Position numbers and translations under genes: made by a program. From Psychrobacter sp. DAB_AL43B (GTDB taxonomy: Bacteria > Pseudomonadota > Gammaproteobacteria > Pseudomonadales > Moraxellaceae): a DNA stretch of 64,000 bases. Positions within the stretch are counted from its first letter, which is position 1. Each line of letters opens with the position of its first letter. A model generated the notes under the pieces. The model ran no database searches, was not told where the DNA came from, and was given only the letters and a program-made list of their open reading frames with translations. Below, piece after piece: positions 1 to 64,000 of this stretch. The stretch lies in contig NZ_LT799838.1 in NCBI RefSeq assembly GCF_900168255.1, forward strand, positions 2,356,001-2,420,000, written 5' to 3'.

Positions 1-14
1 TATTAGTTTAAGTA

Positions 15-1604
15 TTAGTTTAAATCTTGGCTTAAGGATTGGCTCAAAGTTTGCATCGAATGCTGCTCAATAATATCTTCAATCATCAATAACTGACGAC
101 TTAATACTGCCTGTTGCTGCTCTGTCATCTGTGCGCCCGCTTGCCCTGCTTGTTTGGCTAATGGTGGATGGCTCAACCAGTGTTTTAGCTGTTGATAAAG
201 AAGCGTCTCGTCATCTAAAGACTTTTTATCCAGCTCAGACTGATGCGGTTGCGCACTTTGCTCATCATCACTAATGGGACAATAAAACTCGTTCTTTGGT
301 TGATATAACGCCCCTACGCTAGCCAATTTATCCACGACACTTTGACAAGATTGCGTATAATTACCCATCAATACTGGCGTTGCCACACTCGCCGGTTCAA
401 CCGGATTATGTCCACCAATATCTACCAATGAGCCACCGACAAGCGCCACATTTGCCAGCGCAAACCAATGCATCAGCTCGCCCATACTATCTGCCAGATA
501 AACTTGTGTTTGCGCTGTGATGGTCTCATTGATACTGCGCCGTGCCATTGCAAATCCTGACTTTTGTATAAGCTCTGCCACTTCATCGAAGCGTTCTGGA
601 TGCCTAGGAACGATAATAAGTAGCGCATCTGTCAGTGTAGGGTTTGACAGTATTTGCTGCTGCCACGCCAATGCCACTTCTTCCTCACCGCTATGAGTGC
701 TTGCTGCCACCCAAATCGGACGATTCATTATGCCTAAATCTGCGGCAATATTGCTCGTATGTGCTTGTATATTCGCACGCTCATTGTCTATATCGCCATC
801 TATATCAGACACTTTATCCTTCAGTTTAGGCGTATTAATCACCCACTTCAGCGAGCCTGCCACACGGATTTGCGCACTATGCGCACCCAACTGTCGAAAG
901 CGTTTGGCAGAGTCATTATCCTGCGCAATAATCAAGCTTAGGTTTTTCATCATACTGGCGCTCACCGCACCAATTTTTTGATAGCTTTTAAAAGAGGATG
1001 CTGACAGTCGCCCATTGACCAAGATACTTGGAATATGATGCTCAGACAATTTGGTCAAGATATTTGCCCATAGTTCTGTTTCCACAAACAAAGCGGCCAC
1101 AGGTTGCACATGAGCTAAAAACGTTTCAATCACAGCCGGACTGTCAACAGGCACATAACTATGGCTTAATCGACCTTGAGCAATGTCTTCGGCAAACCGA
1201 CTGGCTCCGCGGGCAAACCCTGTCTGCGTGGTATTGGTCAACCATATCTGATAACCACGAGCCAATAATGCATCTAATAATGGCGCGACTGTGTTGGTCT
1301 CACCTAAAGAGACGGCATGGCACCATATGACTTTTTTGCCATTGCCACTCACATCTGCTTTAGCATTTAGCGTATTCGCTGCCTCCTCTACAGGAGGTAA
1401 TGGATAACGCTTACCAAAACGCTGCTCAACTTCTTGTTGATAATTATCACGCTTGTGTGAGCGTCGCCATACCTGCAGGCGATATAACGGCTTTAGTAAG
1501 CCAATGCTCAGTTGATAATACACAGGTGGCTTATAAACTGTTCGGCTCTGCATGGGCTGAACGGTTTTGGTAGAATATTTTGCTGAGGTGTCAGAAGATG
1601 GCAT
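15..1604 (-). CDS. waaA: 3-deoxy-D-manno-octulosonic acid (Kdo) transferase
   Basis: Transfers Kdo from CMP-Kdo to lipid IVA in the inner core of lipopolysaccharide at the inner membrane (GT30 family). The N-terminal half has the hallmark segment WCHAVSLGETN (about residue 94), whose Glu is the expected catalytic base, and FVETELW about 80 residues later. The C-terminal half has VGGSLVDIGGHNPVEPA, the conserved nucleotide-sugar binding stretch. At 529 residues it is longer than typical WaaA (about 425): there is an N-terminal extension of some 40 residues, an acidic insert near residues 260-290 and a Gln-rich C-terminal tail. The gene is complete; its stop lies 14 bases from the window edge. 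The next minus-strand gene upstream is the Sel1 protein, 122 bp away. Confidence 0.93.
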   Translation of the reverse strand: MPSSDTSAKYSTKTVQPMQSRTVYKPPVYYQLSIGLLKPLYRLQVWRRSHKRDNYQQEVEQRFGKRYPLPPVEEAANTLNAKADVSGNGKKVIWCHAVSLGETNTVAPLLDALLARGYQIWLTNTTQTGFARGASRFAEDIAQGRLSHSYVPVDSPAVIETFLAHVQPVAALFVETELWANILTKLSEHHIPSILVNGRLSASSFKSYQKIGAVSASMMKNLSLIIAQDNDSAKRFRQLGAHSAQIRVAGSLKWVINTPKLKDKVSDIDGDIDNERANIQAHTSNIAADLGIMNRPIWVAASTHSGEEEVALAWQQQILSNPTLTDALLIIVPRHPERFDEVAELIQKSGFAMARRSINETITAQTQVYLADSMGELMHWFALANVALVGGSLVDIGGHNPVEPASVATPVLMGNYTQSCQSVVDKLASVGALYQPKNEFYCPISDDEQSAQPHQSELDKKSLDDETLLYQQLKHWLSHPPLAKQAGQAGAQMTEQQQAVLSRQLLMIEDIIEQHSMQTLSQSLSQDLN

Positions 1605-1726
1605 GGAGAAACCCAGATTATTAATGGATCAGATAGTAGGATGCGCTCATGAAAAACGCGCCAATTCTACCTCAATTAAGCGCTTAACGATAAGCTTTTA
1701 AACGTAAAGTTTGAGACAGCGGTTTT

Positions 1727-3268
1727 TTAAACAAGAATGATGATGAGTAATGCGACAACGATAATCACTGCAAACAATATCTGATAGCGTTTAAGGCTAT
1801 GCTGCTCTTGCTTTTGCGTCGCCATTAACGCTTGTGCTTGCTGCCACTGATTTGCCAAACTGGCGGCTTCTGCATGACCGTTTTCTGCGGCTTGCGCGAG
1901 CCAATATTTGCCAATATTTATGTCTTGCGGCAGACCTACTCCTTGGTAATACATCTTACTCAATAGGCGCTGGGCGCGACTGTCGTTCTTGCTGGCTGCT
2001 TGCTTAACCCATTCAACCCCAGACTCTGTGCTAGCAGCTTTATCCGCTTTTAGGCCTTCAGCAAGTAACTCATACATCGCTAAACGCAGCATAGCATCAG
2101 TGTTACCAGCATTCGCAGCGTCCTGTAATATCAGTAGCGCTTGTTGTTTTGAATGTAAATGAGACTCTGAAAATATGATTTGTGCGCGTGGTTTCTGTTG
2201 CTTAGCGATATGTTGTTCAAATTGATCTAGGATATTACGTGCTTGCTGATATTCACTCTTGCCAGCCGCTTGCAGTACCTCTATCTCATCTAGTTCTGTG
2301 AGCAGTTGGCTAAAAATCTCTGGTGTAGGTGATATTTTTGCTGGGGTTTTGAAAGCTGTAACTGGGTTGGGTTTTGCCAATGCTATCGTTAATGCGACTG
2401 GCGACTCTGTTTTAGAAACCGCAGATTCAGAGAGTATCGGTTTTGTTTGAATCTCAGTAGGAGATAGATCCGTTTCAACCGGCTTATTTAAAATGGCACG
2501 TTGAGAGGTTTCATCATTCAAAACCACAGCGGCTGTCGATTCGTCTTCCGTAGACTTATTTAATAACGGGTCGATACTATCAGCAATTTGGCTTGTATTA
2601 ATAGACCTAGCTGAATCAGCACTTGGATGAATATTTTGAGTCGTTGATATTTTCGTCGTTACTAATGAGGCTTCATCATTGATAGAACTTGGCAGCCTTG
2701 CACTGACCGCTTGGTATAAACCACTGGCAACTTGCTCACCTTGTACCGATTTAAACTGCCGGTCGATATGGCCAAATAGACGCATTCCTATCGGCTCTAA
2801 TGCAAAAAATAGAGGGGCTTTTACATTATCATTACTATTTTGATCGTTTTCATAGACAGTATTATCAGAGCCATAAAACACTGCCATATGCTGATAAAAA
2901 TCATCGGTTATCAGCGGTAGTTGCGGATAACGTTTACGTAGCTCAAACTGACCAAGCCACTGCGGCGTATGCTGCCATTGCTGTGCCAATACTCGCCCTG
3001 CATAAAACGCCAAAAACACCATAAAATTACGGTAGCGCTCGTCCGTTAATAACGTCGCCTCATCCCACATGCCAGCCTTAATCATGTCGCGGCGTATCTG
3101 CGACAGTAAAGTATCTACTCGTTGCAAACTTGCCAGCGATTCATCTAATGTGCAGTGGCGCAACTCTGCTTCATAGGCAATACCACCAGCGATAGGACGT
3201 TCAGCTAAAAAATCTTGCCAATAGCCTGCTGCAATATAGTCAAGTGGCGTTAAGGGCGATGCAGACAT
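1727..3268 (-). CDS. Sel1-repeat protein with C-terminal membrane anchor
   Basis: Hypothetical protein of 513 residues. The C-terminal third holds about three Sel1-like (TPR-type) repeats, recognisable as AGNTDAMLRLAMYELLAEG, KNDSRAQRLLSKMYYQGVG and NGHAEAASLANQW, followed by a Gln/Lys linker and a single hydrophobic helix at the extreme C-terminus (FAVIIVVALLIIILV). It should therefore be tail-anchored, with the bulk in the cytoplasm. The middle (residues about 200-310) is a low-complexity Ser/Thr/Glu-rich linker. The N-terminal 190 residues look globular and are not recognised. Sel1 repeats mediate protein-protein contacts; no enzymatic motif is visible. It sits between waaA and the cardiolipin synthase on the same strand, but the gaps of over 110 bp do not prove an operon. 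Confidence 0.8.
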   Translation of the reverse strand: MSASPLTPLDYIAAGYWQDFLAERPIAGGIAYEAELRHCTLDESLASLQRVDTLLSQIRRDMIKAGMWDEATLLTDERYRNFMVFLAFYAGRVLAQQWQHTPQWLGQFELRKRYPQLPLITDDFYQHMAVFYGSDNTVYENDQNSNDNVKAPLFFALEPIGMRLFGHIDRQFKSVQGEQVASGLYQAVSARLPSSINDEASLVTTKISTTQNIHPSADSARSINTSQIADSIDPLLNKSTEDESTAAVVLNDETSQRAILNKPVETDLSPTEIQTKPILSESAVSKTESPVALTIALAKPNPVTAFKTPAKISPTPEIFSQLLTELDEIEVLQAAGKSEYQQARNILDQFEQHIAKQQKPRAQIIFSESHLHSKQQALLILQDAANAGNTDAMLRLAMYELLAEGLKADKAASTESGVEWVKQAASKNDSRAQRLLSKMYYQGVGLPQDINIGKYWLAQAAENGHAEAASLANQWQQAQALMATQKQEQHSLKRYQILFAVIIVVALLIIILV

Positions 3269-3384
3269 AATAAAAGCCTATCCTTTAAAAATATACAGTA
3301 ATAATAGAAGTGAGCAAGCAAACACGATAATAAAAAATACGTCGTTACCTTAACCTAAAATCCAAATTGCTACAATCCGAACCC

Positions 3385-5025
3385 CTACAATAACGGACTA
3401 AATAAGCGTACCACATTATCAAACAACCGCTCAGCCCCATGTCGCTGTTGCCACTCATCTAAGCTTAAAAAACGACAGTTCTGTAGATATGACTCTTGAC
3501 AGTCAGCCACTTGTGCGACCATTTCTGGGGTATAGATAGCCAAGCTGACCTCCATATTTAAATAAAAGCTGCGCATATCAATATTAACAGTACCAAATAA
3601 ACAATAATCATCGTCAATGACCACGGTTTTGGCATGTAACAGACCGCCTTTAAACAAGGCAATGGTCACACCAGCCTCCAACAATTCTTGATAATAAGCT
3701 TGCGAGGCGTGCTGAACTAGGAACGAATCGACCTTTTCAGGAATGATTAGCGTGACTTCAACTCCGCGCTTAGCTGCCGTTACCAACGCCCCTGATAGAG
3801 CTTCATCAGGTACAAAGTATGGCGTCGTGATACGAATGCGCTGATTCGCCCGATGCAAAATAGTTACTAAAGTATTATAAATGACATGTGCCGTCACTTG
3901 CGGTGCTGAAGGAATCAGCTGTGCGACCACACCTTTTACCACGGGCATCTGTGGAATCACCGTTGACACTGCCCCAGTGCTAGGCTGTTCCAAAGGTTCT
4001 ACATCATCATCCAATACTTTTATCCGGCTATTGATATCATTGATAGTCGGATGGCGCACATACAATTTACGCGTATAGCTATTCACTCGTTGATGCAACG
4101 CATCTAAGTTATCGCTATTTTCAGCGCCAATATCGGTGACCACTACCTTTGCCATCGCAGTGGCAATACTGATCTCATTGTCACTGACACTGCGTATGGC
4201 CACATCAATCCATTCCCCGACCGCTTTATCTTGCTTAAAAAACTTAGGATCAACCAAGTTAAAGCTACCGATATAACCAATGTACTCATCAATAACCACG
4301 ATTTTGCGATGATTACGCAAATCTGAACGCTTAAATAACGTCTTAAAAAGCCCCACCGGCAGCGATTGGTGTACAAAAACCCCAGAGCGCTCTAACTTCT
4401 TATGTTCAGCACTATTAAAAAAGCTAAAACTACCCACACTATCGATCAGAATGTGGCACTCCACACCGCGCTGAGCAGCTGCCATCAACGCTTCTATCAC
4501 ATCTATCACTTGCCCCTTAGGGTAAATAATATAAAACTCCATCAAAATAGTGCGTTGAGCAGCATCAATATCATCAATCAAACGTTTAAAAATAATATTA
4601 GGATGCGTCAGTAGTTGCATGTCATGGTCTGAAAACACACCGAACCCTGTCCAGCGCGTCCCAATTTGACTGACACCACGGTAATGCTCAGCTAGTACCT
4701 CTTGACCTTTATCAAAAACCAAACGCTCACGCTGTGCCATCTCATTCATAAGCAGCCGTGCCTGATCCATGCGATTGCGATAACGGCGACCAATCATAGG
4801 CTCACCTACCAACACATAAGCAATCAACCCAAACAAAGGCAGCGTAAACAAAATGGCTATCCACGCAATGGTCACACCAATGTTTCGCTGCACCGAGACA
4901 ATACGCAAAGTCATCACTATCATGAGAATAATATGGAATATCAGACCCAGTCCAGCAAAATCAGTCCATGACCATGCCGCAATCTGCTGCTCAGTAGTAG
5001 CTAAAGCTTCTATATTCGCCTCCAA
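3385..5025 (-). CDS. cls: Cardiolipin synthase (phospholipase D family)
   Basis: Condenses two phosphatidylglycerol molecules into cardiolipin and glycerol at the inner membrane. Two hydrophobic helices lie at the N-terminus (from about residue 22, PLDc_N-type). They are followed by two phospholipase D HKD motifs, NHRKIVVID...GSFN (about residue 240) and LHAKTVVIDD...GTVNIDMRS (about residue 465). The length of 546 residues is slightly above the usual 480 because of an insert between the two PLD halves (residues about 325-365). The start is unusual: the reading frame opens with TTG at 5025-5023, and the only strong ribosome-binding sequence (GGAGG) overlaps this codon rather than preceding it. 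The start is therefore uncertain, the function is not. Confidence 0.9.
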   Translation of the reverse strand: MEANIEALATTEQQIAAWSWTDFAGLGLIFHIILMIVMTLRIVSVQRNIGVTIAWIAILFTLPLFGLIAYVLVGEPMIGRRYRNRMDQARLLMNEMAQRERLVFDKGQEVLAEHYRGVSQIGTRWTGFGVFSDHDMQLLTHPNIIFKRLIDDIDAAQRTILMEFYIIYPKGQVIDVIEALMAAAQRGVECHILIDSVGSFSFFNSAEHKKLERSGVFVHQSLPVGLFKTLFKRSDLRNHRKIVVIDEYIGYIGSFNLVDPKFFKQDKAVGEWIDVAIRSVSDNEISIATAMAKVVVTDIGAENSDNLDALHQRVNSYTRKLYVRHPTINDINSRIKVLDDDVEPLEQPSTGAVSTVIPQMPVVKGVVAQLIPSAPQVTAHVIYNTLVTILHRANQRIRITTPYFVPDEALSGALVTAAKRGVEVTLIIPEKVDSFLVQHASQAYYQELLEAGVTIALFKGGLLHAKTVVIDDDYCLFGTVNIDMRSFYLNMEVSLAIYTPEMVAQVADCQESYLQNCRFLSLDEWQQRHGAERLFDNVVRLFSPLL

Positions 5026-5188
5026 TCTTTAATAGTACAATACAATCAAATATAACCAATCAAGTATAGAGGCTTTTATCCGCCACGCAATAGGTAACTA
5101 TGTAGTTGCTATATGGGCTGTCACATCATCTAGCTATACTCTCCAAAACTCTTTTCGCTATCATTTTATAAAAAATGTGAAATAGTAT

Positions 5189-5216
5189 TTGACAGCCATG
5201 TGTAAATCTATATAAT
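5189..5216 (+). promoter_or_regulatory. Sigma-70 promoter of the tRNA-Val/tRNA-Asp operon
   Basis: A perfect -35 TTGACA (5189-5194), a 16-bp spacer and a perfect -10 TATAAT (5211-5216) lie 108 bp upstream of tRNA-Val. No other gene lies between. The leader after it (5223-5323) carries no evident reading frame. Confidence 0.8.
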
Positions 5217-5323
5217 ACACACCCACAGCAAGGGGCTTTAATGAGCTTTGAGTTGTTAGAAATTTTATGATTCTAGAGTGTGACATCTTTAGATAGCAAA
5301 ACTTCTAAGAGATTTTATCTCAA

Positions 5324-5399
5324 GGGTGATTAGCTCAGTTGGTAGAGCGTCTGCCTTACACGCAGAATGTCGGCGGTTCGAATCCGTCATCACCCACCA
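5324..5399 (+). tRNA. tRNA-Val (anticodon TAC)
   Basis: Complete cloverleaf of 76 nt: acceptor GGGTGAT pairs with ATCACCC, D-arm TAGCTCAGTTGGTAGAGC, anticodon arm with TTACACG loop (anticodon TAC), T-arm GGCGGTTCGAATCCGTC, and an encoded CCA end. It closely matches the enterobacterial tRNA-Val(UAC) layout. It is first in a two-tRNA transcript with tRNA-Asp. Confidence 0.97.
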
Positions 5400-5454
5400 C
5401 TATTTTAGCGAAGTGGGCTCTATTTATAAGGGCAAGACGCTAAAAACGACCTAA

Positions 5455-5531
5455 GCAGCGGTAGTTCAGTTGGTTAGAATACCGGCCTGTCACGCCGGGG
5501 GTCGCGGGTTCGAGTCCCGTCCGCTGCGCCA
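5455..5531 (+). tRNA. tRNA-Asp (anticodon GTC)
   Basis: Complete cloverleaf of 77 nt: acceptor GCAGCGG pairs with CCGCTGC, the anticodon arm carries CCTGTCACG (anticodon GTC), T-arm GCGGGTTCGAGTCCCGT, and encoded CCA. Its 3' part from the anticodon stem onward is duplicated at 41815, so this gene is the insertion target of the genomic island. The intact functional copy is this one, at the left end. Confidence 0.97.
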
Positions 5532-5579
5532 TATTTAAAACGAATTTAAACTCTCGAGTTTAAGCAAGTTTCGCCTCAA
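5485..5579 (+). repeat. attL: 95-bp direct repeat in the tRNA-Asp 3' end
   Basis: Identical over 95 bp to 41815-41909. It starts in the 5' side of the tRNA-Asp anticodon stem and runs through the tRNA 3' end, the AT-rich flank ATATTTAAAACGAATTTAAA and the left arm of the tRNA terminator. Identity breaks at 5484 (G here, A at 41814) and at 5580 (G here, A at 41910). A duplicated tRNA 3' end is the standard footprint of integration by a tyrosine recombinase. Confidence 0.93.
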
Positions 5580-5604
5580 GTATTCGTTTACTTGAGGTTT
5601 TTTT
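5574..5604 (+). terminator. Rho-independent terminator of the tRNA operon
   Basis: CCTCAAG - loop TATTCGTTTA - CTTGAGG followed by seven T. The left arm lies in the att repeat and the right arm in island DNA. The matching structure after attR uses a different but still complementary pair. Confidence 0.85.
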
Positions 5605-5741
5605 GTGTCTGAAATTCTTCTCAAAGCCTTTATCCGTAAGGGTTGGTTATCCTGTCTTTATCAACCACTAAGAAGCAGTCTACTCTTCAATAATGTATTC
5701 TCTATAAGTCTGCCTGCATGCACTCTGACTTTTGTAAATCA

Positions 5742-5785
5742 GTGACCACCTGCTCGGTGACCAAACAGTGACCATTTTGTGACCA
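5742..5785 (+). repeat. GTGACCA direct repeats, candidate integrase arm sites (left end)
   Basis: Four copies of GTGACCA start at 5742, 5757, 5768 and 5779 (spacings 15, 11, 11), about 160-200 bp inside attL. One copy is also found at 41671 inside the right end, and three with the same 15/11 spacing at 42072-42104 in the remnant beyond attR. Regularly spaced short repeats near att sites are typical of arm-type integrase binding sites; the assignment is inferred. The stretch 5605-5830 otherwise holds no gene. Confidence 0.6.
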
Positions 5786-5830
5786 AAGTTATTAAAAGTC
5801 AGGACTAAATACGATCCCGTTTAACAACGA

Positions 5831-7138
5831 TTAAAAGCTATTTTGTTTTTTAAGAACTGGAACTGCAATCGGTACCTTATAGAATTTAGTAAAGCCTTCA
5901 ATCGATTTGCTAGCGGTTAAACTGTTTGGCAGCTTATAGCCCTCATCTTGATCAGTGTAGATAACAACGCAACTAACAACCTTTGATGACTGTTCCTCTA
6001 CCGTATGGTAGCCTAGCTTATCTAGTATACCCACATCTCTTGCATAACCACTTATCTGTCTAATATCATCAATAATATAGCTTAAATTCTTATCTTGTTG
6101 ATAAGTAGGTCTGTATTTCGCATCTATGATAAGTGGTTGCACATCATCAATAAGTAAATAGTCGGGATTCCCGTAGCTACCTTTTGCTTGAAAAAGTATC
6201 TTATCGCCATACTTATCTTTAAGAAGTCCCAATATATATAATTCAAAGAGCTTTGACATATCAATCCAGAACGGCGGTACTGATATCTTTTCAATGTTAT
6301 TATGCTCGATTTCACTGATATGATAACCAAAGCGTTTAAGAATGATCTTAGAGAGCTTTAATGTTTCCTGATACTCTTTATAAAAAGAATTACGCTTGAC
6401 TGCTTTAATCTCATGTAAATTGACTTCATCACTAACTCTCTCGAAAGCAGGTGTGCAATGGTCGATTAAGCACCTCATTGATCCATGGTATTCTGGGTAT
6501 TGAGATAAATAACGTCTAACAAAGCTTAGCGTATGCTTTAAAACTCTATTCTCAATGCCGTCAAAGCCAAATTCTTCATAACTACAAAAGGTGTTCGTAA
6601 CTTTATTTCGAACTACATTCTTTTTAATGTTTTGAGCAATTAAGACTTTACCTTTAACTCTGCTATTAAGATTACGCTCGACTTTATAATACGATTGTTT
6701 CAAGCCTTTCTTTACCAGACTTTTTAGAATTTGAAGAAACTGTATGATCAGTAGTGGTGTTAATAAATCCATCTGCTGATCAATTTCGATAAAAGGCTCG
6801 TTTAGCTTAATGTAGTATAGGTCTTTGGTATTCTTAGCAATGTCACCATGCGTAAGACATGATTGAAGCATACCTAGATAGTCAACTTCTTGAGTCCCTT
6901 TATTAATTTTTGGTGCAACATAAATGGCTTGTTGATTCTTTACAAGCCAGTCTGCACCGATAAAGTATGACATTTTAAGCGCAAGACTGTCTTTACCATA
7001 AATAACCTGAATGCAGCGCTCATTTTTCTCATTGTCTTGAAAAAATATATCTGAAACCTCTACACTTTCACAAGCAAAGTCTATCTGCTTGTGTTCGCAT
7101 ACAGTTTCTAAGTGGTTTGATCTTATTAGCTTAGACAT
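5831..7138 (-). CDS. mcrC: McrC-type nuclease subunit of a McrBC restriction system
   Basis: McrC activates the McrB GTPase and supplies the PD-(D/E)xK nuclease that cuts DNA, classically DNA carrying modified cytosine. The nuclease core is visible at about residues 325-340 as GNPDYLLI...LIIDAKYRP (Asp, then Asp-x-Lys). The N-terminal 200 residues match the McrC layout with KGKVLIAQNI near residue 175. The length of 435 residues is normal. It overlaps the 3' end of mcrB by 8 bp, so the two are translationally coupled. Its 3' end points at attL, and a decayed copy of its last 30 or so codons sits outside attR at about 42160-42256. What modification or sequence it recognises cannot be read from the sequence. 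Confidence 0.88.
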   Translation of the reverse strand: MSKLIRSNHLETVCEHKQIDFACESVEVSDIFFQDNEKNERCIQVIYGKDSLALKMSYFIGADWLVKNQQAIYVAPKINKGTQEVDYLGMLQSCLTHGDIAKNTKDLYYIKLNEPFIEIDQQMDLLTPLLIIQFLQILKSLVKKGLKQSYYKVERNLNSRVKGKVLIAQNIKKNVVRNKVTNTFCSYEEFGFDGIENRVLKHTLSFVRRYLSQYPEYHGSMRCLIDHCTPAFERVSDEVNLHEIKAVKRNSFYKEYQETLKLSKIILKRFGYHISEIEHNNIEKISVPPFWIDMSKLFELYILGLLKDKYGDKILFQAKGSYGNPDYLLIDDVQPLIIDAKYRPTYQQDKNLSYIIDDIRQISGYARDVGILDKLGYHTVEEQSSKVVSCVVIYTDQDEGYKLPNSLTASKSIEGFTKFYKVPIAVPVLKKQNSF

Positions 7139-9041
7139 GAAGGTTTTCTACTACCTCTCTAGCGCTATCTAATAAAACACCATCTTTTATATACTCATAT
7201 AGAATGGGCTTAATCTCATATTTCAGTTTTATAGAGAGCTCTTTATAGAAATCCTCTTCAGATATATCCTTTTTAGATGGTAAGAAGTAGCTATGACCCA
7301 ACTGAACGTCATCAGCATCAAAGTCAGAAGAAATTTGAGCATTATTACCTTTGAATAATTTCTCAATAGATTCGAATAGCTTTGTAGCTTTTTGAAATGT
7401 GATTACTTTTTTTGATGGCAATACGTCATAAAATGCAAAACGTCTACGTATAGCATAGTCAATATGACCTACCGAACGATCGGCTGTATTCATTGTGCCT
7501 ATGACATATAAGTTTTTAGGCAGTTTAATATCTAGTGTATTTTCATACTCATACATAGATTCAACGCTCTCACCACGATATTCAAGCGCATAAATAAGCT
7601 CACCTAGGACAGATGGTAGATTAGCGCGATTAATCTCGTCGATTATAAGAATGTACTTACCATTAGGGTTATCAATAGCTTTTTTTGCAAACTCAGCGAG
7701 AATCTTATTCTCAACTTCATAGCTGATATTTCCAGCATCATTAGTCTTGGCAGCAATACCTCTAACAAAGTCTTCATAAGTATAAGCAGGATGAAACTGA
7801 ATTATTTTATACTCACCATGTGTCATCACTTCATCAAACTCAGATAAATCCTCTCCATCCTCTAAATTAAAGTTATTCCAAAGAATGCTAATAAACTCAA
7901 TATTCGTAAGGTCAGTATCTAATTGATTGTTTTTACTAAGGTAAATATCATTTAGCTTAGTGTTTTTTGCAATTACTCCTAGTTTCTTGTCGTAACTACC
8001 AAATAGCTTTAGAGCATTATTCAATATTTTCTCACTGTTTACAGGAAAATATTCATCTGGATAGTAGCTATGTAACACTTTTAACGTGAAACATGGACCA
8101 AAAAATTTAATGGAATCATCAAGGTCAGTTTTTTGAATTAGCTTTGATAGCTCATTAGCAATCTGTTTCATTGCAGACTCATCATCAGTTGAATTAGCAA
8201 CCTTTTTATTGAGCATGTATCTATCGTTCTTCTTACTCCAATATATAGGGTAGTTGTTTGAAAATCCTGGTGAGAATGTACCCAATCTTTCTAACCCTAC
8301 CTCTAGCCACCAGCAGAGCGAGTCGTTATCCCCATGCCCAATTGCATATTCTGACAAAGAAAGTCCGCTTAAGCACTCCTTAGGAAAAGATTCATAAAAT
8401 TTAGATAATAATTTATCGTTTTTTGATCTAGCTGATTTTACTTCATCAGACTCTGTATCGAAGTTTTTCACTAAATCATCAATTATGGATTCAGGTGTAC
8501 CCTTAAGTTCAGGTTGCGTCAAATTCTTAGCAACCAATTTAGCTAGTCGAGTTTTACCTGTGCCTGGCGGGCCTTGTAAAATTACTTGATGCTTGTATTT
8601 TAGGAGTGCAGATACTTCATTAATTTCAGTGTTACTCATAACTTTCTCATACCATTTTTTAATATTGATGTTGGTTTCTGCATTGCTATTGGTCATGTCA
8701 CATCTAGTTAAGGTCTTCCTACCTACAATTTTTAGATCATATGCTGTACGATACCAATCTAATATTTCAACTTGACGCCTTCGCTCAAACCAATCGAAAT
8801 TTCTATTGGTTTCACTCTTGTATTCATATTCTCCTATTACTTTCACTAAAGCTATTAAAGTTTCCCCTCTTTTAATAGCTACAATGTCTCCAATATCCAT
8901 ATCATTTTGAAAGCTAAGTTGTTGAGCTTTTCTTTTTTCTTTCCAGTCACCCATACCAATGTAACCTACTTGCTCGAGAACCTCTTTTTCACGTTTCCAA
9001 TTTATATTATCTTCATGCAATTGCATATGCCAAAAATTCAT
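7131..9041 (-). CDS. mcrB: McrB-type AAA+ GTPase of a McrBC restriction system
   Basis: Motor subunit that binds target DNA and translocates, using GTP in the family. Walker A GPPGTGKTRLA is near residue 155, Walker B YILIIDEINRANLPSVLGE near residue 470, and the McrB signature with sensor VIGTMNTADRSVGHIDYAIRRR follows (MNTAD replaces NKxD). The N-terminal 110 residues (IGDIVAIKRGE...ALVKVIGEY) resemble an EVE/PUA-like modified-base reader, which would be the specificity domain; this is inference. An insert of about 200 residues separates Walker A from the rest of the AAA+ core. The length of 636 residues is larger than E. coli McrB (459). It is transcribed divergently from hsdR across a 212-bp AT-rich gap (9042-9253) that must hold both promoters. 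The start codon is preceded by AAGGTAA. Confidence 0.9.
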   Translation of the reverse strand: MNFWHMQLHEDNINWKREKEVLEQVGYIGMGDWKEKRKAQQLSFQNDMDIGDIVAIKRGETLIALVKVIGEYEYKSETNRNFDWFERRRQVEILDWYRTAYDLKIVGRKTLTRCDMTNSNAETNINIKKWYEKVMSNTEINEVSALLKYKHQVILQGPPGTGKTRLAKLVAKNLTQPELKGTPESIIDDLVKNFDTESDEVKSARSKNDKLLSKFYESFPKECLSGLSLSEYAIGHGDNDSLCWWLEVGLERLGTFSPGFSNNYPIYWSKKNDRYMLNKKVANSTDDESAMKQIANELSKLIQKTDLDDSIKFFGPCFTLKVLHSYYPDEYFPVNSEKILNNALKLFGSYDKKLGVIAKNTKLNDIYLSKNNQLDTDLTNIEFISILWNNFNLEDGEDLSEFDEVMTHGEYKIIQFHPAYTYEDFVRGIAAKTNDAGNISYEVENKILAEFAKKAIDNPNGKYILIIDEINRANLPSVLGELIYALEYRGESVESMYEYENTLDIKLPKNLYVIGTMNTADRSVGHIDYAIRRRFAFYDVLPSKKVITFQKATKLFESIEKLFKGNNAQISSDFDADDVQLGHSYFLPSKKDISEEDFYKELSIKLKYEIKPILYEYIKDGVLLDSAREVVENLHV

Positions 9042-9253
9042 TCTATTACCTTACTCTTATCGAATAGTTAAACGTTTTTTCCTATTCACGGGTTTAATGG
9101 CTACAATATTTGTTTACAAAGCAATGTTTGGCATAGTATCACTAACCCTTAGCATTGAATAATACTTATTCCAACAGTTGTTGGTCTTAGCTTTATCAAC
9201 AATTTTCAGCTATATTAGTCTATTTAAATTCAACATTAAGATTGAACGTGAAT

Positions 9254-12088
9254 ATGACAACAAATCAGCGTCCAGAAGACATCGCCCGAGACAATATTGA
9301 TCGCCAACTTAAACAAGCTGGTTGGTTGGTACAGAAACTCAAGGACTATAATCCTAATGCCGGTCTAGGGGTTGCGGTTAGGGAGTATCCAACTAGCACG
9401 GGCCCTGCTGATTATGTGCTATTCATAGATAGAGAAGCTGTCGGTATCATTGAGGCAAAAGCTGAAGACTATGGGCAGAAGATAACGACGGTTGAAGAAC
9501 AAAGCGCGCGCTATGCCACTAGCGACTTTAAGCATATTGATGAAGCAGATATTGCTTTTCTGTATGAGTCTACTGGTGTTATTACTCGCTTTACCAATCA
9601 AAATGACCCTAATCCTCGCTCACGAGAAGTCTTCAACTTTCATCGTCCAGAGACGCTAGAAAAATGGTTTGCCGAGGGCAAGAACACTTTACGTAAGCAA
9701 CTGCAAGTAATCCCTCCGTTAAATCCAAATAATCTGCCAGCTTCAGAGCTTGATCTGCGAGACTGTCAAGAGCGTGCTATTGTCAATATAGAAAAGTCAT
9801 TCGCTGAGGCTCGTCCGCGCGCATTGATTCAGATGGCGACAGGCGCAGGTAAAACGTATACGGCTATCAGTATTATGTACCGGTTGCTTAAATATACTGG
9901 CAAGCGACGTATTTTATTTTTGGTAGATACCATCAACCTAGGCGAGCAAGCCGAACAGGAGATGATTGTATTCTCGCCACATGATGACAATCGCAAGTTT
10001 ACCGAACTTTATAACGCGCAAATTATTACCTCGCCACACGTCCCGTCAGGTGTCCAAGTCTATATCTGCACTATTCAGCGTATGTACTCTATCCTCAAAG
10101 GTGAGCCGCTAGACCAAGCATTGGAGCAAGAAGGTCTAGAGGAGTATGAGAAACATATCAAAGAGCCATTGCCCGTGGTTTACAACAGCGCCATTCCTCC
10201 TGAGTTTTTTGACTTTATATTTATTGACGAGTGTCATCGCTCTATCTATAACTTATGGCGTCAAGTGCTTGATTATTACGATTCGTTTTTGATCGGTCTG
10301 ACAGCGACTCCTGATAGCCGTACCTTTGGGTTTTTTAATCAAAACGTCGTCAGTGAGTATACCCACGAAGAAGCAGTCGCTGATGGGGTCAATGTAGGCA
10401 ATGAGGTCTATTTAATAGAGACCAAAATCACTAAGGAAGGCGCAAAACTAACGGCTGAAGAGCTGATAGAACACAGAGAAAAAGTCACTCGTAAAAAACG
10501 CTGGGAGATGCAAGATCAGGAAGAAGAATACACTGCCAAGCAATTAGACAAAAACATTGTCAATCCAAGTCAAATTCGTACGGTAATCAGAAGCTTTAAA
10601 GATAGCTTGCCCAGTATTTTCCCTGCGCGTAACGAAGTACCTAAAACTTTAATCTTTGCCAAAAGTGACAGCCACGCTGACGATATCATCAATATTGTCC
10701 GAGAGGAATTCGCTAAAGGAAACGAGTTTTGCAAAAAAATAACTTATAAAGCGGGCCAAGATAGAGTCGATGATGAGGGCGAAATCACTGAAGAAGGTGA
10801 AGCGGCCAAAACCGTACTGGCGAACTTCCGTAATAGCTATAATCCTCGTATTGCGGTTACGGTTACCATGATAGCCACAGGTACAGATGTAAAACCGCTT
10901 GAATGTCTGCTCTTTATGCGTGATGTCAAAAGCCGCAATTTCTTTGAGCAAATGAAAGGCCGTGGCACACGTACTCTCGATAAAGAAGGCCTACAAAAGG
11001 TCACTCCTAGCGCTAGGAGTGCCAAGACGCATTACGTCATCGTCGATGCTATCGGTGTCACTAAGTCGCTAAAAACCAGTAGTAGTCAGTTAGATACCAA
11101 GAAATCCGCAAGCTTTCGTGACCTCGCTACGGGTATCATGATGGGTCAATCTGACACTGATACGGTCAGCTCATTTGCCAGTCGCTTAAAACGTCTTGAT
11201 ATTGCTTTGGAGCCTGAGCAACACGCTACGGTAGAAAAAGTCACTGGCGGTGTGCCATTAAGTGAATTGGTTAAACGCCTATTTACTGCTATCGATATCG
11301 ATCTCGTGCATGAATCAGCCTGCCAGCTTGAGGGTATCAGTTTAGACGCGACGCCTAGTGATAAATCTATGAAGAAAGCGCAGCATAAACGCGTGAAAGA
11401 AGCCAGCAGATGGCTCAATGGTGAGTTAATCACAGAGCTTGAAGAGATCAGACGAGAAAGTGAGCAGAAAATTGATCACCTGAACATCGATGAGGTAACT
11501 AATATAGGTTGGGAAACCGATCAAGTTGAAAAAGCCGAGAGTCTTGTCAACCGATTTACTGATTATATAGAAGCCAATAAAGACAATATTACGGCGCTAC
11601 AAATCTTGTATAATCAGCCGCATCATCGTCAGGCACTCAGTTTTGCGATGATAAAAGAGCTATATGAAGCGATTAAAGCAAGCAAGCCGCCCTTAGCCAT
11701 ATTCAGTGTTTGGGAAGCGTACTCCATCATCGATGGTGTTACGTCGCAAAAGGTGGAAGACGAGTTAACGGCTCTGGTTAGTTTGGTGCGCCGTGTGGTC
11801 GGTATTGATGATAAGCTAACGCCTTTTGACAATACGGTACGTAAAAACTTTCAAGATTGGGTGTTTGCCCACAACGCAAGAAGTAAAAGCCCCTTTACAG
11901 TGACCCAGATGGAGTGGTTACGATTGATTCGTGACCATGTGACGACCTCGTTTGCGATAGCTTCAGATGACTTTGAGCTAACACCGTTTAATCAATATGG
12001 CGGTCTAGGCGAAGCTTATGAGGTGCTGAGTGAAGGTTTGGACTTTGACGAATTACTAAACGAAATAAATATTGAGTTAATTGCATGA
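9254..12088 (+). CDS. hsdR: Type I restriction enzyme, R (motor/nuclease) subunit
   Basis: Cuts unmethylated DNA after ATP-driven translocation, in complex with HsdM and HsdS. N-terminal PD-(D/E)xK nuclease: PADYVLFID...GIIEAKAE (Glu-Ala-Lys near residue 66). SF2 helicase motor: Walker A MATGAGKTYTA (about residue 195) and DECH box FIDECHRS (about 323), then TATPD. A helicase C-terminal half ends in MKGRGTRTL. The last 200 residues resemble the EcoEI-type R C-terminal domain. The frame is open back to TTG at 9242 and GTG at 9248; ATG 9254 was chosen as the conventional start, but no strong ribosome-binding sequence decides. Its stop overlaps the hsdS start (ATGA), indicating coupled translation. 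Confidence 0.93.
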   Translation: MTTNQRPEDIARDNIDRQLKQAGWLVQKLKDYNPNAGLGVAVREYPTSTGPADYVLFIDREAVGIIEAKAEDYGQKITTVEEQSARYATSDFKHIDEADIAFLYESTGVITRFTNQNDPNPRSREVFNFHRPETLEKWFAEGKNTLRKQLQVIPPLNPNNLPASELDLRDCQERAIVNIEKSFAEARPRALIQMATGAGKTYTAISIMYRLLKYTGKRRILFLVDTINLGEQAEQEMIVFSPHDDNRKFTELYNAQIITSPHVPSGVQVYICTIQRMYSILKGEPLDQALEQEGLEEYEKHIKEPLPVVYNSAIPPEFFDFIFIDECHRSIYNLWRQVLDYYDSFLIGLTATPDSRTFGFFNQNVVSEYTHEEAVADGVNVGNEVYLIETKITKEGAKLTAEELIEHREKVTRKKRWEMQDQEEEYTAKQLDKNIVNPSQIRTVIRSFKDSLPSIFPARNEVPKTLIFAKSDSHADDIINIVREEFAKGNEFCKKITYKAGQDRVDDEGEITEEGEAAKTVLANFRNSYNPRIAVTVTMIATGTDVKPLECLLFMRDVKSRNFFEQMKGRGTRTLDKEGLQKVTPSARSAKTHYVIVDAIGVTKSLKTSSSQLDTKKSASFRDLATGIMMGQSDTDTVSSFASRLKRLDIALEPEQHATVEKVTGGVPLSELVKRLFTAIDIDLVHESACQLEGISLDATPSDKSMKKAQHKRVKEASRWLNGELITELEEIRRESEQKIDHLNIDEVTNIGWETDQVEKAESLVNRFTDYIEANKDNITALQILYNQPHHRQALSFAMIKELYEAIKASKPPLAIFSVWEAYSIIDGVTSQKVEDELTALVSLVRRVVGIDDKLTPFDNTVRKNFQDWVFAHNARSKSPFTVTQMEWLRLIRDHVTTSFAIASDDFELTPFNQYGGLGEAYEVLSEGLDFDELLNEINIELIA

Positions 12089-13692
12089 TAAATGAAGAAA
12101 GTAAAAAGAATTACCCCACATCTTGGGAGATCGTAAAACTCGGTGACTTTGCTGATAGTGAGAAAGGTAAAAAACCAAAAAATCAGCAGCCTTTGCAAAA
12201 TGAGGAATTTCATCTCCCTTATATAGATATTGAAGCATTTGAAAAAGGTATATTCAAAAGCTTCACTGACGGTGAAAAGTGCATTATTTGTGATGATAGT
12301 GATTTTTTAATGGTATGGGATGGCTCACGTTCAGGACTAGTTGGTAAAGGTCTAAAAGGTGCTTTAGGTAGTACTCTAGTACGTATTAACCTTCCAATGA
12401 TCAACAATCTTTATGGTTATTATTATCTACAATCTAAATATTTAGAAATCAATACTAGAGCAAAAGGTGTTGGTATTCCGCATGTTGACTCTTTTTTATT
12501 ATGGAGTTATGACTTTCCTATTCCTCCAGTAAATGAACAAAACCGTATTGTCGATAAAATTGAAGCGCTATTTTCAGAGGTCGATGCGGGTATCGCTAAT
12601 CTTACTTTAGCCAAACGGCAACTTACGCAATATCGTCAGTCGTTACTTAAGCATGCTTTTGAAGGCAAGCTGACGGCTAGATGGCGTGAAGATTATGCTG
12701 AGAAGCATGGCAAATCATTACCTAGCGCTGATGAGTTACTAGAACAAATTCAAACTGCACGTCAGGACTACTATGACCAGAAAATTACGGATTGGGAGCA
12801 AGCGGTTGAAGCTTGGGAAGAGCAAGATAAGGAAGGCGCGAAACCAAGAAAGCCGAGTGCATTTATAAAGCCAGAAAAAAACTCCTCAGTAAATAACTAT
12901 CTAATAGATTATTTTTATAAAAAAGTAAACTTTTCTGAACTTTACGATGTTTTCATAGGTTCAACTCCTAGTAGAAGTATTTCAGAATATTGGAATGGCG
13001 ATATTAACTGGATTAGTAGTGGTGAAGTGACATTCTCAAATATTCGCTCTACTAAAGAGAAGATTACGCAGTTAGGGTTAGCCAAAACATCTACAAGTGT
13101 TCATCCTATTGGAACTGTTATGCTAGCTATGATTGGTGAAGGAAAAACAAGAGGGCAAGCAAGTATTTTAAAAATTGAGGCGTGTCATAATCAAAATACA
13201 GCTGCTTTAAGGGTTAATAACGATTTACTAAGTTCAGAATATTTATATTTTTACTTATTATATAGCTATGAAATGACAAGAAGGATTGGCTCTGGAAATA
13301 ATCAAAAGGCACTTAACAAAACTGTTATTCAAAACATGACCATACCTATCTGTTCATTTGAAGAGCAAACAGAAATTGCTCAAATTTTAGAAAGACAGAA
13401 TAACGCTATTGAATCCTCAAAACAAACTTTAGATAAATATTTAAAGAAAGCTACTCTACTAAAAACCTCAATCCTTCATAAAGCCTTTCAAGGTAAGCTC
13501 GTACCACAAGACCCTAACAATCCGCCAGCCAGCGAACTATTAGCGCAGATCAAAGCCGAGCGCGAAGCCAAAGCACTGGCTGAAAAGCAGTCGAAACAAG
13601 ATAAAACTGCGTCAAAAAGCAAAGCGAAAACCAAGTCTGCTAAAACGCCAAATAAATCTAAAAAAGATGAGCAGATAACTTTGTCGCTTTAA
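12085..13692 (+). CDS. hsdS: Type I restriction-modification specificity subunit
   Basis: Determines the bipartite DNA target of the type I complex. Two target-recognition domains are visible: TRD1 about residues 10-155 and TRD2 about 280-430. Each is followed by a conserved helical spacer: NEQNRIVDKIEALFSEVD and FEEQTEIAQILERQNNAIES. Each spacer ends in a near-repeat (LLKHAFEGKLTARW; ILHKAFQGKLVPQD). Both TRDs are more AT-rich than the spacers, as expected where TRDs are exchanged by recombination. The C-terminus carries an unusual Lys/Ser/Ala-rich basic tail of about 35 residues. Overlaps hsdR by 4 bp and precedes hsdM by 61 bp. The recognition sequence cannot be deduced. Confidence 0.93.
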   Translation: MINEESKKNYPTSWEIVKLGDFADSEKGKKPKNQQPLQNEEFHLPYIDIEAFEKGIFKSFTDGEKCIICDDSDFLMVWDGSRSGLVGKGLKGALGSTLVRINLPMINNLYGYYYLQSKYLEINTRAKGVGIPHVDSFLLWSYDFPIPPVNEQNRIVDKIEALFSEVDAGIANLTLAKRQLTQYRQSLLKHAFEGKLTARWREDYAEKHGKSLPSADELLEQIQTARQDYYDQKITDWEQAVEAWEEQDKEGAKPRKPSAFIKPEKNSSVNNYLIDYFYKKVNFSELYDVFIGSTPSRSISEYWNGDINWISSGEVTFSNIRSTKEKITQLGLAKTSTSVHPIGTVMLAMIGEGKTRGQASILKIEACHNQNTAALRVNNDLLSSEYLYFYLLYSYEMTRRIGSGNNQKALNKTVIQNMTIPICSFEEQTEIAQILERQNNAIESSKQTLDKYLKKATLLKTSILHKAFQGKLVPQDPNNPPASELLAQIKAEREAKALAEKQSKQDKTASKSKAKTKSAKTPNKSKKDEQITLSL

Positions 13693-13753
13693 TTGCTAAT
13701 GCAAAAGCCATTCAGTTTATCAATACCAGATATCATCCATACGAGAGAAAACC

Positions 13754-15280
13754 ATGAGTGACACAGCAACTCCAAATATTTTATCAAGCAGTCAGCAAAT
13801 GAGCCAAGCCAGCTCTATCGTCTCCAAGGTTTGGAGCTTTTGTAATACCCTACGTGATGATGGCGTCAGCTATGGCGATTATCTAGAACAAATTACTTAT
13901 CTTATCTTTTTAAAAATGGCACACGAATACAGCTTTCCGCCTTATAACCGAGATATTGGCGTACCAGAAGGCTTTGAATGGGATAGCTTGATGAGCAAGT
14001 CAGGTGCAGCGCTCGAAATCCACTATATCCAGTTACTAAGAGAGCTTGGTAAACAAAAAGGCTTGCTTGGTCAAATCTTTACTAAGGCACTAAATAAGAT
14101 TCAAGATCCTGCTAAGCTTGGTCGTCTCATTGACATGATAGACAGCACCAAATGGGTACGACTGGGCACTGATGTCAAAGGCGATATCTACGAAGGTATC
14201 TTGGAGAAAAATGCTGAGGATACCAAATCTGGCGCAGGTCAATACTTTACCCCAAGATCGCTTATTCAAGCCATCGTTGCTTGTATGCAACCCAGTCCTG
14301 ATATTACTATCGCTGATCCAGCAGCGGGCACAGGTGGCTTCTTGCTTGCAGCTTATGATTATATAGAGCAGCATCATAAGCTTGATAAAGAAGAAAAGGA
14401 AAGCCTAAAGCACAATACATTTTCGGGTAATGAAATCGTCGCTAATACTCGCAGACTGTGCTTGATGAATCTATTCTTGCATGGTATTGGTGAGATTGAT
14501 GGTGATAGCCCTATCAGCTCAGATGATGCTTTGATTGGATCAGCAGGTAAAAGTGTCGATATGGTACTTGCTAACCCGCCTTTCGGCAAAAAAAGTAGCA
14601 TAACCGTCACGAACGACGAAGGCGAACAAGAAAAAGAAGATTTTGTTTATAACCGTCAAGATTTCTGGGCGACGACCTCTAATAAACAGGTTAATTTCCT
14701 ACAACATATTTACACTATGCTCAAGATCAATGGCAAAGCAGGTGTCGTTTTACCTGATAACGTCTTGTTCGAAGGTGGTGCTGGCGAGACTGTCCGTAAA
14801 AAGCTACTAGAAGTAACCAACCTGCATACGATTTTGCGTCTCCCAACAGGCATCTTTTATGCCAATGGCGTTAAAGCAAACGTCTTATTCTTTGACAACC
14901 ATCCTGCTCAAGAAGATGCCGTCACTAAAGACGTATGGATATACGATTACCGTACCAACGTTCATCACACCCTTAAACGCAAACCGATGACGCTTGAGCA
15001 TCTACAAGACTTCATCACTTGTTATAACGCTGACAATATCCATGAGCGTATCGAAACCTATGATCCTGAAACCAACCCTACCGGACGCTGGCGCAAATAC
15101 AGTATCGAGGACATTAAAAAGCGTGATAAAACTAGCCTAGATATTTCATGGTTAAAAGACGACTCATTAACAGACCTAGATAACCTACCTGACCCTGAAG
15201 ATCTAGCTAGCGATATTATCGATAATATTGAAGCTGGGCTGGCAAGCTTCCGTGCAGTTTTGGATGAGCTTGAGGGTTAG
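13754..15280 (+). CDS. hsdM: Type I restriction-modification methyltransferase subunit
   Basis: N6-adenine methyltransferase that protects host sites and forms the HsdM2-HsdS core. It has the SAM-binding motif DPAAGTGGFLLAA (about residue 188) and the catalytic motif NPPFG (about 273). The N-terminal helical HsdM domain (LEQITYLIFLKMAHEY) and the segment GAGQYFTPRSLI, seen in most HsdM proteins, are both present. The length of 508 residues is normal. The order R-S-M is less common than R-M-S or M-S-R. The start is preceded by GAGAG. The operon ends at the inverted-repeat terminator just downstream. Confidence 0.95.
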   Translation: MSDTATPNILSSSQQMSQASSIVSKVWSFCNTLRDDGVSYGDYLEQITYLIFLKMAHEYSFPPYNRDIGVPEGFEWDSLMSKSGAALEIHYIQLLRELGKQKGLLGQIFTKALNKIQDPAKLGRLIDMIDSTKWVRLGTDVKGDIYEGILEKNAEDTKSGAGQYFTPRSLIQAIVACMQPSPDITIADPAAGTGGFLLAAYDYIEQHHKLDKEEKESLKHNTFSGNEIVANTRRLCLMNLFLHGIGEIDGDSPISSDDALIGSAGKSVDMVLANPPFGKKSSITVTNDEGEQEKEDFVYNRQDFWATTSNKQVNFLQHIYTMLKINGKAGVVLPDNVLFEGGAGETVRKKLLEVTNLHTILRLPTGIFYANGVKANVLFFDNHPAQEDAVTKDVWIYDYRTNVHHTLKRKPMTLEHLQDFITCYNADNIHERIETYDPETNPTGRWRKYSIEDIKKRDKTSLDISWLKDDSLTDLDNLPDPEDLASDIIDNIEAGLASFRAVLDELEG

Positions 15281-15307
15281 TTGTTTTTGATTGTCTAACG
15301 TAGATGT

Positions 15308-15344
15308 AAAAAAGACGCCTATATATTTTATAGACGTCTTTTTT
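15308..15344. terminator. Bidirectional terminator between hsdM and the secreted protein gene
   Basis: AAAAAAGACG-(C)-CTATA and TATAG-ACGTCTTTTTT form a stem with an A-run on one side and a T-run on the other. It would serve hsdM (plus) and the convergent minus-strand gene ending at 15366. Confidence 0.8.
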
Positions 15345-15365
15345 ATTCGCTTGAATATATTTGGC

Positions 15366-15755
15366 TTACATACAGAATTTTCGCGCGAGATTATTTACTA
15401 CCTGTTGAGGTATTATGTAATCAGCTACTGCTTTGTCTAAACTTTTAGAGTCTTTGTCACCCTCTATTCTCGAATATCGAGGATTGTCACAATTCACGTT
15501 AATAATTCCTCTGAATCCGCTCATTTTACCGTTAGCTGTTAATGCTACTAACATAGTTGATGGTATATTTTGTTTAGCGCCAATATAACTCTCAACAGTC
15601 ATTGGATAAGCCGTCCAAAGCGTTGAATAAACGCCTTCATGTTTGTCATCAAGTATAGTTATACCTTTAGGAAAACTAGGCGCTGCTACAGCAACAGTAG
15701 AGATAAGAGATGAAAGTGTTAAAACAGCTATAGATAGTAAAAAAGGCGATTTCAT
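15366..15755 (-). CDS. Small secreted hypothetical protein
   Basis: About 129 residues starting at MKSPFLLS; this start has TTGGAG upstream at good spacing, whereas the longer frame beginning 11 codons earlier does not. A clear Sec signal peptide (LLSIAVLTLSSLISTVAVAA) ends in an Ala-Ala cleavage site, so the mature protein of about 105 residues should be periplasmic or secreted. Two Cys (NVNCDNP and the C-terminal KFCM) could form a disulfide. No domain was recognised. It sits alone between the type I system and the STAND gene, and nothing in the sequence ties it functionally to either. Confidence 0.65.
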   Translation of the reverse strand: MKSPFLLSIAVLTLSSLISTVAVAAPSFPKGITILDDKHEGVYSTLWTAYPMTVESYIGAKQNIPSTMLVALTANGKMSGFRGIINVNCDNPRYSRIEGDKDSKSLDKAVADYIIPQQVVNNLARKFCM

Positions 15756-15829
15756 AGTCGCTCCAATATTAGGATTAATGTTACGCAATTATTGCTTAGT
15801 AAATATAGCACAATAGAAGTCGCTAAACG

Positions 15830-18800
15830 CTAGCTAAGCAACCCGTTTTCAAGGTGCTTAGAAGCCTGTCTAACTGCATAGCCATCCGACTTTAATAAAT
15901 CATCCCAAATATCTAAGCATACATTCAAAATACCTTCATCCTCATCATCAACCGCTTCATCATATATTCTTTGCAGTATCTTAGTTAGTCTATCCATTTC
16001 ACTATGAACACTCTGTTTAGCTTCAGCGGATAAAGTAGATGTAGCTATTTCAGAGAATAACTGTAATAACATACTTTTATAGCCTTCTAGGTTTAAAACA
16101 TGATTCTCTAAAGCATAAAACAAGTGATATATCTTTCTATGTGCTGTTTGGGAGTTCATGTAAATATCTAATAGTTCCTCGGTAACTCCTTTATTCCAAA
16201 AGTTCTTCTCTCGAACAGAATGTAGCAAGTTATCTCTTACTTTCTGCGAGCTATCATTAATTAAGGATCTGTATACATTCACTAATTTGTGCTCTTGCTC
16301 TGCGTAATCGTCCACCGTTAGAAATTGAACTAGAACTTCGGCAATACCTAGCTTAACTGACTCATCAGCTGTTAAAACAGATGATACCTCATTCTCAAAT
16401 AAACCATTAAAAAGGTAGCGTGCAAAAACTTGTATGCCAGCCTGCTTACGAACCTCTTCATATTCAGAAATAAGCATGAGTTTAACTAATGCCACATACT
16501 GCTCTCTAAAGTCATCTGTAAAAGCTGAATTAAAAAAATGATAAGATTCATAAGCACAGCTCATTCTTAAGTCAGATTTACATAAATCTAGAAACCTTTG
16601 CAATGCATAATTTATGTCGTAATTTAAGAAAGGAGTCAATAATCTGACTGCTACTATTTTTACAGCCGGATGAGGATCATTTATAGCAGAGTCAATCAAA
16701 CTCAAATTATCCCGTGCATACTCTTCATTATCCCAAAATATTTTGGCAATACCACCGTATGCAATCCCTCTATAACAGTTTATAGAATTTTGCATTAGAC
16801 TCTCAGCAGTGGTGTATTCAGCATGATCTCCCTCTTTAGGGTCATATACATTGAGCTTGTTATTGTTAGGATTGGATGAGTGAAGAGCGATTCCAATAAG
16901 CTTATTAAGCATATCAGGATAGTCTATAATCTTTGGAGTATCTGCTAATAATCTTGTCAGTGCTTGGCTCTCATTAAAACCTTCAAAATGCCTAATAACT
17001 TTATAACGAAGGTCTAACGGGCAAGGTTGCCAGTTTTCCTTGAAATCTTTAGCTAAATTAGATGAATTGTTATCTGCTAATCCATAGCAAATATTTTCAA
17101 TAAACTCTTTATTAATATTCTTTGGCAGTGTTAATGCCAGTTTTGCAAATCTCGCAGGTTCGTTTTTTACTGCTGTACTCAAGCTTTGTGCAAACATTCG
17201 TATGCTAGACTCTGCAATCACATCAGTACTTACAGCTTTCATTTTCCATGTATCGAAGCGTTTCTCATCATTCAGTATGATTTTTTTCCAAGCTTTATCA
17301 GATAGTTTGTTTACTTTTATTAAAGGCGATGTGAGAACACCACCAAAAGTTGGGTCATGAGAATAAAAGTAAGTATCACTATAACCTTCAAATCGTCTTT
17401 GTAGAACATTATATAAGTCTATGGATCGTTTGCTAATACGATGATTATCAAGTTTATTGAGTAAGAAGTATTGGGCTTCTCCCCAATAACTTGTCCAAAA
17501 GTTTCCAAATTTTCTTCTTATTTCTAAAGCATATTTTATACTATCAATATTCTTGTTAAGACCAACATCAAATATTGCAAGTTCAAGATGGTTGAACGTT
17601 TCTTTCTCACAATGAGGCGAAAACTTTTCAATCAATTTCCCAGACAGCACCCATTTTGGCTCTTCATAATCATTCCCACAAGCTAACCTAGTAGTAGGAT
17701 TATCGAGTAGCCATTTAATAACTTGATCAGAATACTTAATAGTTAAGTTAAGCAGAAGATTTGCAATAATGTGCTCTACAACTGGATGCTTATTCGTTAA
17801 ATATAATGTCAGTAAATTGAATAGCTCATTTGGTTTATCTGTATATTGTTTACCTGCTTCGAAAAGGATACCTAATACACCTCTTATTAAAAAATCTCTA
17901 TGTTCATTAAATAGAAGTCTGTCTCTGTAAAGCCATATCCTTGTATAAGAGTTTTCATCAATCGAGCTACTAATTATTTTAAAAACCTGAGGCATTAACT
18001 TTTCAAGAACATCGTAAGGCAAAGCTTCTGAAATACTTTCTAAGTCTTCGATCTGACCTTCTCTCCATACCTTTCGATGTAGATAGTTATCTAACTCTTC
18101 AGATTCTTTAATCTCAAAACTAGAGTCTGTTAATTCTTCTTTATAACTTTCTATGATTAACTGTATCAATTCAATTGCCTTCCTTGGATGATTTTTTGAT
18201 AACTCATTCCAATTGATATAATTAACTGAACAACCTAGTTGTAAGAGCCTTTTACGTACTATAAACATCGCTTCTGAGTCGTCTTGGATATTCCAATTCA
18301 AAGCAGAGTAGCATCTATTATTCCATTGCTCAGATAAACCAATAAATGGCTCAATTTCCTTTATAACAATGCCAGGTGCTTTGTCAGCTATAGAAATTAA
18401 TAATCGAATAGCTAGATCCATTTGCGAGTCAGATCCATTTAGCCATCTAGAAATCACATTTTGTTCTGAAAGTACCTCGACTATTTGCGGGTGTCCAAAA
18501 CAAGCATGGTCAATAAAAGGCTGACTTAATTCTTCATTGTCTATTAGACTTATTATTAGGTGGCGTAATGGCGCTTTAATAGTTGTAACTTCACCAATCA
18601 CATTGATAGCTAAGTACTTAATATGAAAACGAATATCAGTACTATTGAGCAAAGCTAAAGCATTTTTACAAAACACTGATTGTTTAGATTGGGCCAATAG
18701 CTTCAGAGCATACTTAATGTGCTCTCTACGGGTGAGTGTTTGTTCAGACTTTGAACCAATCTCTTCAAGCAGCGCATCACTTGACCGTTGAGCGGTATCA

Positions 18801-20512
18801 AAGAGACGTTTTCCTAAGTGATAATCGAATAGTGCTTGATGCTGGAAGCTGATTTGATTCTCATGCTTATGCAGTATACCTACAGAGATTAGTGCCTCTA
18901 ATGCATTAGGGTTAGGATTGCTAAGCAAACTTATAGGTATAGAAAACTGCATATTTTGGCTTGCTTTTTCTACAAAATTATCAACAATTGAGTTAGCCAA
19001 ACTCGTATCAGTTAATATTTTACTCAGCTGTTTTATTCTATCTTCCCAGTACAAGCGAGTAAGGTCTATCTTACTGGTGAAGTCAGGATTGTTATGATTA
19101 TCTTTAATAATTCGTAAATATAAACTTAACCATATCGGAATTCTCAGAATAGACTGTTTAATAGGTGATAAAGAGTCATAGTTCTCGTAAGGGTCTAAAA
19201 TTTCTTTAACTTGCTCAGCAGGTAACTCTGATAATTCTATATGAGCAACCTTATCATTGAGATCTAATATCCAATGTTGCAACTGTGGATCTTCTTTTAA
19301 GTCAAAATCTCTACAGGCAAGTACCAAACAGATATCATGATTACTTTCTCTTAATTGAATAACTTGTCTGGCAATCTCCTGACATACTTGCAACGCATTA
19401 CTAGAGTGATTCGCTGTCCAACGTATTGCATCCAACTGATCTAAGATAATGACTGCTTTTGTATCACCCGCAAAAGTATTTAAGCAGAATACAGGTGAAT
19501 GAGTTAATCCTAAATCACGCCCAAATGTGTCGGCGTTTTTTTCAGGGCGATTTCTATCTAGTCGTATAGGCAAAGATATGTATTCTTGCTCATTAAGGTA
19601 ATTACAAAGCTGTAGTAGAAAAGCACTTTTACCCATACCTGCTTCTGCTTTGAGTAAGGTGATAGGATAGCTATTCATGAATTCAAGGCATTCTTCGAGT
19701 TCCGAACGTTTAATTAAGCTATCCTCAATGAGGAAGGGTTTTATAGTGGATTGAAAGTCACAATTAATCCTTTTTATCTCGGAAAACACCCTTTCATCAT
19801 TTTCATAAACTCTTAGATTAAATCCCCGCATCTGCATGTCATTCAGTAGTTGGGATGTAGTGATTGGCAAACGGAGTCTATTAGAGCTTATGGGATAGTT
19901 TTCTATGAAATCAAGAACATTGTTTGGTTTATCAAGAAATAACCGTTTAGCTATTTTAACGAGTTTGTTCTGTGATTCAGAGTTATTATGAAAAGCAACA
20001 ACTTCGAAGTATTTTAAAAAATTAATAGCTTTAAGAATATCAGGTTTTTTATCAATGTCTAAATCTAATCTATCACATAACTCTCTAAAAAGTTTACGAC
20101 GTCTTTCACTTTGGTTTACCTGCTCTTTGATAAAATCTTGAGGATCATCAGTCGTATTTTTAGCACTCAAACTTAGATGAGACAATTGTGTGAAAGACAA
20201 TGGAGAGACGATCTTAAAAGTACATTTATCTCTTTTAATTTGATAAAACGCTTTTTTTAGCACGCCAGCTTGATCAAGTCTTGATAATGTCCATACATCT
20301 GCATCACTATTGCTAGATTTACATTGATGAAACTCTCTGTGACCATCTATTGCTCGGATAATCAAATCTACGCCTATTTCATCTTTACCCAATGGCTCAA
20401 TGGTAACAGAAGCTATTTCTTCTTCAGCTAGCCTTAATAATTGCTCAGCAACCCAGTTTGACTCATAGCTATTGCCAAACTTATCTGCGAACCCACCACC
20501 TTCTAATGCCAT
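15830..20512 (-). CDS. Nuclease-STAND NTPase, Avs-like anti-phage protein
   Basis: Protein of 1560 residues. The N-terminal region (about 1-130) begins ALEGGGFADKFGNSYESNW and contains GVDLII...EFHQCKSS, the Asp...Gln-x-Lys arrangement of a PD-(D/E)xK nuclease of the Cap4/Mrr-like group. A STAND-type P-loop NTPase follows, with Walker A AEAGMGKSAFLLQL (about 285-298) and Walker B AVIILDQLDAIRW (about 352). The remaining 1000 residues are helical and repeat-like (HEAT/TPR style), the sensor arrangement of STAND proteins. Avs proteins with this plan bind phage terminase or portal proteins, tetramerise and degrade DNA. This gene has its own transcription unit: the minus-strand neighbour upstream ends in a terminator at 20600-20630. 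It is visibly AT-rich. Assignment to a particular Avs type cannot be made without alignment. Confidence 0.75.
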   Translation of the reverse strand: MALEGGGFADKFGNSYESNWVAEQLLRLAEEEIASVTIEPLGKDEIGVDLIIRAIDGHREFHQCKSSNSDADVWTLSRLDQAGVLKKAFYQIKRDKCTFKIVSPLSFTQLSHLSLSAKNTTDDPQDFIKEQVNQSERRRKLFRELCDRLDLDIDKKPDILKAINFLKYFEVVAFHNNSESQNKLVKIAKRLFLDKPNNVLDFIENYPISSNRLRLPITTSQLLNDMQMRGFNLRVYENDERVFSEIKRINCDFQSTIKPFLIEDSLIKRSELEECLEFMNSYPITLLKAEAGMGKSAFLLQLCNYLNEQEYISLPIRLDRNRPEKNADTFGRDLGLTHSPVFCLNTFAGDTKAVIILDQLDAIRWTANHSSNALQVCQEIARQVIQLRESNHDICLVLACRDFDLKEDPQLQHWILDLNDKVAHIELSELPAEQVKEILDPYENYDSLSPIKQSILRIPIWLSLYLRIIKDNHNNPDFTSKIDLTRLYWEDRIKQLSKILTDTSLANSIVDNFVEKASQNMQFSIPISLLSNPNPNALEALISVGILHKHENQISFQHQALFDYHLGKRLFDTAQRSSDALLEEIGSKSEQTLTRREHIKYALKLLAQSKQSVFCKNALALLNSTDIRFHIKYLAINVIGEVTTIKAPLRHLIISLIDNEELSQPFIDHACFGHPQIVEVLSEQNVISRWLNGSDSQMDLAIRLLISIADKAPGIVIKEIEPFIGLSEQWNNRCYSALNWNIQDDSEAMFIVRKRLLQLGCSVNYINWNELSKNHPRKAIELIQLIIESYKEELTDSSFEIKESEELDNYLHRKVWREGQIEDLESISEALPYDVLEKLMPQVFKIISSSIDENSYTRIWLYRDRLLFNEHRDFLIRGVLGILFEAGKQYTDKPNELFNLLTLYLTNKHPVVEHIIANLLLNLTIKYSDQVIKWLLDNPTTRLACGNDYEEPKWVLSGKLIEKFSPHCEKETFNHLELAIFDVGLNKNIDSIKYALEIRRKFGNFWTSYWGEAQYFLLNKLDNHRISKRSIDLYNVLQRRFEGYSDTYFYSHDPTFGGVLTSPLIKVNKLSDKAWKKIILNDEKRFDTWKMKAVSTDVIAESSIRMFAQSLSTAVKNEPARFAKLALTLPKNINKEFIENICYGLADNNSSNLAKDFKENWQPCPLDLRYKVIRHFEGFNESQALTRLLADTPKIIDYPDMLNKLIGIALHSSNPNNNKLNVYDPKEGDHAEYTTAESLMQNSINCYRGIAYGGIAKIFWDNEEYARDNLSLIDSAINDPHPAVKIVAVRLLTPFLNYDINYALQRFLDLCKSDLRMSCAYESYHFFNSAFTDDFREQYVALVKLMLISEYEEVRKQAGIQVFARYLFNGLFENEVSSVLTADESVKLGIAEVLVQFLTVDDYAEQEHKLVNVYRSLINDSSQKVRDNLLHSVREKNFWNKGVTEELLDIYMNSQTAHRKIYHLFYALENHVLNLEGYKSMLLQLFSEIATSTLSAEAKQSVHSEMDRLTKILQRIYDEAVDDEDEGILNVCLDIWDDLLKSDGYAVRQASKHLENGLLS

Positions 20513-20599
20513 AGCTGAATTACCTTCATTAATACCAGTATGTTGAAAATAGTAGCATGAAAGGATGTTTAAAGAAGATAAATGTAGAAACCTTCAATC

Positions 20600-20630
20600 A
20601 AAAAAACCAGAGAGCATTAGCAATCTGGTT
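20600..20630 (-). terminator. Rho-independent terminator of the small-gene pair
   Basis: Read on the minus strand: AACCAGA - loop - TCTGGTT followed by seven T. It separates the two small genes (20651-21281) from the STAND gene downstream, so the latter needs its own promoter in 20513-20599. Confidence 0.75.
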
Positions 20631-20650
20631 ATTAAGTACTCTTTAAATTA

Positions 20651-20971
20651 TTACCTACCAACTGTAAGCTGCCCGCCAGAAAAACTTATACATGATTCGC
20701 AGAACCAATATGATTGTTTTCTGATATAAGGTATATCTGCTGGTACATCAAGTTGATACGGCCGTCCACAGTACTCACAGTGCACATCATCTAAGTAAGC
20801 CTGGCACTCCGCTAATACGCCGAACAAAATATGATAATCGATATGGTATTGTCTGCAGAGTATCTCTATATGTTCTACATAACGTCCATCATGCCCGTAT
20901 GCCCAATAATCTTCGCATAGTTGTATGTCGGACTGATCTGCATTAGCGCTAAAAATAAGTTTTAAGCTCAT
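20651..20971 (-). CDS. Small putative zinc-binding protein of unknown function
   Basis: About 106 residues starting at MSLKLIFS; GGAG lies 7 bases before this ATG, so it is preferred over the ATG four codons upstream. Two Cys pairs in the C-terminal half (HCEYCGRPY and WFCESCISF) about 30 residues apart suggest a zinc ribbon. The N-terminal half is acidic and helical, rich in Tyr, His and Asp. Family not recognised. It lies 31 bp downstream of the 92-residue gene in a two-gene unit closed by the terminator at 20600-20630. The unit is controlled from the region with CTRYAG boxes shared with the XRE gene. Confidence 0.65.
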   Translation of the reverse strand: MSLKLIFSANADQSDIQLCEDYWAYGHDGRYVEHIEILCRQYHIDYHILFGVLAECQAYLDDVHCEYCGRPYQLDVPADIPYIRKQSYWFCESCISFSGGQLTVGR

Positions 20972-21002
20972 GTTTATCTCCAAACCAAATAATTAACGTT
21001 AA

Positions 21003-21281
21003 TCACAACGAATAAGGAATCTCGTAATGATTCATAATGTCCAAAAATTTGGTCTCAAGATTCGTTAAGGTATAACGATTCAGCGCTAATCCTTCATTTA
21101 GCTCACGTTGCACCCATATTCTAACCGCTTCATCATTATAGAAGATGGGGTTAACGCCTAGCATCTTTGCTAAATGTGAACCCTGTTGTATTTGCAGGTT
21201 TACCATAAGCTTGGTAGATAGCGATATCGCTTCAGCACTCAGCCAAATTGAAGCATGCGGCGGTTTAATAAATGTGTTCAT
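21003..21281 (-). CDS. Small hypothetical protein, first gene of a two-gene unit
   Basis: 92 residues, start supported by AGGAG at ideal spacing. Predominantly helical, with no Cys and no membrane segment; includes LGVNPIFYNDEAVRIWVQREL. Not recognised. The candidate operator CTACAG on the minus strand directly abuts the ribosome-binding sequence (21291-21300), so binding there could block translation or transcription start. With the next gene it forms a compact small-protein pair of the size of toxin-antitoxin or anti-repressor pairs, but no family evidence supports either role. Confidence 0.6.
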   Translation of the reverse strand: MNTFIKPPHASIWLSAEAISLSTKLMVNLQIQQGSHLAKMLGVNPIFYNDEAVRIWVQRELNEGLALNRYTLTNLETKFLDIMNHYEIPYSL

Positions 21282-21290
21282 GTATAATCT

Positions 21291-21799
21291 CCTGTAGATT
21301 AATATTTACCCCTGTTAGTCGTAATGACTTTCTACAGATTAAATTATACATACATTTTGAGCTATTGCAACTGAAAATAACCTTCTATAGATCTTTTTGT
21401 TACTAAATAGAACATTTAACCTATTTGAGAAACTATAGTTTGCTGCGTATTATTTGTTGTAATAACTGATAAGCGCAGCGTTATCTTGGATTCTAAAAGG
21501 AGGAACGTTTATTTTTCTTCCTTAACTATCTCATAAAGGTCGCCCACTTCAATATCCAAATATAAACATAGCTTCTCGACAACTTCTAGATCCACTCTAG
21601 TGGCTTCTTCGTTATACATGCGTGTGATTGTGCCTCTGTTCACATCAGTATCTCTAGATACATCAGCAATCTTTAGTCTTTTCTCACCCATAATTCTAGA
21701 TAAATTGCACTTCACCATAACCTCCTCCATATTAAAATAACCTACTGTAGATAAAAATGTCTTGCAAAAGATTATTTTTAGTGTAAATTATGTTCTATA
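21291..21799. promoter_or_regulatory. Five dispersed TCTAYAG boxes, candidate operators
   Basis: A 7-base box TCTAYAG (core CTRYAG, near palindromic) occurs at about 21292-21298 (minus), 21331-21337 (plus), 21384-21390 (plus), 21743-21751 (minus) and 21792-21799 (plus). Three copies lie upstream of the small-gene pair, and two lie in the divergent region between the XRE gene and the excisionase-like gene. This is the expected layout for sites of the XRE regulator encoded between them, setting a switch between repressor and excisionase/integrase expression. Assignment of the binding protein is inference. The 227-bp gap 21282-21508 contains no gene. Confidence 0.5.
21509..21718 (-). CDS. XRE/Cro-type helix-turn-helix regulator
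   Basis: 69 residues. The start at ATG 21718 has GGAGGAGG immediately upstream; the ATG four codons earlier would place that sequence inside the gene. A compact HTH of the Cro/YozG type spans nearly the whole protein (IADVSRDTDVNRGTITRMYN is the helix-turn-helix), followed by VEKLCLYLDIEVGDLYEIV, typical of this small family. It is divergent from the excisionase-like gene at 21855, with two TCTAYAG boxes between. Likely represses the mobility genes and/or itself. Confidence 0.85.
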   Translation of the reverse strand: MVKCNLSRIMGEKRLKIADVSRDTDVNRGTITRMYNEEATRVDLEVVEKLCLYLDIEVGDLYEIVKEEK

Positions 21800-21854
21800 G
21801 CAGGTCATAAAGCTATCAGATAATAACACTTTAATCTTTAGTAAGGATTTTACT

Positions 21855-22070
21855 ATGAGTTATACCTATTTAACAACTGAAGAGCTGTCACAACGTATTA
21901 AATATGACAGCAAGACCATACGCAACCAGCTTAAAGATGCGGTATTCATTGAGGGCGTTCATTACATCAAACCCTTTGGAGGTAGAAAGATCCTTTTCAT
22001 ATGGCAAAAGATTGAAGAGCTGATGCTGACAGGCTACGACGATACCATTCCATTTGCAGCGGGAGTGTAA
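21855..22070 (+). CDS. Excisionase-like small DNA-binding protein
   Basis: 71 residues beginning TYLTTEELSQRIKYDSKTIR, a MerR/Xis-type winged-helix opening in which helix two would read DNA. AAGGA lies at good spacing before the ATG. It ends 2 bp before the integrase, so the two are certainly co-transcribed. The pairing of a small HTH protein with an integrase having a DUF3596-type N-terminus is the common xis-int arrangement. The directionality role is inferred from position. Confidence 0.75.
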   Translation: MSYTYLTTEELSQRIKYDSKTIRNQLKDAVFIEGVHYIKPFGGRKILFIWQKIEELMLTGYDDTIPFAAGV

Positions 22071-22072
22071 TC

Positions 22073-23248
22073 ATGGCGAGTATCAATAGCCGTAATGGCA
22101 ACCTTTATGTAGATTTCCGATACATAAATCAACGTTGTAGAGAGCAAACCTTACTGTCAGACACTAAGCCTAATCGAAAGCGTCTAGAAAATTTCGTTAG
22201 CAAAATGGAGGCAGACATTCAATTAGGTAGTTTTCGATATGAAAACTATTTTCCGCAAAGTAAAAAGCTTGAGCAGTTTCAAAGCTTAGAGCTTATGAGG
22301 TCAACGAATAGTCATAAGGACTCAAGCTCAGGCTTTGATAGTTTTAGCAAAGTTTGGTTAGAGGAGAAAAAGCCGGAATGGCGGGACTCTCAAATAAGTA
22401 ATGTGGAAGATATATTTAGAATTTACCTAATTCCTCATTTTAGCAATTTACCGCTAAATACCATTAGCAAAGCCAAAATCATGAATTTTCGAGGCAAGTT
22501 AGTCAAAGATGGTAATAACGGACGAACTTTATCAGCGTCTCGCATTAATCATATTATGACGCCATTACGTATGGTGCTGATCGAAGCCTCTGAGCGTTTT
22601 GATTTTGACAGCCCTTGGAAGAATATAAAACCACTCAGTGAGCCTAAAAGTAATGTCAGTCCTTTTACTCTAGAAGAGGTCATGCTGATTATCAATAACG
22701 TGAGAGCAGATTATAAGCCTTACTATATCGTACGTTTTTTTACAGGTATGCGTACAGGTGAGATTGATGGCTTGCCTTGGAGAAATATAGATTTTGAGCG
22801 CCGACAAATCATTATTGATCAGGCAGTCGTTAATGGTGTCATAGGCGAAACTAAAACCTCAGGTTCGAATCGTATTATTCAGATGAACCAACTGGTTTAT
22901 GATGCGTTAATTGGTCAGCAGAAACTAACTAAACATCAAAGTGAGTTCGTGTTCTGTACAAAAGCGGGTACCCCTTTAAATCATCGTAATGTGACAAAGC
23001 GAATTTGGTATCCGTTACTACGATATTTAGAGCTTGATAAGCGAAATCCTTACCAAAGTAGACATACGGCCGCGACGCTTTGGCTTGCTGCCGGAGAATC
23101 TCCTGAGTGGATTGCTGCACAAATGGGTCATAGCAACACAAAAATGCTATTCACAGTGTATTCTCGCTATGTGCCAAACCTTACTCGTCAAGACGGAAGT
23201 GCTTTAGATAAGCTACTGATAGCACGAGGAATATTGCAAAACATATGA
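22073..23248 (+). CDS. int: Tyrosine integrase with N-terminal arm-binding domain
   Basis: 391 residues. The N-terminal 65 residues (SRNGNLYVDFRYINQRCREQ) fit the DUF3596 arm-DNA-binding domain, followed by a SAM-like core-binding domain (about 95-195) and the catalytic domain. Catalytic residues visible: Arg in FFTGMRTGEIDGL (about 227), Lys in GETKTSGSNR, Arg-His in NPYQSRHTAAT (Tyr replaces the first box II His, usual in this subfamily), His in AAQMGHSNTKM and the nucleophile Tyr in FTVYSRYVPN. A complete, apparently functional enzyme and the best candidate for the recombinase that used tRNA-Asp, although it lies about 17 kb from either att site. The gene is followed by a terminator. Confidence 0.92.
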   Translation: MASINSRNGNLYVDFRYINQRCREQTLLSDTKPNRKRLENFVSKMEADIQLGSFRYENYFPQSKKLEQFQSLELMRSTNSHKDSSSGFDSFSKVWLEEKKPEWRDSQISNVEDIFRIYLIPHFSNLPLNTISKAKIMNFRGKLVKDGNNGRTLSASRINHIMTPLRMVLIEASERFDFDSPWKNIKPLSEPKSNVSPFTLEEVMLIINNVRADYKPYYIVRFFTGMRTGEIDGLPWRNIDFERRQIIIDQAVVNGVIGETKTSGSNRIIQMNQLVYDALIGQQKLTKHQSEFVFCTKAGTPLNHRNVTKRIWYPLLRYLELDKRNPYQSRHTAATLWLAAGESPEWIAAQMGHSNTKMLFTVYSRYVPNLTRQDGSALDKLLIARGILQNI

Positions 23249-23265
23249 AAAACGCTATATTTAAC

Positions 23266-23296
23266 AAAAAGACATCCGAACAGGTGTCTTTTTTTT
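23266..23296 (+). terminator. Rho-independent terminator after int
   Basis: AAAAAGACA - loop - TGTCTTTTTTTT, 17 bp after the integrase stop. It separates the xis-int unit from the recombinase trio that starts 47 bp further on. Confidence 0.8.
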
Positions 23297-23342
23297 GTTT
23301 TATCGCTGGATGCTTTGTATAAATGGAGCTACAGTTATTTGA

Positions 23343-25775
23343 ATGGCTTGTAACGGTGGCAGAATAATGGCTAATGAAGATAATCGCTTAAAACAGAGCA
23401 ATCATATTGAAAAATGGCTAAATTCACATATTTTAGAACTGGGTCATAATCATGAGATCGAAAGCCTGCTTATTGAGCTTACTTTCTTATTAGATACCAC
23501 CCCTTCTCATTACAAAATAGAGCTTAGAGACGAGCATCAATATTTATCTGCGTGGATTAAAAAACAACGTTCCAACTCAGACTTAATAGATCCTAAAAAT
23601 AGTCCTATTTACAATAATGGGATTCAAGACAAATCATTTTTACAAGAAGTTAGTGAACGCTATGTTATTGCGTTTCTAGCAAGCCGTGCTTCTTGCCTTA
23701 AAATCAATACATATCGCTCAGTTTACTTTCTACTTTGCCTAAAAATGGTTAAGTTAACAGACTATGAGAGCCGTATTAGGACAACCTTAAACGAATGCCG
23801 TTATCTGACAACCAAAGTTAGAAGCTTTTTAGTACCTTTTTTGCCAAATATTCTACAAACTCAGGGATTACAACAATTATGGCAGACACTTGAAGAAGGT
23901 AGAATTCAATCAACGCAACAAAATGATGTAAATAAAAAACTATCAAGCTACATTTATGAGTTTATTTTACCGATTGAAAACTGCTTTAAGAATGAATCTG
24001 GTATTACACGTAACGTCAAACAGGCTGAGAAGCTTGTTGATGGTTCTGAATCTATAGATGACACCACAGGGAACACGATTAGTGATTTAGTTTTAGTTAC
24101 AGAAGTGGTTAACGATAATAGCGCTTTTGAAGTAGAAGAACGTCAAGATGATGAAGAGCAGTCATTTGCGCAGGTGTCCATTACACAGCCTACTAATTAT
24201 TATTTGGATAGAGTACGAGCAGAGCAGCAAATAAATAGTCGCCATCAACGGACTATGAGTCAAACGACCGATGTGAACAATGCACATCCAGATGACATCA
24301 AGGTCTTAGTTAATAGCTTAATGCCTACGTTACTAAAATTGAGGTTAGAAAAGTTAAACGATATATATGATCAAGATAATATAAACATTGAGTTTGATAT
24401 CAATCATCAAGCAGAGCTCTATTTGCTAATGCTTTTATTGTCAGGGCTGCCTAATATATTCATCTCTGAAAACCTTAAATTAAGCTATCAGTCTTATAAG
24501 TATTCTTTAGAGTTCACACCGACCCGAAGCGTCATTCAAGAGAGCTGGGATGCTAGTCTGTGTGCTGATAACAGAGACAATCTGACGCTTTTTTTTCCTG
24601 AAATTGTAGGAAGGTTGCATTACTGCATTGCAAACGATATAAGTTCAAAAGTTTTTGAACAGGTTATACAGCAAGCAAGTAATCAGCTTAAAAATATTAA
24701 TAAAGAGCATAGAACCAGGCTGACGATAAACAAGGTTAAAAACTATATTTCCCACTTTTTAACTCAGAAAGGACGTGATACTGCTTTGATAGACGTGCTA
24801 ACGGAACAGCCCATCAATCATCAATCAGCGCTTCCGTATTTTAATGTCAGTCAATACGATTTATATAGTTGCCAGTATGATTTTATTGAACACTTAACTA
24901 ATATGCTTGACGAGGATCTTTCTTGTGGTAGATATGCATGTCAGTTTTTTACATTGCTAGAAGATAAATTAACTGGGTATTGGGAAAAACAAACGGGCAG
25001 TGCTTTAGCTATCAGTGAAATACGTTTAAAGGATGTGGTATCTACACTGCGTGATAGATTACAAACGCAGATTGATGATAGGCATCTTGATGATTTCGAA
25101 TCAATGGTTGAGATGCACAATACGTTTACTGACTATTTATATATTATGCTATCAATATCTAGTGGTTATCGTCCCGTTAGTGAACCATTTGGTAGGCTCG
25201 ATCATATTGATACCCTTACTAAGAAATTTTTTATCAGTGATAAAGAAAACCATCAAGATACGCAAGGACGGTTTATTTATCTACCAGATACGGCAAATGA
25301 GCAGATTAAAAAGTATGTTCACTTTTTGCAGAAGAACGCTAGTATTCTATCCAGACTAGATAATCCGCTTGGTCATATTTACCAAAGTATCCTTAAAAGT
25401 AATATTGGATTAATCGTCTATCTTAATTTTGACAAGGAAACCGATAGGATTACCGAAGTCTCTCTCAACAAAAACTATCTTCATGAACGACTGTCTAAGC
25501 ATATCAATCTACCTATGAATTGGCATCGTCATTTTATCCGTTCGTTCCAACCCATTGAAGTAGGTCTATATTCTACAAATGAGCATTCAACGCATGAAGT
25601 ATTTAGTCACGATTTGATTGGCGCATGGATGGGACATGCTGACGCTCTTGGTTTTGATTTCTATAATCGATATAGTGGCCTTAAACGTAGCGAATTGAGA
25701 CGATTTTCGGTGTACTTGGATCAAGTGCTTAAGAATATTGGTTTTAAGACGATGACACTGGAGAGAAGAAAGTGA
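23343..25775 (+). CDS. Large tyrosine-recombinase-like protein, trio gene 1
   Basis: 810 residues (802 if the ATG at 23367 is used; GGTGGCAG precedes that one). The C-terminal 220 residues carry a tyrosine-recombinase-like signature: box I Arg in SSGYRPVSEPF (about 608), an H-x-x-R-like element in NWHRHFIRSF (about 727), then GAWMGHADALGF and a candidate nucleophile in FYNRYSG (about 763-775). The remaining 580 residues are not recognised and include an acidic linker near 230-290. The stop overlaps the next gene's GTG start (GTGA), so the pair is translationally coupled. The catalytic boxes diverge from the canonical consensus, so it may be a structural or partner subunit rather than an active enzyme. 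Confidence 0.7.
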   Translation: MACNGGRIMANEDNRLKQSNHIEKWLNSHILELGHNHEIESLLIELTFLLDTTPSHYKIELRDEHQYLSAWIKKQRSNSDLIDPKNSPIYNNGIQDKSFLQEVSERYVIAFLASRASCLKINTYRSVYFLLCLKMVKLTDYESRIRTTLNECRYLTTKVRSFLVPFLPNILQTQGLQQLWQTLEEGRIQSTQQNDVNKKLSSYIYEFILPIENCFKNESGITRNVKQAEKLVDGSESIDDTTGNTISDLVLVTEVVNDNSAFEVEERQDDEEQSFAQVSITQPTNYYLDRVRAEQQINSRHQRTMSQTTDVNNAHPDDIKVLVNSLMPTLLKLRLEKLNDIYDQDNINIEFDINHQAELYLLMLLLSGLPNIFISENLKLSYQSYKYSLEFTPTRSVIQESWDASLCADNRDNLTLFFPEIVGRLHYCIANDISSKVFEQVIQQASNQLKNINKEHRTRLTINKVKNYISHFLTQKGRDTALIDVLTEQPINHQSALPYFNVSQYDLYSCQYDFIEHLTNMLDEDLSCGRYACQFFTLLEDKLTGYWEKQTGSALAISEIRLKDVVSTLRDRLQTQIDDRHLDDFESMVEMHNTFTDYLYIMLSISSGYRPVSEPFGRLDHIDTLTKKFFISDKENHQDTQGRFIYLPDTANEQIKKYVHFLQKNASILSRLDNPLGHIYQSILKSNIGLIVYLNFDKETDRITEVSLNKNYLHERLSKHINLPMNWHRHFIRSFQPIEVGLYSTNEHSTHEVFSHDLIGAWMGHADALGFDFYNRYSGLKRSELRRFSVYLDQVLKNIGFKTMTLERRK

Positions 25776-28700
25776 ATCAGCGTGCATCTGGTATTGAAAA
25801 GAGAGAGAAAAATAGAAGTGTAAATTTAGAAAAAAGCCGTAAACAAGCGCAACGTTTGGTTAAAAAGCACGTTGATTTTGATTTGATTACACAATCAGAA
25901 GATCAGCAAGAAGTTTTTAATATTATGTGGGAGAAGTTTGACAATGAATTAAAAAAACATAAAAGTTTTCGTAACTATCGCAGCTATGTCCACGGATATA
26001 ACGAAGCCATCCGTTATTGCCAAGATTATATTGAAGATCATGACATCAATGTAGGCTTTCCAAAATATATTGTGGTCTCTGATCGACCAAAGAGTTTTCG
26101 TACTGAGTCATGGTTTATAGACGGACAAAAAATACTTAGATTTTATATTAACTGGATGGATGATCTAACTAATAAAAAACAACTTGTATTAGAAGATCTG
26201 ATGTTGTCAATGATTTTTCATAGCGCAGTACTAAAAGCACCAGTATTACAGACCATTTTAAATAGCGTTATTGATGGTTCATTAAATATAGAAACTATTT
26301 TTGGTTTGCCTTCAATCAGTATCATAGTTGACGATACGACGTATCATACGAATACCATTATAGACTCAAAAGCGGTACATCAAGCTCGAGTATTTTTATC
26401 ACCATTAACCGCACGATTAATCGACTTATACCATCAGCAACCAAAATTTGATCAAAAAACGACTGGTGCTGAAGTCAAGGACTTATATACCAGTCTACGA
26501 ATGCGGCTATCGAATAGTCCGACTCCATTGGATATGAGGTTGAGCAATTTTTTGAGTGGGTCAATATATGTGTTGGAGGACTACCTTGGTATAGATATTC
26601 CTGAGCACACATGGTATCTGATTATTGGTGAGGAGCATACATACAGTCTACCAAGAGATAATTGGCAATCTATTATTTATAACATCAGTCATCACGCTGA
26701 CATGCATTATGACTTAAAGCCCCATACATTAAACGTTAGCGTGACCAAAATCAAAAAACCTAATCACTCCATAGCTATAGAAATCGCAAAATTATTTAAA
26801 AGAAAAAAAGATCAAAAAGTCTCAAAAACTACGTTTACAGCAGACTTAGAGCAACTTTACCAAGGTTTGCTGTCTGATAGCGCCCCCTTGAATGAACTGG
26901 CTATTGTAGGATGGCTTTTGTCTAAAACTGATAACTGTCAAGTCAGTAGCATTCAGACCTATAGTAATATGATCACTTATCGCTGGTTAGTTGTAACTGA
27001 AAGTGTGGATTTTTATGACTGTTCTACTGAGGACTTTGAGTGTATTTATAATGAATTGATTGAACTTGGTAAGACTGAAAAAGCTAAGAACACCATAGCT
27101 GGTCATATTGACGACATTCATCGTTATATGGTTAATATTTTTAATATTGAACCCATCGCACCGCTATCTTCTGCAACTCGAGCGCATCATAAAACAGGCT
27201 ATTTATCAGAGACCATGTTTCAAGCTGTTCTAACTAATGCTCAAAACCTTAAGGTAGCTAAGGATGAGTCAGAGGCGATACAGCTTTCATTGATATTAGC
27301 TCAACGCTGCGGGCTTAGAATAGGCGAAATAGTTAAAATCAGGCTAAGAGATGTCGCCCAGTCATCAGCTTATCTAGAAGTGCGTGATAATAAATATGGA
27401 AATAACAAAACCAGCTCTGCGCTACGGCGAGTACTCTTAAATCAGCTATTGACTGACTCAGATATGTTACTGCTTAAAAGAGTAGTAATCAGGCGGTGTC
27501 AAGGAACAGGAGACACTCTCATAGCTAGTCAATCTGGTAGACCTTATCTGTCAGGTGAGATGTCACGTATTTTGACAGACTTGATTAAAGGTACTACTGG
27601 TCTTGCATATTTGACAACACATCATTTAAGGCACAGCTGTCTGACCAATTTTCAGCTCATGTCTTTTTTATATGATAACAGCTATCGTTTTGATGATTAT
27701 GAACATGACAGCTTGCAGGCGCTAAAAAAATTATTGCCCTATGATGAAGACAAGGCACGTGAAATATTGAACTATATCGAAACATCGATACAGTATAAGA
27801 AAACATATGCATTAGCTGGCATAGCGGGTCATGCAAGCCCAAGTACTACTTTCGCTTCTTACGTCCATTTGGTAGATATTGAGCTAGGGCTGCTTCTTTA
27901 TCACACAAATTTTATGCTACAACCTGAACACAGTGACGTGCTAGATGTGCCTAGACGTAGAAAAAGCGAGCTTAAAAACGATCCGATTGCTTTGAATGGC
28001 TATTTCATTAAGAAAATAAAGCTCAAGCCGCTTATGAGGCCTAAAATCAAAAGCCAGCTTATAGACCCAGTAGGCGTAAAGCATAAAAAACTTAAGAAAT
28101 ATGCGTTTGATGAAGTACGCCAAGTTCTGAATGCTTACACGAAAAAAGGAGACTATACGCATACTGAGTTAATAGATATTTTTGAGATAGAACCGCATGT
28201 TTTTGACGGTTGGCTTAGTAATGCTCAGCTCCTTAGGAATCATGCTGATTTTCAAACCATCCATAATAAACCAAGATTATTTATGTCCGAAAATAGTGAT
28301 CAGCTCTTGCCGACTTTAGATAGATTTGTTGAAGATAGAGACTTAATGAAGAGAATGACTAATAAATTTCGAGAATTGTACAAGGTGGATAACAAAGATT
28401 TCGTTAATCAGTTTGTGTTATATACGCTCAAAAAATCTCAATATCATAAAAACCATATTGGGTTTAATGACTCCGACATACTAAGAGATTATCTAAAAAC
28501 TCTTCTAAAGCTAGTATATAAAAAAGACATACGCTTAAAAATTTATAATTACGAACAAGCAAATAGCGACGACTTAAAACAATGGCGTTCAAACATTAAA
28601 AGTTTTCCAAAATCTCAACTAGAATTCGTGCAGCAGAGTAGCATTCAGAATGTAGGTGCACAATATCAGAAAAAAATACGTGTTGATTTATCACTAGTTA

Positions 28701-28843
28701 GCCAAACCGAAAATGATAGGATTGAAAAAAGAACCGAGTCTGATCTGCCTATCAGTGCATGGACGGTAAGAACGCTACAAATATTTTGTCACTATGTATT
28801 TATTATGATTGGTGATCTTACACCAAGTAATCATCCTCAATGA
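25772..28843 (+). CDS. Large tyrosine recombinase, trio gene 2
   Basis: 1023 residues with a GTG start overlapping the previous stop by 4 bp and GGAGAGAAG upstream. A well-preserved tyrosine recombinase catalytic domain sits in the middle: AQRCGLRIGEIVKIRLRD (box I Arg about 514), THHLRHSCLTNF (HxxRH about 617), AGIAGHASPSTTFASYVH (His and nucleophile Tyr about 686-698). Roughly 450 N-terminal and 320 C-terminal residues surround it; the C-terminal part is strongly basic and may bind DNA. The size is three times that of an ordinary integrase. It forms a coupled three-gene unit resembling in plan, though not in length, Tn554-type modules (two tyrosine recombinases plus a small accessory protein). 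Confidence 0.75.
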   Translation: MNQRASGIEKREKNRSVNLEKSRKQAQRLVKKHVDFDLITQSEDQQEVFNIMWEKFDNELKKHKSFRNYRSYVHGYNEAIRYCQDYIEDHDINVGFPKYIVVSDRPKSFRTESWFIDGQKILRFYINWMDDLTNKKQLVLEDLMLSMIFHSAVLKAPVLQTILNSVIDGSLNIETIFGLPSISIIVDDTTYHTNTIIDSKAVHQARVFLSPLTARLIDLYHQQPKFDQKTTGAEVKDLYTSLRMRLSNSPTPLDMRLSNFLSGSIYVLEDYLGIDIPEHTWYLIIGEEHTYSLPRDNWQSIIYNISHHADMHYDLKPHTLNVSVTKIKKPNHSIAIEIAKLFKRKKDQKVSKTTFTADLEQLYQGLLSDSAPLNELAIVGWLLSKTDNCQVSSIQTYSNMITYRWLVVTESVDFYDCSTEDFECIYNELIELGKTEKAKNTIAGHIDDIHRYMVNIFNIEPIAPLSSATRAHHKTGYLSETMFQAVLTNAQNLKVAKDESEAIQLSLILAQRCGLRIGEIVKIRLRDVAQSSAYLEVRDNKYGNNKTSSALRRVLLNQLLTDSDMLLLKRVVIRRCQGTGDTLIASQSGRPYLSGEMSRILTDLIKGTTGLAYLTTHHLRHSCLTNFQLMSFLYDNSYRFDDYEHDSLQALKKLLPYDEDKAREILNYIETSIQYKKTYALAGIAGHASPSTTFASYVHLVDIELGLLLYHTNFMLQPEHSDVLDVPRRRKSELKNDPIALNGYFIKKIKLKPLMRPKIKSQLIDPVGVKHKKLKKYAFDEVRQVLNAYTKKGDYTHTELIDIFEIEPHVFDGWLSNAQLLRNHADFQTIHNKPRLFMSENSDQLLPTLDRFVEDRDLMKRMTNKFRELYKVDNKDFVNQFVLYTLKKSQYHKNHIGFNDSDILRDYLKTLLKLVYKKDIRLKIYNYEQANSDDLKQWRSNIKSFPKSQLEFVQQSSIQNVGAQYQKKIRVDLSLVSQTENDRIEKRTESDLPISAWTVRTLQIFCHYVFIMIGDLTPSNHPQ

Positions 28844-28858
28844 CTTAGGAATAACATA

Positions 28859-29443
28859 ATGAACTTGGCTTCTAAAACCATAATTCCAAACAGTAAGACA
28901 CAGTTTAGTTTTCACAGTTTAGCTAAAAATCTATATAAAATTATTAATGAAGCCTATTTGTTTGGTGACCAACAGGATTTTTTAGCCGATATGACTCTGA
29001 GACCCTTGCCTCATAGAGGACTGCCAATTAACAATATATCGATGATTAGCCAAGGATCAGGGACAAATGCTTATCGTATAATAGGAGGCTGCTTTAATCC
29101 CATATTTGATATCAATAACATAAATACTGAAAATACGTTGTTCCACAGTTATAGTCACTCTAAAAAAAGTAGCAAGGGTGAGTTCGAACAAGAGATTATA
29201 GATTTTATCTATATGGACTTTATTAGATCTATCTCAATTTTATCCTTAAAAAAGCCTGGGGCTATGGAGCCTCAACTACGGGTGCTTAGCAAAGAGTATA
29301 AGAGTGACATCTGGAACGCATTGCTTGATAGCAACAAAAGCTATTTACGCCAGATTGATTTTGCAAACTTGCTAGATACAGAGCGCGATACGATAAGCAA
29401 GCAGTGCAAGTCCACTGTTAATAAGAAAAATGGCAGTAATTAG
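28859..29443 (+). CDS. Hypothetical protein, trio gene 3
   Basis: 194 residues, starting 15 bp after trio gene 2 with AGGAATAA upstream, so in the same transcript. No recombinase motif is visible. It opens with a basic helical region, then RIIGGCFNPIFDINNIN and a C-terminal helical, charged part. Not recognised. By position it corresponds to the small third protein of Tn554-like recombinase modules; that is an analogy only. AT-rich like the two genes before it. Confidence 0.65.
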   Translation: MNLASKTIIPNSKTQFSFHSLAKNLYKIINEAYLFGDQQDFLADMTLRPLPHRGLPINNISMISQGSGTNAYRIIGGCFNPIFDINNINTENTLFHSYSHSKKSSKGEFEQEIIDFIYMDFIRSISILSLKKPGAMEPQLRVLSKEYKSDIWNALLDSNKSYLRQIDFANLLDTERDTISKQCKSTVNKKNGSN

Positions 29444-29924
29444 AGCTATGTATTATTGGAGCCTTAGCATTGTTAGTTAGTGTTGAGTTTTAAGACTTGT
29501 TTGGCTATATTTCAAGGTAGATTCATTATTAATCACGAATGGTGTTTACCGATGGTTCGAACATAATGATATTATCTACATCCCGCTTGCACGCGTGTGT
29601 AGCCAAACGAGGCGTTACTTGAGCTTTCAAAGCCTGACATTAAACTATGGAAGCTTAGCAAATATAAATCAAATCAAAAATCTACGTTATAGCAATTGAT
29701 ATCTAAACTGCTCAATTTAAATACTTATCCGCGGCATAAATCTTTATAGGAACAAGCCTTATATAGATAAGCTTATTCCTATAAAGAAGTATCCATTTAA
29801 TACAAAGTAAGTACTCAAAAGTATATTAAAAACAATGAAGTAGGTATTAATAGACAATGCAAAAAAAGCTTGCAATGAGCTGCTATCAATAGCATAATTT
29901 TGCCATTATAAAAATGGTGGGCTT
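29444..29924. other. 481-bp intergenic region between the recombinase trio and cdiB
   Basis: No credible reading frame. It holds a long imperfect inverted repeat at 29741-29787 (TCTTTATAGGAACAAGCCT against AGCTTATTCCTATAAAGA), which may terminate the trio transcript or mark an element end, and a short inverted pair GTTTGGCTA (29499-29507) / TAGCCAAAC (29600-29608). A candidate promoter for cdiB lies at its right end. Confidence 0.55.
29870..29898 (+). promoter_or_regulatory. Candidate sigma-70 promoter of the cdi operon
   Basis: TTGCAA (29870-29875), a 17-bp spacer and CATAAT (29893-29898), 26 bp before the cdiB start codon. It is the only well-spaced pair seen close to cdiB. Confidence 0.45.
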
Positions 29925-31736
29925 ATGTATACAAGTATTTTTGGTCAGAATAGCGCAGGACATGGGTGGCGGTTTTTATCGATCAGTGTGGCAAGTATTT
30001 TGATGAGCATGGCCGCTCAGGCTATCACGCCTGAGCAATACCAAGAGCAGCGTAGTGAAGCCTTAAAGCAGCAACAGCTCGTTAATCCCAATGTTACGAT
30101 CGATACCAATGTCTTTAAGCCTGCGCCTTCAGCCTCTATCACACCTTCTGCTTCTCAGGGTACTGACCCAGCCTCTCTTCCTTGTTTTGATATCAATCAC
30201 ATCTATCTAACGGGCGAGCTGAGCGAAAAGTTCACTTTTGCATTGACCCCTTATACAATGGGTAAGTCCTCCTTATTTGGCAGCTGTCTATCCGTCAATG
30301 ACATCAATCAGCTGGTCACCAACGTTCAAAACCGTATTATTGAAGAAGGTTACGTGACTACTCGCGTCTTGGTACAAAACCAAAATCTAAAATCTGGCAA
30401 TCTATTCCTCACCCTCATTCCGGGTCGTATTGATCAGATAACGGCGGTTGATATCAAAGCCAGTCGTCCTATTTATGTCGATAGCCGCCTCAATAGTGGG
30501 GGCAACCCTGCCAACTTTGCGCCTGCCATGCCAATGCAGTCCGGTGATTTATTAAACGTTCGTGATATAGAACAAGCGCTTGAGAACTTTAAGCGTGTCC
30601 CTACGGCCGATGCCGATTTCTCTATTGCCCCAAGTAGCCGTATGAGCACGCCGGGTTACAGTGATATCCAAGTCAAATGGCAGCAAGACAAGCGCTGGCG
30701 CTTATCTGCCTCTGTTGATGACTCAGGACAAGAGAGCACGGGTATCTATCAAGGTAACGTAACCCTTTCACTAGACAACCCAACTTGGCATAACGATTTG
30801 TTGTACCTCTCTTATAACCATGATCTTGATGGCGGTAATGACAAGAATGATGGCAGTTGGGGCTATAACGTTGGGTATGTATTGCCCATTGATAATACCC
30901 AACTGACCCTCACGCACAGCGGCTACAACTATGATCAGACGGTTGCCGGTGCCAATCAAGATTATGTCTATAGCGGTGAGTCTTATAACACGGAAGCATT
31001 AGTCAGCCATTTGGTTCACCGTGACAACCACAGTAAAACCTACCTAAAAGCGGGCGGTTATGCCAAGCAACAAAACAACTTCATCGACGATACTGAAGTT
31101 GAAGTACAGCGTCGCAAAACCTCAGGGTATAAAGCAGGTATTGGTTACGAGACCATCATTGGTAAAACCCAATGGATCGGCGATGTGATCTATCAGCGTG
31201 GTACGGCTGCCTTTAATGCCATCAGTCCGCCTGAAGCCTTATTTAATGAAGGCAGTGCGCGTGCCGGTATCATCAAAACCAACATTGATGTCAACCAACC
31301 TATTAAGCTTGCTGATAAAGCACTCAATTACCATGCAGCGTTTAAAGGGCAATATGCGACAGAGGCATTGACACCCAATGAGCGCTTTAGCATTGGTGGT
31401 CGCTATAGTGTACGCGGCTTTGATGGTGAGCGTAGCTTAAGTGGCGATCATGGTGCTTTACTAAGACAAGAGCTGAGTGCCTATCTAGGAGATAAGCCGC
31501 ATGCCGTTTATGCCGTTTATGCCGGTATTGATGCTGGTTATGTCAAGCTCGACAATGCTGCGCAAGATGATCTGCTGCTTGGTAATCATCTGGTTGGCGG
31601 AGTCGTTGGCGTTAAAGGTTATGTGACGCCGATTAGAACCAGCTATGACTTATTTGCCGGTTACCCATTAGCACAGCCTGACAATTTTAGTGATAAAGAA
31701 TGGGTAACGGGTTTTAGCTTGGGTTGGCAGTATTAA
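29925..31736 (+). CDS. cdiB: Two-partner secretion outer membrane transporter (CdiB/TpsB)
   Basis: 603 residues. Exports the CdiA exoprotein across the outer membrane (Omp85/TpsB family). A signal peptide is followed by a periplasmic helix region (EQYQEQRSEALKQQQL), POTRA domains (about 75-250, including TTRVLVQNQNLKSGNLFLTL) and a beta-barrel whose conserved loop-6 motif is seen as GGRYSVRGFDGERSLSGDHG. The protein ends in GFSLGWQY with a C-terminal aromatic residue, as expected for a barrel. GGTGGG precedes the ATG. It is followed 80 bp later by cdiA, the usual gene order. Confidence 0.93.
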   Translation: MYTSIFGQNSAGHGWRFLSISVASILMSMAAQAITPEQYQEQRSEALKQQQLVNPNVTIDTNVFKPAPSASITPSASQGTDPASLPCFDINHIYLTGELSEKFTFALTPYTMGKSSLFGSCLSVNDINQLVTNVQNRIIEEGYVTTRVLVQNQNLKSGNLFLTLIPGRIDQITAVDIKASRPIYVDSRLNSGGNPANFAPAMPMQSGDLLNVRDIEQALENFKRVPTADADFSIAPSSRMSTPGYSDIQVKWQQDKRWRLSASVDDSGQESTGIYQGNVTLSLDNPTWHNDLLYLSYNHDLDGGNDKNDGSWGYNVGYVLPIDNTQLTLTHSGYNYDQTVAGANQDYVYSGESYNTEALVSHLVHRDNHSKTYLKAGGYAKQQNNFIDDTEVEVQRRKTSGYKAGIGYETIIGKTQWIGDVIYQRGTAAFNAISPPEALFNEGSARAGIIKTNIDVNQPIKLADKALNYHAAFKGQYATEALTPNERFSIGGRYSVRGFDGERSLSGDHGALLRQELSAYLGDKPHAVYAVYAGIDAGYVKLDNAAQDDLLLGNHLVGGVVGVKGYVTPIRTSYDLFAGYPLAQPDNFSDKEWVTGFSLGWQY

Positions 31737-31816
31737 AGCCTAATTCTAAGCGCTATCAAATTTCTTAGCTCAAAAAAATATTTGTCATCAACAATGTTAT
31801 ACCTAAGGACATCATT

Positions 31817-34800
31817 ATGAACAGTGGTTGCTACCGAGTTATCTTTAATAAAGCCCGTGGTATGCTCATGGTGGTGTCAGAGGCGGCACGCTCTCAAGGC
31901 AAAACAGGCAATCCTGCTAATGGCGGTAGTGAAATCAGCCAAGTAGCAGGTGCTTCGCAAACGGCTGCTCAAACCAATAGTACCTATCAAGGCGGTCAGC
32001 TTGTAGCGCTGCGCTCGCATGTATTGCTAGCGCTAGGGCTTGCCACCATCGTTGCTAGCAGCGTCAGTATCAGTAATAGCGCTTATGCTGATGCCACGAG
32101 TATTGTCGCTGATCGTAACGCTGCTGCCAATCAACAAGCAACCATATTGAAGTCTTCGAACGGCACCACTCAAGTGAATATTCAAGCCCCAAGCGCGGCT
32201 GGTGTCTCGCGCAACGTCTTTAGCAAGTTCGATGTCGGTCAAGATGGTGCCATCCTAAATAACAGTCGCACCAATGCTCAAACCCAGCTTGCTGGTTGGG
32301 TTGAGGGTAATCCTTATCTGGCTCGCGGTGAAGCCCGCGTTATTCTAAATGAGGTCAACTCAAGTGACCCAAGTCGCCTAAGCGGCTACACAGAAATTGC
32401 AGGCGGACGAGCTGAGCTGGTGATTGCCAACCCTGCTGGTATCAGTTGTGCCGGTTGCGGGTTTATTAATGCCTCTCGTACGACATTGACCACCGGTAAT
32501 GTTTTGATGGATCAAGGCAAGCTCACTGGCTTTGATGTGACAGGTGGTAAGGTTCGTATAGACGGTGATGGTTTAGATACCAGCGGCTCTGACTACACGC
32601 AGATATTAGCAAAGACTTCTGAGATTAATGCTGCTGTCTACGCTAAGAATTTAGATGTCATCACTGGTAGCAATAAAGTCAGCTATGAGGCTGATGCTCA
32701 AGACACTGTCATCAGTTCAGCGAATAGTAATGCTAGCAACACTACAACCGGTGTGGCGCTTGATGTGTCGGCACTTGGGGCGATGTATGCAGGAAAAATC
32801 CGTCTGATCGGTACCGATAAAGGCATGGGCGTGACCAATGCTGGTAGCATCATTGCAAGCTCTGGTGGTCTGCAGTTAGACAATGATGGTAATTTGATTA
32901 ACTCAGGGAGCCTGATTGCTAATCAAGGTAAAGTCGCTGTCAATGTTGGTAGCAACACTATCAATAACTCGGGCACTATCGCCAGCAGTCGAGATGCGGC
33001 AACGCTCAGTAGCAGCTCGCTTGATAATAGCGGGGTGATTAGTAGCCGTGATACTTTAAGTTTACAGCAAACGGGCCTTATCACTAACTCAGGTGAGATC
33101 GCCACTGGTAGCTTTGATGTAAAAGCTAACGCTCTAAACAATAGCGGTAAATTATTGCAAACTGGCAGTGGTCAGTTGGCAATTGATACCAGCGCTTTAG
33201 TTAATCAACAAGGCGGCATTATTGGGCAAGATTTATATGCTGACGCCAGCATTCCGCCTACAGTCATTCCTACCAAAAAGCCACCAACAACTGCGACTAA
33301 TGGCAGCAGTGTGGGTATAGATAATAACGATACGACGCAGCCGTCTGAGCCCAATCCTGTACCACTACCTGTTATCTCCCGTGATGGCAATATCAGCGCC
33401 AGTAATGTCACTAACACTGGTAGTATTTATAGTAATGGTAAAATTAACATCGCTACCGACACTGTGGTTAACCAAGGCAAATCCAGCTTAGCCGTCAGTC
33501 GCTTAGATATTGCTAATAACGGCAGTCTAACCAATAACGGTAGCCGTTTGCAGCTTGAGAACATCGACTGGCAGTTGGCAAACTTCGATAACAGTAAAGG
33601 TCAAATCACAGCGACTAATACTATCGCTATTACTTCTGCCGATCAGGTTAATAATAATAAAGGTACTATCGAGGCTGTCGGTAATATTAAGCTTAACGCA
33701 CAAAACATGCTAGATAATACCAGTGGTTCAATACGCTCTAATGGCACCATAACCACGCAAATCTCAGCGTTTGATAACACTGAAGGAGAGCTTAGCAGTC
33801 AAGGGGATATCACTCTTGATAGCCGTGGTAACTTGACTAATAATAAAGGTCGTATTCAAAGCGATAAAAATCTAACTATTAATGCCAAAGGCTTTAGCAA
33901 TACCGATGGCACTATTATCGGTGTACAACGTGCTAATATTAGTGTCACTGATGACATCACTATCAATAGCAGTAACAATAATATTCAAGGCACTACTCTT
34001 GCCTTAACTAGCCGAGGCAATTTTACCAATAGCAGCAAACTGGCGGCTCAAGACGCGCTCACTATTAGCGCCAATAGTATTGACAATAAGCTTGGAGGTG
34101 AGCTGATTAGTAATGGCATAACTGAACTCAATGCAAAAACTGATATCAATAATCGCGGATTAATTAACGGCTCGAATACCTACTTAGATGCTGGTAGTAC
34201 TGTCAATAATTATAGTGGTGGTCGTATCTACGGCGATCAGGTAGCAATAGCGGCTAACACGCTCAATAATACTCCAGACGCCATTACTAATACTGATAAC
34301 TCAACTCCTGCGCCTGTCATCGCGGCCCGCAATCGCCTAGATATCGGCGTCACTACCCTAAACAATAATCCCAATCAGGCACGCGCTGGTAAGTTTAATA
34401 CAGACTTTAATGGACAAGCTCGTCTGCTGAGTAATGGCGAGCTGCATATCGGTGGCGCTTTAGATGCGAATCATCAAGCCATGGGCCGTGCCACTACTGT
34501 GACCAACAAAGGCGCTTCTATCGAGTCTGTCGGTGATATGAGTGTCAGTACAGATCTGCTTAACAATGTGAATGCGGACTTTAGAAAAAAGACCGTTTTT
34601 GTTCGTGGCGACAAAGTTGTTGAATACTCTCCTGCAAATCAAACCACTAGATATGATAAAGATGATATCGAAATTTATGTTCATGGTTGGGATGGTGATT
34701 GGGAGAAGACGTTAAGAACGGCGGACGGTGACTATAATGATTATGAGAAGTTTGAGTACGACGCCAAATTGTATAAAGATGAAACGCTTAGCAGTGATGC

Positions 34801-37800
34801 TAGCTTAATCAGAGCAGGTGGTAATCTTAGTATAAATTCAAATAATGCTATCAATGATCATAGCTTAGTGGTTGACGGTCTTACCTTAACCTTAAAAGAT
34901 GATCCTACTCAAACCTCTCGTTTTGGCTTTCAAAACATAGGTTCTAGTGGTAATGAAACAGTTAAGCATGTCAACAGCGTCTATTATTCTTATACTACTA
35001 AAGATAAAACAAGACCAGATAATCCTCTTAGCGATCGTCCTTACACCTATGAAAACGGACCTTATAACGTAGCTGACGAGAGTAAGGTCATAAATACCTA
35101 TCAAATGTCTATTCTAAATCAAGACATAGACAAAACCGTTATTGCATACGATGGTATTACTGATAATGATGGACAGCAGATAGATAAAGGGGCAATCGAT
35201 GAGATACGCAGTAGCAGCACTGCGCCAACCTTACCTAACAGTGGTCTGTACGGGACTAACCCTGATAATAATGCCGACTATCTAATTGAGACCGATCCTG
35301 CCTTTGCTAATTACAAGAACTGGCTGTCATCTGGCTATATGTTGGATCGACTTCAGCTAGATCCTAGTATTACTCAAAAGCGCTTAGGGGATGGCTATTA
35401 CGAGCAACAGTATATTCGTGATCAGATCATGGTGCTGACAGGTCGCTACTATCTTGCCGACTATAACAATCAAGACATCCAGTATAAAGGACTCATGGAT
35501 GCTGGTGTCACTGCCGCGCAGACTTTAAATCTACGTCCCGGTATCGCTCTCACCGCAAGCCAAGTCGCTAATCTAACCACAGATATCGTTTGGCTCGTAC
35601 AGCAGGATGTCACCTTAGCTGACGGTACTACCCAAAGCGTCTTAGTTCCTAAAATCTACACCCGGCAAGCGGCGGGACAAATAGATGGCACAGGCAACCT
35701 AATCGCTGCTAATAACATCGACATGCAGCTTACGGGCGATCTGAGCAACCAAGGCAATATCGTCGGTCATAAACAGGTTAAGATTAATGCCAGCAACTTG
35801 ACTAATCAAAACGGTGGCGTTATTGCAGGCGACTATGTTCAAATCGGCACGGTTAACGACTTAAATAACCTTGGCGGTACCTTGCAAGCGGACAACGCCA
35901 TGCAGCTTAACGTCGGTGGCGACCTGAATAACCAAAGCACCACCTACAACACCGAAGCTGTTAAAGCAGCTAGTACAAGCAGTCGCACAGGCATCAATCA
36001 GATAGCCAGCATCTATGTGGGTGATGGTCTCAAAGGACAAGTAGACGCTGATGGTAATCCACTTACCACCTTTGTCGCCAATGTTGGCGGTAATACCACC
36101 TTTGCCGCTGGCCGTCTTGATAACCTTGGCGGTAGCAGCTTTATTGACACCAAAGGCAACGTTGCTCTTGATGCCGTTAATGTCAGCTATCAGTCCAATA
36201 GCATTGGCGATGCTAACAACTACTACAAACAAGGCGCCTCTCAAGACATTGGTAGCCAGCTAAACAGTAACAACGACCTTATTATCAAAGCAGGTAATGA
36301 CGTCACTGGCACTGCCGCTCAAATAAATAGTCATAATGGCACCGTTGGCGTCATTGCAGGCAATGACGTTATCTTTAGTGAGGGTCGTAGCACCCAGAAC
36401 CTAAATACAGCCGTCAAAACGGTTGATAAAGGTACCTTTAGTACTACTAGAACCCAAGATCGCTTTGACTCACAAAGCGATAACGCCATTGCTAGCAACA
36501 TTGAAGGCAATCAAGTCGCTATTCAAGCGGGTAATGACATCAGCCTAACGGGCACCAACGCCATCAGTGACAAAGGCACTAGTCTCACCGCAAGCAGCAA
36601 CATCGACATTCTAGCCGCGCAAAACACTTCAAGCGAAAGCACCTTTAGTCAAACTAAAAAGTCAGGATTATTTGGTGCCGATGGTGGCATGGGCTTTACC
36701 ATTGGCAAACAGCAAAACGATGACAGCAATGCCAGCACTGCACTAACCCACACCGCAAGCAATGTCGGTGCCATCGACGGCAACGTCATTATTAGTGCAG
36801 GTGGTAAGTATCAGCAGACTGGCAGCAATATCATTGCAGGTATGGGGGCTGATAGTGATAAAGACATCAGCCCTACGGATCGCGGCAACACCGTCATCCG
36901 TGCAAAAACGATCAACATCGATAGTGTCAAAGACGTCTATACCAATCAAAGCGAAACCAGGTTCAAGCAAAGCGGACTTACCGTCTCAGTCTCTAACAGT
37001 CTTGTTGACAGTGCCAAAAGCATTGACAGCTTAATCGACGCTGGAGGCAACACCGACAACGTACGCATGAAAGGCATGGCAGGTGTTGCTGGTGCGCTAA
37101 AGGTCAAAGCCCTTGCTAAAGAAGCTAACAAAGCCGCACAAGGACTACTTACTGGCGGTGTCAATGCACAAAGCCTTAAAGGCCTTGGCAACACCCGCAT
37201 TCAAGCCACTGTAGGCAGCCAAAAGAGTCAATCCAACAGCTCAAGCTATAACGAGGTTAACCAAGGCTCAAATATTAACACTAATAACCTAGCGCTTATC
37301 GCAACCGGCGCAGGTACTGATAGTAATATCAATATTAACGGTAGTAATCTAAACGTCACCAATAATGCCCTATTCCAAGCGGACAATAACTTCAACGTCA
37401 GTGGCGTAGCACAGAACAGTAATACCCGTAGCACTAATAAAAGCTCAAGTACCGCGATTGGCGGTTATGCCGATACCTCAGGTAGTGGTGGCATCACAGC
37501 TAGTGCTAGTCGAGGTAAAGGCTATGCCAATAGCGACTCAGTGACCTATGCCAACACTCAAGTCAACATCGGTGGCATCACCACCTTTGACATTGCTAAC
37601 GACGTCAACGGTAAAGGCGTCGTCTTTAACACCAACAAAGTCCAAGGTCTTATCCGTGGTAACGTTAACATGGAATCACCACAGGATACTTATACCTATG
37701 ACAGCAATCAAAAGAGCGCAGGCTTTAACCTTGATGTTGACATCATGGGTAACGGCAAAGGCTCAAGTCTCTCAGCCAATGGCGCTAAGACCAACATCAC

Positions 37801-40024
37801 TGCCGACTCTAAGATGGTAGCCCAGCAAACAGGCCTCTTTGCCAATGAAGCCGATCTAGTCGTTGAAGGCAAAGGCACCTTTACAGGAGCCGTGTTCCTG
37901 ACCTCAGAGGAAGCACAAGCTAATGGCAAAAGTAACATTGTCTTCAAGCAAGGCGTCACCTCAACCGACATCATAAACACCACAAGCTATGAAGGTGATG
38001 TGATCTCTGTTGGCCTCAGTGTTGGTAAAATCAAAGATAAACCACAAGCGACGATGAATGGTCTCGGCTATGGCAGTGACGGCGATAGCAACAGTAGTAT
38101 TACCAAAGGCGGCGTCAGTGGCTATAACGACGAGCAAGGCATATTCACGACGGACAACCGCGAAGCACTTGCTGGTAAGCTTGAGAGTGTGTTTGATGCC
38201 AATCGTGTCACTGAGGAGCTGGGGGCGCAGACGCAGATTACTAAAGAGTTCGGCAAGGAAGCGCCGAAGGCCGTTGGAGACTTTGCCAATAATCGTATCA
38301 AAGCGATTATAGCTGACACGACTCTCAGCAATGCAGAGAAAAATGCAGCTATTGCCAAATGGGATGAAGGCGGAATCTATCGTGTCGCTGCTCATACGGC
38401 GCTTGGTGCATTAGGTACAGGTAGTGTCGAGGGTGCATTAACCACAGGTGGTGTTGCAGCAGCTGCGCCAACGCTCAATGATGTGCAAGCTAAACTAGCT
38501 AAAGCACTCATTGATACAGGAATGAGTGAAGATGTAGCCAAAGGTGCCGCAAGTGGTGTGATTAGTTTAACTTTACTAGGTGTTGGCAGTGCCGCTGGAC
38601 TTGATACGTCGAGTACAGTGACCGCTACTAATGTGGATGCGAACAATAGACAGCTGCATCCACAAGAAAAAGAGTTAGCTAAAGTACTGTTTGAAAAAGC
38701 TAAAAAACAAGGGTGGAAAAGAGCAGATGGTAAATCTTATACTCTGCAAGAAATAGAAGATGCCTTACGATGGGCGAACAGTACGAAATATAATGAGAAA
38801 TATAACGATGATGTAACCATTAGAGTTGGCAATAACGCCAAGGGTGCTGCTATTGATAAAGTCATGTATGACAATGGCGTAGGTGCTGATTTTGAATCAA
38901 GACTATGGAAAAATACAGCTTCTACTAGTAAGACGACAACCTTCACTCAGAATTTTTCAAATATTAAGAAACCTGATACCAATCTAGTTAACTTAATTCA
39001 AAATCAGACAAAGAGTTATGGTTATAGCTGGACTGGCGGTGTGGTTCAACCTTATAAAGGAAAAACAGCAGGACCTACTACTAGTAAACCCAAACCTCGT
39101 GGCAATCAAGCACCAGTCATGACTCAACGAGAGCTGGATGCTCAGAATGAAGCAACATTGAATAATAACGGCTCTGTTCTTTCTGGTGCTTTGCCAGCTT
39201 ATCAACAGCAACAGAATCAAGAGACCTTTGACAATCTAGTGACAGTAGTTGAAGTTGCAGGATTAGTAATAGGTGCTGGAGAAGTTGTTATTGTTGTAAA
39301 AGGTGCGGGTAAGGTTGCAACGCAATATATTGTCAAAAGATCAGCCTTGAACAAGGCTAGAGACGCGGCTAAAAAAGGTACAACCTCTGTAGATGACTTA
39401 GTTAAAGGGAGTAAGCCATATACTGGTTCTATATCTAATAGCCAAAGAGGATCTACAGGTGTTACTAAACCTGATAAAATTGATAATGTGATTAGCGACG
39501 ATCGCAACTATCAAGGTATATACGATCCAAAAGAAGTTAGAGCAGATTTAGAAGCAGTATATGGTCAGAATAATGTAACATCAACCACCATACCTAGAAA
39601 ACCACATCAAGCTAGTTCGAATAGAGGTGATGTAGTTACTGACATGAATGGTAATAAAGCAGTTGCAATTGAATTGAAAGATGGTTCAACAAAGATGATT
39701 CCCTATGATCAACGTGGTTTAGCAATATTTGATGACGTTGTATCTTTCACTACTAAAATTGATGAGAGTAAATCTTATACTGGACAAATGGGTCAAGCAT
39801 CAAAAGATATGTGGGAAGCTATCAAGAATGATCCAATAGCTAAAAGTAAGTTTAATAATAATCAGCTGAATGATATACAGTTAGGTAAAGCAAAGGTAGA
39901 AGGCTATACTTGGCATCATAACCCACAATCTTCTCCTAGCAGTATGCAGTTAGTACCTAACGAAATTCATTCAAATAAAAAAATACCCCATACTGGTCAA
40001 AATTCATTAAAAAATGGTAAATAA
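31817..40024 (+). CDS. cdiA: Contact-dependent growth inhibition exoprotein (CdiA/TpsA)
   Basis: 2735 residues. Cell-surface filament that delivers a C-terminal toxin into neighbouring cells. It begins with the extended signal peptide CYRVIFNKARGMLMVVSEAA, then a second hydrophobic signal stretch. The TPS secretion domain follows (about 95-330; landmarks WVEGNPYLARGEARVILNEV and IANPAGISCAGCGFIN), then long Asn/Gly/Thr-rich filamentous-haemagglutinin repeats to about 2050. A pre-toxin region (SVEGALTTGGVAAAAP) ends at NVDANNRQLHPQE, near residue 2275. The last 460 residues are the variable toxin part, visibly more AT-rich, containing a hydrophobic stretch (VAGLVIGAGEVVIVVKGAG) and ending in an HNH-type nuclease. 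AAGGA precedes the start. cdiI follows after 15 bp. Confidence 0.93.
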   Translation: MNSGCYRVIFNKARGMLMVVSEAARSQGKTGNPANGGSEISQVAGASQTAAQTNSTYQGGQLVALRSHVLLALGLATIVASSVSISNSAYADATSIVADRNAAANQQATILKSSNGTTQVNIQAPSAAGVSRNVFSKFDVGQDGAILNNSRTNAQTQLAGWVEGNPYLARGEARVILNEVNSSDPSRLSGYTEIAGGRAELVIANPAGISCAGCGFINASRTTLTTGNVLMDQGKLTGFDVTGGKVRIDGDGLDTSGSDYTQILAKTSEINAAVYAKNLDVITGSNKVSYEADAQDTVISSANSNASNTTTGVALDVSALGAMYAGKIRLIGTDKGMGVTNAGSIIASSGGLQLDNDGNLINSGSLIANQGKVAVNVGSNTINNSGTIASSRDAATLSSSSLDNSGVISSRDTLSLQQTGLITNSGEIATGSFDVKANALNNSGKLLQTGSGQLAIDTSALVNQQGGIIGQDLYADASIPPTVIPTKKPPTTATNGSSVGIDNNDTTQPSEPNPVPLPVISRDGNISASNVTNTGSIYSNGKINIATDTVVNQGKSSLAVSRLDIANNGSLTNNGSRLQLENIDWQLANFDNSKGQITATNTIAITSADQVNNNKGTIEAVGNIKLNAQNMLDNTSGSIRSNGTITTQISAFDNTEGELSSQGDITLDSRGNLTNNKGRIQSDKNLTINAKGFSNTDGTIIGVQRANISVTDDITINSSNNNIQGTTLALTSRGNFTNSSKLAAQDALTISANSIDNKLGGELISNGITELNAKTDINNRGLINGSNTYLDAGSTVNNYSGGRIYGDQVAIAANTLNNTPDAITNTDNSTPAPVIAARNRLDIGVTTLNNNPNQARAGKFNTDFNGQARLLSNGELHIGGALDANHQAMGRATTVTNKGASIESVGDMSVSTDLLNNVNADFRKKTVFVRGDKVVEYSPANQTTRYDKDDIEIYVHGWDGDWEKTLRTADGDYNDYEKFEYDAKLYKDETLSSDASLIRAGGNLSINSNNAINDHSLVVDGLTLTLKDDPTQTSRFGFQNIGSSGNETVKHVNSVYYSYTTKDKTRPDNPLSDRPYTYENGPYNVADESKVINTYQMSILNQDIDKTVIAYDGITDNDGQQIDKGAIDEIRSSSTAPTLPNSGLYGTNPDNNADYLIETDPAFANYKNWLSSGYMLDRLQLDPSITQKRLGDGYYEQQYIRDQIMVLTGRYYLADYNNQDIQYKGLMDAGVTAAQTLNLRPGIALTASQVANLTTDIVWLVQQDVTLADGTTQSVLVPKIYTRQAAGQIDGTGNLIAANNIDMQLTGDLSNQGNIVGHKQVKINASNLTNQNGGVIAGDYVQIGTVNDLNNLGGTLQADNAMQLNVGGDLNNQSTTYNTEAVKAASTSSRTGINQIASIYVGDGLKGQVDADGNPLTTFVANVGGNTTFAAGRLDNLGGSSFIDTKGNVALDAVNVSYQSNSIGDANNYYKQGASQDIGSQLNSNNDLIIKAGNDVTGTAAQINSHNGTVGVIAGNDVIFSEGRSTQNLNTAVKTVDKGTFSTTRTQDRFDSQSDNAIASNIEGNQVAIQAGNDISLTGTNAISDKGTSLTASSNIDILAAQNTSSESTFSQTKKSGLFGADGGMGFTIGKQQNDDSNASTALTHTASNVGAIDGNVIISAGGKYQQTGSNIIAGMGADSDKDISPTDRGNTVIRAKTINIDSVKDVYTNQSETRFKQSGLTVSVSNSLVDSAKSIDSLIDAGGNTDNVRMKGMAGVAGALKVKALAKEANKAAQGLLTGGVNAQSLKGLGNTRIQATVGSQKSQSNSSSYNEVNQGSNINTNNLALIATGAGTDSNININGSNLNVTNNALFQADNNFNVSGVAQNSNTRSTNKSSSTAIGGYADTSGSGGITASASRGKGYANSDSVTYANTQVNIGGITTFDIANDVNGKGVVFNTNKVQGLIRGNVNMESPQDTYTYDSNQKSAGFNLDVDIMGNGKGSSLSANGAKTNITADSKMVAQQTGLFANEADLVVEGKGTFTGAVFLTSEEAQANGKSNIVFKQGVTSTDIINTTSYEGDVISVGLSVGKIKDKPQATMNGLGYGSDGDSNSSITKGGVSGYNDEQGIFTTDNREALAGKLESVFDANRVTEELGAQTQITKEFGKEAPKAVGDFANNRIKAIIADTTLSNAEKNAAIAKWDEGGIYRVAAHTALGALGTGSVEGALTTGGVAAAAPTLNDVQAKLAKALIDTGMSEDVAKGAASGVISLTLLGVGSAAGLDTSSTVTATNVDANNRQLHPQEKELAKVLFEKAKKQGWKRADGKSYTLQEIEDALRWANSTKYNEKYNDDVTIRVGNNAKGAAIDKVMYDNGVGADFESRLWKNTASTSKTTTFTQNFSNIKKPDTNLVNLIQNQTKSYGYSWTGGVVQPYKGKTAGPTTSKPKPRGNQAPVMTQRELDAQNEATLNNNGSVLSGALPAYQQQQNQETFDNLVTVVEVAGLVIGAGEVVIVVKGAGKVATQYIVKRSALNKARDAAKKGTTSVDDLVKGSKPYTGSISNSQRGSTGVTKPDKIDNVISDDRNYQGIYDPKEVRADLEAVYGQNNVTSTTIPRKPHQASSNRGDVVTDMNGNKAVAIELKDGSTKMIPYDQRGLAIFDDVVSFTTKIDESKSYTGQMGQASKDMWEAIKNDPIAKSKFNNNQLNDIQLGKAKVEGYTWHHNPQSSPSSMQLVPNEIHSNKKIPHTGQNSLKNGK
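38630..40024 (+). other. CdiA C-terminal toxin module with HNH/WHH-like nuclease
   Basis: From the NVDANNRQLH junction to the stop. The Psychrobacter/Acinetobacter junction replaces the VENN motif of enterobacteria. The terminal 150 residues contain GDVVTDMNGNKAVAIELKDG and finish with GYTWHHNP...MQLVPNEIHSN...PHTGQ, matching the Trp-His-His, Leu-Val-Pro and His spacing of HNH/endonuclease VII superfamily toxins. Predicted activity: DNA (or RNA) cleavage in the target cell. The hydrophobic segment upstream may be the membrane-translocation domain. Confidence 0.75.
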
Positions 40025-40039
40025 AGTAGAGGCTAAACT

Positions 40040-40510
40040 ATGAATATTTATAGAGATGGTGGAAAGGTTGATATTGAAACAATATTCGAGGCAGAAAAAG
40101 ATATAGGCTATGTTTTTCCGAGCAAATATGTTGAAATAGTATCTATGCATGACGCTTTAAGACTGGAAAATAACGTTTTTGATTTTACTAATATTTATGG
40201 AGATAGAGATGAAAGAGATGTTAACTTTTTAAGCTTTAAGAAAAATCATCTTGACGGTGATATTATTAGTAATCAAATAAACATATCAGACACTGAAAAT
40301 TTTGGTCATGAAAATATGGTGTTATTTGGAATAACTGCTAATGGTGATTATGTTTGTTTTGATTATAAAGAAGATATTAAGGCAAATAATCCTAGGGTCG
40401 TTCTAGTCTATCATGACGATTTTGTAGACAATGATGATGGTACAAGTTCTATGGCCATTAATCATGTAGCTGAAACCTTTGAAAATTTTATTAATATGTT
40501 GCATGAATAA
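40040..40510 (+). CDS. cdiI: CdiI immunity protein, SUKH (SMI1/KNR4) type
   Basis: 156 residues. Signature of the SUKH superfamily: EAEKDIGYVFPSKYVEIV near the N-terminus, FGITANGDYVCFDY in the middle, and a C-terminal amphipathic helix VAETFENFINML. SUKH proteins are the classic immunity partners of HNH-type polymorphic toxins, which agrees with the nuclease at the end of CdiA. AGAGG precedes the ATG, 15 bp after the cdiA stop. The gene is AT-rich like the toxin module and acidic, as expected for a nuclease inhibitor. Confidence 0.88.
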   Translation: MNIYRDGGKVDIETIFEAEKDIGYVFPSKYVEIVSMHDALRLENNVFDFTNIYGDRDERDVNFLSFKKNHLDGDIISNQINISDTENFGHENMVLFGITANGDYVCFDYKEDIKANNPRVVLVYHDDFVDNDDGTSSMAINHVAETFENFINMLHE

Positions 40511-40545
40511 CTTTATATAGTGTGACAAACGAGTGTAATAATTAC

Positions 40546-40583
40546 AAAAAAAGCTACGACTCTATAAGACTCGTAGCTTTTTT
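40546..40583 (+). terminator. Rho-independent terminator of cdiBAI
   Basis: AAAAAAAGCTACGA - loop - TCGTAGCTTTTTT. A strong 10-bp core stem that closes the cdi operon. The displaced toxin fragment begins immediately after it. Confidence 0.85.
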
Positions 40584-40588
40584 ACGTC

Positions 40589-40756
40589 ATGAATCCAAAA
40601 GCAGGTGAAGCACCACGAGTTTATCAATCTTCAATTGCACCGACTACCAATCCTTCTGGAGTGACCAATGTGGGTAATGCAACTCAAACTATAGTACCAA
40701 ACCGTACATTATGGGATGAACCCATCAAAACTGATGATGTTATTAAGGTGAAGTAA
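40589..40756 (+). pseudogene. Displaced C-terminal tail of a CdiA-type toxin (orphan fragment)
   Basis: An open frame of 55 codons (MNPKAGEAPRVYQ ... TDDVIKVK) with no ribosome-binding sequence, starting right at the terminator. It stops 1 bp before the next gene, the spacing seen between a toxin C-terminus and its immunity gene. Arrays of displaced toxin tails plus immunity genes downstream of an intact cdiAI are well known in CDI loci. The reading as a toxin tail is inferred from position and the loose Pro/Thr-rich composition; no family was recognised. Confidence 0.5.
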
Positions 40757-40757
40757 C

Positions 40758-41231
40758 ATGAAAGGACTTAATATGGATAAAGAAGAAATAAAACAAGCAG
40801 CTATTGAGTTTAAAAAGGCGCTTATAGATTGGAAGTCAAGAGAAAAGATAGCGAGAGTAGCTTCTATTCATCGCCCTGAATGGGTAGAAGAAGATATTCA
40901 AAAATCTATTCAATTTAACACCAGACTAGTCAAACCAGTATTAGAAGCATTCGAGCCCATATACCGCCTAGCTATACAGGGTAGAATGGAGAAGCCTTTT
41001 TCCTTTCAAAGTTATATGATGACTTATGTTGGTCGAGTACTCGGCGATGAGTTGTCATGGCCTGAAGTTCGTGAGCCGTATCAAAGGATGATTAATAGTT
41101 TAAAAGGTGGTCTAACCACAGAGGAGCTAATAGACAGTATTTACTACAGAAATAATTTATTACCCGAGCATTACGACCAAGTGGTTAAAGAAATCGTAGC
41201 AGAGGGTTGGAGTCATAATTCGCCACTATAG
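40758..41231 (+). CDS. Putative orphan immunity protein
   Basis: 157 residues; an internal ATG at 40773 has AAAGGA at good spacing and may be the true start (152 residues). Soluble, helical and charged, with no membrane segment. Landmarks are SFQSYMMTYVGRVLGDELSWPEVREPY and TTEELIDSIYYRNNLLPEHY. Not a SUKH protein and not recognised otherwise. Its place directly after a displaced toxin tail downstream of cdiI argues that it protects against a toxin this strain no longer encodes in full. Confidence 0.6.
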   Translation: MKGLNMDKEEIKQAAIEFKKALIDWKSREKIARVASIHRPEWVEEDIQKSIQFNTRLVKPVLEAFEPIYRLAIQGRMEKPFSFQSYMMTYVGRVLGDELSWPEVREPYQRMINSLKGGLTTEELIDSIYYRNNLLPEHYDQVVKEIVAEGWSHNSPL

Positions 41232-41814
41232 TTACTAAGAATATTTTTGAGAACATCCCGAGTTCTGTGTATTTGCTCTTGACGATGGACGAGGCGTGAA
41301 CCCAATCATTAAATATAGGTTGCCCATGCCTCGCACATTTCACGACCATTGAAGAACTCAGGTGTAGAGGCCATGATTTTTATTTGTTAGCTCTTATTGT
41401 TTATCATTCCGCACAGGCGTTGCTCTGACCCCTGCCGCTAATCCCGTGCAGTTAAACTTGAGAGGTTTTGATCATGCAGCTTAACAGTAAATCAAACTAC
41501 GTCTAGTTTAGAGATTGTAGGTAGTCCTTCGCTAATAATGAAACAGTGGCATACGATTTTGGAGGATTAAAGATGTATATTGAGGCTCTGTTAGTAATGC
41601 CAATCTAAAATATAAGTATAAAATATATACTTATATTTTCATGCTAAAGTATAATTTTTATGCTTTATTAGTGACCAAAATCAGTATATTTGACTTGATA
41701 AATAACTTTGAATTACGCTAAACGTCATTTGGATTATTGTTCTGTATCCCTTTATTTATAATAACTTGCAGGTTAATATAATTTAATATACATTAACGAA
41801 ATATGGTGGGTCTA
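41232..41814. other. 583-bp gene-poor right end of the island
   Basis: No intact gene. On the minus strand from 41374 a short frame (MASTPEFFNGREMCEAWATY) runs into a stop at 41309 and seems to continue after a frameshift to about 41240, possibly a decayed gene. A tiny frame with a good ribosome-binding sequence (GGAGG, ATG 41573, 11 codons) is probably a truncated start. One GTGACCA copy lies at 41671-41677. From about 41600 the DNA becomes very AT-rich, as usual near att sites. Confidence 0.55.
41671..41677 (+). repeat. GTGACCA copy near the right end, candidate arm site
   Basis: A single copy of the heptamer found four times inside the left end, here about 140 bp from attR and in the same orientation. 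By itself a 7-mer is weak evidence; its position mirrors the left-end cluster. Confidence 0.4.
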
Positions 41815-41909
41815 GCCTGTCACGCCGGGGGTCGCGGGTTCGAGTCCCGTCCGCTGCGCCATATTTAAAACGAATTTAAACTCTCGAGTTTAAGCAAGTT
41901 TCGCCTCAA
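41815..41909 (+). repeat. attR: 95-bp direct repeat of the tRNA-Asp 3' end
   Basis: Exact copy of 5485-5579. The sequence to its left (ATATGGTGGGTCTA) does not rebuild the 5' half of a tRNA, so this is only a partial tRNA-Asp and not a functional gene. It marks the right boundary of the island. Confidence 0.92.
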
Positions 41910-41934
41910 ACATTAGATTGTTTGAGGTTTTTTT
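41904..41934 (+). terminator. Terminator hairpin after attR
   Basis: CCTCAAA - loop CATTAGATTG - TTTGAGG and seven T. It is the same structure as at 5574-5604 with one stem pair changed on both sides (G-C there, A-T here), so pairing is preserved. Confidence 0.75.
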
Positions 41935-42071
41935 GTGTCTGTTAGTTTATATGAGTATTTGATTTCTATAGGTTTTATATTTCATCTCTACTTTCTCGTT
42001 AGAAGCAGCTTACTCTTTATTATCATATACGATATAAAATAATCAGCAGACAATCTATCTTGAGGAAATTG

Positions 42072-42104
42072 GTGACCAACGGCTCGGTGACCATTTTGTG
42101 ACCA
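42072..42104 (+). repeat. GTGACCA repeats in the remnant beyond attR
   Basis: Three copies start at 42072, 42087 and 42098, repeating the 15 and 11 spacing of the left-end cluster at 5742-5785. The flanks also match (CTCGGTGACCA and CCATTTTGTGACCAA in both places), so this is a diverged copy of the same island end. Confidence 0.65.
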
Positions 42105-42159
42105 AGGTTGTTAAAAGCCGGAACTGAAGTCGGTCCTGTTTGACAATATTTATAAAGTA

Positions 42160-42256
42160 GTCTAATTTTAAGAACAGCAATAACAATCGGTAATTTACAG
42201 AGCCTAGCAAAGCTTTTAATTGATATGACGATAGTTAAACCTTTGCAGGAGTTCAA
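42160..42256 (-). pseudogene. Decayed 3' end of mcrC from a second island
   Basis: Read on the minus strand this encodes KGLTIVISIKSFARLCKLPI and VIAVLK, which aligns with the C-terminus of the intact McrC (NSLTASKSIEGFTKFYKVPI and AVPVLK). The DNA similarity to 5831-5945 is plain by eye and continues through the GTGACCA cluster to attR. There is no upstream coding part, so only the tail of the gene remains. Confidence 0.7.
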
Positions 42257-42322
42257 ATTTTTCACCCGGATAAGTAGTATAAGCTACTAAACACACTGTC
42301 CTAAAATTAGGAAGAACCACCT

Positions 42323-42622
42323 ATGTTAAAGAATGTCTATCTTAGCCTTGTGCTACCCTTACTTTTAATTGGATGCACACAGCAATTTGTTGGCGAGCAA
42401 GAGCCAATCAAAAATGAAGTTAAAACAGTATCTTGGGATACGCTTGTATCTACTGTCAATACAGGCGCTTATCAATCTGTTGGGCAGCAGCATGATAAAA
42501 CGGTGAGGTTAGTACTCAATAACGGACAAGTGCTTCAGGCGAAAGAGCCTAATATTGATGATATCTATGAGGTCGTAAAAAACTGCAAAAAATGCGCGAA
42601 TAAACCATTTCTAACAGAATAA
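42323..42622 (+). CDS. Small lipoprotein of unknown function
   Basis: 99 residues with a lipoprotein signal: short basic start, hydrophobic core and lipobox LLIGC (Cys at about 18), so it should be lipid-anchored. The mature part has VSWDTLVSTVNTGAYQSVGQ and a C-terminal CKKC pair. Family not recognised. It lies 30 bp upstream of the diaminopropionate ammonia-lyase gene on the same strand and could share its transcript. It is the first intact gene to the right of the island. Confidence 0.7.
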   Translation: MLKNVYLSLVLPLLLIGCTQQFVGEQEPIKNEVKTVSWDTLVSTVNTGAYQSVGQQHDKTVRLVLNNGQVLQAKEPNIDDIYEVVKNCKKCANKPFLTE

Positions 42623-42652
42623 TAGCAGTCATCATCTTCCCAAGAGAACTTT

Positions 42653-43831
42653 ATGCTCAACATAGCCAAAAATAATTTTTATACTGGTCAAACATCGCCT
42701 CTATTCACTGTAGAAATTGCAAAGCAAGTCCGTGCATTTCATCGTCAAATTGAGGGTTATCAACCGACACCTTTGGTCTCGTTACCATTATTGGCAAAAA
42801 GACTGGGTGTAAAATCAATTTTGATTAAGGATGAATCCCACCGCTTTGGGCTCAATGCCTATAAGGCGCTCGGCGGCTCTTATGCCTTAGGACGTTTATT
42901 GGCAAAATATCTTCAAACTGATATAACAGACATCGATTTGACAACCGTTTCTTCTAAGCTAGATAAGCCTCTAGTATTTACTACGGCAACTGCGGGTAAT
43001 CACGGTACTGGCGTGGCATGGGCGTCTTATAAAATGGGACAAAAAGCAGTTGTTTATATGCCAAAAGGGACTTCATTAGCGAGTGCTGAACGTATTCGCA
43101 GACTGGGCGCAGAATGCATCATAACGGATGTCAATTACGATGATACCGTGCGCCTAGCAAATAAAACCGCAGAAGAAAATGGCTGGATGCTAGTGCAAGA
43201 TACTGCTTGGGATGGCTACGAAGAAATACCCACTTGGATATCTCAAGGCTATATGACTATGCCAGATGAAGCGATTGAACAAGCCACTGCTCTAGGTGAA
43301 GGCCTGCCAACCCATATAATGTTGCAAGCAGGTGTCGGTTCTATGGCTGGTGGCGTATTGGGTTATTTGGTAGACAAGCTTGGCGCAGACAGCTTTCAAA
43401 CCATTATTGCAGAGCCTACTGCTGCCGATTGTATTTTTCGCTCAGGTACGAGTGTGCAAGGCGATATAGTCAATGTCACAGGCGAGCTAAACACTATTAT
43501 GACAGGACTTGCTTGCGGTGAACCAAACCCAGTAACTTGGCCCGTATTAAAAGACAGCAGCAATTACTTTGCTCGCGTTGATGACAGTGTATCGGCAGTC
43601 GGTATGCGAGTATTAGGCAACCCTGTATTAGGCGATACTCGGATTATTAGTGGTGAGTCGGGCGCAATCACACTGGGTTTGCTTTATAAGGTTTGTAGTG
43701 ATACCTCTAACCATGATGTGCGTGAAAAACTGGGATTAAATCAAGATTCAGTAGTCATGATATTCAATACCGAAGGCGATACCAATCCGGCTAGATATAG
43801 AAATATCGTATGGGGTTGCCAGAATAACTAA
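42653..43831 (+). CDS. dpaL: Diaminopropionate ammonia-lyase
   Basis: PLP enzyme that breaks 2,3-diaminopropionate to pyruvate and ammonia. 392 residues, the normal length. The PLP-binding Lys lies in ESHRFGLNAYKALGGSYA (about residue 70), the phosphate or cofactor loop is ATAGNHGTGVAWAS, and the later LQAGVGSMAGGVLGY glycine loop is typical of fold-type II enzymes of this family. Soluble and cytoplasmic. Preceded by the small lipoprotein gene; the next gene is convergent, with only 5 bp between the stops. Confidence 0.9.
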   Translation: MLNIAKNNFYTGQTSPLFTVEIAKQVRAFHRQIEGYQPTPLVSLPLLAKRLGVKSILIKDESHRFGLNAYKALGGSYALGRLLAKYLQTDITDIDLTTVSSKLDKPLVFTTATAGNHGTGVAWASYKMGQKAVVYMPKGTSLASAERIRRLGAECIITDVNYDDTVRLANKTAEENGWMLVQDTAWDGYEEIPTWISQGYMTMPDEAIEQATALGEGLPTHIMLQAGVGSMAGGVLGYLVDKLGADSFQTIIAEPTAADCIFRSGTSVQGDIVNVTGELNTIMTGLACGEPNPVTWPVLKDSSNYFARVDDSVSAVGMRVLGNPVLGDTRIISGESGAITLGLLYKVCSDTSNHDVREKLGLNQDSVVMIFNTEGDTNPARYRNIVWGCQNN

Positions 43832-43836
43832 TGCTA

Positions 43837-44274
43837 TCAAAACCCTGTACGGAATAACGTACCGACCACCACAAACGTGACTGATAACAACGTCACCAAA
43901 ACAATATTAACAGCAAATCCATTCAGATTGTCTGCTGATAGGCGTGGTATCACCCAAAAGCGTGCGTGCATAGCAACAGCAGCCGTCATCAGCAAGAGTA
44001 TTAACTTTATTCCAATCAAAATACTAATATCATTATCAAAAGCAAACCAAGCGCTCACATTGGGCAAGATGTTATGTGCCATCCATAAGCCTGTAATAAT
44101 CTGAATGGCTAAAGCTGGCATCCCAATCTTTTCAAACTGCTGCTCAAATTGTAACAATGCGTCTAGATTACGTGAAGATAGCACTTTAGGCAGTATCACT
44201 AATGCTAAGATTAAATGCCCGCCTGTCCAAATTGCTGCCCCGAGTAAATGCAGGATTAATAGATAGTTGAACAT
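43837..44274 (-). CDS. CopD-like integral membrane protein
   Basis: About 145 residues starting at MFNYLLIL; the in-frame ATG five codons earlier contains the ribosome-binding GGAAGG, so the later start is right. Four hydrophobic helices. The first holds LHLLGAAIWTGGHL, where His and Trp resemble the CopD/CopD-like copper or heme family, and a later helix begins MHARFWVIP. A membrane role in copper or heme handling is suggested by similarity of pattern only. Confidence 0.7.
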   Translation of the reverse strand: MFNYLLILHLLGAAIWTGGHLILALVILPKVLSSRNLDALLQFEQQFEKIGMPALAIQIITGLWMAHNILPNVSAWFAFDNDISILIGIKLILLLMTAAVAMHARFWVIPRLSADNLNGFAVNIVLVTLLSVTFVVVGTLFRTGF

Positions 44275-44334
44275 ACAGCATCCTTCCAAATAATTAACAA
44301 ATCATGATTTCTCGAATCATTAAGGTATTGTATT

Positions 44335-44805
44335 ATGAAGCGCGCCAATCAATTACAGCCATTATCACGCCAGCACCATCTTGGGCTTAACCTGTCTCGC
44401 CATGCTAAAGAATGCACTGATGAGCCTGAAGAAATTGCCAAACACTGGCTTAACCTCAGCTCTTATATCAGCGATATGCAACATCACTTCCAGATTGAAG
44501 ACAATTTAATCGCTCATGCTTTAGAGCCTTACCGCGTCTCGCACTCTGACGTTGCCTCGGTACTTGATACGCTTGATGGTCAGCATAAGCAGTTACATAA
44601 ATTGATGGATACCGTCGAAAAATCTGGTGGTAAAGACGTTACAGTTGCGCAAGTTAAAGAGCTTGGCAACCTATTATACGACCATATTCGTTTCGAAGAA
44701 CGAGAGTTATACCCTACGGTAGAGAAATATCTAACAGAAGCTGAACTGGACACTGTTTATGCAGCAAGTCCAGATAGTATTAAGCGTGCCGATGAAAATC
44801 GCTAG
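44335..44805 (+). CDS. Hemerythrin HHE-domain protein
   Basis: 156 residues, helical, with the spaced His and Glu residues of a di-iron hemerythrin fold: SRQHHLGLNLSRHA, MQHHFQIEDNLI, DGQHKQLHKLMD and LYDHIRFEERELYPTVE. Likely binds oxygen, nitric oxide or iron in the cytoplasm. Divergent from the CopD-like gene (about 60 bp between starts) and convergent with orn, from which a hairpin terminator separates it. Confidence 0.88.
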   Translation: MKRANQLQPLSRQHHLGLNLSRHAKECTDEPEEIAKHWLNLSSYISDMQHHFQIEDNLIAHALEPYRVSHSDVASVLDTLDGQHKQLHKLMDTVEKSGGKDVTVAQVKELGNLLYDHIRFEERELYPTVEKYLTEAELDTVYAASPDSIKRADENR

Positions 44806-44853
44806 CTGCAATAATAAGATAAAACGTTGATAATATCTTACTTTTAATTGATT

Positions 44854-44915
44854 CAAAAAAAGTCCTCAGACAAACCAGCCCAATAATGGCGCTCGGTTCA
44901 TCTGAAGACTTTTTT
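44854..44915. terminator. Bidirectional terminator between the hemerythrin gene and orn
   Basis: AAAAAAAGTCCTCAGA and TCTGAAGACTTTTTT pair with one mismatch around a 31-base loop. Poly-A and poly-T flanks suit both convergent genes. Confidence 0.65.
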
Positions 44916-44943
44916 CTTATCATGCTACAGGCTAGCTTATATT

Positions 44944-45531
44944 CTAAGGTATCAACTTAAAGAAATGCTGACGATAGTGTTTTAGCTCACGGATAGAGTC
45001 GCGAATATCATCTAACGCTAAGTGACTACCGCCTTTTTCAAAGTTTTTAAGAATGTCAGGACGCCAGCGGAAGCACAGCTCTTTAACTGACGACACATCA
45101 AGATTACGATAATGGAAGAATCTTTCTAATTCTGGCATTTGACGCGCCATAAAGCGGCGATCTTGGCAGATTGAGTTACCACACATTGGCGACTTGCCAC
45201 TATCGACCCATTTGTTTAAAAACTTAATCGTTTCAGCTTCAGCTTCAGCCAAGGTCACGGTACTACGGCGCACACGATCGACCAAACCCGACTGCCCGTG
45301 CTGCTTGGTATTCCAATCATCCATACCATTTAATTTACGATCAGATACCTTAATGGCAAAAACAGGGCCTTCAGCAAGGACGTTTAAATCCTCATCGGTG
45401 ACGACAGTCGCTATCTCGATAATCTCATCAGTTAAGGTATCTAATCCGGTCATTTCTAAATCAATCCATACCAGCCCTTTTTTACCTTGATTTTTAATTT
45501 TGATCTTATTGGGATGGTCGCTGGTGCTCAT
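44944..45531 (-). CDS. orn: Oligoribonuclease
   Basis: 3'-to-5' exonuclease that degrades di- to penta-ribonucleotides, including products of c-di-GMP turnover. DEDDh catalytic residues are present: Asp and Glu in [11 protein letters not shown], Asp in [13 protein letters not shown], and His and Asp in [11 protein letters not shown]. About 195 residues from the chosen start MSTSDHPNK, which has AGGA seven bases upstream; the frame extends nine codons further but without such a site. Adjacent to divergent rsgA, a common gammaproteobacterial neighbour. Confidence 0.95.
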
Positions 45532-45734
45532 AAAGTATCCTATATTTAATATGGTCAATCAATGTTGAGTAAATAAATCAAACAGGTTATAAACAATCAT
45601 ATAAATGGTCTAAGGTTTGCATCCACCACGATTAGAGCGTTACAAAACCACTGTCTAGCGCAGGCGCTTTAAGCTGTATGTTAGCAAATTTTCACGCTAC
45701 ACTGAGCAATATTTTTTTAATAGGTCACAAACCC

Positions 45735-46838
45735 ATGGCATTAATCCGGCAACGCAAACTGACTAAACAACAGATTCGTCGCATCGACAAACAACAGCTG
45801 ATCAGTCAAGACAGCATCGATGACAGTTTGATGAATGGCGTGGTCATGGCGCATTATGGCAAGCAATTAGAGGTGCAAGTGACCAGTTTGCCATCTGTTA
45901 TCCCTGAGCAGCCTGAGTTTGCCCCTGATGATCCTGAGCCATTTTGGCAAACACTAGCATTGGGCGACATTTGGCGCTGTCATGTGCGTACTAACTTGCC
46001 GATGCTAGCCGCTGGCGATCAAGTGCGTTGGAGCGCCGACTCAAATACGGGCTTTGGACGTATCGAATCGGTCAAACCACGTACATCTCTTGTCTCACGT
46101 CCTGACCGTTATCATAAACTTAAGCCTGTCGCCGCCAATGTCGATATTTTGGCCATTGTGTTTGCGCCACTGCCTGCTGCTGCCCCGACCCTAATCGATC
46201 GCTATTTAGTCGTTTGCCATCATGCTGGCGTCAAGCCACTATTGGTGCTCAATAAAGCCGATTTACTGGCACAAGAAAACGGCGTCGATACCAATGAATT
46301 ATTGGCACAATATGCCGCGCTCGGTTATGAGAATGTATTAACCTCAGTCGATTGCCCGGAAAACGTCGCTGATAGCGATGAACAAGAAGGACTTGACGAG
46401 CTAAAACGCTATATAGATAAAAAGCTGGTTATTTTTGCGGGTCAATCTGGCGTTGGTAAAAGCAGCTTAATCAATGCCCTACTACCTGAATCTGCACAAA
46501 GCGTCAATGTTATCTCTGATAACTCAAAGCTCGGTCAACATACCACCACCACCAGCCGCTTATTGCCCTTTAATCCTGATGACTTGACCCAAGGCGGCAT
46601 CGTCGATACACCGGGTATTCGTGAGTACGGCATTTGGCATTTGACACCTGATGATATCATTTCAGGCTTTGTCGAGCTTGCACCGCTTGCTGGCGACTGC
46701 CAGTTCCGCGACTGCCGCCACACTCATAACAGTAAAGGCTGCGCGTTGTGGGAGGCCGTTGCTGATGGTAAGGTATTGCAGCGCCGCGTCGAAAACCTTA
46801 TCACGCTAAGAGAAGAGGCTGACACTAAACCTTATTAA
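45735..46838 (+). CDS. rsgA: Ribosome small subunit-dependent GTPase A
   Basis: Late 30S assembly GTPase. The start MALIRQRKLTKQQ was chosen because family members begin so and AGGT precedes it; the open frame runs 19 codons further upstream. Order of parts: N-terminal OB fold, then a circularly permuted GTPase with G4 LNKADLL, G1 GQSGVGKSSLINAL and G3 DTPGIREYG, then a C-terminal zinc finger CQFRDCRHTHNSKGC. About 367 residues. Divergent from orn. Confidence 0.95.
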   Translation: MALIRQRKLTKQQIRRIDKQQLISQDSIDDSLMNGVVMAHYGKQLEVQVTSLPSVIPEQPEFAPDDPEPFWQTLALGDIWRCHVRTNLPMLAAGDQVRWSADSNTGFGRIESVKPRTSLVSRPDRYHKLKPVAANVDILAIVFAPLPAAAPTLIDRYLVVCHHAGVKPLLVLNKADLLAQENGVDTNELLAQYAALGYENVLTSVDCPENVADSDEQEGLDELKRYIDKKLVIFAGQSGVGKSSLINALLPESAQSVNVISDNSKLGQHTTTTSRLLPFNPDDLTQGGIVDTPGIREYGIWHLTPDDIISGFVELAPLAGDCQFRDCRHTHNSKGCALWEAVADGKVLQRRVENLITLREEADTKPY

Positions 46839-46877
46839 GTTTTATTCATTGTTAATCGCTAGGTTGACCATCACACG

Positions 46878-46906
46878 TTTACTATAGATGACCTTATCGG
46901 TATAAT
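46878..46906 (+). promoter_or_regulatory. Candidate sigma-70 promoter of the rhodanese gene
   Basis: TTTACT, a 17-bp spacer, then a perfect TATAAT (46901-46906), about 68 bp before the start codon. The -35 is a partial match. Confidence 0.45.
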
Positions 46907-46974
46907 AACGCCTTGTTCAATTCGTTAGGCTGTTTTCTCAGCTTAATAGAACACTAATTTTTTGGAGGTATGGT

Positions 46975-47430
46975 TTGGATCGTGCGCTGGAATTTGTGGG
47001 CAACCACCCGTTTTTATTTGGTATATTAGCCGTACTTGCCGTGCTATTTTTTGCTATTGAAAACAAACGTAGTGGCAGAAAAATATCGCCCAATACCCTT
47101 GGTATGATGGTTAACTCGCAAAATGCGCAGCTTATCGATATTCGAGCCAAAAAGAAGTTTGCCACCGGTTATATACAAGGCAGCCGCAACATCCCTTTCA
47201 CAGAGCTTAAAGACCGCATAGAAGAAATCCGTGCGATTGAGCAGCCAGTGATTATCATCTGTGATATGGGCGTACAAGCAGGCGCTGCAATACAAATGAT
47301 TGGTAAAGACGACGTCTATCGCTTAGAAGGTGGTATTGGCGGCTGGCAAGGCGCTGGTATGCCACTCGTTGGGCTAAAAGATGCCAAGCCCAAAACTAAA
47401 GTCAAAGCAAAACCGAGCTTGCATAAGTAG
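46975..47430 (+). CDS. Membrane-anchored rhodanese-domain protein
   Basis: 151 residues with a TTG start, fixed by GGAGG at 46964-46968, six bases upstream; the ATG at 46970 is in another frame with an early stop. An N-terminal hydrophobic helix (FLFGILAVLAVLFFAI) anchors a rhodanese domain with IDIRAKKKFATGYIQGSRNI and the active-site loop ICDMGVQAG, whose Cys is the sulfur carrier. It ends in a Lys-rich tail. It commonly sits beside glutaredoxin and secB in related genomes, as here, suggesting a role in thiol or export-related chemistry. Confidence 0.88.
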   Translation: MDRALEFVGNHPFLFGILAVLAVLFFAIENKRSGRKISPNTLGMMVNSQNAQLIDIRAKKKFATGYIQGSRNIPFTELKDRIEEIRAIEQPVIIICDMGVQAGAAIQMIGKDDVYRLEGGIGGWQGAGMPLVGLKDAKPKTKVKAKPSLHK

Positions 47431-47481
47431 TTTGATAAAGCGCTTTATCAAACGACGACTTGCTATCTATCGATAGTGAAT

Positions 47482-47515
47482 AAAAAAGACACCTCTTCAT
47501 AGGGTGTCTTTTTTT
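47482..47515 (+). terminator. Rho-independent terminator after the rhodanese gene
   Basis: AAAAAAGACACC - loop - GGGTGTCTTTTTTT; a strong hairpin about 50 bp after the stop codon. Confidence 0.8.
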
Positions 47516-47710
47516 ATGGGGCAATTCTGTGACAGCCAAGACTTTTCGACGCAAATAGCTTGAATTTATCCTACCTATCCCCACTTTATAGTGAGCATAA
47601 TAGAATATAGGCTTGTGATTTACTTGATTGCAGCCTCTATGAGCACATTTTATAATATTATTCTCTATCCTATAACGATTGCTCTATAAATTTATAAATA
47701 AGGATTTACC

Positions 47711-47974
47711 ATGACTGTATCTGTTAAAGTTTACACCACCCCTATCTGCCCATATTGCTCAAATGCCAAGCAACTGCTTAAATCTAAAGGTGTTGAATAT
47801 GAAGAAATTGGCATGCATGACATGAGCAGCGATGATCGCCGTGCTTTAATGCAAAAAACCAATAACTATCGCACCGTGCCACAAATTTTCGTTGGCGAAA
47901 CCTTTGTCGGTGGTTTTGATGAACTCAACCAAATGAACCAACAAGGTAAACTTGACGAGCTATTAGCGGGTTAA
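47711..47974 (+). CDS. grxC: Glutaredoxin 3
   Basis: 87 residues, the normal length for monomeric dithiol glutaredoxins. Active site TTPICPYCSNAKQLL (CPYC, about residues 13-16), the cis-Pro segment YRTVPQIFVGE, and GGFDELNQMNQQGKL for glutathione binding. Reduces disulfides and glutathione-mixed disulfides in the cytoplasm. AAGGA lies before the ATG. Followed by secB after 195 bp, with no gene in the gap. Confidence 0.95.
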   Translation: MTVSVKVYTTPICPYCSNAKQLLKSKGVEYEEIGMHDMSSDDRRALMQKTNNYRTVPQIFVGETFVGGFDELNQMNQQGKLDELLAG

Positions 47975-48169
47975 TTTGTTATCTTGCTTTACTGCTTGTC
48001 TTTATCTATGTAAATAATATCTGTAAATAACGTCTGTAAGTCACGATAAAGACAGCAATAAAGAGTATTGCTAAAAAATATCGAGATTGAGTCTCGATTT
48101 ATATTACAATCTTATTTTATTACAATGACAGTTTGCCCAATCATTTGATTAACTTTTAGAGGAATTATC

Positions 48170-48622
48170 ATGGCTGAAGAACAAGTACAACCACAATTGG
48201 CACTAGAACGCATTTATGTAAAAGATATGTCACTTGAAGTCCCAGGCGCTGGCGTATTCACTAAAGAGTGGAACCCTGAGCTTGATATCAATTTATCTAG
48301 CAATGCCGAAAAACTTGATGACGATCACTATCAAGTCGTATTAACTGTTAGTGTCACGGCGAAAAATGCAGAAGAAGCGGCATTTATTGCGGAAGTTCAT
48401 CAAGCCGGTATCTTCTTATTGAAAGATATTCCAGAAGATCAGATCGGTCAAATCCTAGGTGCATATTGCCCTAACGTTTTGTTCCCATATGCGCGTGAAG
48501 TCATCAGCGACATCGTGACACGTGGTAGCTTCCCGCAGTTATTGCTAGCTCCAGTCAACTTTGATCAAGCCTATGCGCAAAGCCAACAGCAAGCTCAAGT
48601 CGATGCTGAAGGTAATGCGTAA
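48170..48622 (+). CDS. secB: Export chaperone SecB
   Basis: 150 residues. Tetrameric cytoplasmic chaperone that keeps precursor proteins unfolded and hands them to SecA. The family segments [19 protein letters not shown] and [20 protein letters not shown] are both present, and the Gln/Asp-rich acidic tail is typical. AGAGGAAT precedes the start. Own terminator directly downstream. Confidence 0.97.
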
Positions 48623-48668
48623 GTATTAATTTAAACGCTACTGACTCTATCAGTAGGACGTTTTAATG

Positions 48669-48706
48669 AAAAAGCCGTTTACTTATGATAAGTGAACGGC
48701 TTTTTT
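48669..48706 (+). terminator. Rho-independent terminator after secB
   Basis: AAAAAGCCGTTTACTTAT and the complementary AAGTGAACGGCTTTTTT form a long, nearly perfect stem with a T-run. Confidence 0.85.
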
Positions 48707-48749
48707 ACACCTACATTTTGCAGTATTTTTATACTAATAATTAAGTATT

Positions 48750-48774
48750 AAAAAACCCTGCTGATTGGCAGGGT
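48750..48774 (-). terminator. Rho-independent terminator of adk
   Basis: On the minus strand ACCCTGC - CAATCAG - GCAGGGT followed by a T-run (TTTTTT). It lies about 55 bp downstream of the adk stop. Confidence 0.75.
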
Positions 48775-48829
48775 CTTCAATCACAATAATCAGTAAACAA
48801 GCTCAGTGAACAATTTCAACAAAATAACA

Positions 48830-49573
<744 letters not shown>

Positions 49574-49713
49574 TCAAAAGCTCAAGTATTTTTAGTCTTG
49601 ATGCGGAAAGTTATGATGACTTATCTGTTCATGGGACAGGGTTGCGCGCCATAGAAAAGACGATGGCGCGCATTTATTACATACTGATATTTTTATATTT
49701 TGATATTGACTCA

Positions 49714-50994
49714 TTAAGGAACTTGTTGATTAATCTCAACATTGACCTGATTTTGATCTGCACTAATCACCACAGGATTACCTGATAAATCTCCTGATTC
49801 TGCCGTAGCAGTGCCGCTATGACTAATGCGAGCAATAACTGCTAATTGTACTTTTTCAACACGAGCAGATGCCAGCGTACGCTCAGGCATCATCGCATCC
49901 AAATCACTTAGGCTAATACTGGCTTCACCTTGCTTAATAACGCTAATCGGTAAACGTTTAGCGGCAAACGGTGGACCACCTTTCACATCACGTATCGCCA
50001 CAAACAACACGTCATCAGCTTTTACTAACGGTAGCAGGCTCGCATTAATAGATACGGTCACGTCAATACCTTCAGAGGCTTGCTGCTGCTGAGCCGTTAC
50101 GTTCGTACTCAGCTCATCCAGACTGGCCAGCGCTTGGGTATGATCACCTGGTTTGGCGGCAATACTATCACGTAAACGCTTAATCCAACCTTGTGCTTCT
50201 TCAAAGTTATTACCACGCGCCTCACCCATTGCCATCAGCATCTGTGCCCCTTCATGCTGCGGATTTTTAGCCAACACATCTTGGAGGACACGGCGACTAT
50301 TGGCATCCAACTGACCTTTATTGGCAAAAAAGCTAATCTGCGCATAGGTGGTTGCAATCTCTTCGTTATCTGGCGATAAACGATAAGCACGCGACAAGGC
50401 TTCGATTGCTGAGTCAGTTGCTTCTAATGATAAGAATAACTCTGATAGCCGCATCCAACGATCAGGGTCATCGGCGTGACGATAGACGTTGGTCTGCATA
50501 GCACTGATTAATTGCGTACCATCTTCAATCGCCCAAGCTGGTGGCTGATCAATCTTACCGGTCAATAAATCATCCGCCACTTGAGCCACTTTATCTTCTG
50601 CTGTCCACAGATTAAATACCGGTGTACGGTCGCTGACTAAGAAATAAGCCAATGCTGCGAGTACTGGTACCCATATCACAACAATCAGGCGACTTTTGAT
50701 ACCAGGCGCCACCATTGGCGTTACTGTACGCTGAGCATCCAATAGTTGACGCTCAAGCTCAATCTTTTGATTTTGATAATGAGTGTCATCAATCGTGCCA
50801 CTGTCTTTATCCGTTTGCAGTTCTGCTAGACGTTCACGAAATACCCCAATATTGATATCTAGTAGTTGATTGTCAACTGGGTTTTCTCGTAAGCGTGACG
50901 CTCGTAACCATGGCATGATAACGATGAGCGCCAGTATGAGTGCAATCAGTAAGCTTAGGGCAATAAATAAGCCAAAAGTAGAAAATAGGGTCAT
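49714..50994 (-). CDS. ccmI: Cytochrome c maturation protein CcmI
   Basis: 426 residues. Holds apocytochrome c for the heme-ligation complex. N-terminal two-helix membrane module: the first helix is LFIALSLLIALILALIVIMPW, the second ESRLIVVIWVPVLAALAYFL-like (about residues 102-122), with a cytoplasmic loop between (ENPVDNQLLDINIGVFRERL). The periplasmic TPR region about 175-320 includes LSLEATDSAIEALSRAYRL, and a C-terminal beta-rich domain follows. The start overlaps the ccmH stop by 4 bp. Last gene of the ccmF-G-H-I block. Confidence 0.88.
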   Translation of the reverse strand: MTLFSTFGLFIALSLLIALILALIVIMPWLRASRLRENPVDNQLLDINIGVFRERLAELQTDKDSGTIDDTHYQNQKIELERQLLDAQRTVTPMVAPGIKSRLIVVIWVPVLAALAYFLVSDRTPVFNLWTAEDKVAQVADDLLTGKIDQPPAWAIEDGTQLISAMQTNVYRHADDPDRWMRLSELFLSLEATDSAIEALSRAYRLSPDNEEIATTYAQISFFANKGQLDANSRRVLQDVLAKNPQHEGAQMLMAMGEARGNNFEEAQGWIKRLRDSIAAKPGDHTQALASLDELSTNVTAQQQQASEGIDVTVSINASLLPLVKADDVLFVAIRDVKGGPPFAAKRLPISVIKQGEASISLSDLDAMMPERTLASARVEKVQLAVIARISHSGTATAESGDLSGNPVVISADQNQVNVEINQQVP

Positions 50995-51557
50995 TTTTTA
51001 TCCTCGAGGCTTGTGATGTCATGATCGTTATTGTCATTACTATTACTATTGGCACGCGATAACAGACGATCAAGTTCAGCTTTTTCTACCGTTGTTAACG
51101 CTGCAGCGTTATCTACTGTGACGCCGCTTTGACCGCGCGCAACCCGTTGACTGCGTCTACTTTGCCAAAACCAACCAACTATTAGAGAAATCAGCAGTAA
51201 TGGTGGAAAAAACCATAGTATCCATGTTGAAGGACGCAGCGGTGGCTTATAAGTAATAAAATCGCCATAGCGCTCTTGCATATAAGCGCGTATCTCTCCA
51301 TCACTACGACCTTCTTTAATTAAGTCATAGGTTTTTTGTTTTAAATCTTGGGCAATGGGCGCATCAGAACCCGCGAGGTTTTGGTTTTGACATTTTGGGC
51401 AGCGCAGCTCTTCGATAAGACCGCGATACTGGGCCTCTTGCTGTACTGAATCAAAGTTATAAACATCAATCGCTGCATAGACACTAATACTAAGCAGGCA
51501 GGCTATTATCAAGCTTACTAACTTCATAGTGATTGCTTTCATTTGAATCGCCATCAT
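50991..51557 (-). CDS. ccmH: Cytochrome c maturation protein CcmH
   Basis: About 188 residues. Membrane-anchored thiol oxidoreductase that reduces the apocytochrome CxxCH motif. A signal-like helix is followed by the hallmark LRCPKCQNQNLAGSDAPIA, the family's Cys pair, and a C-terminal membrane helix (WILWFFPPLLLISLIVGWFW). ATG 51557 is preferred: GGAGG lies 7 bases upstream, too close to the in-frame GTG at 51563. It overlaps the ccmG stop by 4 bp (ATGA). Confidence 0.92.
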   Translation of the reverse strand: MMAIQMKAITMKLVSLIIACLLSISVYAAIDVYNFDSVQQEAQYRGLIEELRCPKCQNQNLAGSDAPIAQDLKQKTYDLIKEGRSDGEIRAYMQERYGDFITYKPPLRPSTWILWFFPPLLLISLIVGWFWQSRRSQRVARGQSGVTVDNAAALTTVEKAELDRLLSRANSNSNDNNDHDITSLEDKK

Positions 51558-52204
51558 TTGCACGCCTCCTTGACCTGATTAGGGTCTGGACTAACATTGC
51601 CTTTATCGGCATCATTGAGCACCATTAAGCAAGGCGTAATACGACTTTGCCAATTGCTCTCATTAATCTCACCGACAATATGCTGGCGAATAATACCTTC
51701 ACCATCGACCACAAAAGTCTCGGGCGCACCTGTTAGGCCTAAATCTAGCGCAAACTGGCCCGACAAATCCTGAATAGACATCGAAAATGGATCACCGCCA
51801 CGGTTCAAATAACCTAGCGCATTGCCAATATCATCTTTATAGTTAACTCCAACCAGATTGACACCGCGCTCTTCTAATTGCATTAAAAAAGGATGCTCAA
51901 TAATACAAGTTGGACACCAAGAGCCCCAAATATTCATCAAAAATGGCTGATCTGGTAGATTATCATTGGTCATTATACGGCTGGTATCTGACAATAATGG
52001 CAGCTCAAAAGTCGGCACTGGACGCTCAAGAGCGGTATTGGTCACGATTTCAGTCGGCTGACCCAAACGCAGATACAACATGATTATGAAACCTGCAAAG
52101 ACGATCAGCGGTATCAAAAACCATATCTTAATTTGGCTTTTTTTCATCGTTTGACTGCTGTTTTTCTTAGGACTTTTTTGAGGAGACTTATCTGACTGAG
52201 TCAT
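51554..52204 (-). CDS. ccmG: Thiol:disulfide interchange protein CcmG/DsbE
   Basis: About 216 residues from ATG 52204, which has GGGGAGA upstream; the frame extends eight codons further inside ccmF. One N-terminal membrane helix (IWFLIPLIVFAGFIIMLYL), then a periplasmic thioredoxin fold with NIWGSWCPTCIIEHP (CPTC active site) and the cis-Pro LTGAPETFVVDG. Supplies reductant to CcmH or apocytochrome c. Between ccmF and ccmH in tight overlap. Confidence 0.94.
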   Translation of the reverse strand: MTQSDKSPQKSPKKNSSQTMKKSQIKIWFLIPLIVFAGFIIMLYLRLGQPTEIVTNTALERPVPTFELPLLSDTSRIMTNDNLPDQPFLMNIWGSWCPTCIIEHPFLMQLEERGVNLVGVNYKDDIGNALGYLNRGGDPFSMSIQDLSGQFALDLGLTGAPETFVVDGEGIIRQHIVGEINESNWQSRITPCLMVLNDADKGNVSPDPNQVKEACK

Positions 52205-52205
52205 A

Positions 52206-54233
52206 TTATTTCTCCCCGATTGTTGCACGTGTTTCTATATCAGCAGCGGTCGTAAAACCTGCTTTATTCGCCGCAATTTGTGCAGGTGTCTTTGGTTTCT
52301 TAATTCGGTAGCGCTTATCAAGCATACTTAGTAAACCACCGAAAGCCATAATAAGAGCACCAAGCCATATCCAGCGAATTAACGGCTTCACATAAATACG
52401 TACTGCCCATTGATCGCTACCCTGAGCGATAGGTTCACCGAGTGCGACATACAAATCACGCATGAGGTTGGCATTAATTGCTGCCTCAGTCGTCGGCATC
52501 GTACTAATGATGTAAGTGCGTTTTTCAGGATGAAGTATCGCTACTACGCTACCCTTCTTAGTGACTGTGACTTCGGCTTGTGTTGCATCAAAGTTACTGC
52601 CTCTAGTCTCTCTTAAATCAGTTAATGCAAAGTCATAGCCTTGGACATTGACCGTTTCACCAAGCCTTAATGCCACATCGCGCTCGATACTTAGAGTACT
52701 GGTAAAAGCAACACCGATGACGGCTATTAGCACCCCAATATGAGCGGTCTGTTGACCCCAATAGCTCAAACGTAATTGACCCAAACCTTTAAAGAAATTC
52801 GGTGCATTTTTGGTTTTGTCTTTAAAGTCGACCGCCATCCAAAACAATACCCAAAAACTCACCGCTAACGTCACGCCGATATTGAGCATGGCAGACGGGC
52901 TAACGAAGTAAGTAATGATTGCTGCTAAGACAAGGCTGCTCACAGCAATGACCATACCAACGCCTAACAATGGACGCTTATCTTGTTTCCAGCGGATATT
53001 AGAGCCCATACCCATTGCAACCAGCAATAGCCATGTTAAAGGCACAAATAGCGCATTAAAGTACGGAGGACCTACTGATACCTGACCCAAATTAAAGGCA
53101 TCAGCAATGATAGGATAGAGCGTACCAAGCAGTACCACTAAGGTTGCAATTAAAATAATAACGTTATTAATAACTAAAAACGACTCACGCGAAACCAGTT
53201 GATACTGACTTTCAACCGTTAGACGCCAACCACGGATGGCAAACATCAACAAACCGCCGCCAATAATCACGCCAAGTATGGCTAAGATCACAAGACCACG
53301 CGTTGGGTCAGCAGCAAAGGAGTGGACTGAGGTAATGACCCCTGAGCGTACAAGGAACGTGCCAAGTAGGCTCAGTGCAAAGGCAAAGATCGCCAGCATA
53401 ATGCTCCATGCTTTAAAGACCCCGCGCTTTTCAGTGACCGCAAGCGAATGTAGCAACGCCAAACCTGCCAGCCAAGGCATCAACGATGCGTTTTCTACCG
53501 GATCCCAGAACCACCAACCGCCCCAACCAAGCTCGTAATACGCCCACCACGAACCCAAAGCGATACCAACTGTTAAGAAACCCCAAGCTGCCAGCGCCCA
53601 TGGGCGCGACCAGCGTGTCCATACAGCATCCAAGCGTCCTTCCCACAAAGCTGCCATACAAAAAGCAAACGGCACGACCATACCCACATAGCCCATATAT
53701 AGCATCGGTGGGTGAATAATCAAACCAAAATCCTGTAGGACAGGGTTTAAATCGGCGCCATCGACTGGCAAGTTTGGCAATGTGCGGTCAAACGGTGATG
53801 AGGTAAAGATTAACATCGCCAGCATCATCATCTGTACGCCTGCTAATATCACCAATACTCGCGCGCGCATCGACAATGGCAGACCACGACTAAAGTAAGA
53901 TACCAGCGCACACCACGTTGCCATGATAGTCATCCATAGCAATAGCGAGCCTTCATGCCCGCCCCAAGTTGCTGATAACTTATAATACCAAGGCAACAAA
54001 GTATTCGAGTGCTGCGACACGTAGACAAGACTAAAATCATTATAATAAAAGCCTGCCATCAACGCGCCAAACGAGGTAATCATGGCGGCAAACTGCGCCC
54101 ATGCCAAGCTCGGTGCCAAACGCTGCCAAGCAACATGGTCACGCATAACGCCTATCGTTGGTAATACTACCTGCAAAATCGCCAACATAAAGGCGGCCAG
54201 CAAGGCAAAATAACCCAATTCTGTGATTAACAT
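52206..54233 (-). CDS. ccmF: Heme lyase subunit CcmF
   Basis: 675 residues, about 15 hydrophobic helices. Attaches heme to apocytochrome c in the inner membrane. The tryptophan-rich WWD domain is clear: WGGWWFWDPVENASLMPW. Also conserved are GGHEGSLLLW near residue 90 and LGTFLVRSGVITSVHSFA. The C-terminal periplasmic domain and last helix are present, so the gene is full length. First gene of the ccmF-G-H-I block; ccmABCDE are not next to it and must lie elsewhere. The gap 54234-54473 holds no supported gene. Confidence 0.95.
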   Translation of the reverse strand: MLITELGYFALLAAFMLAILQVVLPTIGVMRDHVAWQRLAPSLAWAQFAAMITSFGALMAGFYYNDFSLVYVSQHSNTLLPWYYKLSATWGGHEGSLLLWMTIMATWCALVSYFSRGLPLSMRARVLVILAGVQMMMLAMLIFTSSPFDRTLPNLPVDGADLNPVLQDFGLIIHPPMLYMGYVGMVVPFAFCMAALWEGRLDAVWTRWSRPWALAAWGFLTVGIALGSWWAYYELGWGGWWFWDPVENASLMPWLAGLALLHSLAVTEKRGVFKAWSIMLAIFAFALSLLGTFLVRSGVITSVHSFAADPTRGLVILAILGVIIGGGLLMFAIRGWRLTVESQYQLVSRESFLVINNVIILIATLVVLLGTLYPIIADAFNLGQVSVGPPYFNALFVPLTWLLLVAMGMGSNIRWKQDKRPLLGVGMVIAVSSLVLAAIITYFVSPSAMLNIGVTLAVSFWVLFWMAVDFKDKTKNAPNFFKGLGQLRLSYWGQQTAHIGVLIAVIGVAFTSTLSIERDVALRLGETVNVQGYDFALTDLRETRGSNFDATQAEVTVTKKGSVVAILHPEKRTYIISTMPTTEAAINANLMRDLYVALGEPIAQGSDQWAVRIYVKPLIRWIWLGALIMAFGGLLSMLDKRYRIKKPKTPAQIAANKAGFTTAADIETRATIGEK

Positions 54234-54473
54234 ACGGTCTAACCTTGTTTACCTTAATACGGTCATTGTTTATTTTAGGGATTGGTATTTCAGGATATTC
54301 GAAAGTATCCCATATTCGTTACTGCTGGTATTTTCTACTGTGATTATTATCTAATTATCCCCATTAGCCATTGCAGCTTAGGGCACTTACAGCATGGTAC
54401 ATTAGCGTCAACTTGTCACGTTTCTGTATCCACAGTGTATGCGATGTGTATAAAGAGTATGAAAAGCTGCCTA

Positions 54474-55808
54474 TCATTGCATCGCTGGAAAAAACACCAA
54501 TACCAGATGTAACCAACCTGCCAAAAACCCAGTCAAGCCGCCAAGCACAATCAGCGTCAACTCATCTTCACGAAAGGCGGGACGTAATAAGTTTTGAAAC
54601 TCATCGGGTGACAGTGCGCGAATACGGTCACGAAATAGTCCAAATATTTTACTAGCACGGCTTTCATTGAGCTCAGGGTCACGCAGCGGTACCATCGTTG
54701 CGACGATTGATTTATCAATGATGGTATTTTTTAACTGTCCAAACTCGCGGCGACCCAGTCCTACTCGTAAAGTCGTACTGATTACTGGTGACTCTAATAC
54801 TTTGTAAAGATGCGACTTCATCAACTCACGCGTCTCGGCGGCGCGGTCACCATACATCATCTCATTCATGATGTTCTCTAACGTCACTAAATCCTTAACG
54901 ACAATCTCGGCAAAAACCTCAGAAACCTCCTCTTGGCGCTTCATAAAGCCACCTTGAAAACGGTATTGAGCGATATGCGGTAATTGCGGTCTAATAAATG
55001 GAAAACGACTCTGCAAGGCAAAAAACTTCACATAAGGGATAAAATGTGGCTCCACTGGGTTAAAGACCATCCAGATCGCAATCCAGTTGGTGAGACAACC
55101 CCAAACAGCAGCAAAAAACGGTACTGTCCAGTGCTGCGGCACGACTAAAAATATAAACATTTGGATAATGCCGAAAATCAGTCCTATTAGAGCACTAATA
55201 TGCCAAATAAAATCAATCTCTTTTTGTCCAACTTTTAAGAACATATTAACCATCAAACGCCGATCACTTTCCATTTTATTGACAATCATCTTGCGCATAT
55301 CGACTAAATCTTCGACATGATAAGTCAAGTCAGTCACCAAAGATTGCATAATACTCGGCAGCTCTTGGTGTGCTTGGGCATACACACGGCGCTTGAGTGC
55401 ATAAGGAAGATTGCCCCACAGCGCTGGTGAATGATCGAGCATAATCTCATCAATCAAATTTTCGAGATTTCCATCAACCGTATCAGTGATAAATACCGCC
55501 ATCTGCTCCGGCTCCATCGCTTTAAAAAACTCATCAAGCGAGCCAAGCTTAGAGAGCGTCTGATCAACGATAACCCCTGATATCTTGCCCGCTTTTCTTG
55601 GGACAATACCTTGCCAACCGATTCCCGGTAGCCCAAAAAATGGGAAGTTCGGAATACGAATACCCCAGAACTTAATTGGATAAAACAGCATCTTCAGTGC
55701 CATCCACACATGTATCCAAGTCACAAATGCTGTCACCGGTGGAATGGTGAGCATGGCAAAAAACTCGGGGTGCTCAGCTATCGTCTGCCACAATGAAGTT
55801 ACATCCAT
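54474..55808 (-). CDS. DUF445 family membrane protein
   Basis: 444 residues. Hydrophobic helices near residues 20-40, around 205-245 (ISALIGLIFGIIQMFIFLVV, then WGCLTNWIAIWMVFNP) and at the C-terminus (LTLIVLGGLTGFLAGWLHLV). TNWIAIWMVFNPVEP followed by the long polar stretch is the DUF445 signature. Function unknown for the family. Own promoter presumably in the 570-bp region upstream. Confidence 0.85.
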   Translation of the reverse strand: MDVTSLWQTIAEHPEFFAMLTIPPVTAFVTWIHVWMALKMLFYPIKFWGIRIPNFPFFGLPGIGWQGIVPRKAGKISGVIVDQTLSKLGSLDEFFKAMEPEQMAVFITDTVDGNLENLIDEIMLDHSPALWGNLPYALKRRVYAQAHQELPSIMQSLVTDLTYHVEDLVDMRKMIVNKMESDRRLMVNMFLKVGQKEIDFIWHISALIGLIFGIIQMFIFLVVPQHWTVPFFAAVWGCLTNWIAIWMVFNPVEPHFIPYVKFFALQSRFPFIRPQLPHIAQYRFQGGFMKRQEEVSEVFAEIVVKDLVTLENIMNEMMYGDRAAETRELMKSHLYKVLESPVISTTLRVGLGRREFGQLKNTIIDKSIVATMVPLRDPELNESRASKIFGLFRDRIRALSPDEFQNLLRPAFREDELTLIVLGGLTGFLAGWLHLVLVFFPAMQ

Positions 55809-56378
55809 GACTTTATTTATCCTTGCCGTGATGATGGTCGATGCTAACCAAATATCCTTAGCAGATTAAGAACGCTCAGCAAAAAGAGGCTCTATCTCTA
55901 ATAGTTATTATAAAATAAATCGCCTGATTTTAGCATACTTGCCACCCATTAGCACAGTTAGACCCTAGGCAAGTTGTGACTAGAGATGACACGTTTTGCA
56001 CGCGCCCCTCACTCATAAAACCCTTAAGATAATCTGCCAGTGCTGTCAATGACAGCAGCCTCAATGCTCGCAATAGTGTCAGCGACAAAATAAATGACTG
56101 GGTACTGCGCCATAGCATTTGTTCTGTTATAATTTACGGTTAAATTTCACTGAATATCAGCAAATAAATGAATGCAAATTAATTGACATTATATTATCGT
56201 CATATCGCGCTATGTTATTGAAATACTTTAGCTTATCCTTTATGCTCACCTCGCTTTGGCTTAACGAGACTTGACCTTAAGCAGACTTAATATAGCTGGC
56301 TTTTATTTAACCCATATCTCCTTTAATCCCTCTCCTTCTGATTTATCGATTCACCGACCGTCTGGGTACTGACTTTAT
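55809..56378. other. 570-bp divergent intergenic region, DUF445 gene / mrdA
   Basis: Must contain the promoters for both divergent genes. TATAAT-like elements are seen (for example near 56127) but no convincingly spaced -35/-10 pair. A 62-codon minus-strand frame (55930-56118) lacks a ribosome-binding sequence and protein-like composition and is not accepted as a gene. Confidence 0.5.
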
Positions 56379-58391
56379 ATGAAAAAACCGCTAACTCCCG
56401 ATACCGAACAGGTCAACAGTATTTTTACCAGTCGAATTGTTATCCTTGGATTATTGATGTTTTTGGGTTTGATGGGTTTAATAATGCGTTATGGTTATTT
56501 ACAAGTGTATGCCCACGATAAATACACCACCCAAGCGGATAATAATCGCATTAAGCTGATTTCTGCCCCGCCAAGCCGTGGCTATATTTATGATCGTAAT
56601 GGAATCATTCTTGCGGACAATCAGCCTGTATTTACCGCCATGCTCAGTCCTGATGAAGTTGAAAACCCAGAGCGCACCTTAAATTTACTGGCGCCTATTT
56701 TTGATCTGACGGATGAAAATATTACCGACATTCTAGCGCGGCTAAGTAAAAGTAAAAATGATCCAGTGACGATCAAGATTGACTTAACCGATGCGCAATT
56801 GGCGCAGTTTAGTGAACGCAAACCTTTCTTTCGCGGGGTCAGTATCCAAAGTAAGCTGACGCGCTCTTACCCTTATGATGAACTGTTCGCACACGTTATC
56901 GGCTATGTGGGACGCATCAACGACAAAGAGTCTAAGCAAATAAATAAGGATCGCTATGCCGGTACCGATCTTATCGGCAAGATTGGCATCGAAGATTTTT
57001 ATGAAGATATTTTACTTGGGCAACCAGGTTATCAGTCGGTAGAAACCGATGCGTATGGCAATATTCTACGTCAACTCGATACCAAGCCACCGATCGCCGG
57101 TAATGATATTACCCTAAGCTTAGACTATGGCTTACAGACTGTGGCCCAGCAGCAGCTTGACGGTCGTCGCGGCGCGATTGTGGCGATAGATCCAAAAAAC
57201 GGCGACGTATTAGCGTTTGTTAGTAACCCAAGCTATGACCCCAACCCTTTTATCTCCGGCATCTCTTTTAAAGACTATGGCAATCTGCGCGAAGACCTTG
57301 ATCAGCCACTATATAATCGCGCCCTACAAGGTACTTATCCTCCTGGCTCGACCATCAAACCCTTTGAAGCCTTAGGTGGTATTCATTACGGTTTACGTAA
57401 TTGGGAAACCACTATTTATGATCCTGGTTATTTTAGCTTGCCTGGAGATTCACACCGTTTTCGCGATTGGAAAAAAGGCGGTCACGGTACCGTCGATCTA
57501 AAAAAATCTATCATGATGTCGGTGGATACTTATTATTACAAACTGGCTTATGAAATGGGCATTCAGCGCTTGCATGACTGGATGGTGCGTTTTGGTTTCG
57601 GTGAAGAAACCGGTATTGACTTGCCCAATGAAAAATCTGGGATTATGCCATCACCAAAATGGAAAAAAGACACCTACGATAAAGGCTGGTTACCGGGTGA
57701 AACTATCTCGGTTAGTATCGGTCAAGGTTATTTCTTAGCGACGCCCCTACAGATCGCTAATGCAACTGCCATGACCGCGAATCAAGGTAATCATATTACT
57801 CCGCACTTGTTAAAAAGTAGCGACGGTGCAGCGGCAGTCGACGTCATCACCAAACCGGATGGCAAGATTGATTATAATGGCAAACCATCTGACTGGCTAC
57901 GCATGCATGATGCCATGGAACAAACGGTCAAAGCAGGTACTGGACGTGGCATCTATACGCCGCGCTATCGTATCGCCGGCAAAACGGGCACAGCACAGGT
58001 AAAATCAATTGCTCAGGGTAAAAGCTATAATAAATCCGCGCTGGATAAGCGCCACTGGGATCATGCTTGGTTTAATGGTTTTGCACCAGTAGAAGACCCC
58101 GAAATTGCCCTAGCGGTATTGGTCGAAAACGGCGGTGGTGGTAGTGTCGTTGCTGCTCCTATTGGACGCGCTTTATTTGACTATTGGGTATTACAACGCA
58201 AATCTAACCCTATCTTGCCGCCAACTGCTGATCAGTTAAAAGTTATTAAGCGCCAAAAATCCTTTGAAAAATTGATGCGTGATGCTATACGTGATAAAGA
58301 AGACAAAGCATTAGAAGCAGAAAAAGCAAAGCAAGAAGAAAAACAGAAAGAACAAATTCAAGCTGCTACGACCACAGCAAGCGCTGAGTAA
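56379..58391 (+). CDS. mrdA: Penicillin-binding protein 2 (elongasome transpeptidase)
   Basis: 670 residues. Cross-links peptidoglycan during cell elongation with RodA. One N-terminal membrane helix (IVILGLLMFLGLMGLIMRYG), a pedestal domain with APPSRGYIYDRNG, then the transpeptidase domain: SxxK in YPPGSTIKPFEALG (about 328), SxN equivalent SVDTYY, and KTGTAQ (about 535). The C-terminal 40 residues form a Lys/Glu/Gln-rich tail beyond the catalytic domain. rodA is not adjacent; rsmD follows after 33 bp. Confidence 0.95.
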   Translation: MKKPLTPDTEQVNSIFTSRIVILGLLMFLGLMGLIMRYGYLQVYAHDKYTTQADNNRIKLISAPPSRGYIYDRNGIILADNQPVFTAMLSPDEVENPERTLNLLAPIFDLTDENITDILARLSKSKNDPVTIKIDLTDAQLAQFSERKPFFRGVSIQSKLTRSYPYDELFAHVIGYVGRINDKESKQINKDRYAGTDLIGKIGIEDFYEDILLGQPGYQSVETDAYGNILRQLDTKPPIAGNDITLSLDYGLQTVAQQQLDGRRGAIVAIDPKNGDVLAFVSNPSYDPNPFISGISFKDYGNLREDLDQPLYNRALQGTYPPGSTIKPFEALGGIHYGLRNWETTIYDPGYFSLPGDSHRFRDWKKGGHGTVDLKKSIMMSVDTYYYKLAYEMGIQRLHDWMVRFGFGEETGIDLPNEKSGIMPSPKWKKDTYDKGWLPGETISVSIGQGYFLATPLQIANATAMTANQGNHITPHLLKSSDGAAAVDVITKPDGKIDYNGKPSDWLRMHDAMEQTVKAGTGRGIYTPRYRIAGKTGTAQVKSIAQGKSYNKSALDKRHWDHAWFNGFAPVEDPEIALAVLVENGGGGSVVAAPIGRALFDYWVLQRKSNPILPPTADQLKVIKRQKSFEKLMRDAIRDKEDKALEAEKAKQEEKQKEQIQAATTTASAE

Positions 58392-58424
58392 AATATTGAG
58401 TATCAATTAGGCAGCTAAGAAAAA

Positions 58425-59114
58425 ATGATGAAAAAGACCTCAAGCACGCGTAAGCCTAACCCAAACCATAAAGCGAAACACGCTGCTGCTGGTGATGTGC
58501 GTATCATTGGCGGTCAGTTTAAGCGCCGTACTGTGAATTTTATTGATGCTGATGGCTTACGACCAACCCCAGATCGCCTACGTGAGACCTTGTTTAACTG
58601 GTTAATTGCCGATATGCACAGCGCTCACGTACTCGATAGCTGCGCAGGTAGCGGCGTCTTAGGTTTCGAATCCTTATCACGTGGGGCGGCACATTGCACT
58701 TTTATAGAAATGAGCGCCGCTCAAAGTCAAATGCTACGTCAAAGTGCCGAACAATTACGCCTTGACCCAACTACTTATCAAATCATTCAAGGTGCAGCCG
58801 AGCAAGTTTTGACTCAAAACCCGCTAAATCAGCGCCATTTTGATGTGGTATTTATCGATCCGCCTTATGCAGAAGAGTTGTGGCAACCTATTTTGACCAC
58901 CCTTATTACGCAGGCATTAATCAATACAGAAACGCTGATTTATTTGGAAGCAGATAAAGCGTTAGAGGAACAATTGAGCGAGCTGGCTGCTAAGCTTGAC
59001 GAAAAATCGTTCGCTCAAAAAAGCATTAGCCAAGGAGTATTGGGTTTTGAGTGCCTGAAACAGACTAAGGTTGGACAAGTTGTTGCTGGACTTTATCGAC
59101 TATCATCGTCATAA
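58425..59114 (+). CDS. rsmD: 16S rRNA (guanine(966)-N2)-methyltransferase
   Basis: 229 residues. Methylates G966 of 16S rRNA during 30S assembly. Family features: RIIGGQFKRR and LRPTPDRLRETLFNWL near the N-terminus, SAM motif I VLDSCAGSGVLGFES, and catalytic motif IV FIDPPYAEE. A basic N-terminal extension of about 25 residues precedes the fold. Likely co-transcribed with mrdA (33-bp gap). Confidence 0.95.
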   Translation: MMKKTSSTRKPNPNHKAKHAAAGDVRIIGGQFKRRTVNFIDADGLRPTPDRLRETLFNWLIADMHSAHVLDSCAGSGVLGFESLSRGAAHCTFIEMSAAQSQMLRQSAEQLRLDPTTYQIIQGAAEQVLTQNPLNQRHFDVVFIDPPYAEELWQPILTTLITQALINTETLIYLEADKALEEQLSELAAKLDEKSFAQKSISQGVLGFECLKQTKVGQVVAGLYRLSSS

Positions 59115-59227
59115 TTGTCTGGTTAAAGAAATCGATTAATAAATGTAAAAAATGTTTAAAACCGCTGAAAAACTGGCCCAACGCTGCAGTTTAATGTATA
59201 TAAGGCGAAAATAAACCCCAATGCAGC

Positions 59228-59256
59228 TTGCAAGCGTAGGCGCTACTGCTTATAAT
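59228..59256 (+). promoter_or_regulatory. Sigma-70 promoter of rplM-rpsI
   Basis: TTGCAA (59228-59233), exactly 17 bp, then TATAAT (59251-59256). It lies 72 bp before the rplM start codon and is the best-spaced promoter in the right part of the window. Confidence 0.8.
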
Positions 59257-59270
59257 GTGCAGTCTGTTTT

Positions 59271-59302
59271 TTGAGAGCCCCGTTCCCAAGCTAAACTCTC
59301 AA
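59271..59302 (+). promoter_or_regulatory. Leader hairpin upstream of rplM
   Basis: TTGAGAG (59271-59277) pairs with CTCTCAA (59296-59302) around an 18-base loop, within the transcript predicted from the promoter at 59228. There is no T-run, so it is not a terminator. Ribosomal-protein operons are often autoregulated at such leaders; whether L13 binds here is inference. Confidence 0.45.
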
Positions 59303-59327
59303 CGAATTTTAATTTTAAGGTTTTATC

Positions 59328-59756
59328 ATGAAAACACTTAGTGCAAAACCAGCTGAAGTGACCCATGACTGGTTTGTCGTAGATGCTGACGGCAAAACTC
59401 TTGGTCGCTTAGCCACGCAAATTGCTAGTCGCTTACGCGGTAAGCATAAGACTTGTTATACCCCGCACGTTGACACTGGTGACTTCATTGTCGTCATCAA
59501 TGCCGAAAAAATCGCGGTAACGGGTAAAAAAGCGCAAGATAAAAAATACTATCGTCACAGTGGTTACCCAGGCGGTATCAAAGAAACCAACTTCACAAAG
59601 CTGATTGCACGTAAGCCTGAAGATGTTCTACACAAAGCGGTTAAGGGTATGCTTCCAAAGGGTCCTCTTGGCTATGCGATGATCAAGAAGCTGAAACTAT
59701 ATGCGGGTACTGAACATCCACATGAAGCTCAGCAACCTAAAGAACTAGACATCTAA
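59328..59756 (+). CDS. rplM: 50S ribosomal protein L13
   Basis: 142 residues, the normal length. Contains the conserved [19 protein letters not shown] near the N-terminus, [19 protein letters not shown] and [20 protein letters not shown]. Structural protein of the large subunit, early in assembly. AAGG lies before the ATG. Eleven bp upstream of rpsI, the usual pair. Confidence 0.98.
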
Positions 59757-59766
59757 GGATATACTT

Positions 59767-60153
59767 ATGGAACGCAATTACGGAACTGGTCGCCGCAAGA
59801 CGTCTACTGCTCGTGTCTTTTTAGCTAAAGGTACTGGTAGCATTATCGTTAACGGTAAGCCACTTGATGAATATTTCAGCCGTGAAACTTCACGCATGGT
59901 TGTTCGTCAACCATTAGAGCTACTTGACTCGCCTACTGCTTATGACTTATACGTCACTGTAAAAGGTGGTGGTATCAGTGGTCAAGCGGGCGCTATTCGC
60001 CACGGTATTACTCGTGCGTTAGTTGAGCTCGATGAGACTAACAAGCCTGCACTAAAAGCTGCTGGTTTTGTTACTCGTGACTCACGTCAAGTTGAACGTA
60101 AGAAATTGGGCCTACGTAAAGCACGTAAACGTCCACAATTCTCAAAACGTTAA
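59767..60153 (+). CDS. rpsI: 30S ribosomal protein S9
   Basis: 128 residues. Begins [19 protein letters not shown] and ends in [12 protein letters not shown], the conserved basic C-terminal tail that reaches the P-site tRNA. AAGGATAT lies before the ATG. Co-transcribed with rplM and followed by a terminator. Confidence 0.98.
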
Positions 60154-60236
60154 TCAAAGCTATCTCTTATTTTCTTGCAGCTGCCGTCTTTATCTCAGAG
60201 CGATAGTAAAAGCATTCAAAGAAAGAGTAGATTTGC

Positions 60237-60275
60237 AAAACCTTATAAGCTGGTCACAGCTTGTAAGGTTTTTTT
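60237..60275 (+). terminator. Rho-independent terminator of rplM-rpsI
   Basis: AAAACCTTATAAGCTG and CAGCTTGTAAGGTTTTTTT form a long stem with one mismatch around a short loop. The 299-bp gap 60154-60452 holds no gene apart from it. Confidence 0.85.
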
Positions 60276-60452
60276 ATGGGTGATACTTTTATTTATGATA
60301 CTTTTTTATGTATCATGATTATTTATACATAAATGCTTTTTATAAAAAACCACCTTGTCAATTAGCATCTAATGACAGTGCGTGAATTACCTTGCAAAGT
60401 AAAGCTTACTACCCCATCATAATCATAACTTTTCATCATTAGTAACGATCTT

Positions 60453-61556
60453 ATGAAAGCGCCTGAACAGTTTGATCCCAGTAAGTCTGATTCAAAAATA
60501 AGCATGCCACCATCTGAGGCGGCAATGCATGGCAAACCTACTAAATCACCCGCCATTCCTGATGGCATGCCAACGATTAAGCAAAACCATAAACGAATCG
60601 GGCAAATAGATAAAAAACCCTTTGAATGGCAGTTTTTATTGCCTAAATACTGGGGCATATGGCTACTAATGGCCATCATTGTGCCATTAGCCTATCTGCC
60701 ATTACGTTGGCAATTTTGGCTGGGTCGTAAGCTTGGTATTTTAATCTATAAAGTAGCAGGTACACGGCGACGGGATACGCTGATTAATCTCAGATTGGCA
60801 TTTCCTGACAAGCCAGAAGCTGAGCGTGAGCTAATGGCGAAACAGGTTTTTGTTAACCAAGGTATCGGCGTATTTGAAACCCTATGCACCTGGTTCCGTC
60901 CTAATATATTTACCCGTACGGTGTCTATCTCTGGGCTACAGCATGTGATCAATGCTCAAAACGATGGCCGTCCCGTTATTTTACTTGGCGCTCATTATAC
61001 GATGCTCGATCTAGGCGCTATGCTATGCACCCAGTTTTTCCCTATGGATGGTATGTATCGACCACAGAACAATGCGCTACTTGATTGGTTCATTTATAAC
61101 GGCCGCGCTCCCGTATTTGGCAAGCTGATTTCTAGCCGTAATATGCGTGGTTTAGTCAATATTATTAAAGAGGGACATATCGTTTGGTATTCGCCTGACC
61201 AAGATTATGGTCTTAAACAAGGCGTCATGGCGCCATTTTTTGGCGTACCAGCAGCGACTATTACCGCAACACGGCGACTGGCTACAGTAGTCAGTAATGA
61301 TAACAAGCTACCAGCGATAATGGCCTTACATACTTACCGGCAGACGCCAGATAATTTACCCAGAGGTAAACGTCCGCATTATCATCTAACCATTACGCCA
61401 GAGTTGGATAACTATCCAAGCAATGATGAAGTCGCTGATGCTACCCGTGTCAATGAGATATTAGAAGGTCTGATTCGTATTGATCCAACCCAGTGGATGT
61501 GGTTCCATCGCCGCTTCAAGAATGGTCCTGATGGTCGTACTGATATCTATAAGTAA
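60453..61556 (+). CDS. Lipid A acyltransferase, LpxL/HtrB family
   Basis: 367 residues. Transfers a secondary acyl chain to Kdo-lipid A at the inner membrane. Landmarks: membrane segment WGIWLLMAIIVPLAYLPL (about 67-84), catalytic HxxxxD in LLGAHYTMLDLGAM (about 180), YRPQNNALLDWFIYNGR, VWYSPDQDYG and the late WMWFHRRFKNGPDG. A polar N-terminal extension of about 50 residues precedes the first helix. It cannot be told from sequence alone whether it is LpxL or LpxM. Probably works with the Kdo transferase encoded at the window's left end. Confidence 0.88.
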   Translation: MKAPEQFDPSKSDSKISMPPSEAAMHGKPTKSPAIPDGMPTIKQNHKRIGQIDKKPFEWQFLLPKYWGIWLLMAIIVPLAYLPLRWQFWLGRKLGILIYKVAGTRRRDTLINLRLAFPDKPEAERELMAKQVFVNQGIGVFETLCTWFRPNIFTRTVSISGLQHVINAQNDGRPVILLGAHYTMLDLGAMLCTQFFPMDGMYRPQNNALLDWFIYNGRAPVFGKLISSRNMRGLVNIIKEGHIVWYSPDQDYGLKQGVMAPFFGVPAATITATRRLATVVSNDNKLPAIMALHTYRQTPDNLPRGKRPHYHLTITPELDNYPSNDEVADATRVNEILEGLIRIDPTQWMWFHRRFKNGPDGRTDIYK

Positions 61557-61753
61557 TTGGTGAGAATATTAATCAATCTTTTATGGCTTTAGATTTATAT
61601 AATATCTTGGGTAAATTACTTTTATTGGTTTCTTACACCGTTATATTTCAGCTATTCCCTATTAAAAAGAAGTTGCAAATTTGCTATACTCTGCTGTTGA
61701 AATAGCCACTAACTATGACTTAATGAATAATAAATCAAAATAACGGATATCTT

Positions 61754-62821
61754 ATGAGCGATAATAATCTTGATAATTCGGACGCGCCTAAGCGCATATT
61801 GACAGGTATTACCACTACTGGAATCCCGCACTTAGGCAACTATGTCGGCGCAATTCGACCAGCGATAGCATCTATCCAGAATAGTGACAGTGAAGCATTT
61901 TTTTTCTTAGCAGACTATCATGGCATCATTAAATGCCATGATCCTGCTGCCATTCATGAGTCCACCAAAGCGATTGCTGCAACTTGGCTTGCTTGTGGCC
62001 TCGACCCTGAGCGTGTGACGTTTTATCGGCAGTCAGATGTACCAGAGATACCGGAGCTGGCGTGGATACTCAATTGTTCATGTGCCAAGGGTCTTATGAA
62101 CCGTGCCCATGCTTATAAGGCATCTGTCGATATCAATAATGAAAAAACTGACGTCGATCCCGATCAAGGCATTACTATGGGTCTGTTTGGCTATCCGGTA
62201 TTGATGGCTGCTGATATCTTGATGTTTAATGCCACTCATGTTCCTGTTGGGCGCGACCAAATTCAGCATATTGAGATGGCGCGTGATATTGCGGGTACTT
62301 TTAATCATAAATATAAGCCGCTATTTACGCTACCTTCAGCCGTCGTCGATGATGAGATGCCCTTATTAACGGGGCTTGATGGGCGCAAAATGAGCAAAAG
62401 CTATGGCAATACCATTCCGCTATTTGGTGAGTCTAATCCACAAGTCAGCGCTGAAAAGCAGATGCATAAAGCGATTATGAAAATCGTGACCAATTCACAA
62501 TTGCCAGATGAGCCAAAAGATCCTGACGATTCTGCTATTTTTGAGATTTATAAAGCCTTTGCTACGCCGGAAGAAATCGCCGACATGCGTGCACAGTTTG
62601 CTGCTGGTATTGGCTGGGGCGATGCCAAGCAAGCCTTATTTGATAAAATCAATGCAGAAGTTGCCCCATTTCGCGCGCGTTACGAAGAACTCATGGCCAA
62701 TCCGAAAGAGTTGGAAGAAATTCTGCAAATGGGGGCAGAAAAAGCCCGTCGCCATAGCCGTAAGCAACTAGACAAAACGCGCCGCGCTATTGGTATCCGT
62801 CCCCTTGCTAAGCTTAAATAA
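61754..62821 (+). CDS. trpS: Tryptophanyl-tRNA synthetase
   Basis: 355 residues. Class I synthetase with the HIGH-like motif [12 protein letters not shown] near the N-terminus and the KMSKS motif [14 protein letters not shown] (about residue 215). The segment [17 protein letters not shown] is characteristic of TrpS. Slightly longer than the 334-residue E. coli enzyme. Upstream of scpA with a 36-bp gap. Confidence 0.95.
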
Positions 62822-62857
62822 GCCTCTGACTGCTTTAACTTATCGTAATCACAGTGG

Positions 62858-63811
62858 ATGCTAAGCGTGCAGACTGAGCTAAAAAATCAACCAGCGGCTT
62901 TACCAAAAGTCGCCTCTCTTGTAAACGCGCATCAAAACTCGACAGTTATGGATAGTAATGGCGAGCACGACCATTTAGCTATCCATGATATGTCGCTGCG
63001 CATTTATCAAACGCCGGTACAGCATTTGCCAGAAGATCTGTATGTGCCGCCGCAAGCGTTTGCCATTTGGCTAGAGCAGTTTGCCGGACCATTAGATTTC
63101 TTGCTATATTTGGTCAAAAAAAATAATGTTGATTTGACTCAGATGCCGATACTGCCGATTACCGAGCAGTATTTGGCATATATCAGTGAATTAGATACCG
63201 AGCATTTTGAATTAGCCGGTGATTATCTGCTGATGGCGTCGACGTTAATTGCGATCAAAACTGAGCTGCTATTACCTAAGCCAGAAACGCCTACCGATGA
63301 ACGCGATCCAAAAGCCGAACTGATTGAGCGCCTTGAGGAATATGCCCAAATCAAAGCCGCCAGTCAGCGTTTGGACAATTTAGTCCGACTTGAGCGCGAT
63401 GTATTTTTAGCGATGGTTAGCATGCCTAGCCAAGATATTATGAGCGCTGAATTGCCAAGCTACTCACCGACCCTATTGATTGATAGCTTATTTAAAATGC
63501 AGCTACAACCAGATTATCAGATGCATACCATTAAGGTTGACGCTGTGCCCCTTGCTGATCGTATTGCCAGTATCAGTCGGCAGCTAAGTACGGATGGTGC
63601 CCGCTCCTTTTATGAGCTACTAGATAAAGCTCAAGGTAAGATCGGAGTGGTGGTGAGCTTTGTCGCCGTACTTGAATTAATGAAGCGTCAACTGATTGGT
63701 GTGGTTAATACTGATGCAGACAGTAGCACTAGCACAGCAAATAACGCTGATGGCACTCTATCTAATACTGACAACCACCTCGGAAAATTAACGTTACAGT
63801 GGTTAGTTTAA
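62858..63811 (+). CDS. scpA: Segregation and condensation protein A
   Basis: 317 residues. Kleisin subunit bridging SMC heads in chromosome condensation, with ScpB. The kleisin core begins at QFAGPLDFLLYLVKKNNVDL and includes PITEQYLAYI and YLLMASTLIAIKTELLLPKP. The C-terminal winged helix includes VVSFVAVLELMKRQLIGV. The N-terminal 65 residues precede the usual start of the family and no good ribosome-binding sequence marks the ATG at 62858, so translation may start further in. Followed by scpB. Confidence 0.93.
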   Translation: MLSVQTELKNQPAALPKVASLVNAHQNSTVMDSNGEHDHLAIHDMSLRIYQTPVQHLPEDLYVPPQAFAIWLEQFAGPLDFLLYLVKKNNVDLTQMPILPITEQYLAYISELDTEHFELAGDYLLMASTLIAIKTELLLPKPETPTDERDPKAELIERLEEYAQIKAASQRLDNLVRLERDVFLAMVSMPSQDIMSAELPSYSPTLLIDSLFKMQLQPDYQMHTIKVDAVPLADRIASISRQLSTDGARSFYELLDKAQGKIGVVVSFVAVLELMKRQLIGVVNTDADSSTSTANNADGTLSNTDNHLGKLTLQWLV

Positions 63812-63868
63812 TTTGCATTGGCTTAATCAAAGTTATCTCAATAAAGTGACCCTAATAAAGAAAAAACA

Positions 63869-64000
63869 ATGAAAGACATGGCTTCACAATCAGCAACCTC
63901 ACCTTCTTCGGTGGATAAAGAGCTACAGCAGCTCAACATAGTCAGCAAACATATTGAAGTGCTATTACATGCCTCAGAATCTCCATTGACCGCTAACACC
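63869..64000 (+). CDS. scpB: Segregation and condensation protein B (partial, cut by window end)
   Basis: Only the first 44 codons are in the window, starting KDMASQSATSPSS and continuing NIVSKHIEVLLHASESPLT, which matches the first winged-helix of ScpB (E-x-LL-A-SE-PLT). AAAG precedes the ATG, and it lies 57 bp after scpA, its standard partner. Confidence 0.82.
   Translation, partial: MKDMASQSATSPSSVDKELQQLNIVSKHIEVLLHASESPLTANT

Follow-up and report, generated by a model that had tools for sequence, protein, structure and literature searches.

A recurrent three-gene unit with two large tyrosine recombinase-like proteins as a candidate recombination core of Psychrobacter islands and Acinetobacter plasmids

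Genes of the trio and their surroundings

The analysed window is a 64,000-nucleotide stretch of the Psychrobacter sp. DAB_AL43B genome (contig NZ_LT799838.1, positions 2,356,001 to 2,420,000); coordinates below count from its first letter. It carries three adjacent genes, T, B and S (the trio), and the following features are used in this work.

5455..5531, + strand: tRNA-Asp, the integration target of the surrounding island
5485..5579, + strand: left copy of a 95-bp exact direct repeat, probable attachment site of the island
20651..20983, - strand: z110, a 110-aa protein without assigned function, with relatives near the trio
22073..23248, + strand: int391, a 391-aa ordinary arm-type tyrosine integrase, directly upstream of T
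23343..25775, + strand: T, an 810-aa tyrosine-recombinase-like protein with an ATG start and a C-terminal pocket of R610, K634, H730, R733 and H765
25772..28843, + strand: B, a 1023-aa tyrosine recombinase with a GTG start and the residues R516, K546, H617, R620, H687 and Y697
28859..29443, + strand: S, a 194-aa small protein with an ATG start, whose C-terminal ~54 residues align with S of the wider family
41815..41909, + strand: right copy of the 95-bp exact direct repeat

T and B overlap by four bases, and the gap between B and S is 15 bp. The original prediction had described these three open reading frames, and the coordinates, the overlap and the gap were all reproduced. B has long extensions at the N- and C-terminus around its catalytic part. 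HMM searches, which had been proposed for all three proteins, matched only B to a family: PF00589 of Pfam matches residues 499-626 above the cut-off. T and S gave nothing below E 0.001 in NCBIfam, nothing below E 0.1 in Pfam and no significant match in PHROGs or PADLOC; S had no recombinase match in Pfam or NCBIfam. Thus, the third gene is still unrecognised in these four collections, as it had been from the letters alone. The named close protein relatives of the window proteins are from Psychrobacter.

Recurrence of the trio

We collected 33 loci with relatives of the trio, of which 13 helped to build the T, B and S profiles. The order S-T-B was found in 29 of the 33 loci, with T of ~770 aa and B of ~1050 aa. 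Because L034 and L039 overlap, this corresponds to 28 of 32 distinct places. The loci without a complete S-T-B are L032, in which no S was found, and L050, L052 and L055, which hold gene pieces; at least two of these three are cut by contig ends. Among the 20 loci outside profile building (one of which overlaps a training locus), 17 have all three genes. These results agree with the earlier view that the trio acts as one unit. A survey had been suggested, and it found the unit in other genomes and plasmids; the alternative that homologues of gene 1 are always split from gene 2 does not hold, since 29 of 33 loci keep both. The close Psychrobacter relatives have the order T-B-S, behind int391. 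S of the window and the S genes located upstream align over ~54 C-terminal residues (hhalign probability 88%, E 3e-6).

The genome search covered 96 genomes, 60 of them from the genus and the source genome included. B was matched in 39 of the 96 at E<=0.001, in many cases only in the recombinase core. The T profile matched 13 of 369 class genomes and 25 of 398 phylum genomes in evenly drawn samples that both contain the source genome; many of these matches are partial, and some lie in open reading frames of 1157-1872 aa that may encode other proteins. Trios are present in many Psychrobacter islands. Others lie on Acinetobacter plasmids, on a Vibrio plasmid, on a plasmid of an alphaproteobacterium and in an Aeromonas record. 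The search with B gave B-like matches in 206 plasmid records of Acinetobacter, and all seven of its B hits that were inspected lie inside a trio.

Catalytic residues of B and T

B carries what reads in the sequence as a full catalytic set. In an alignment of 36 B sequences, window included, R516, K546, R620, H687 and Y697 are present in 36/36 and H617 in 35/36, which bears out the full set that was originally recognised in gene 2. In a subset of 14 mostly distant B proteins, every catalytic position is kept, except for one H617.

T was aligned in two sets. The 27 close sequences, one of them from the window, all have R610, K634, H730, R733 and H765, and 22 of them have Y774. In 25 diverse sequences, R610, K634, R643, R729, H765 and S778 are invariant, H730 (24/25) and R733 (19/25) are less strict, and the nucleophile Tyr is found in only 6. 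This suggests that T is kept as a pocket and tends to lose its nucleophile. The boxes of gene 1 had been regarded as merely degenerate. This description has to be revised, as R610, K634 and H765 of the pocket are kept in 25/25 diverse copies; judged from the alignments, T is not simply degenerate but has a partial catalytic set, with the pocket retained and the tyrosine usually lost in the wider family. T of the window itself has all catalytic residues including Tyr774, and this counts against reading this particular copy as silent. The AlphaFold model of T has a mean pLDDT of 70.4 and a pTM of 0.53, and residues 1-18, 209-310 and 766-780, among others, are of low confidence.

The trio in tRNA-Asp islands

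The 95-bp exact direct repeat of the window starts within the tRNA-Asp gene. Between its two copies lie type I restriction genes, a STAND-like NTPase, z110, int391 and the trio. By eye, the island also holds a gene pair resembling two-partner secretion genes. In genomes G011 and G005, the trio is flanked on both sides by sequence matching the tRNA-Asp stretch, and in G032 such a match lies ~640 bp behind the trio. Together with the window, these flanking matches indicate that the trio sits inside tRNA-Asp islands; in the cases seen, it is mostly not at their very edge. Of the 33 loci, 11 have a relative of z110 close to the trio; counted as distinct places, this is 10 of 32.

A copy of int391 with at least 78% identity is present in 11 of the 96 genomes. 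In ten of them, int391 is followed on the same contig by the trio, or at least by T; in G032, the remaining one, the two are split between contigs, with int391 at the end of one and T at the start of another. Close B fragments were also found at contig starts in G047 and G045 with no close int391, and some genomes that have the trio, such as G017 and G030, lack any int391-family match at E<=0.001. We compared nine Psychrobacter loci, in which int391 is 78-98% identical to that of the window and T, B and S go down to about 35%, 34% and 24% identity, respectively. The leader between int391 and T is common to six of the nine (L020, L021 and L025 differ), and the stretch from int391 to T is conserved even where T is only about 35% identical. 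Since this leader is conserved, no trio-specific junction between int391 and T is visible in the nine loci. It had been proposed that the trio may be a nested element; a separately bounded element is not what we see in the window, where no terminus lies between the trio and int391 and where both are enclosed in the tRNA-Asp island flanked by the 95-bp repeat.

The trio might instead be cargo of tRNA-Asp islands, for example an anti-phage system made of recombinase folds, with int391 alone moving the island. The surroundings are rich in defence genes: besides the type I restriction genes and the STAND-like NTPase, there are BREX genes behind Acinetobacter trios and a Cmr6-like gene near another trio. 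Fast divergence is common among defence genes, and the three trio genes change faster than int391 does. However, B retains a complete recombinase active site, and T, B and S have zero matches in PADLOC at E<=0.01 and so do not count as a known anti-phage system. In addition, the Acinetobacter trio has a sharp left end of its own with exact junctions (see below), which plain cargo need not have. We consider it quite unlikely that the trio is cargo. The defence role that was raised at first gains no direct support: the neighbourhood holds defence genes, and the trio proteins themselves have no PADLOC match. A role in mobile DNA is likely.

Left site and exact junctions on Acinetobacter plasmids

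In the matches listed, which cover 60 of 222 records, the match to pACI-55cf-like trios breaks repeatedly at two positions, one ~165 bp ahead of S and one immediately after B. The left break is a sharp site. Seven trio copies begin with the same 23 bases, preceded by five different flanks: a YhfG module (L072, L082), an EamA gene (L081), an interrupted ISAcsp5 (L084 and L085, the latter with only S of the trio within the analysed stretch) and two further flanks (L079, L080). In an eighth copy (L073), a variant of the site lies inside an IS4 gene, which makes a sixth flank. Altogether, 8 of 12 Acinetobacter trio copies start at the left site, with six different left flanks, and in the other four (L004, L074, L075 and L083) the site was not recognised. 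The window has no such site at up to 6 mismatches.

The junctions are exact. The insertion points are visible from an intact ISAcsp5 (L090) and from an intact dps-IS4 arrangement (L089). Beyond EamA, four other loci (L076, L084-L086) share one different continuation, and 12 of 13 EamA-flank records depart from the L081 sequence at the left site. In pE47_002, 58.6 of whose 59.7 kb were covered, the target sequence that should follow the EamA junction was not found. When L081 and L082 are compared, the sequence to the left switches exactly at the site and that to the right remains similar, a pattern that would fit modules being gained or lost on one side.

Related sites in the same orientation begin modules that lack the trio, namely HipA-HTH and hypothetical-Fic-YhfG. 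The HipA-type site was found behind three different flanks, and the 240-bp stretch beginning with it occurs at 388 places in 200 Acinetobacter plasmid records. Such trio-free modules may be moved in trans. A study of GR13 plasmids mentions genes for HipA- and Fic-like proteins and for tyrosine recombinases, among them tyr13, which may be B or another recombinase.

We searched for a right end and a target duplication of the Acinetobacter trios, and none was established. For the interrupted ISAcsp5, the entire pApiHCG62c lacks the far half. For the IS4, no far half was found at a right junction in pPUMA0052_1 outside 50001-73524 (23.5 kb); in the parts covered, the remainder of IS4 is present only as an inverted copy beside dps. 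A. soli CP119217 was taken at first for the YhfG flank with an empty site; this reading was dropped, as an IS66 gene starts ~120 bp past the break. By eye, there may be inverted repeats behind B, an impression on which we make no claim.

It is well known that XerC/D dif modules and IS-driven change shape Acinetobacter plasmids, and that XerC/D and other recombinases act on them (PMC9455709). The plasmid junctions could accordingly have been made by XerC/D, insertion sequences or homologous recombination, and the trio would then be a passenger or a decaying relic. Some copies are indeed damaged: T is interrupted in G034 (L025), and stop codons are found in one B (G021) and in G048 fragments. 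Against this, reading frames and catalytic residues are preserved down to about 15-25% identity, and seven copies, with five flanks among them, have an exact left junction. The pdif/dif modules and the trio site share the same plasmids and the presence of toxin modules bounded by short sites. The trio site differs from them in being AT-rich, in lying at the left of each module and in matching the trio start, and it seems unlike the pdif consensus. A passenger or relic is highly improbable in our view.

Comparison with known multi-recombinase elements

The closest parallels in outline are SE, GInt and GMT. SE are strand-biased circularizing integrative elements with the gene order intA-tfp-intB-srap, for which strand-biased exchange was measured; they are marked by strand-biased circle formation without an empty site and by imperfect inverted repeats at the two ends (PMC10214605). 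Like the trio set, SE combine one ordinary and one large recombinase, one incomplete recombinase-like protein and one small protein. They also resemble it in having sharp ends (only the left site in the trio) and few chosen targets; SE-6945 is described as using a site in an IS3 gene, and the left site of the trio interrupts IS genes. In the same account, Tfp is reported to have no RHRY residues, whereas T keeps the pocket and loses mainly the tyrosine. We compared the trio with one SE locus, that of pAQU1 (proteins of 545, 614, 671 and 161 aa, with roles assigned by order). BLAST paired none of these proteins with T, B or S at E<=1, and the hhalign probability was at most 1.6% for T and S and at most 12.6% for B against IntA. 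Identity with SE was rejected, since the composition fits and the sequence does not.

GMT (gamma-mobile-trio) consists of GmtY, GmtZ and GmtX and is found in islands with defence cargo. The trio follows a similar plan, in that a small gene accompanies recombinase genes in islands that carry defence genes, and identity with GMT was an early idea. It was dropped because neither the GmtX model nor one real GMT locus gave a match. The GmtX model NF040692 of NCBIfam did not match S of the window or the distant S proteins scanned, and a true GmtX matched it at E 3e-62 as a control. At the one GMT locus compared, the genes for 441 and 908 aa beside the true GmtX were taken, by their position, as GmtY and GmtZ; these gave no HMM match to T or B at E<=10 and an hhalign probability of at most 2%. 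By the tests made, with one locus each, the trio is neither GMT nor SE in sequence.

GInt, Tn554 and RIT were compared by description only. Like the trio set, GInt elements (ginABCD) have three recombinase-like genes and a small gene, which lie at one end of islands with variable cargo; GinC is reported to be without the first Arg of the catalytic set, and GInt families share only 24-40% identity in some comparisons (PMC5385486). In Tn554 and RIT, two or three tyrosine recombinases act together, as may T and B, but the protein sizes differ. The original prediction had set both apart by size, and we agree: RIT has three ordinary-sized recombinases, and the proteins here have 810, 1023 and 194 aa, the third with no recombinase match.

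The trio could also be a drifted member of a described class of multi-recombinase islands, with GInt as the first candidate and a very divergent SE or GMT as others, and excise the whole island with int391. It would have the same composition as these classes, in which an ordinary recombinase is combined with two recombinase-like proteins and a small protein (PMC10214605 and PMC5385486), and identities as low as those among GInt families, together with a GinC that has lost one catalytic residue, leave room for such drift. On the other hand, the SE locus and the GMT locus have no similarity to the trio beyond the recombinase core, S has no match to the existing GmtX model, and gene order and sizes differ. 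R610, the counterpart of the Arg that GinC lacks, is kept in 25/25 diverse T proteins. We regard membership in a described class as possible but rather doubtful. A search of the open-access literature by text found no earlier description of the trio, which is not proof of novelty. As to the proposal of an undescribed system, T and S are unnamed in Pfam, NCBIfam, PADLOC and PHROGs, and the trio resembles SE, GInt and GMT in outline. As for homologues in an already characterised family, the comparison with one GMT and one SE locus gave none.

A model for the trio

In the defence islands and plasmids of bacteria in which it is found, the trio probably serves to move or reshuffle DNA. We favour, with a probability of roughly 0.55, that it is the recombination core of a family of mobile DNA (islands and plasmid modules) with a pair of one active and one silent recombinase, which works like SE, GInt and GMT in outline. 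The recurrence of S-T-B, the kept active sites, the linkage with int391 and the left-site junctions favour this core. That no right end was found, that the site is absent from the window, that T of the window keeps Tyr774 and that some trios lack int391 are against it.

In the proposed core, B would cut and rejoin DNA via its tyrosine. T would most likely lie beside B on the same kind of site, where its pocket would grip the phosphate, usually with no cut. If T usually does not cut, we propose that the complex of T and B is asymmetric and cuts mainly the strand that B holds, which would lead to strand-biased exchange as in SE elements. Alternatively, B might donate its tyrosine into the pocket of T. 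A T protein that keeps its pocket and loses its nucleophile beside an active, very large B makes strand choice in multi-recombinase islands directly testable.

In Psychrobacter, the trio may work in or beside tRNA-Asp islands together with int391. On Acinetobacter plasmids, it would be tied to the short site just upstream of S. A bolder version, which we hold to be unlikely and offer only tentatively, is that the trio is an engine that gathers cassettes: the left site would serve as an attachment site, the site-bearing HipA-HTH and Fic-YhfG modules would come and go beside it, and T would supply a pocket and B the only tyrosine. If toxin and defence modules are truly moved by these sites, genes would have a further path for shuffling, distinct from that of integrons and pdif modules. 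S would be a small helper, which may bind the site or set the direction; one distant S has a sub-threshold match to an Xre-like HTH.

Genes flanking the integrase and the trio

The trio, consisting of T (810 aa), the tyrosine recombinase B (1023 aa) and S (194 aa), lies directly downstream of int391, an ordinary 391-aa integrase. The window carries the following features on either side of these genes.

9242-15280, (+): R, S and M genes of a Type I restriction-modification system, assigned from PADLOC matches
15830-20512, (-): protein of 1560 aa that has HEAT-like repeats and weakly matches an nSTAND NTPase
within 21510-22070, (-): small HTH repressor-like ORF, by eye
within 21510-22070: AlpA-like ORF immediately upstream of int391, by eye
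29925-40024, (+): two ORFs of 603 aa and 2735 aa

The HTH repressor-like and AlpA-like ORFs stand ahead of the integrase, as they do in ordinary tRNA islands. The 1560-aa protein matched the PADLOC candidate PDC-M54A (E 1e-17) and is probably an anti-phage sensor. On the other side of the trio, G+C of the window steps up at ~30 kb, from ~0.35 to 0.47. To the eye, the 603-aa and 2735-aa ORFs resemble a gene pair for two-partner secretion or for contact-dependent inhibition.

Integrases and tRNA edges in other genomes

Psychrobacter has a second int391-like subfamily, which is 53-55% identical and common across the genus, and it sometimes adjoins a trio in S-T-B order (genomes G036, G044, G045 and G046). 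By eye, tRNA-like 3' fragments were found ~180-260 bp upstream of S at loci L031 and L002, the latter fragment being tRNA-Asp-like. This suggests that some trios are located at the edge of a tRNA island.

Neighbours and plasmid copies of the trio

Annotated BREX genes are located downstream of the trio at L073; at L039, L040 and L044, BREX genes in the same position were guessed from ORF sizes. One genome (G207, locus L071) has both a gamma-mobile-trio (GMT) locus and T-family matches, at separate places. Plasmid pE47_002 (L081/L083) and the Acinetobacter johnsonii HAMBI_0097 plasmid (L004/L085) each carry a second trio, or at minimum a second S gene. The 15 bases immediately preceding the trio insertion point in the insertion sequence ISAcsp5 (L084/L090) are also present in L020 and L021, where they are found ~300 bp 3' of S in a different context.

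Active-site region of T

S778 of T, a serine located four residues past the lost tyrosine (position 774), is invariant in all 25 diverse T proteins.
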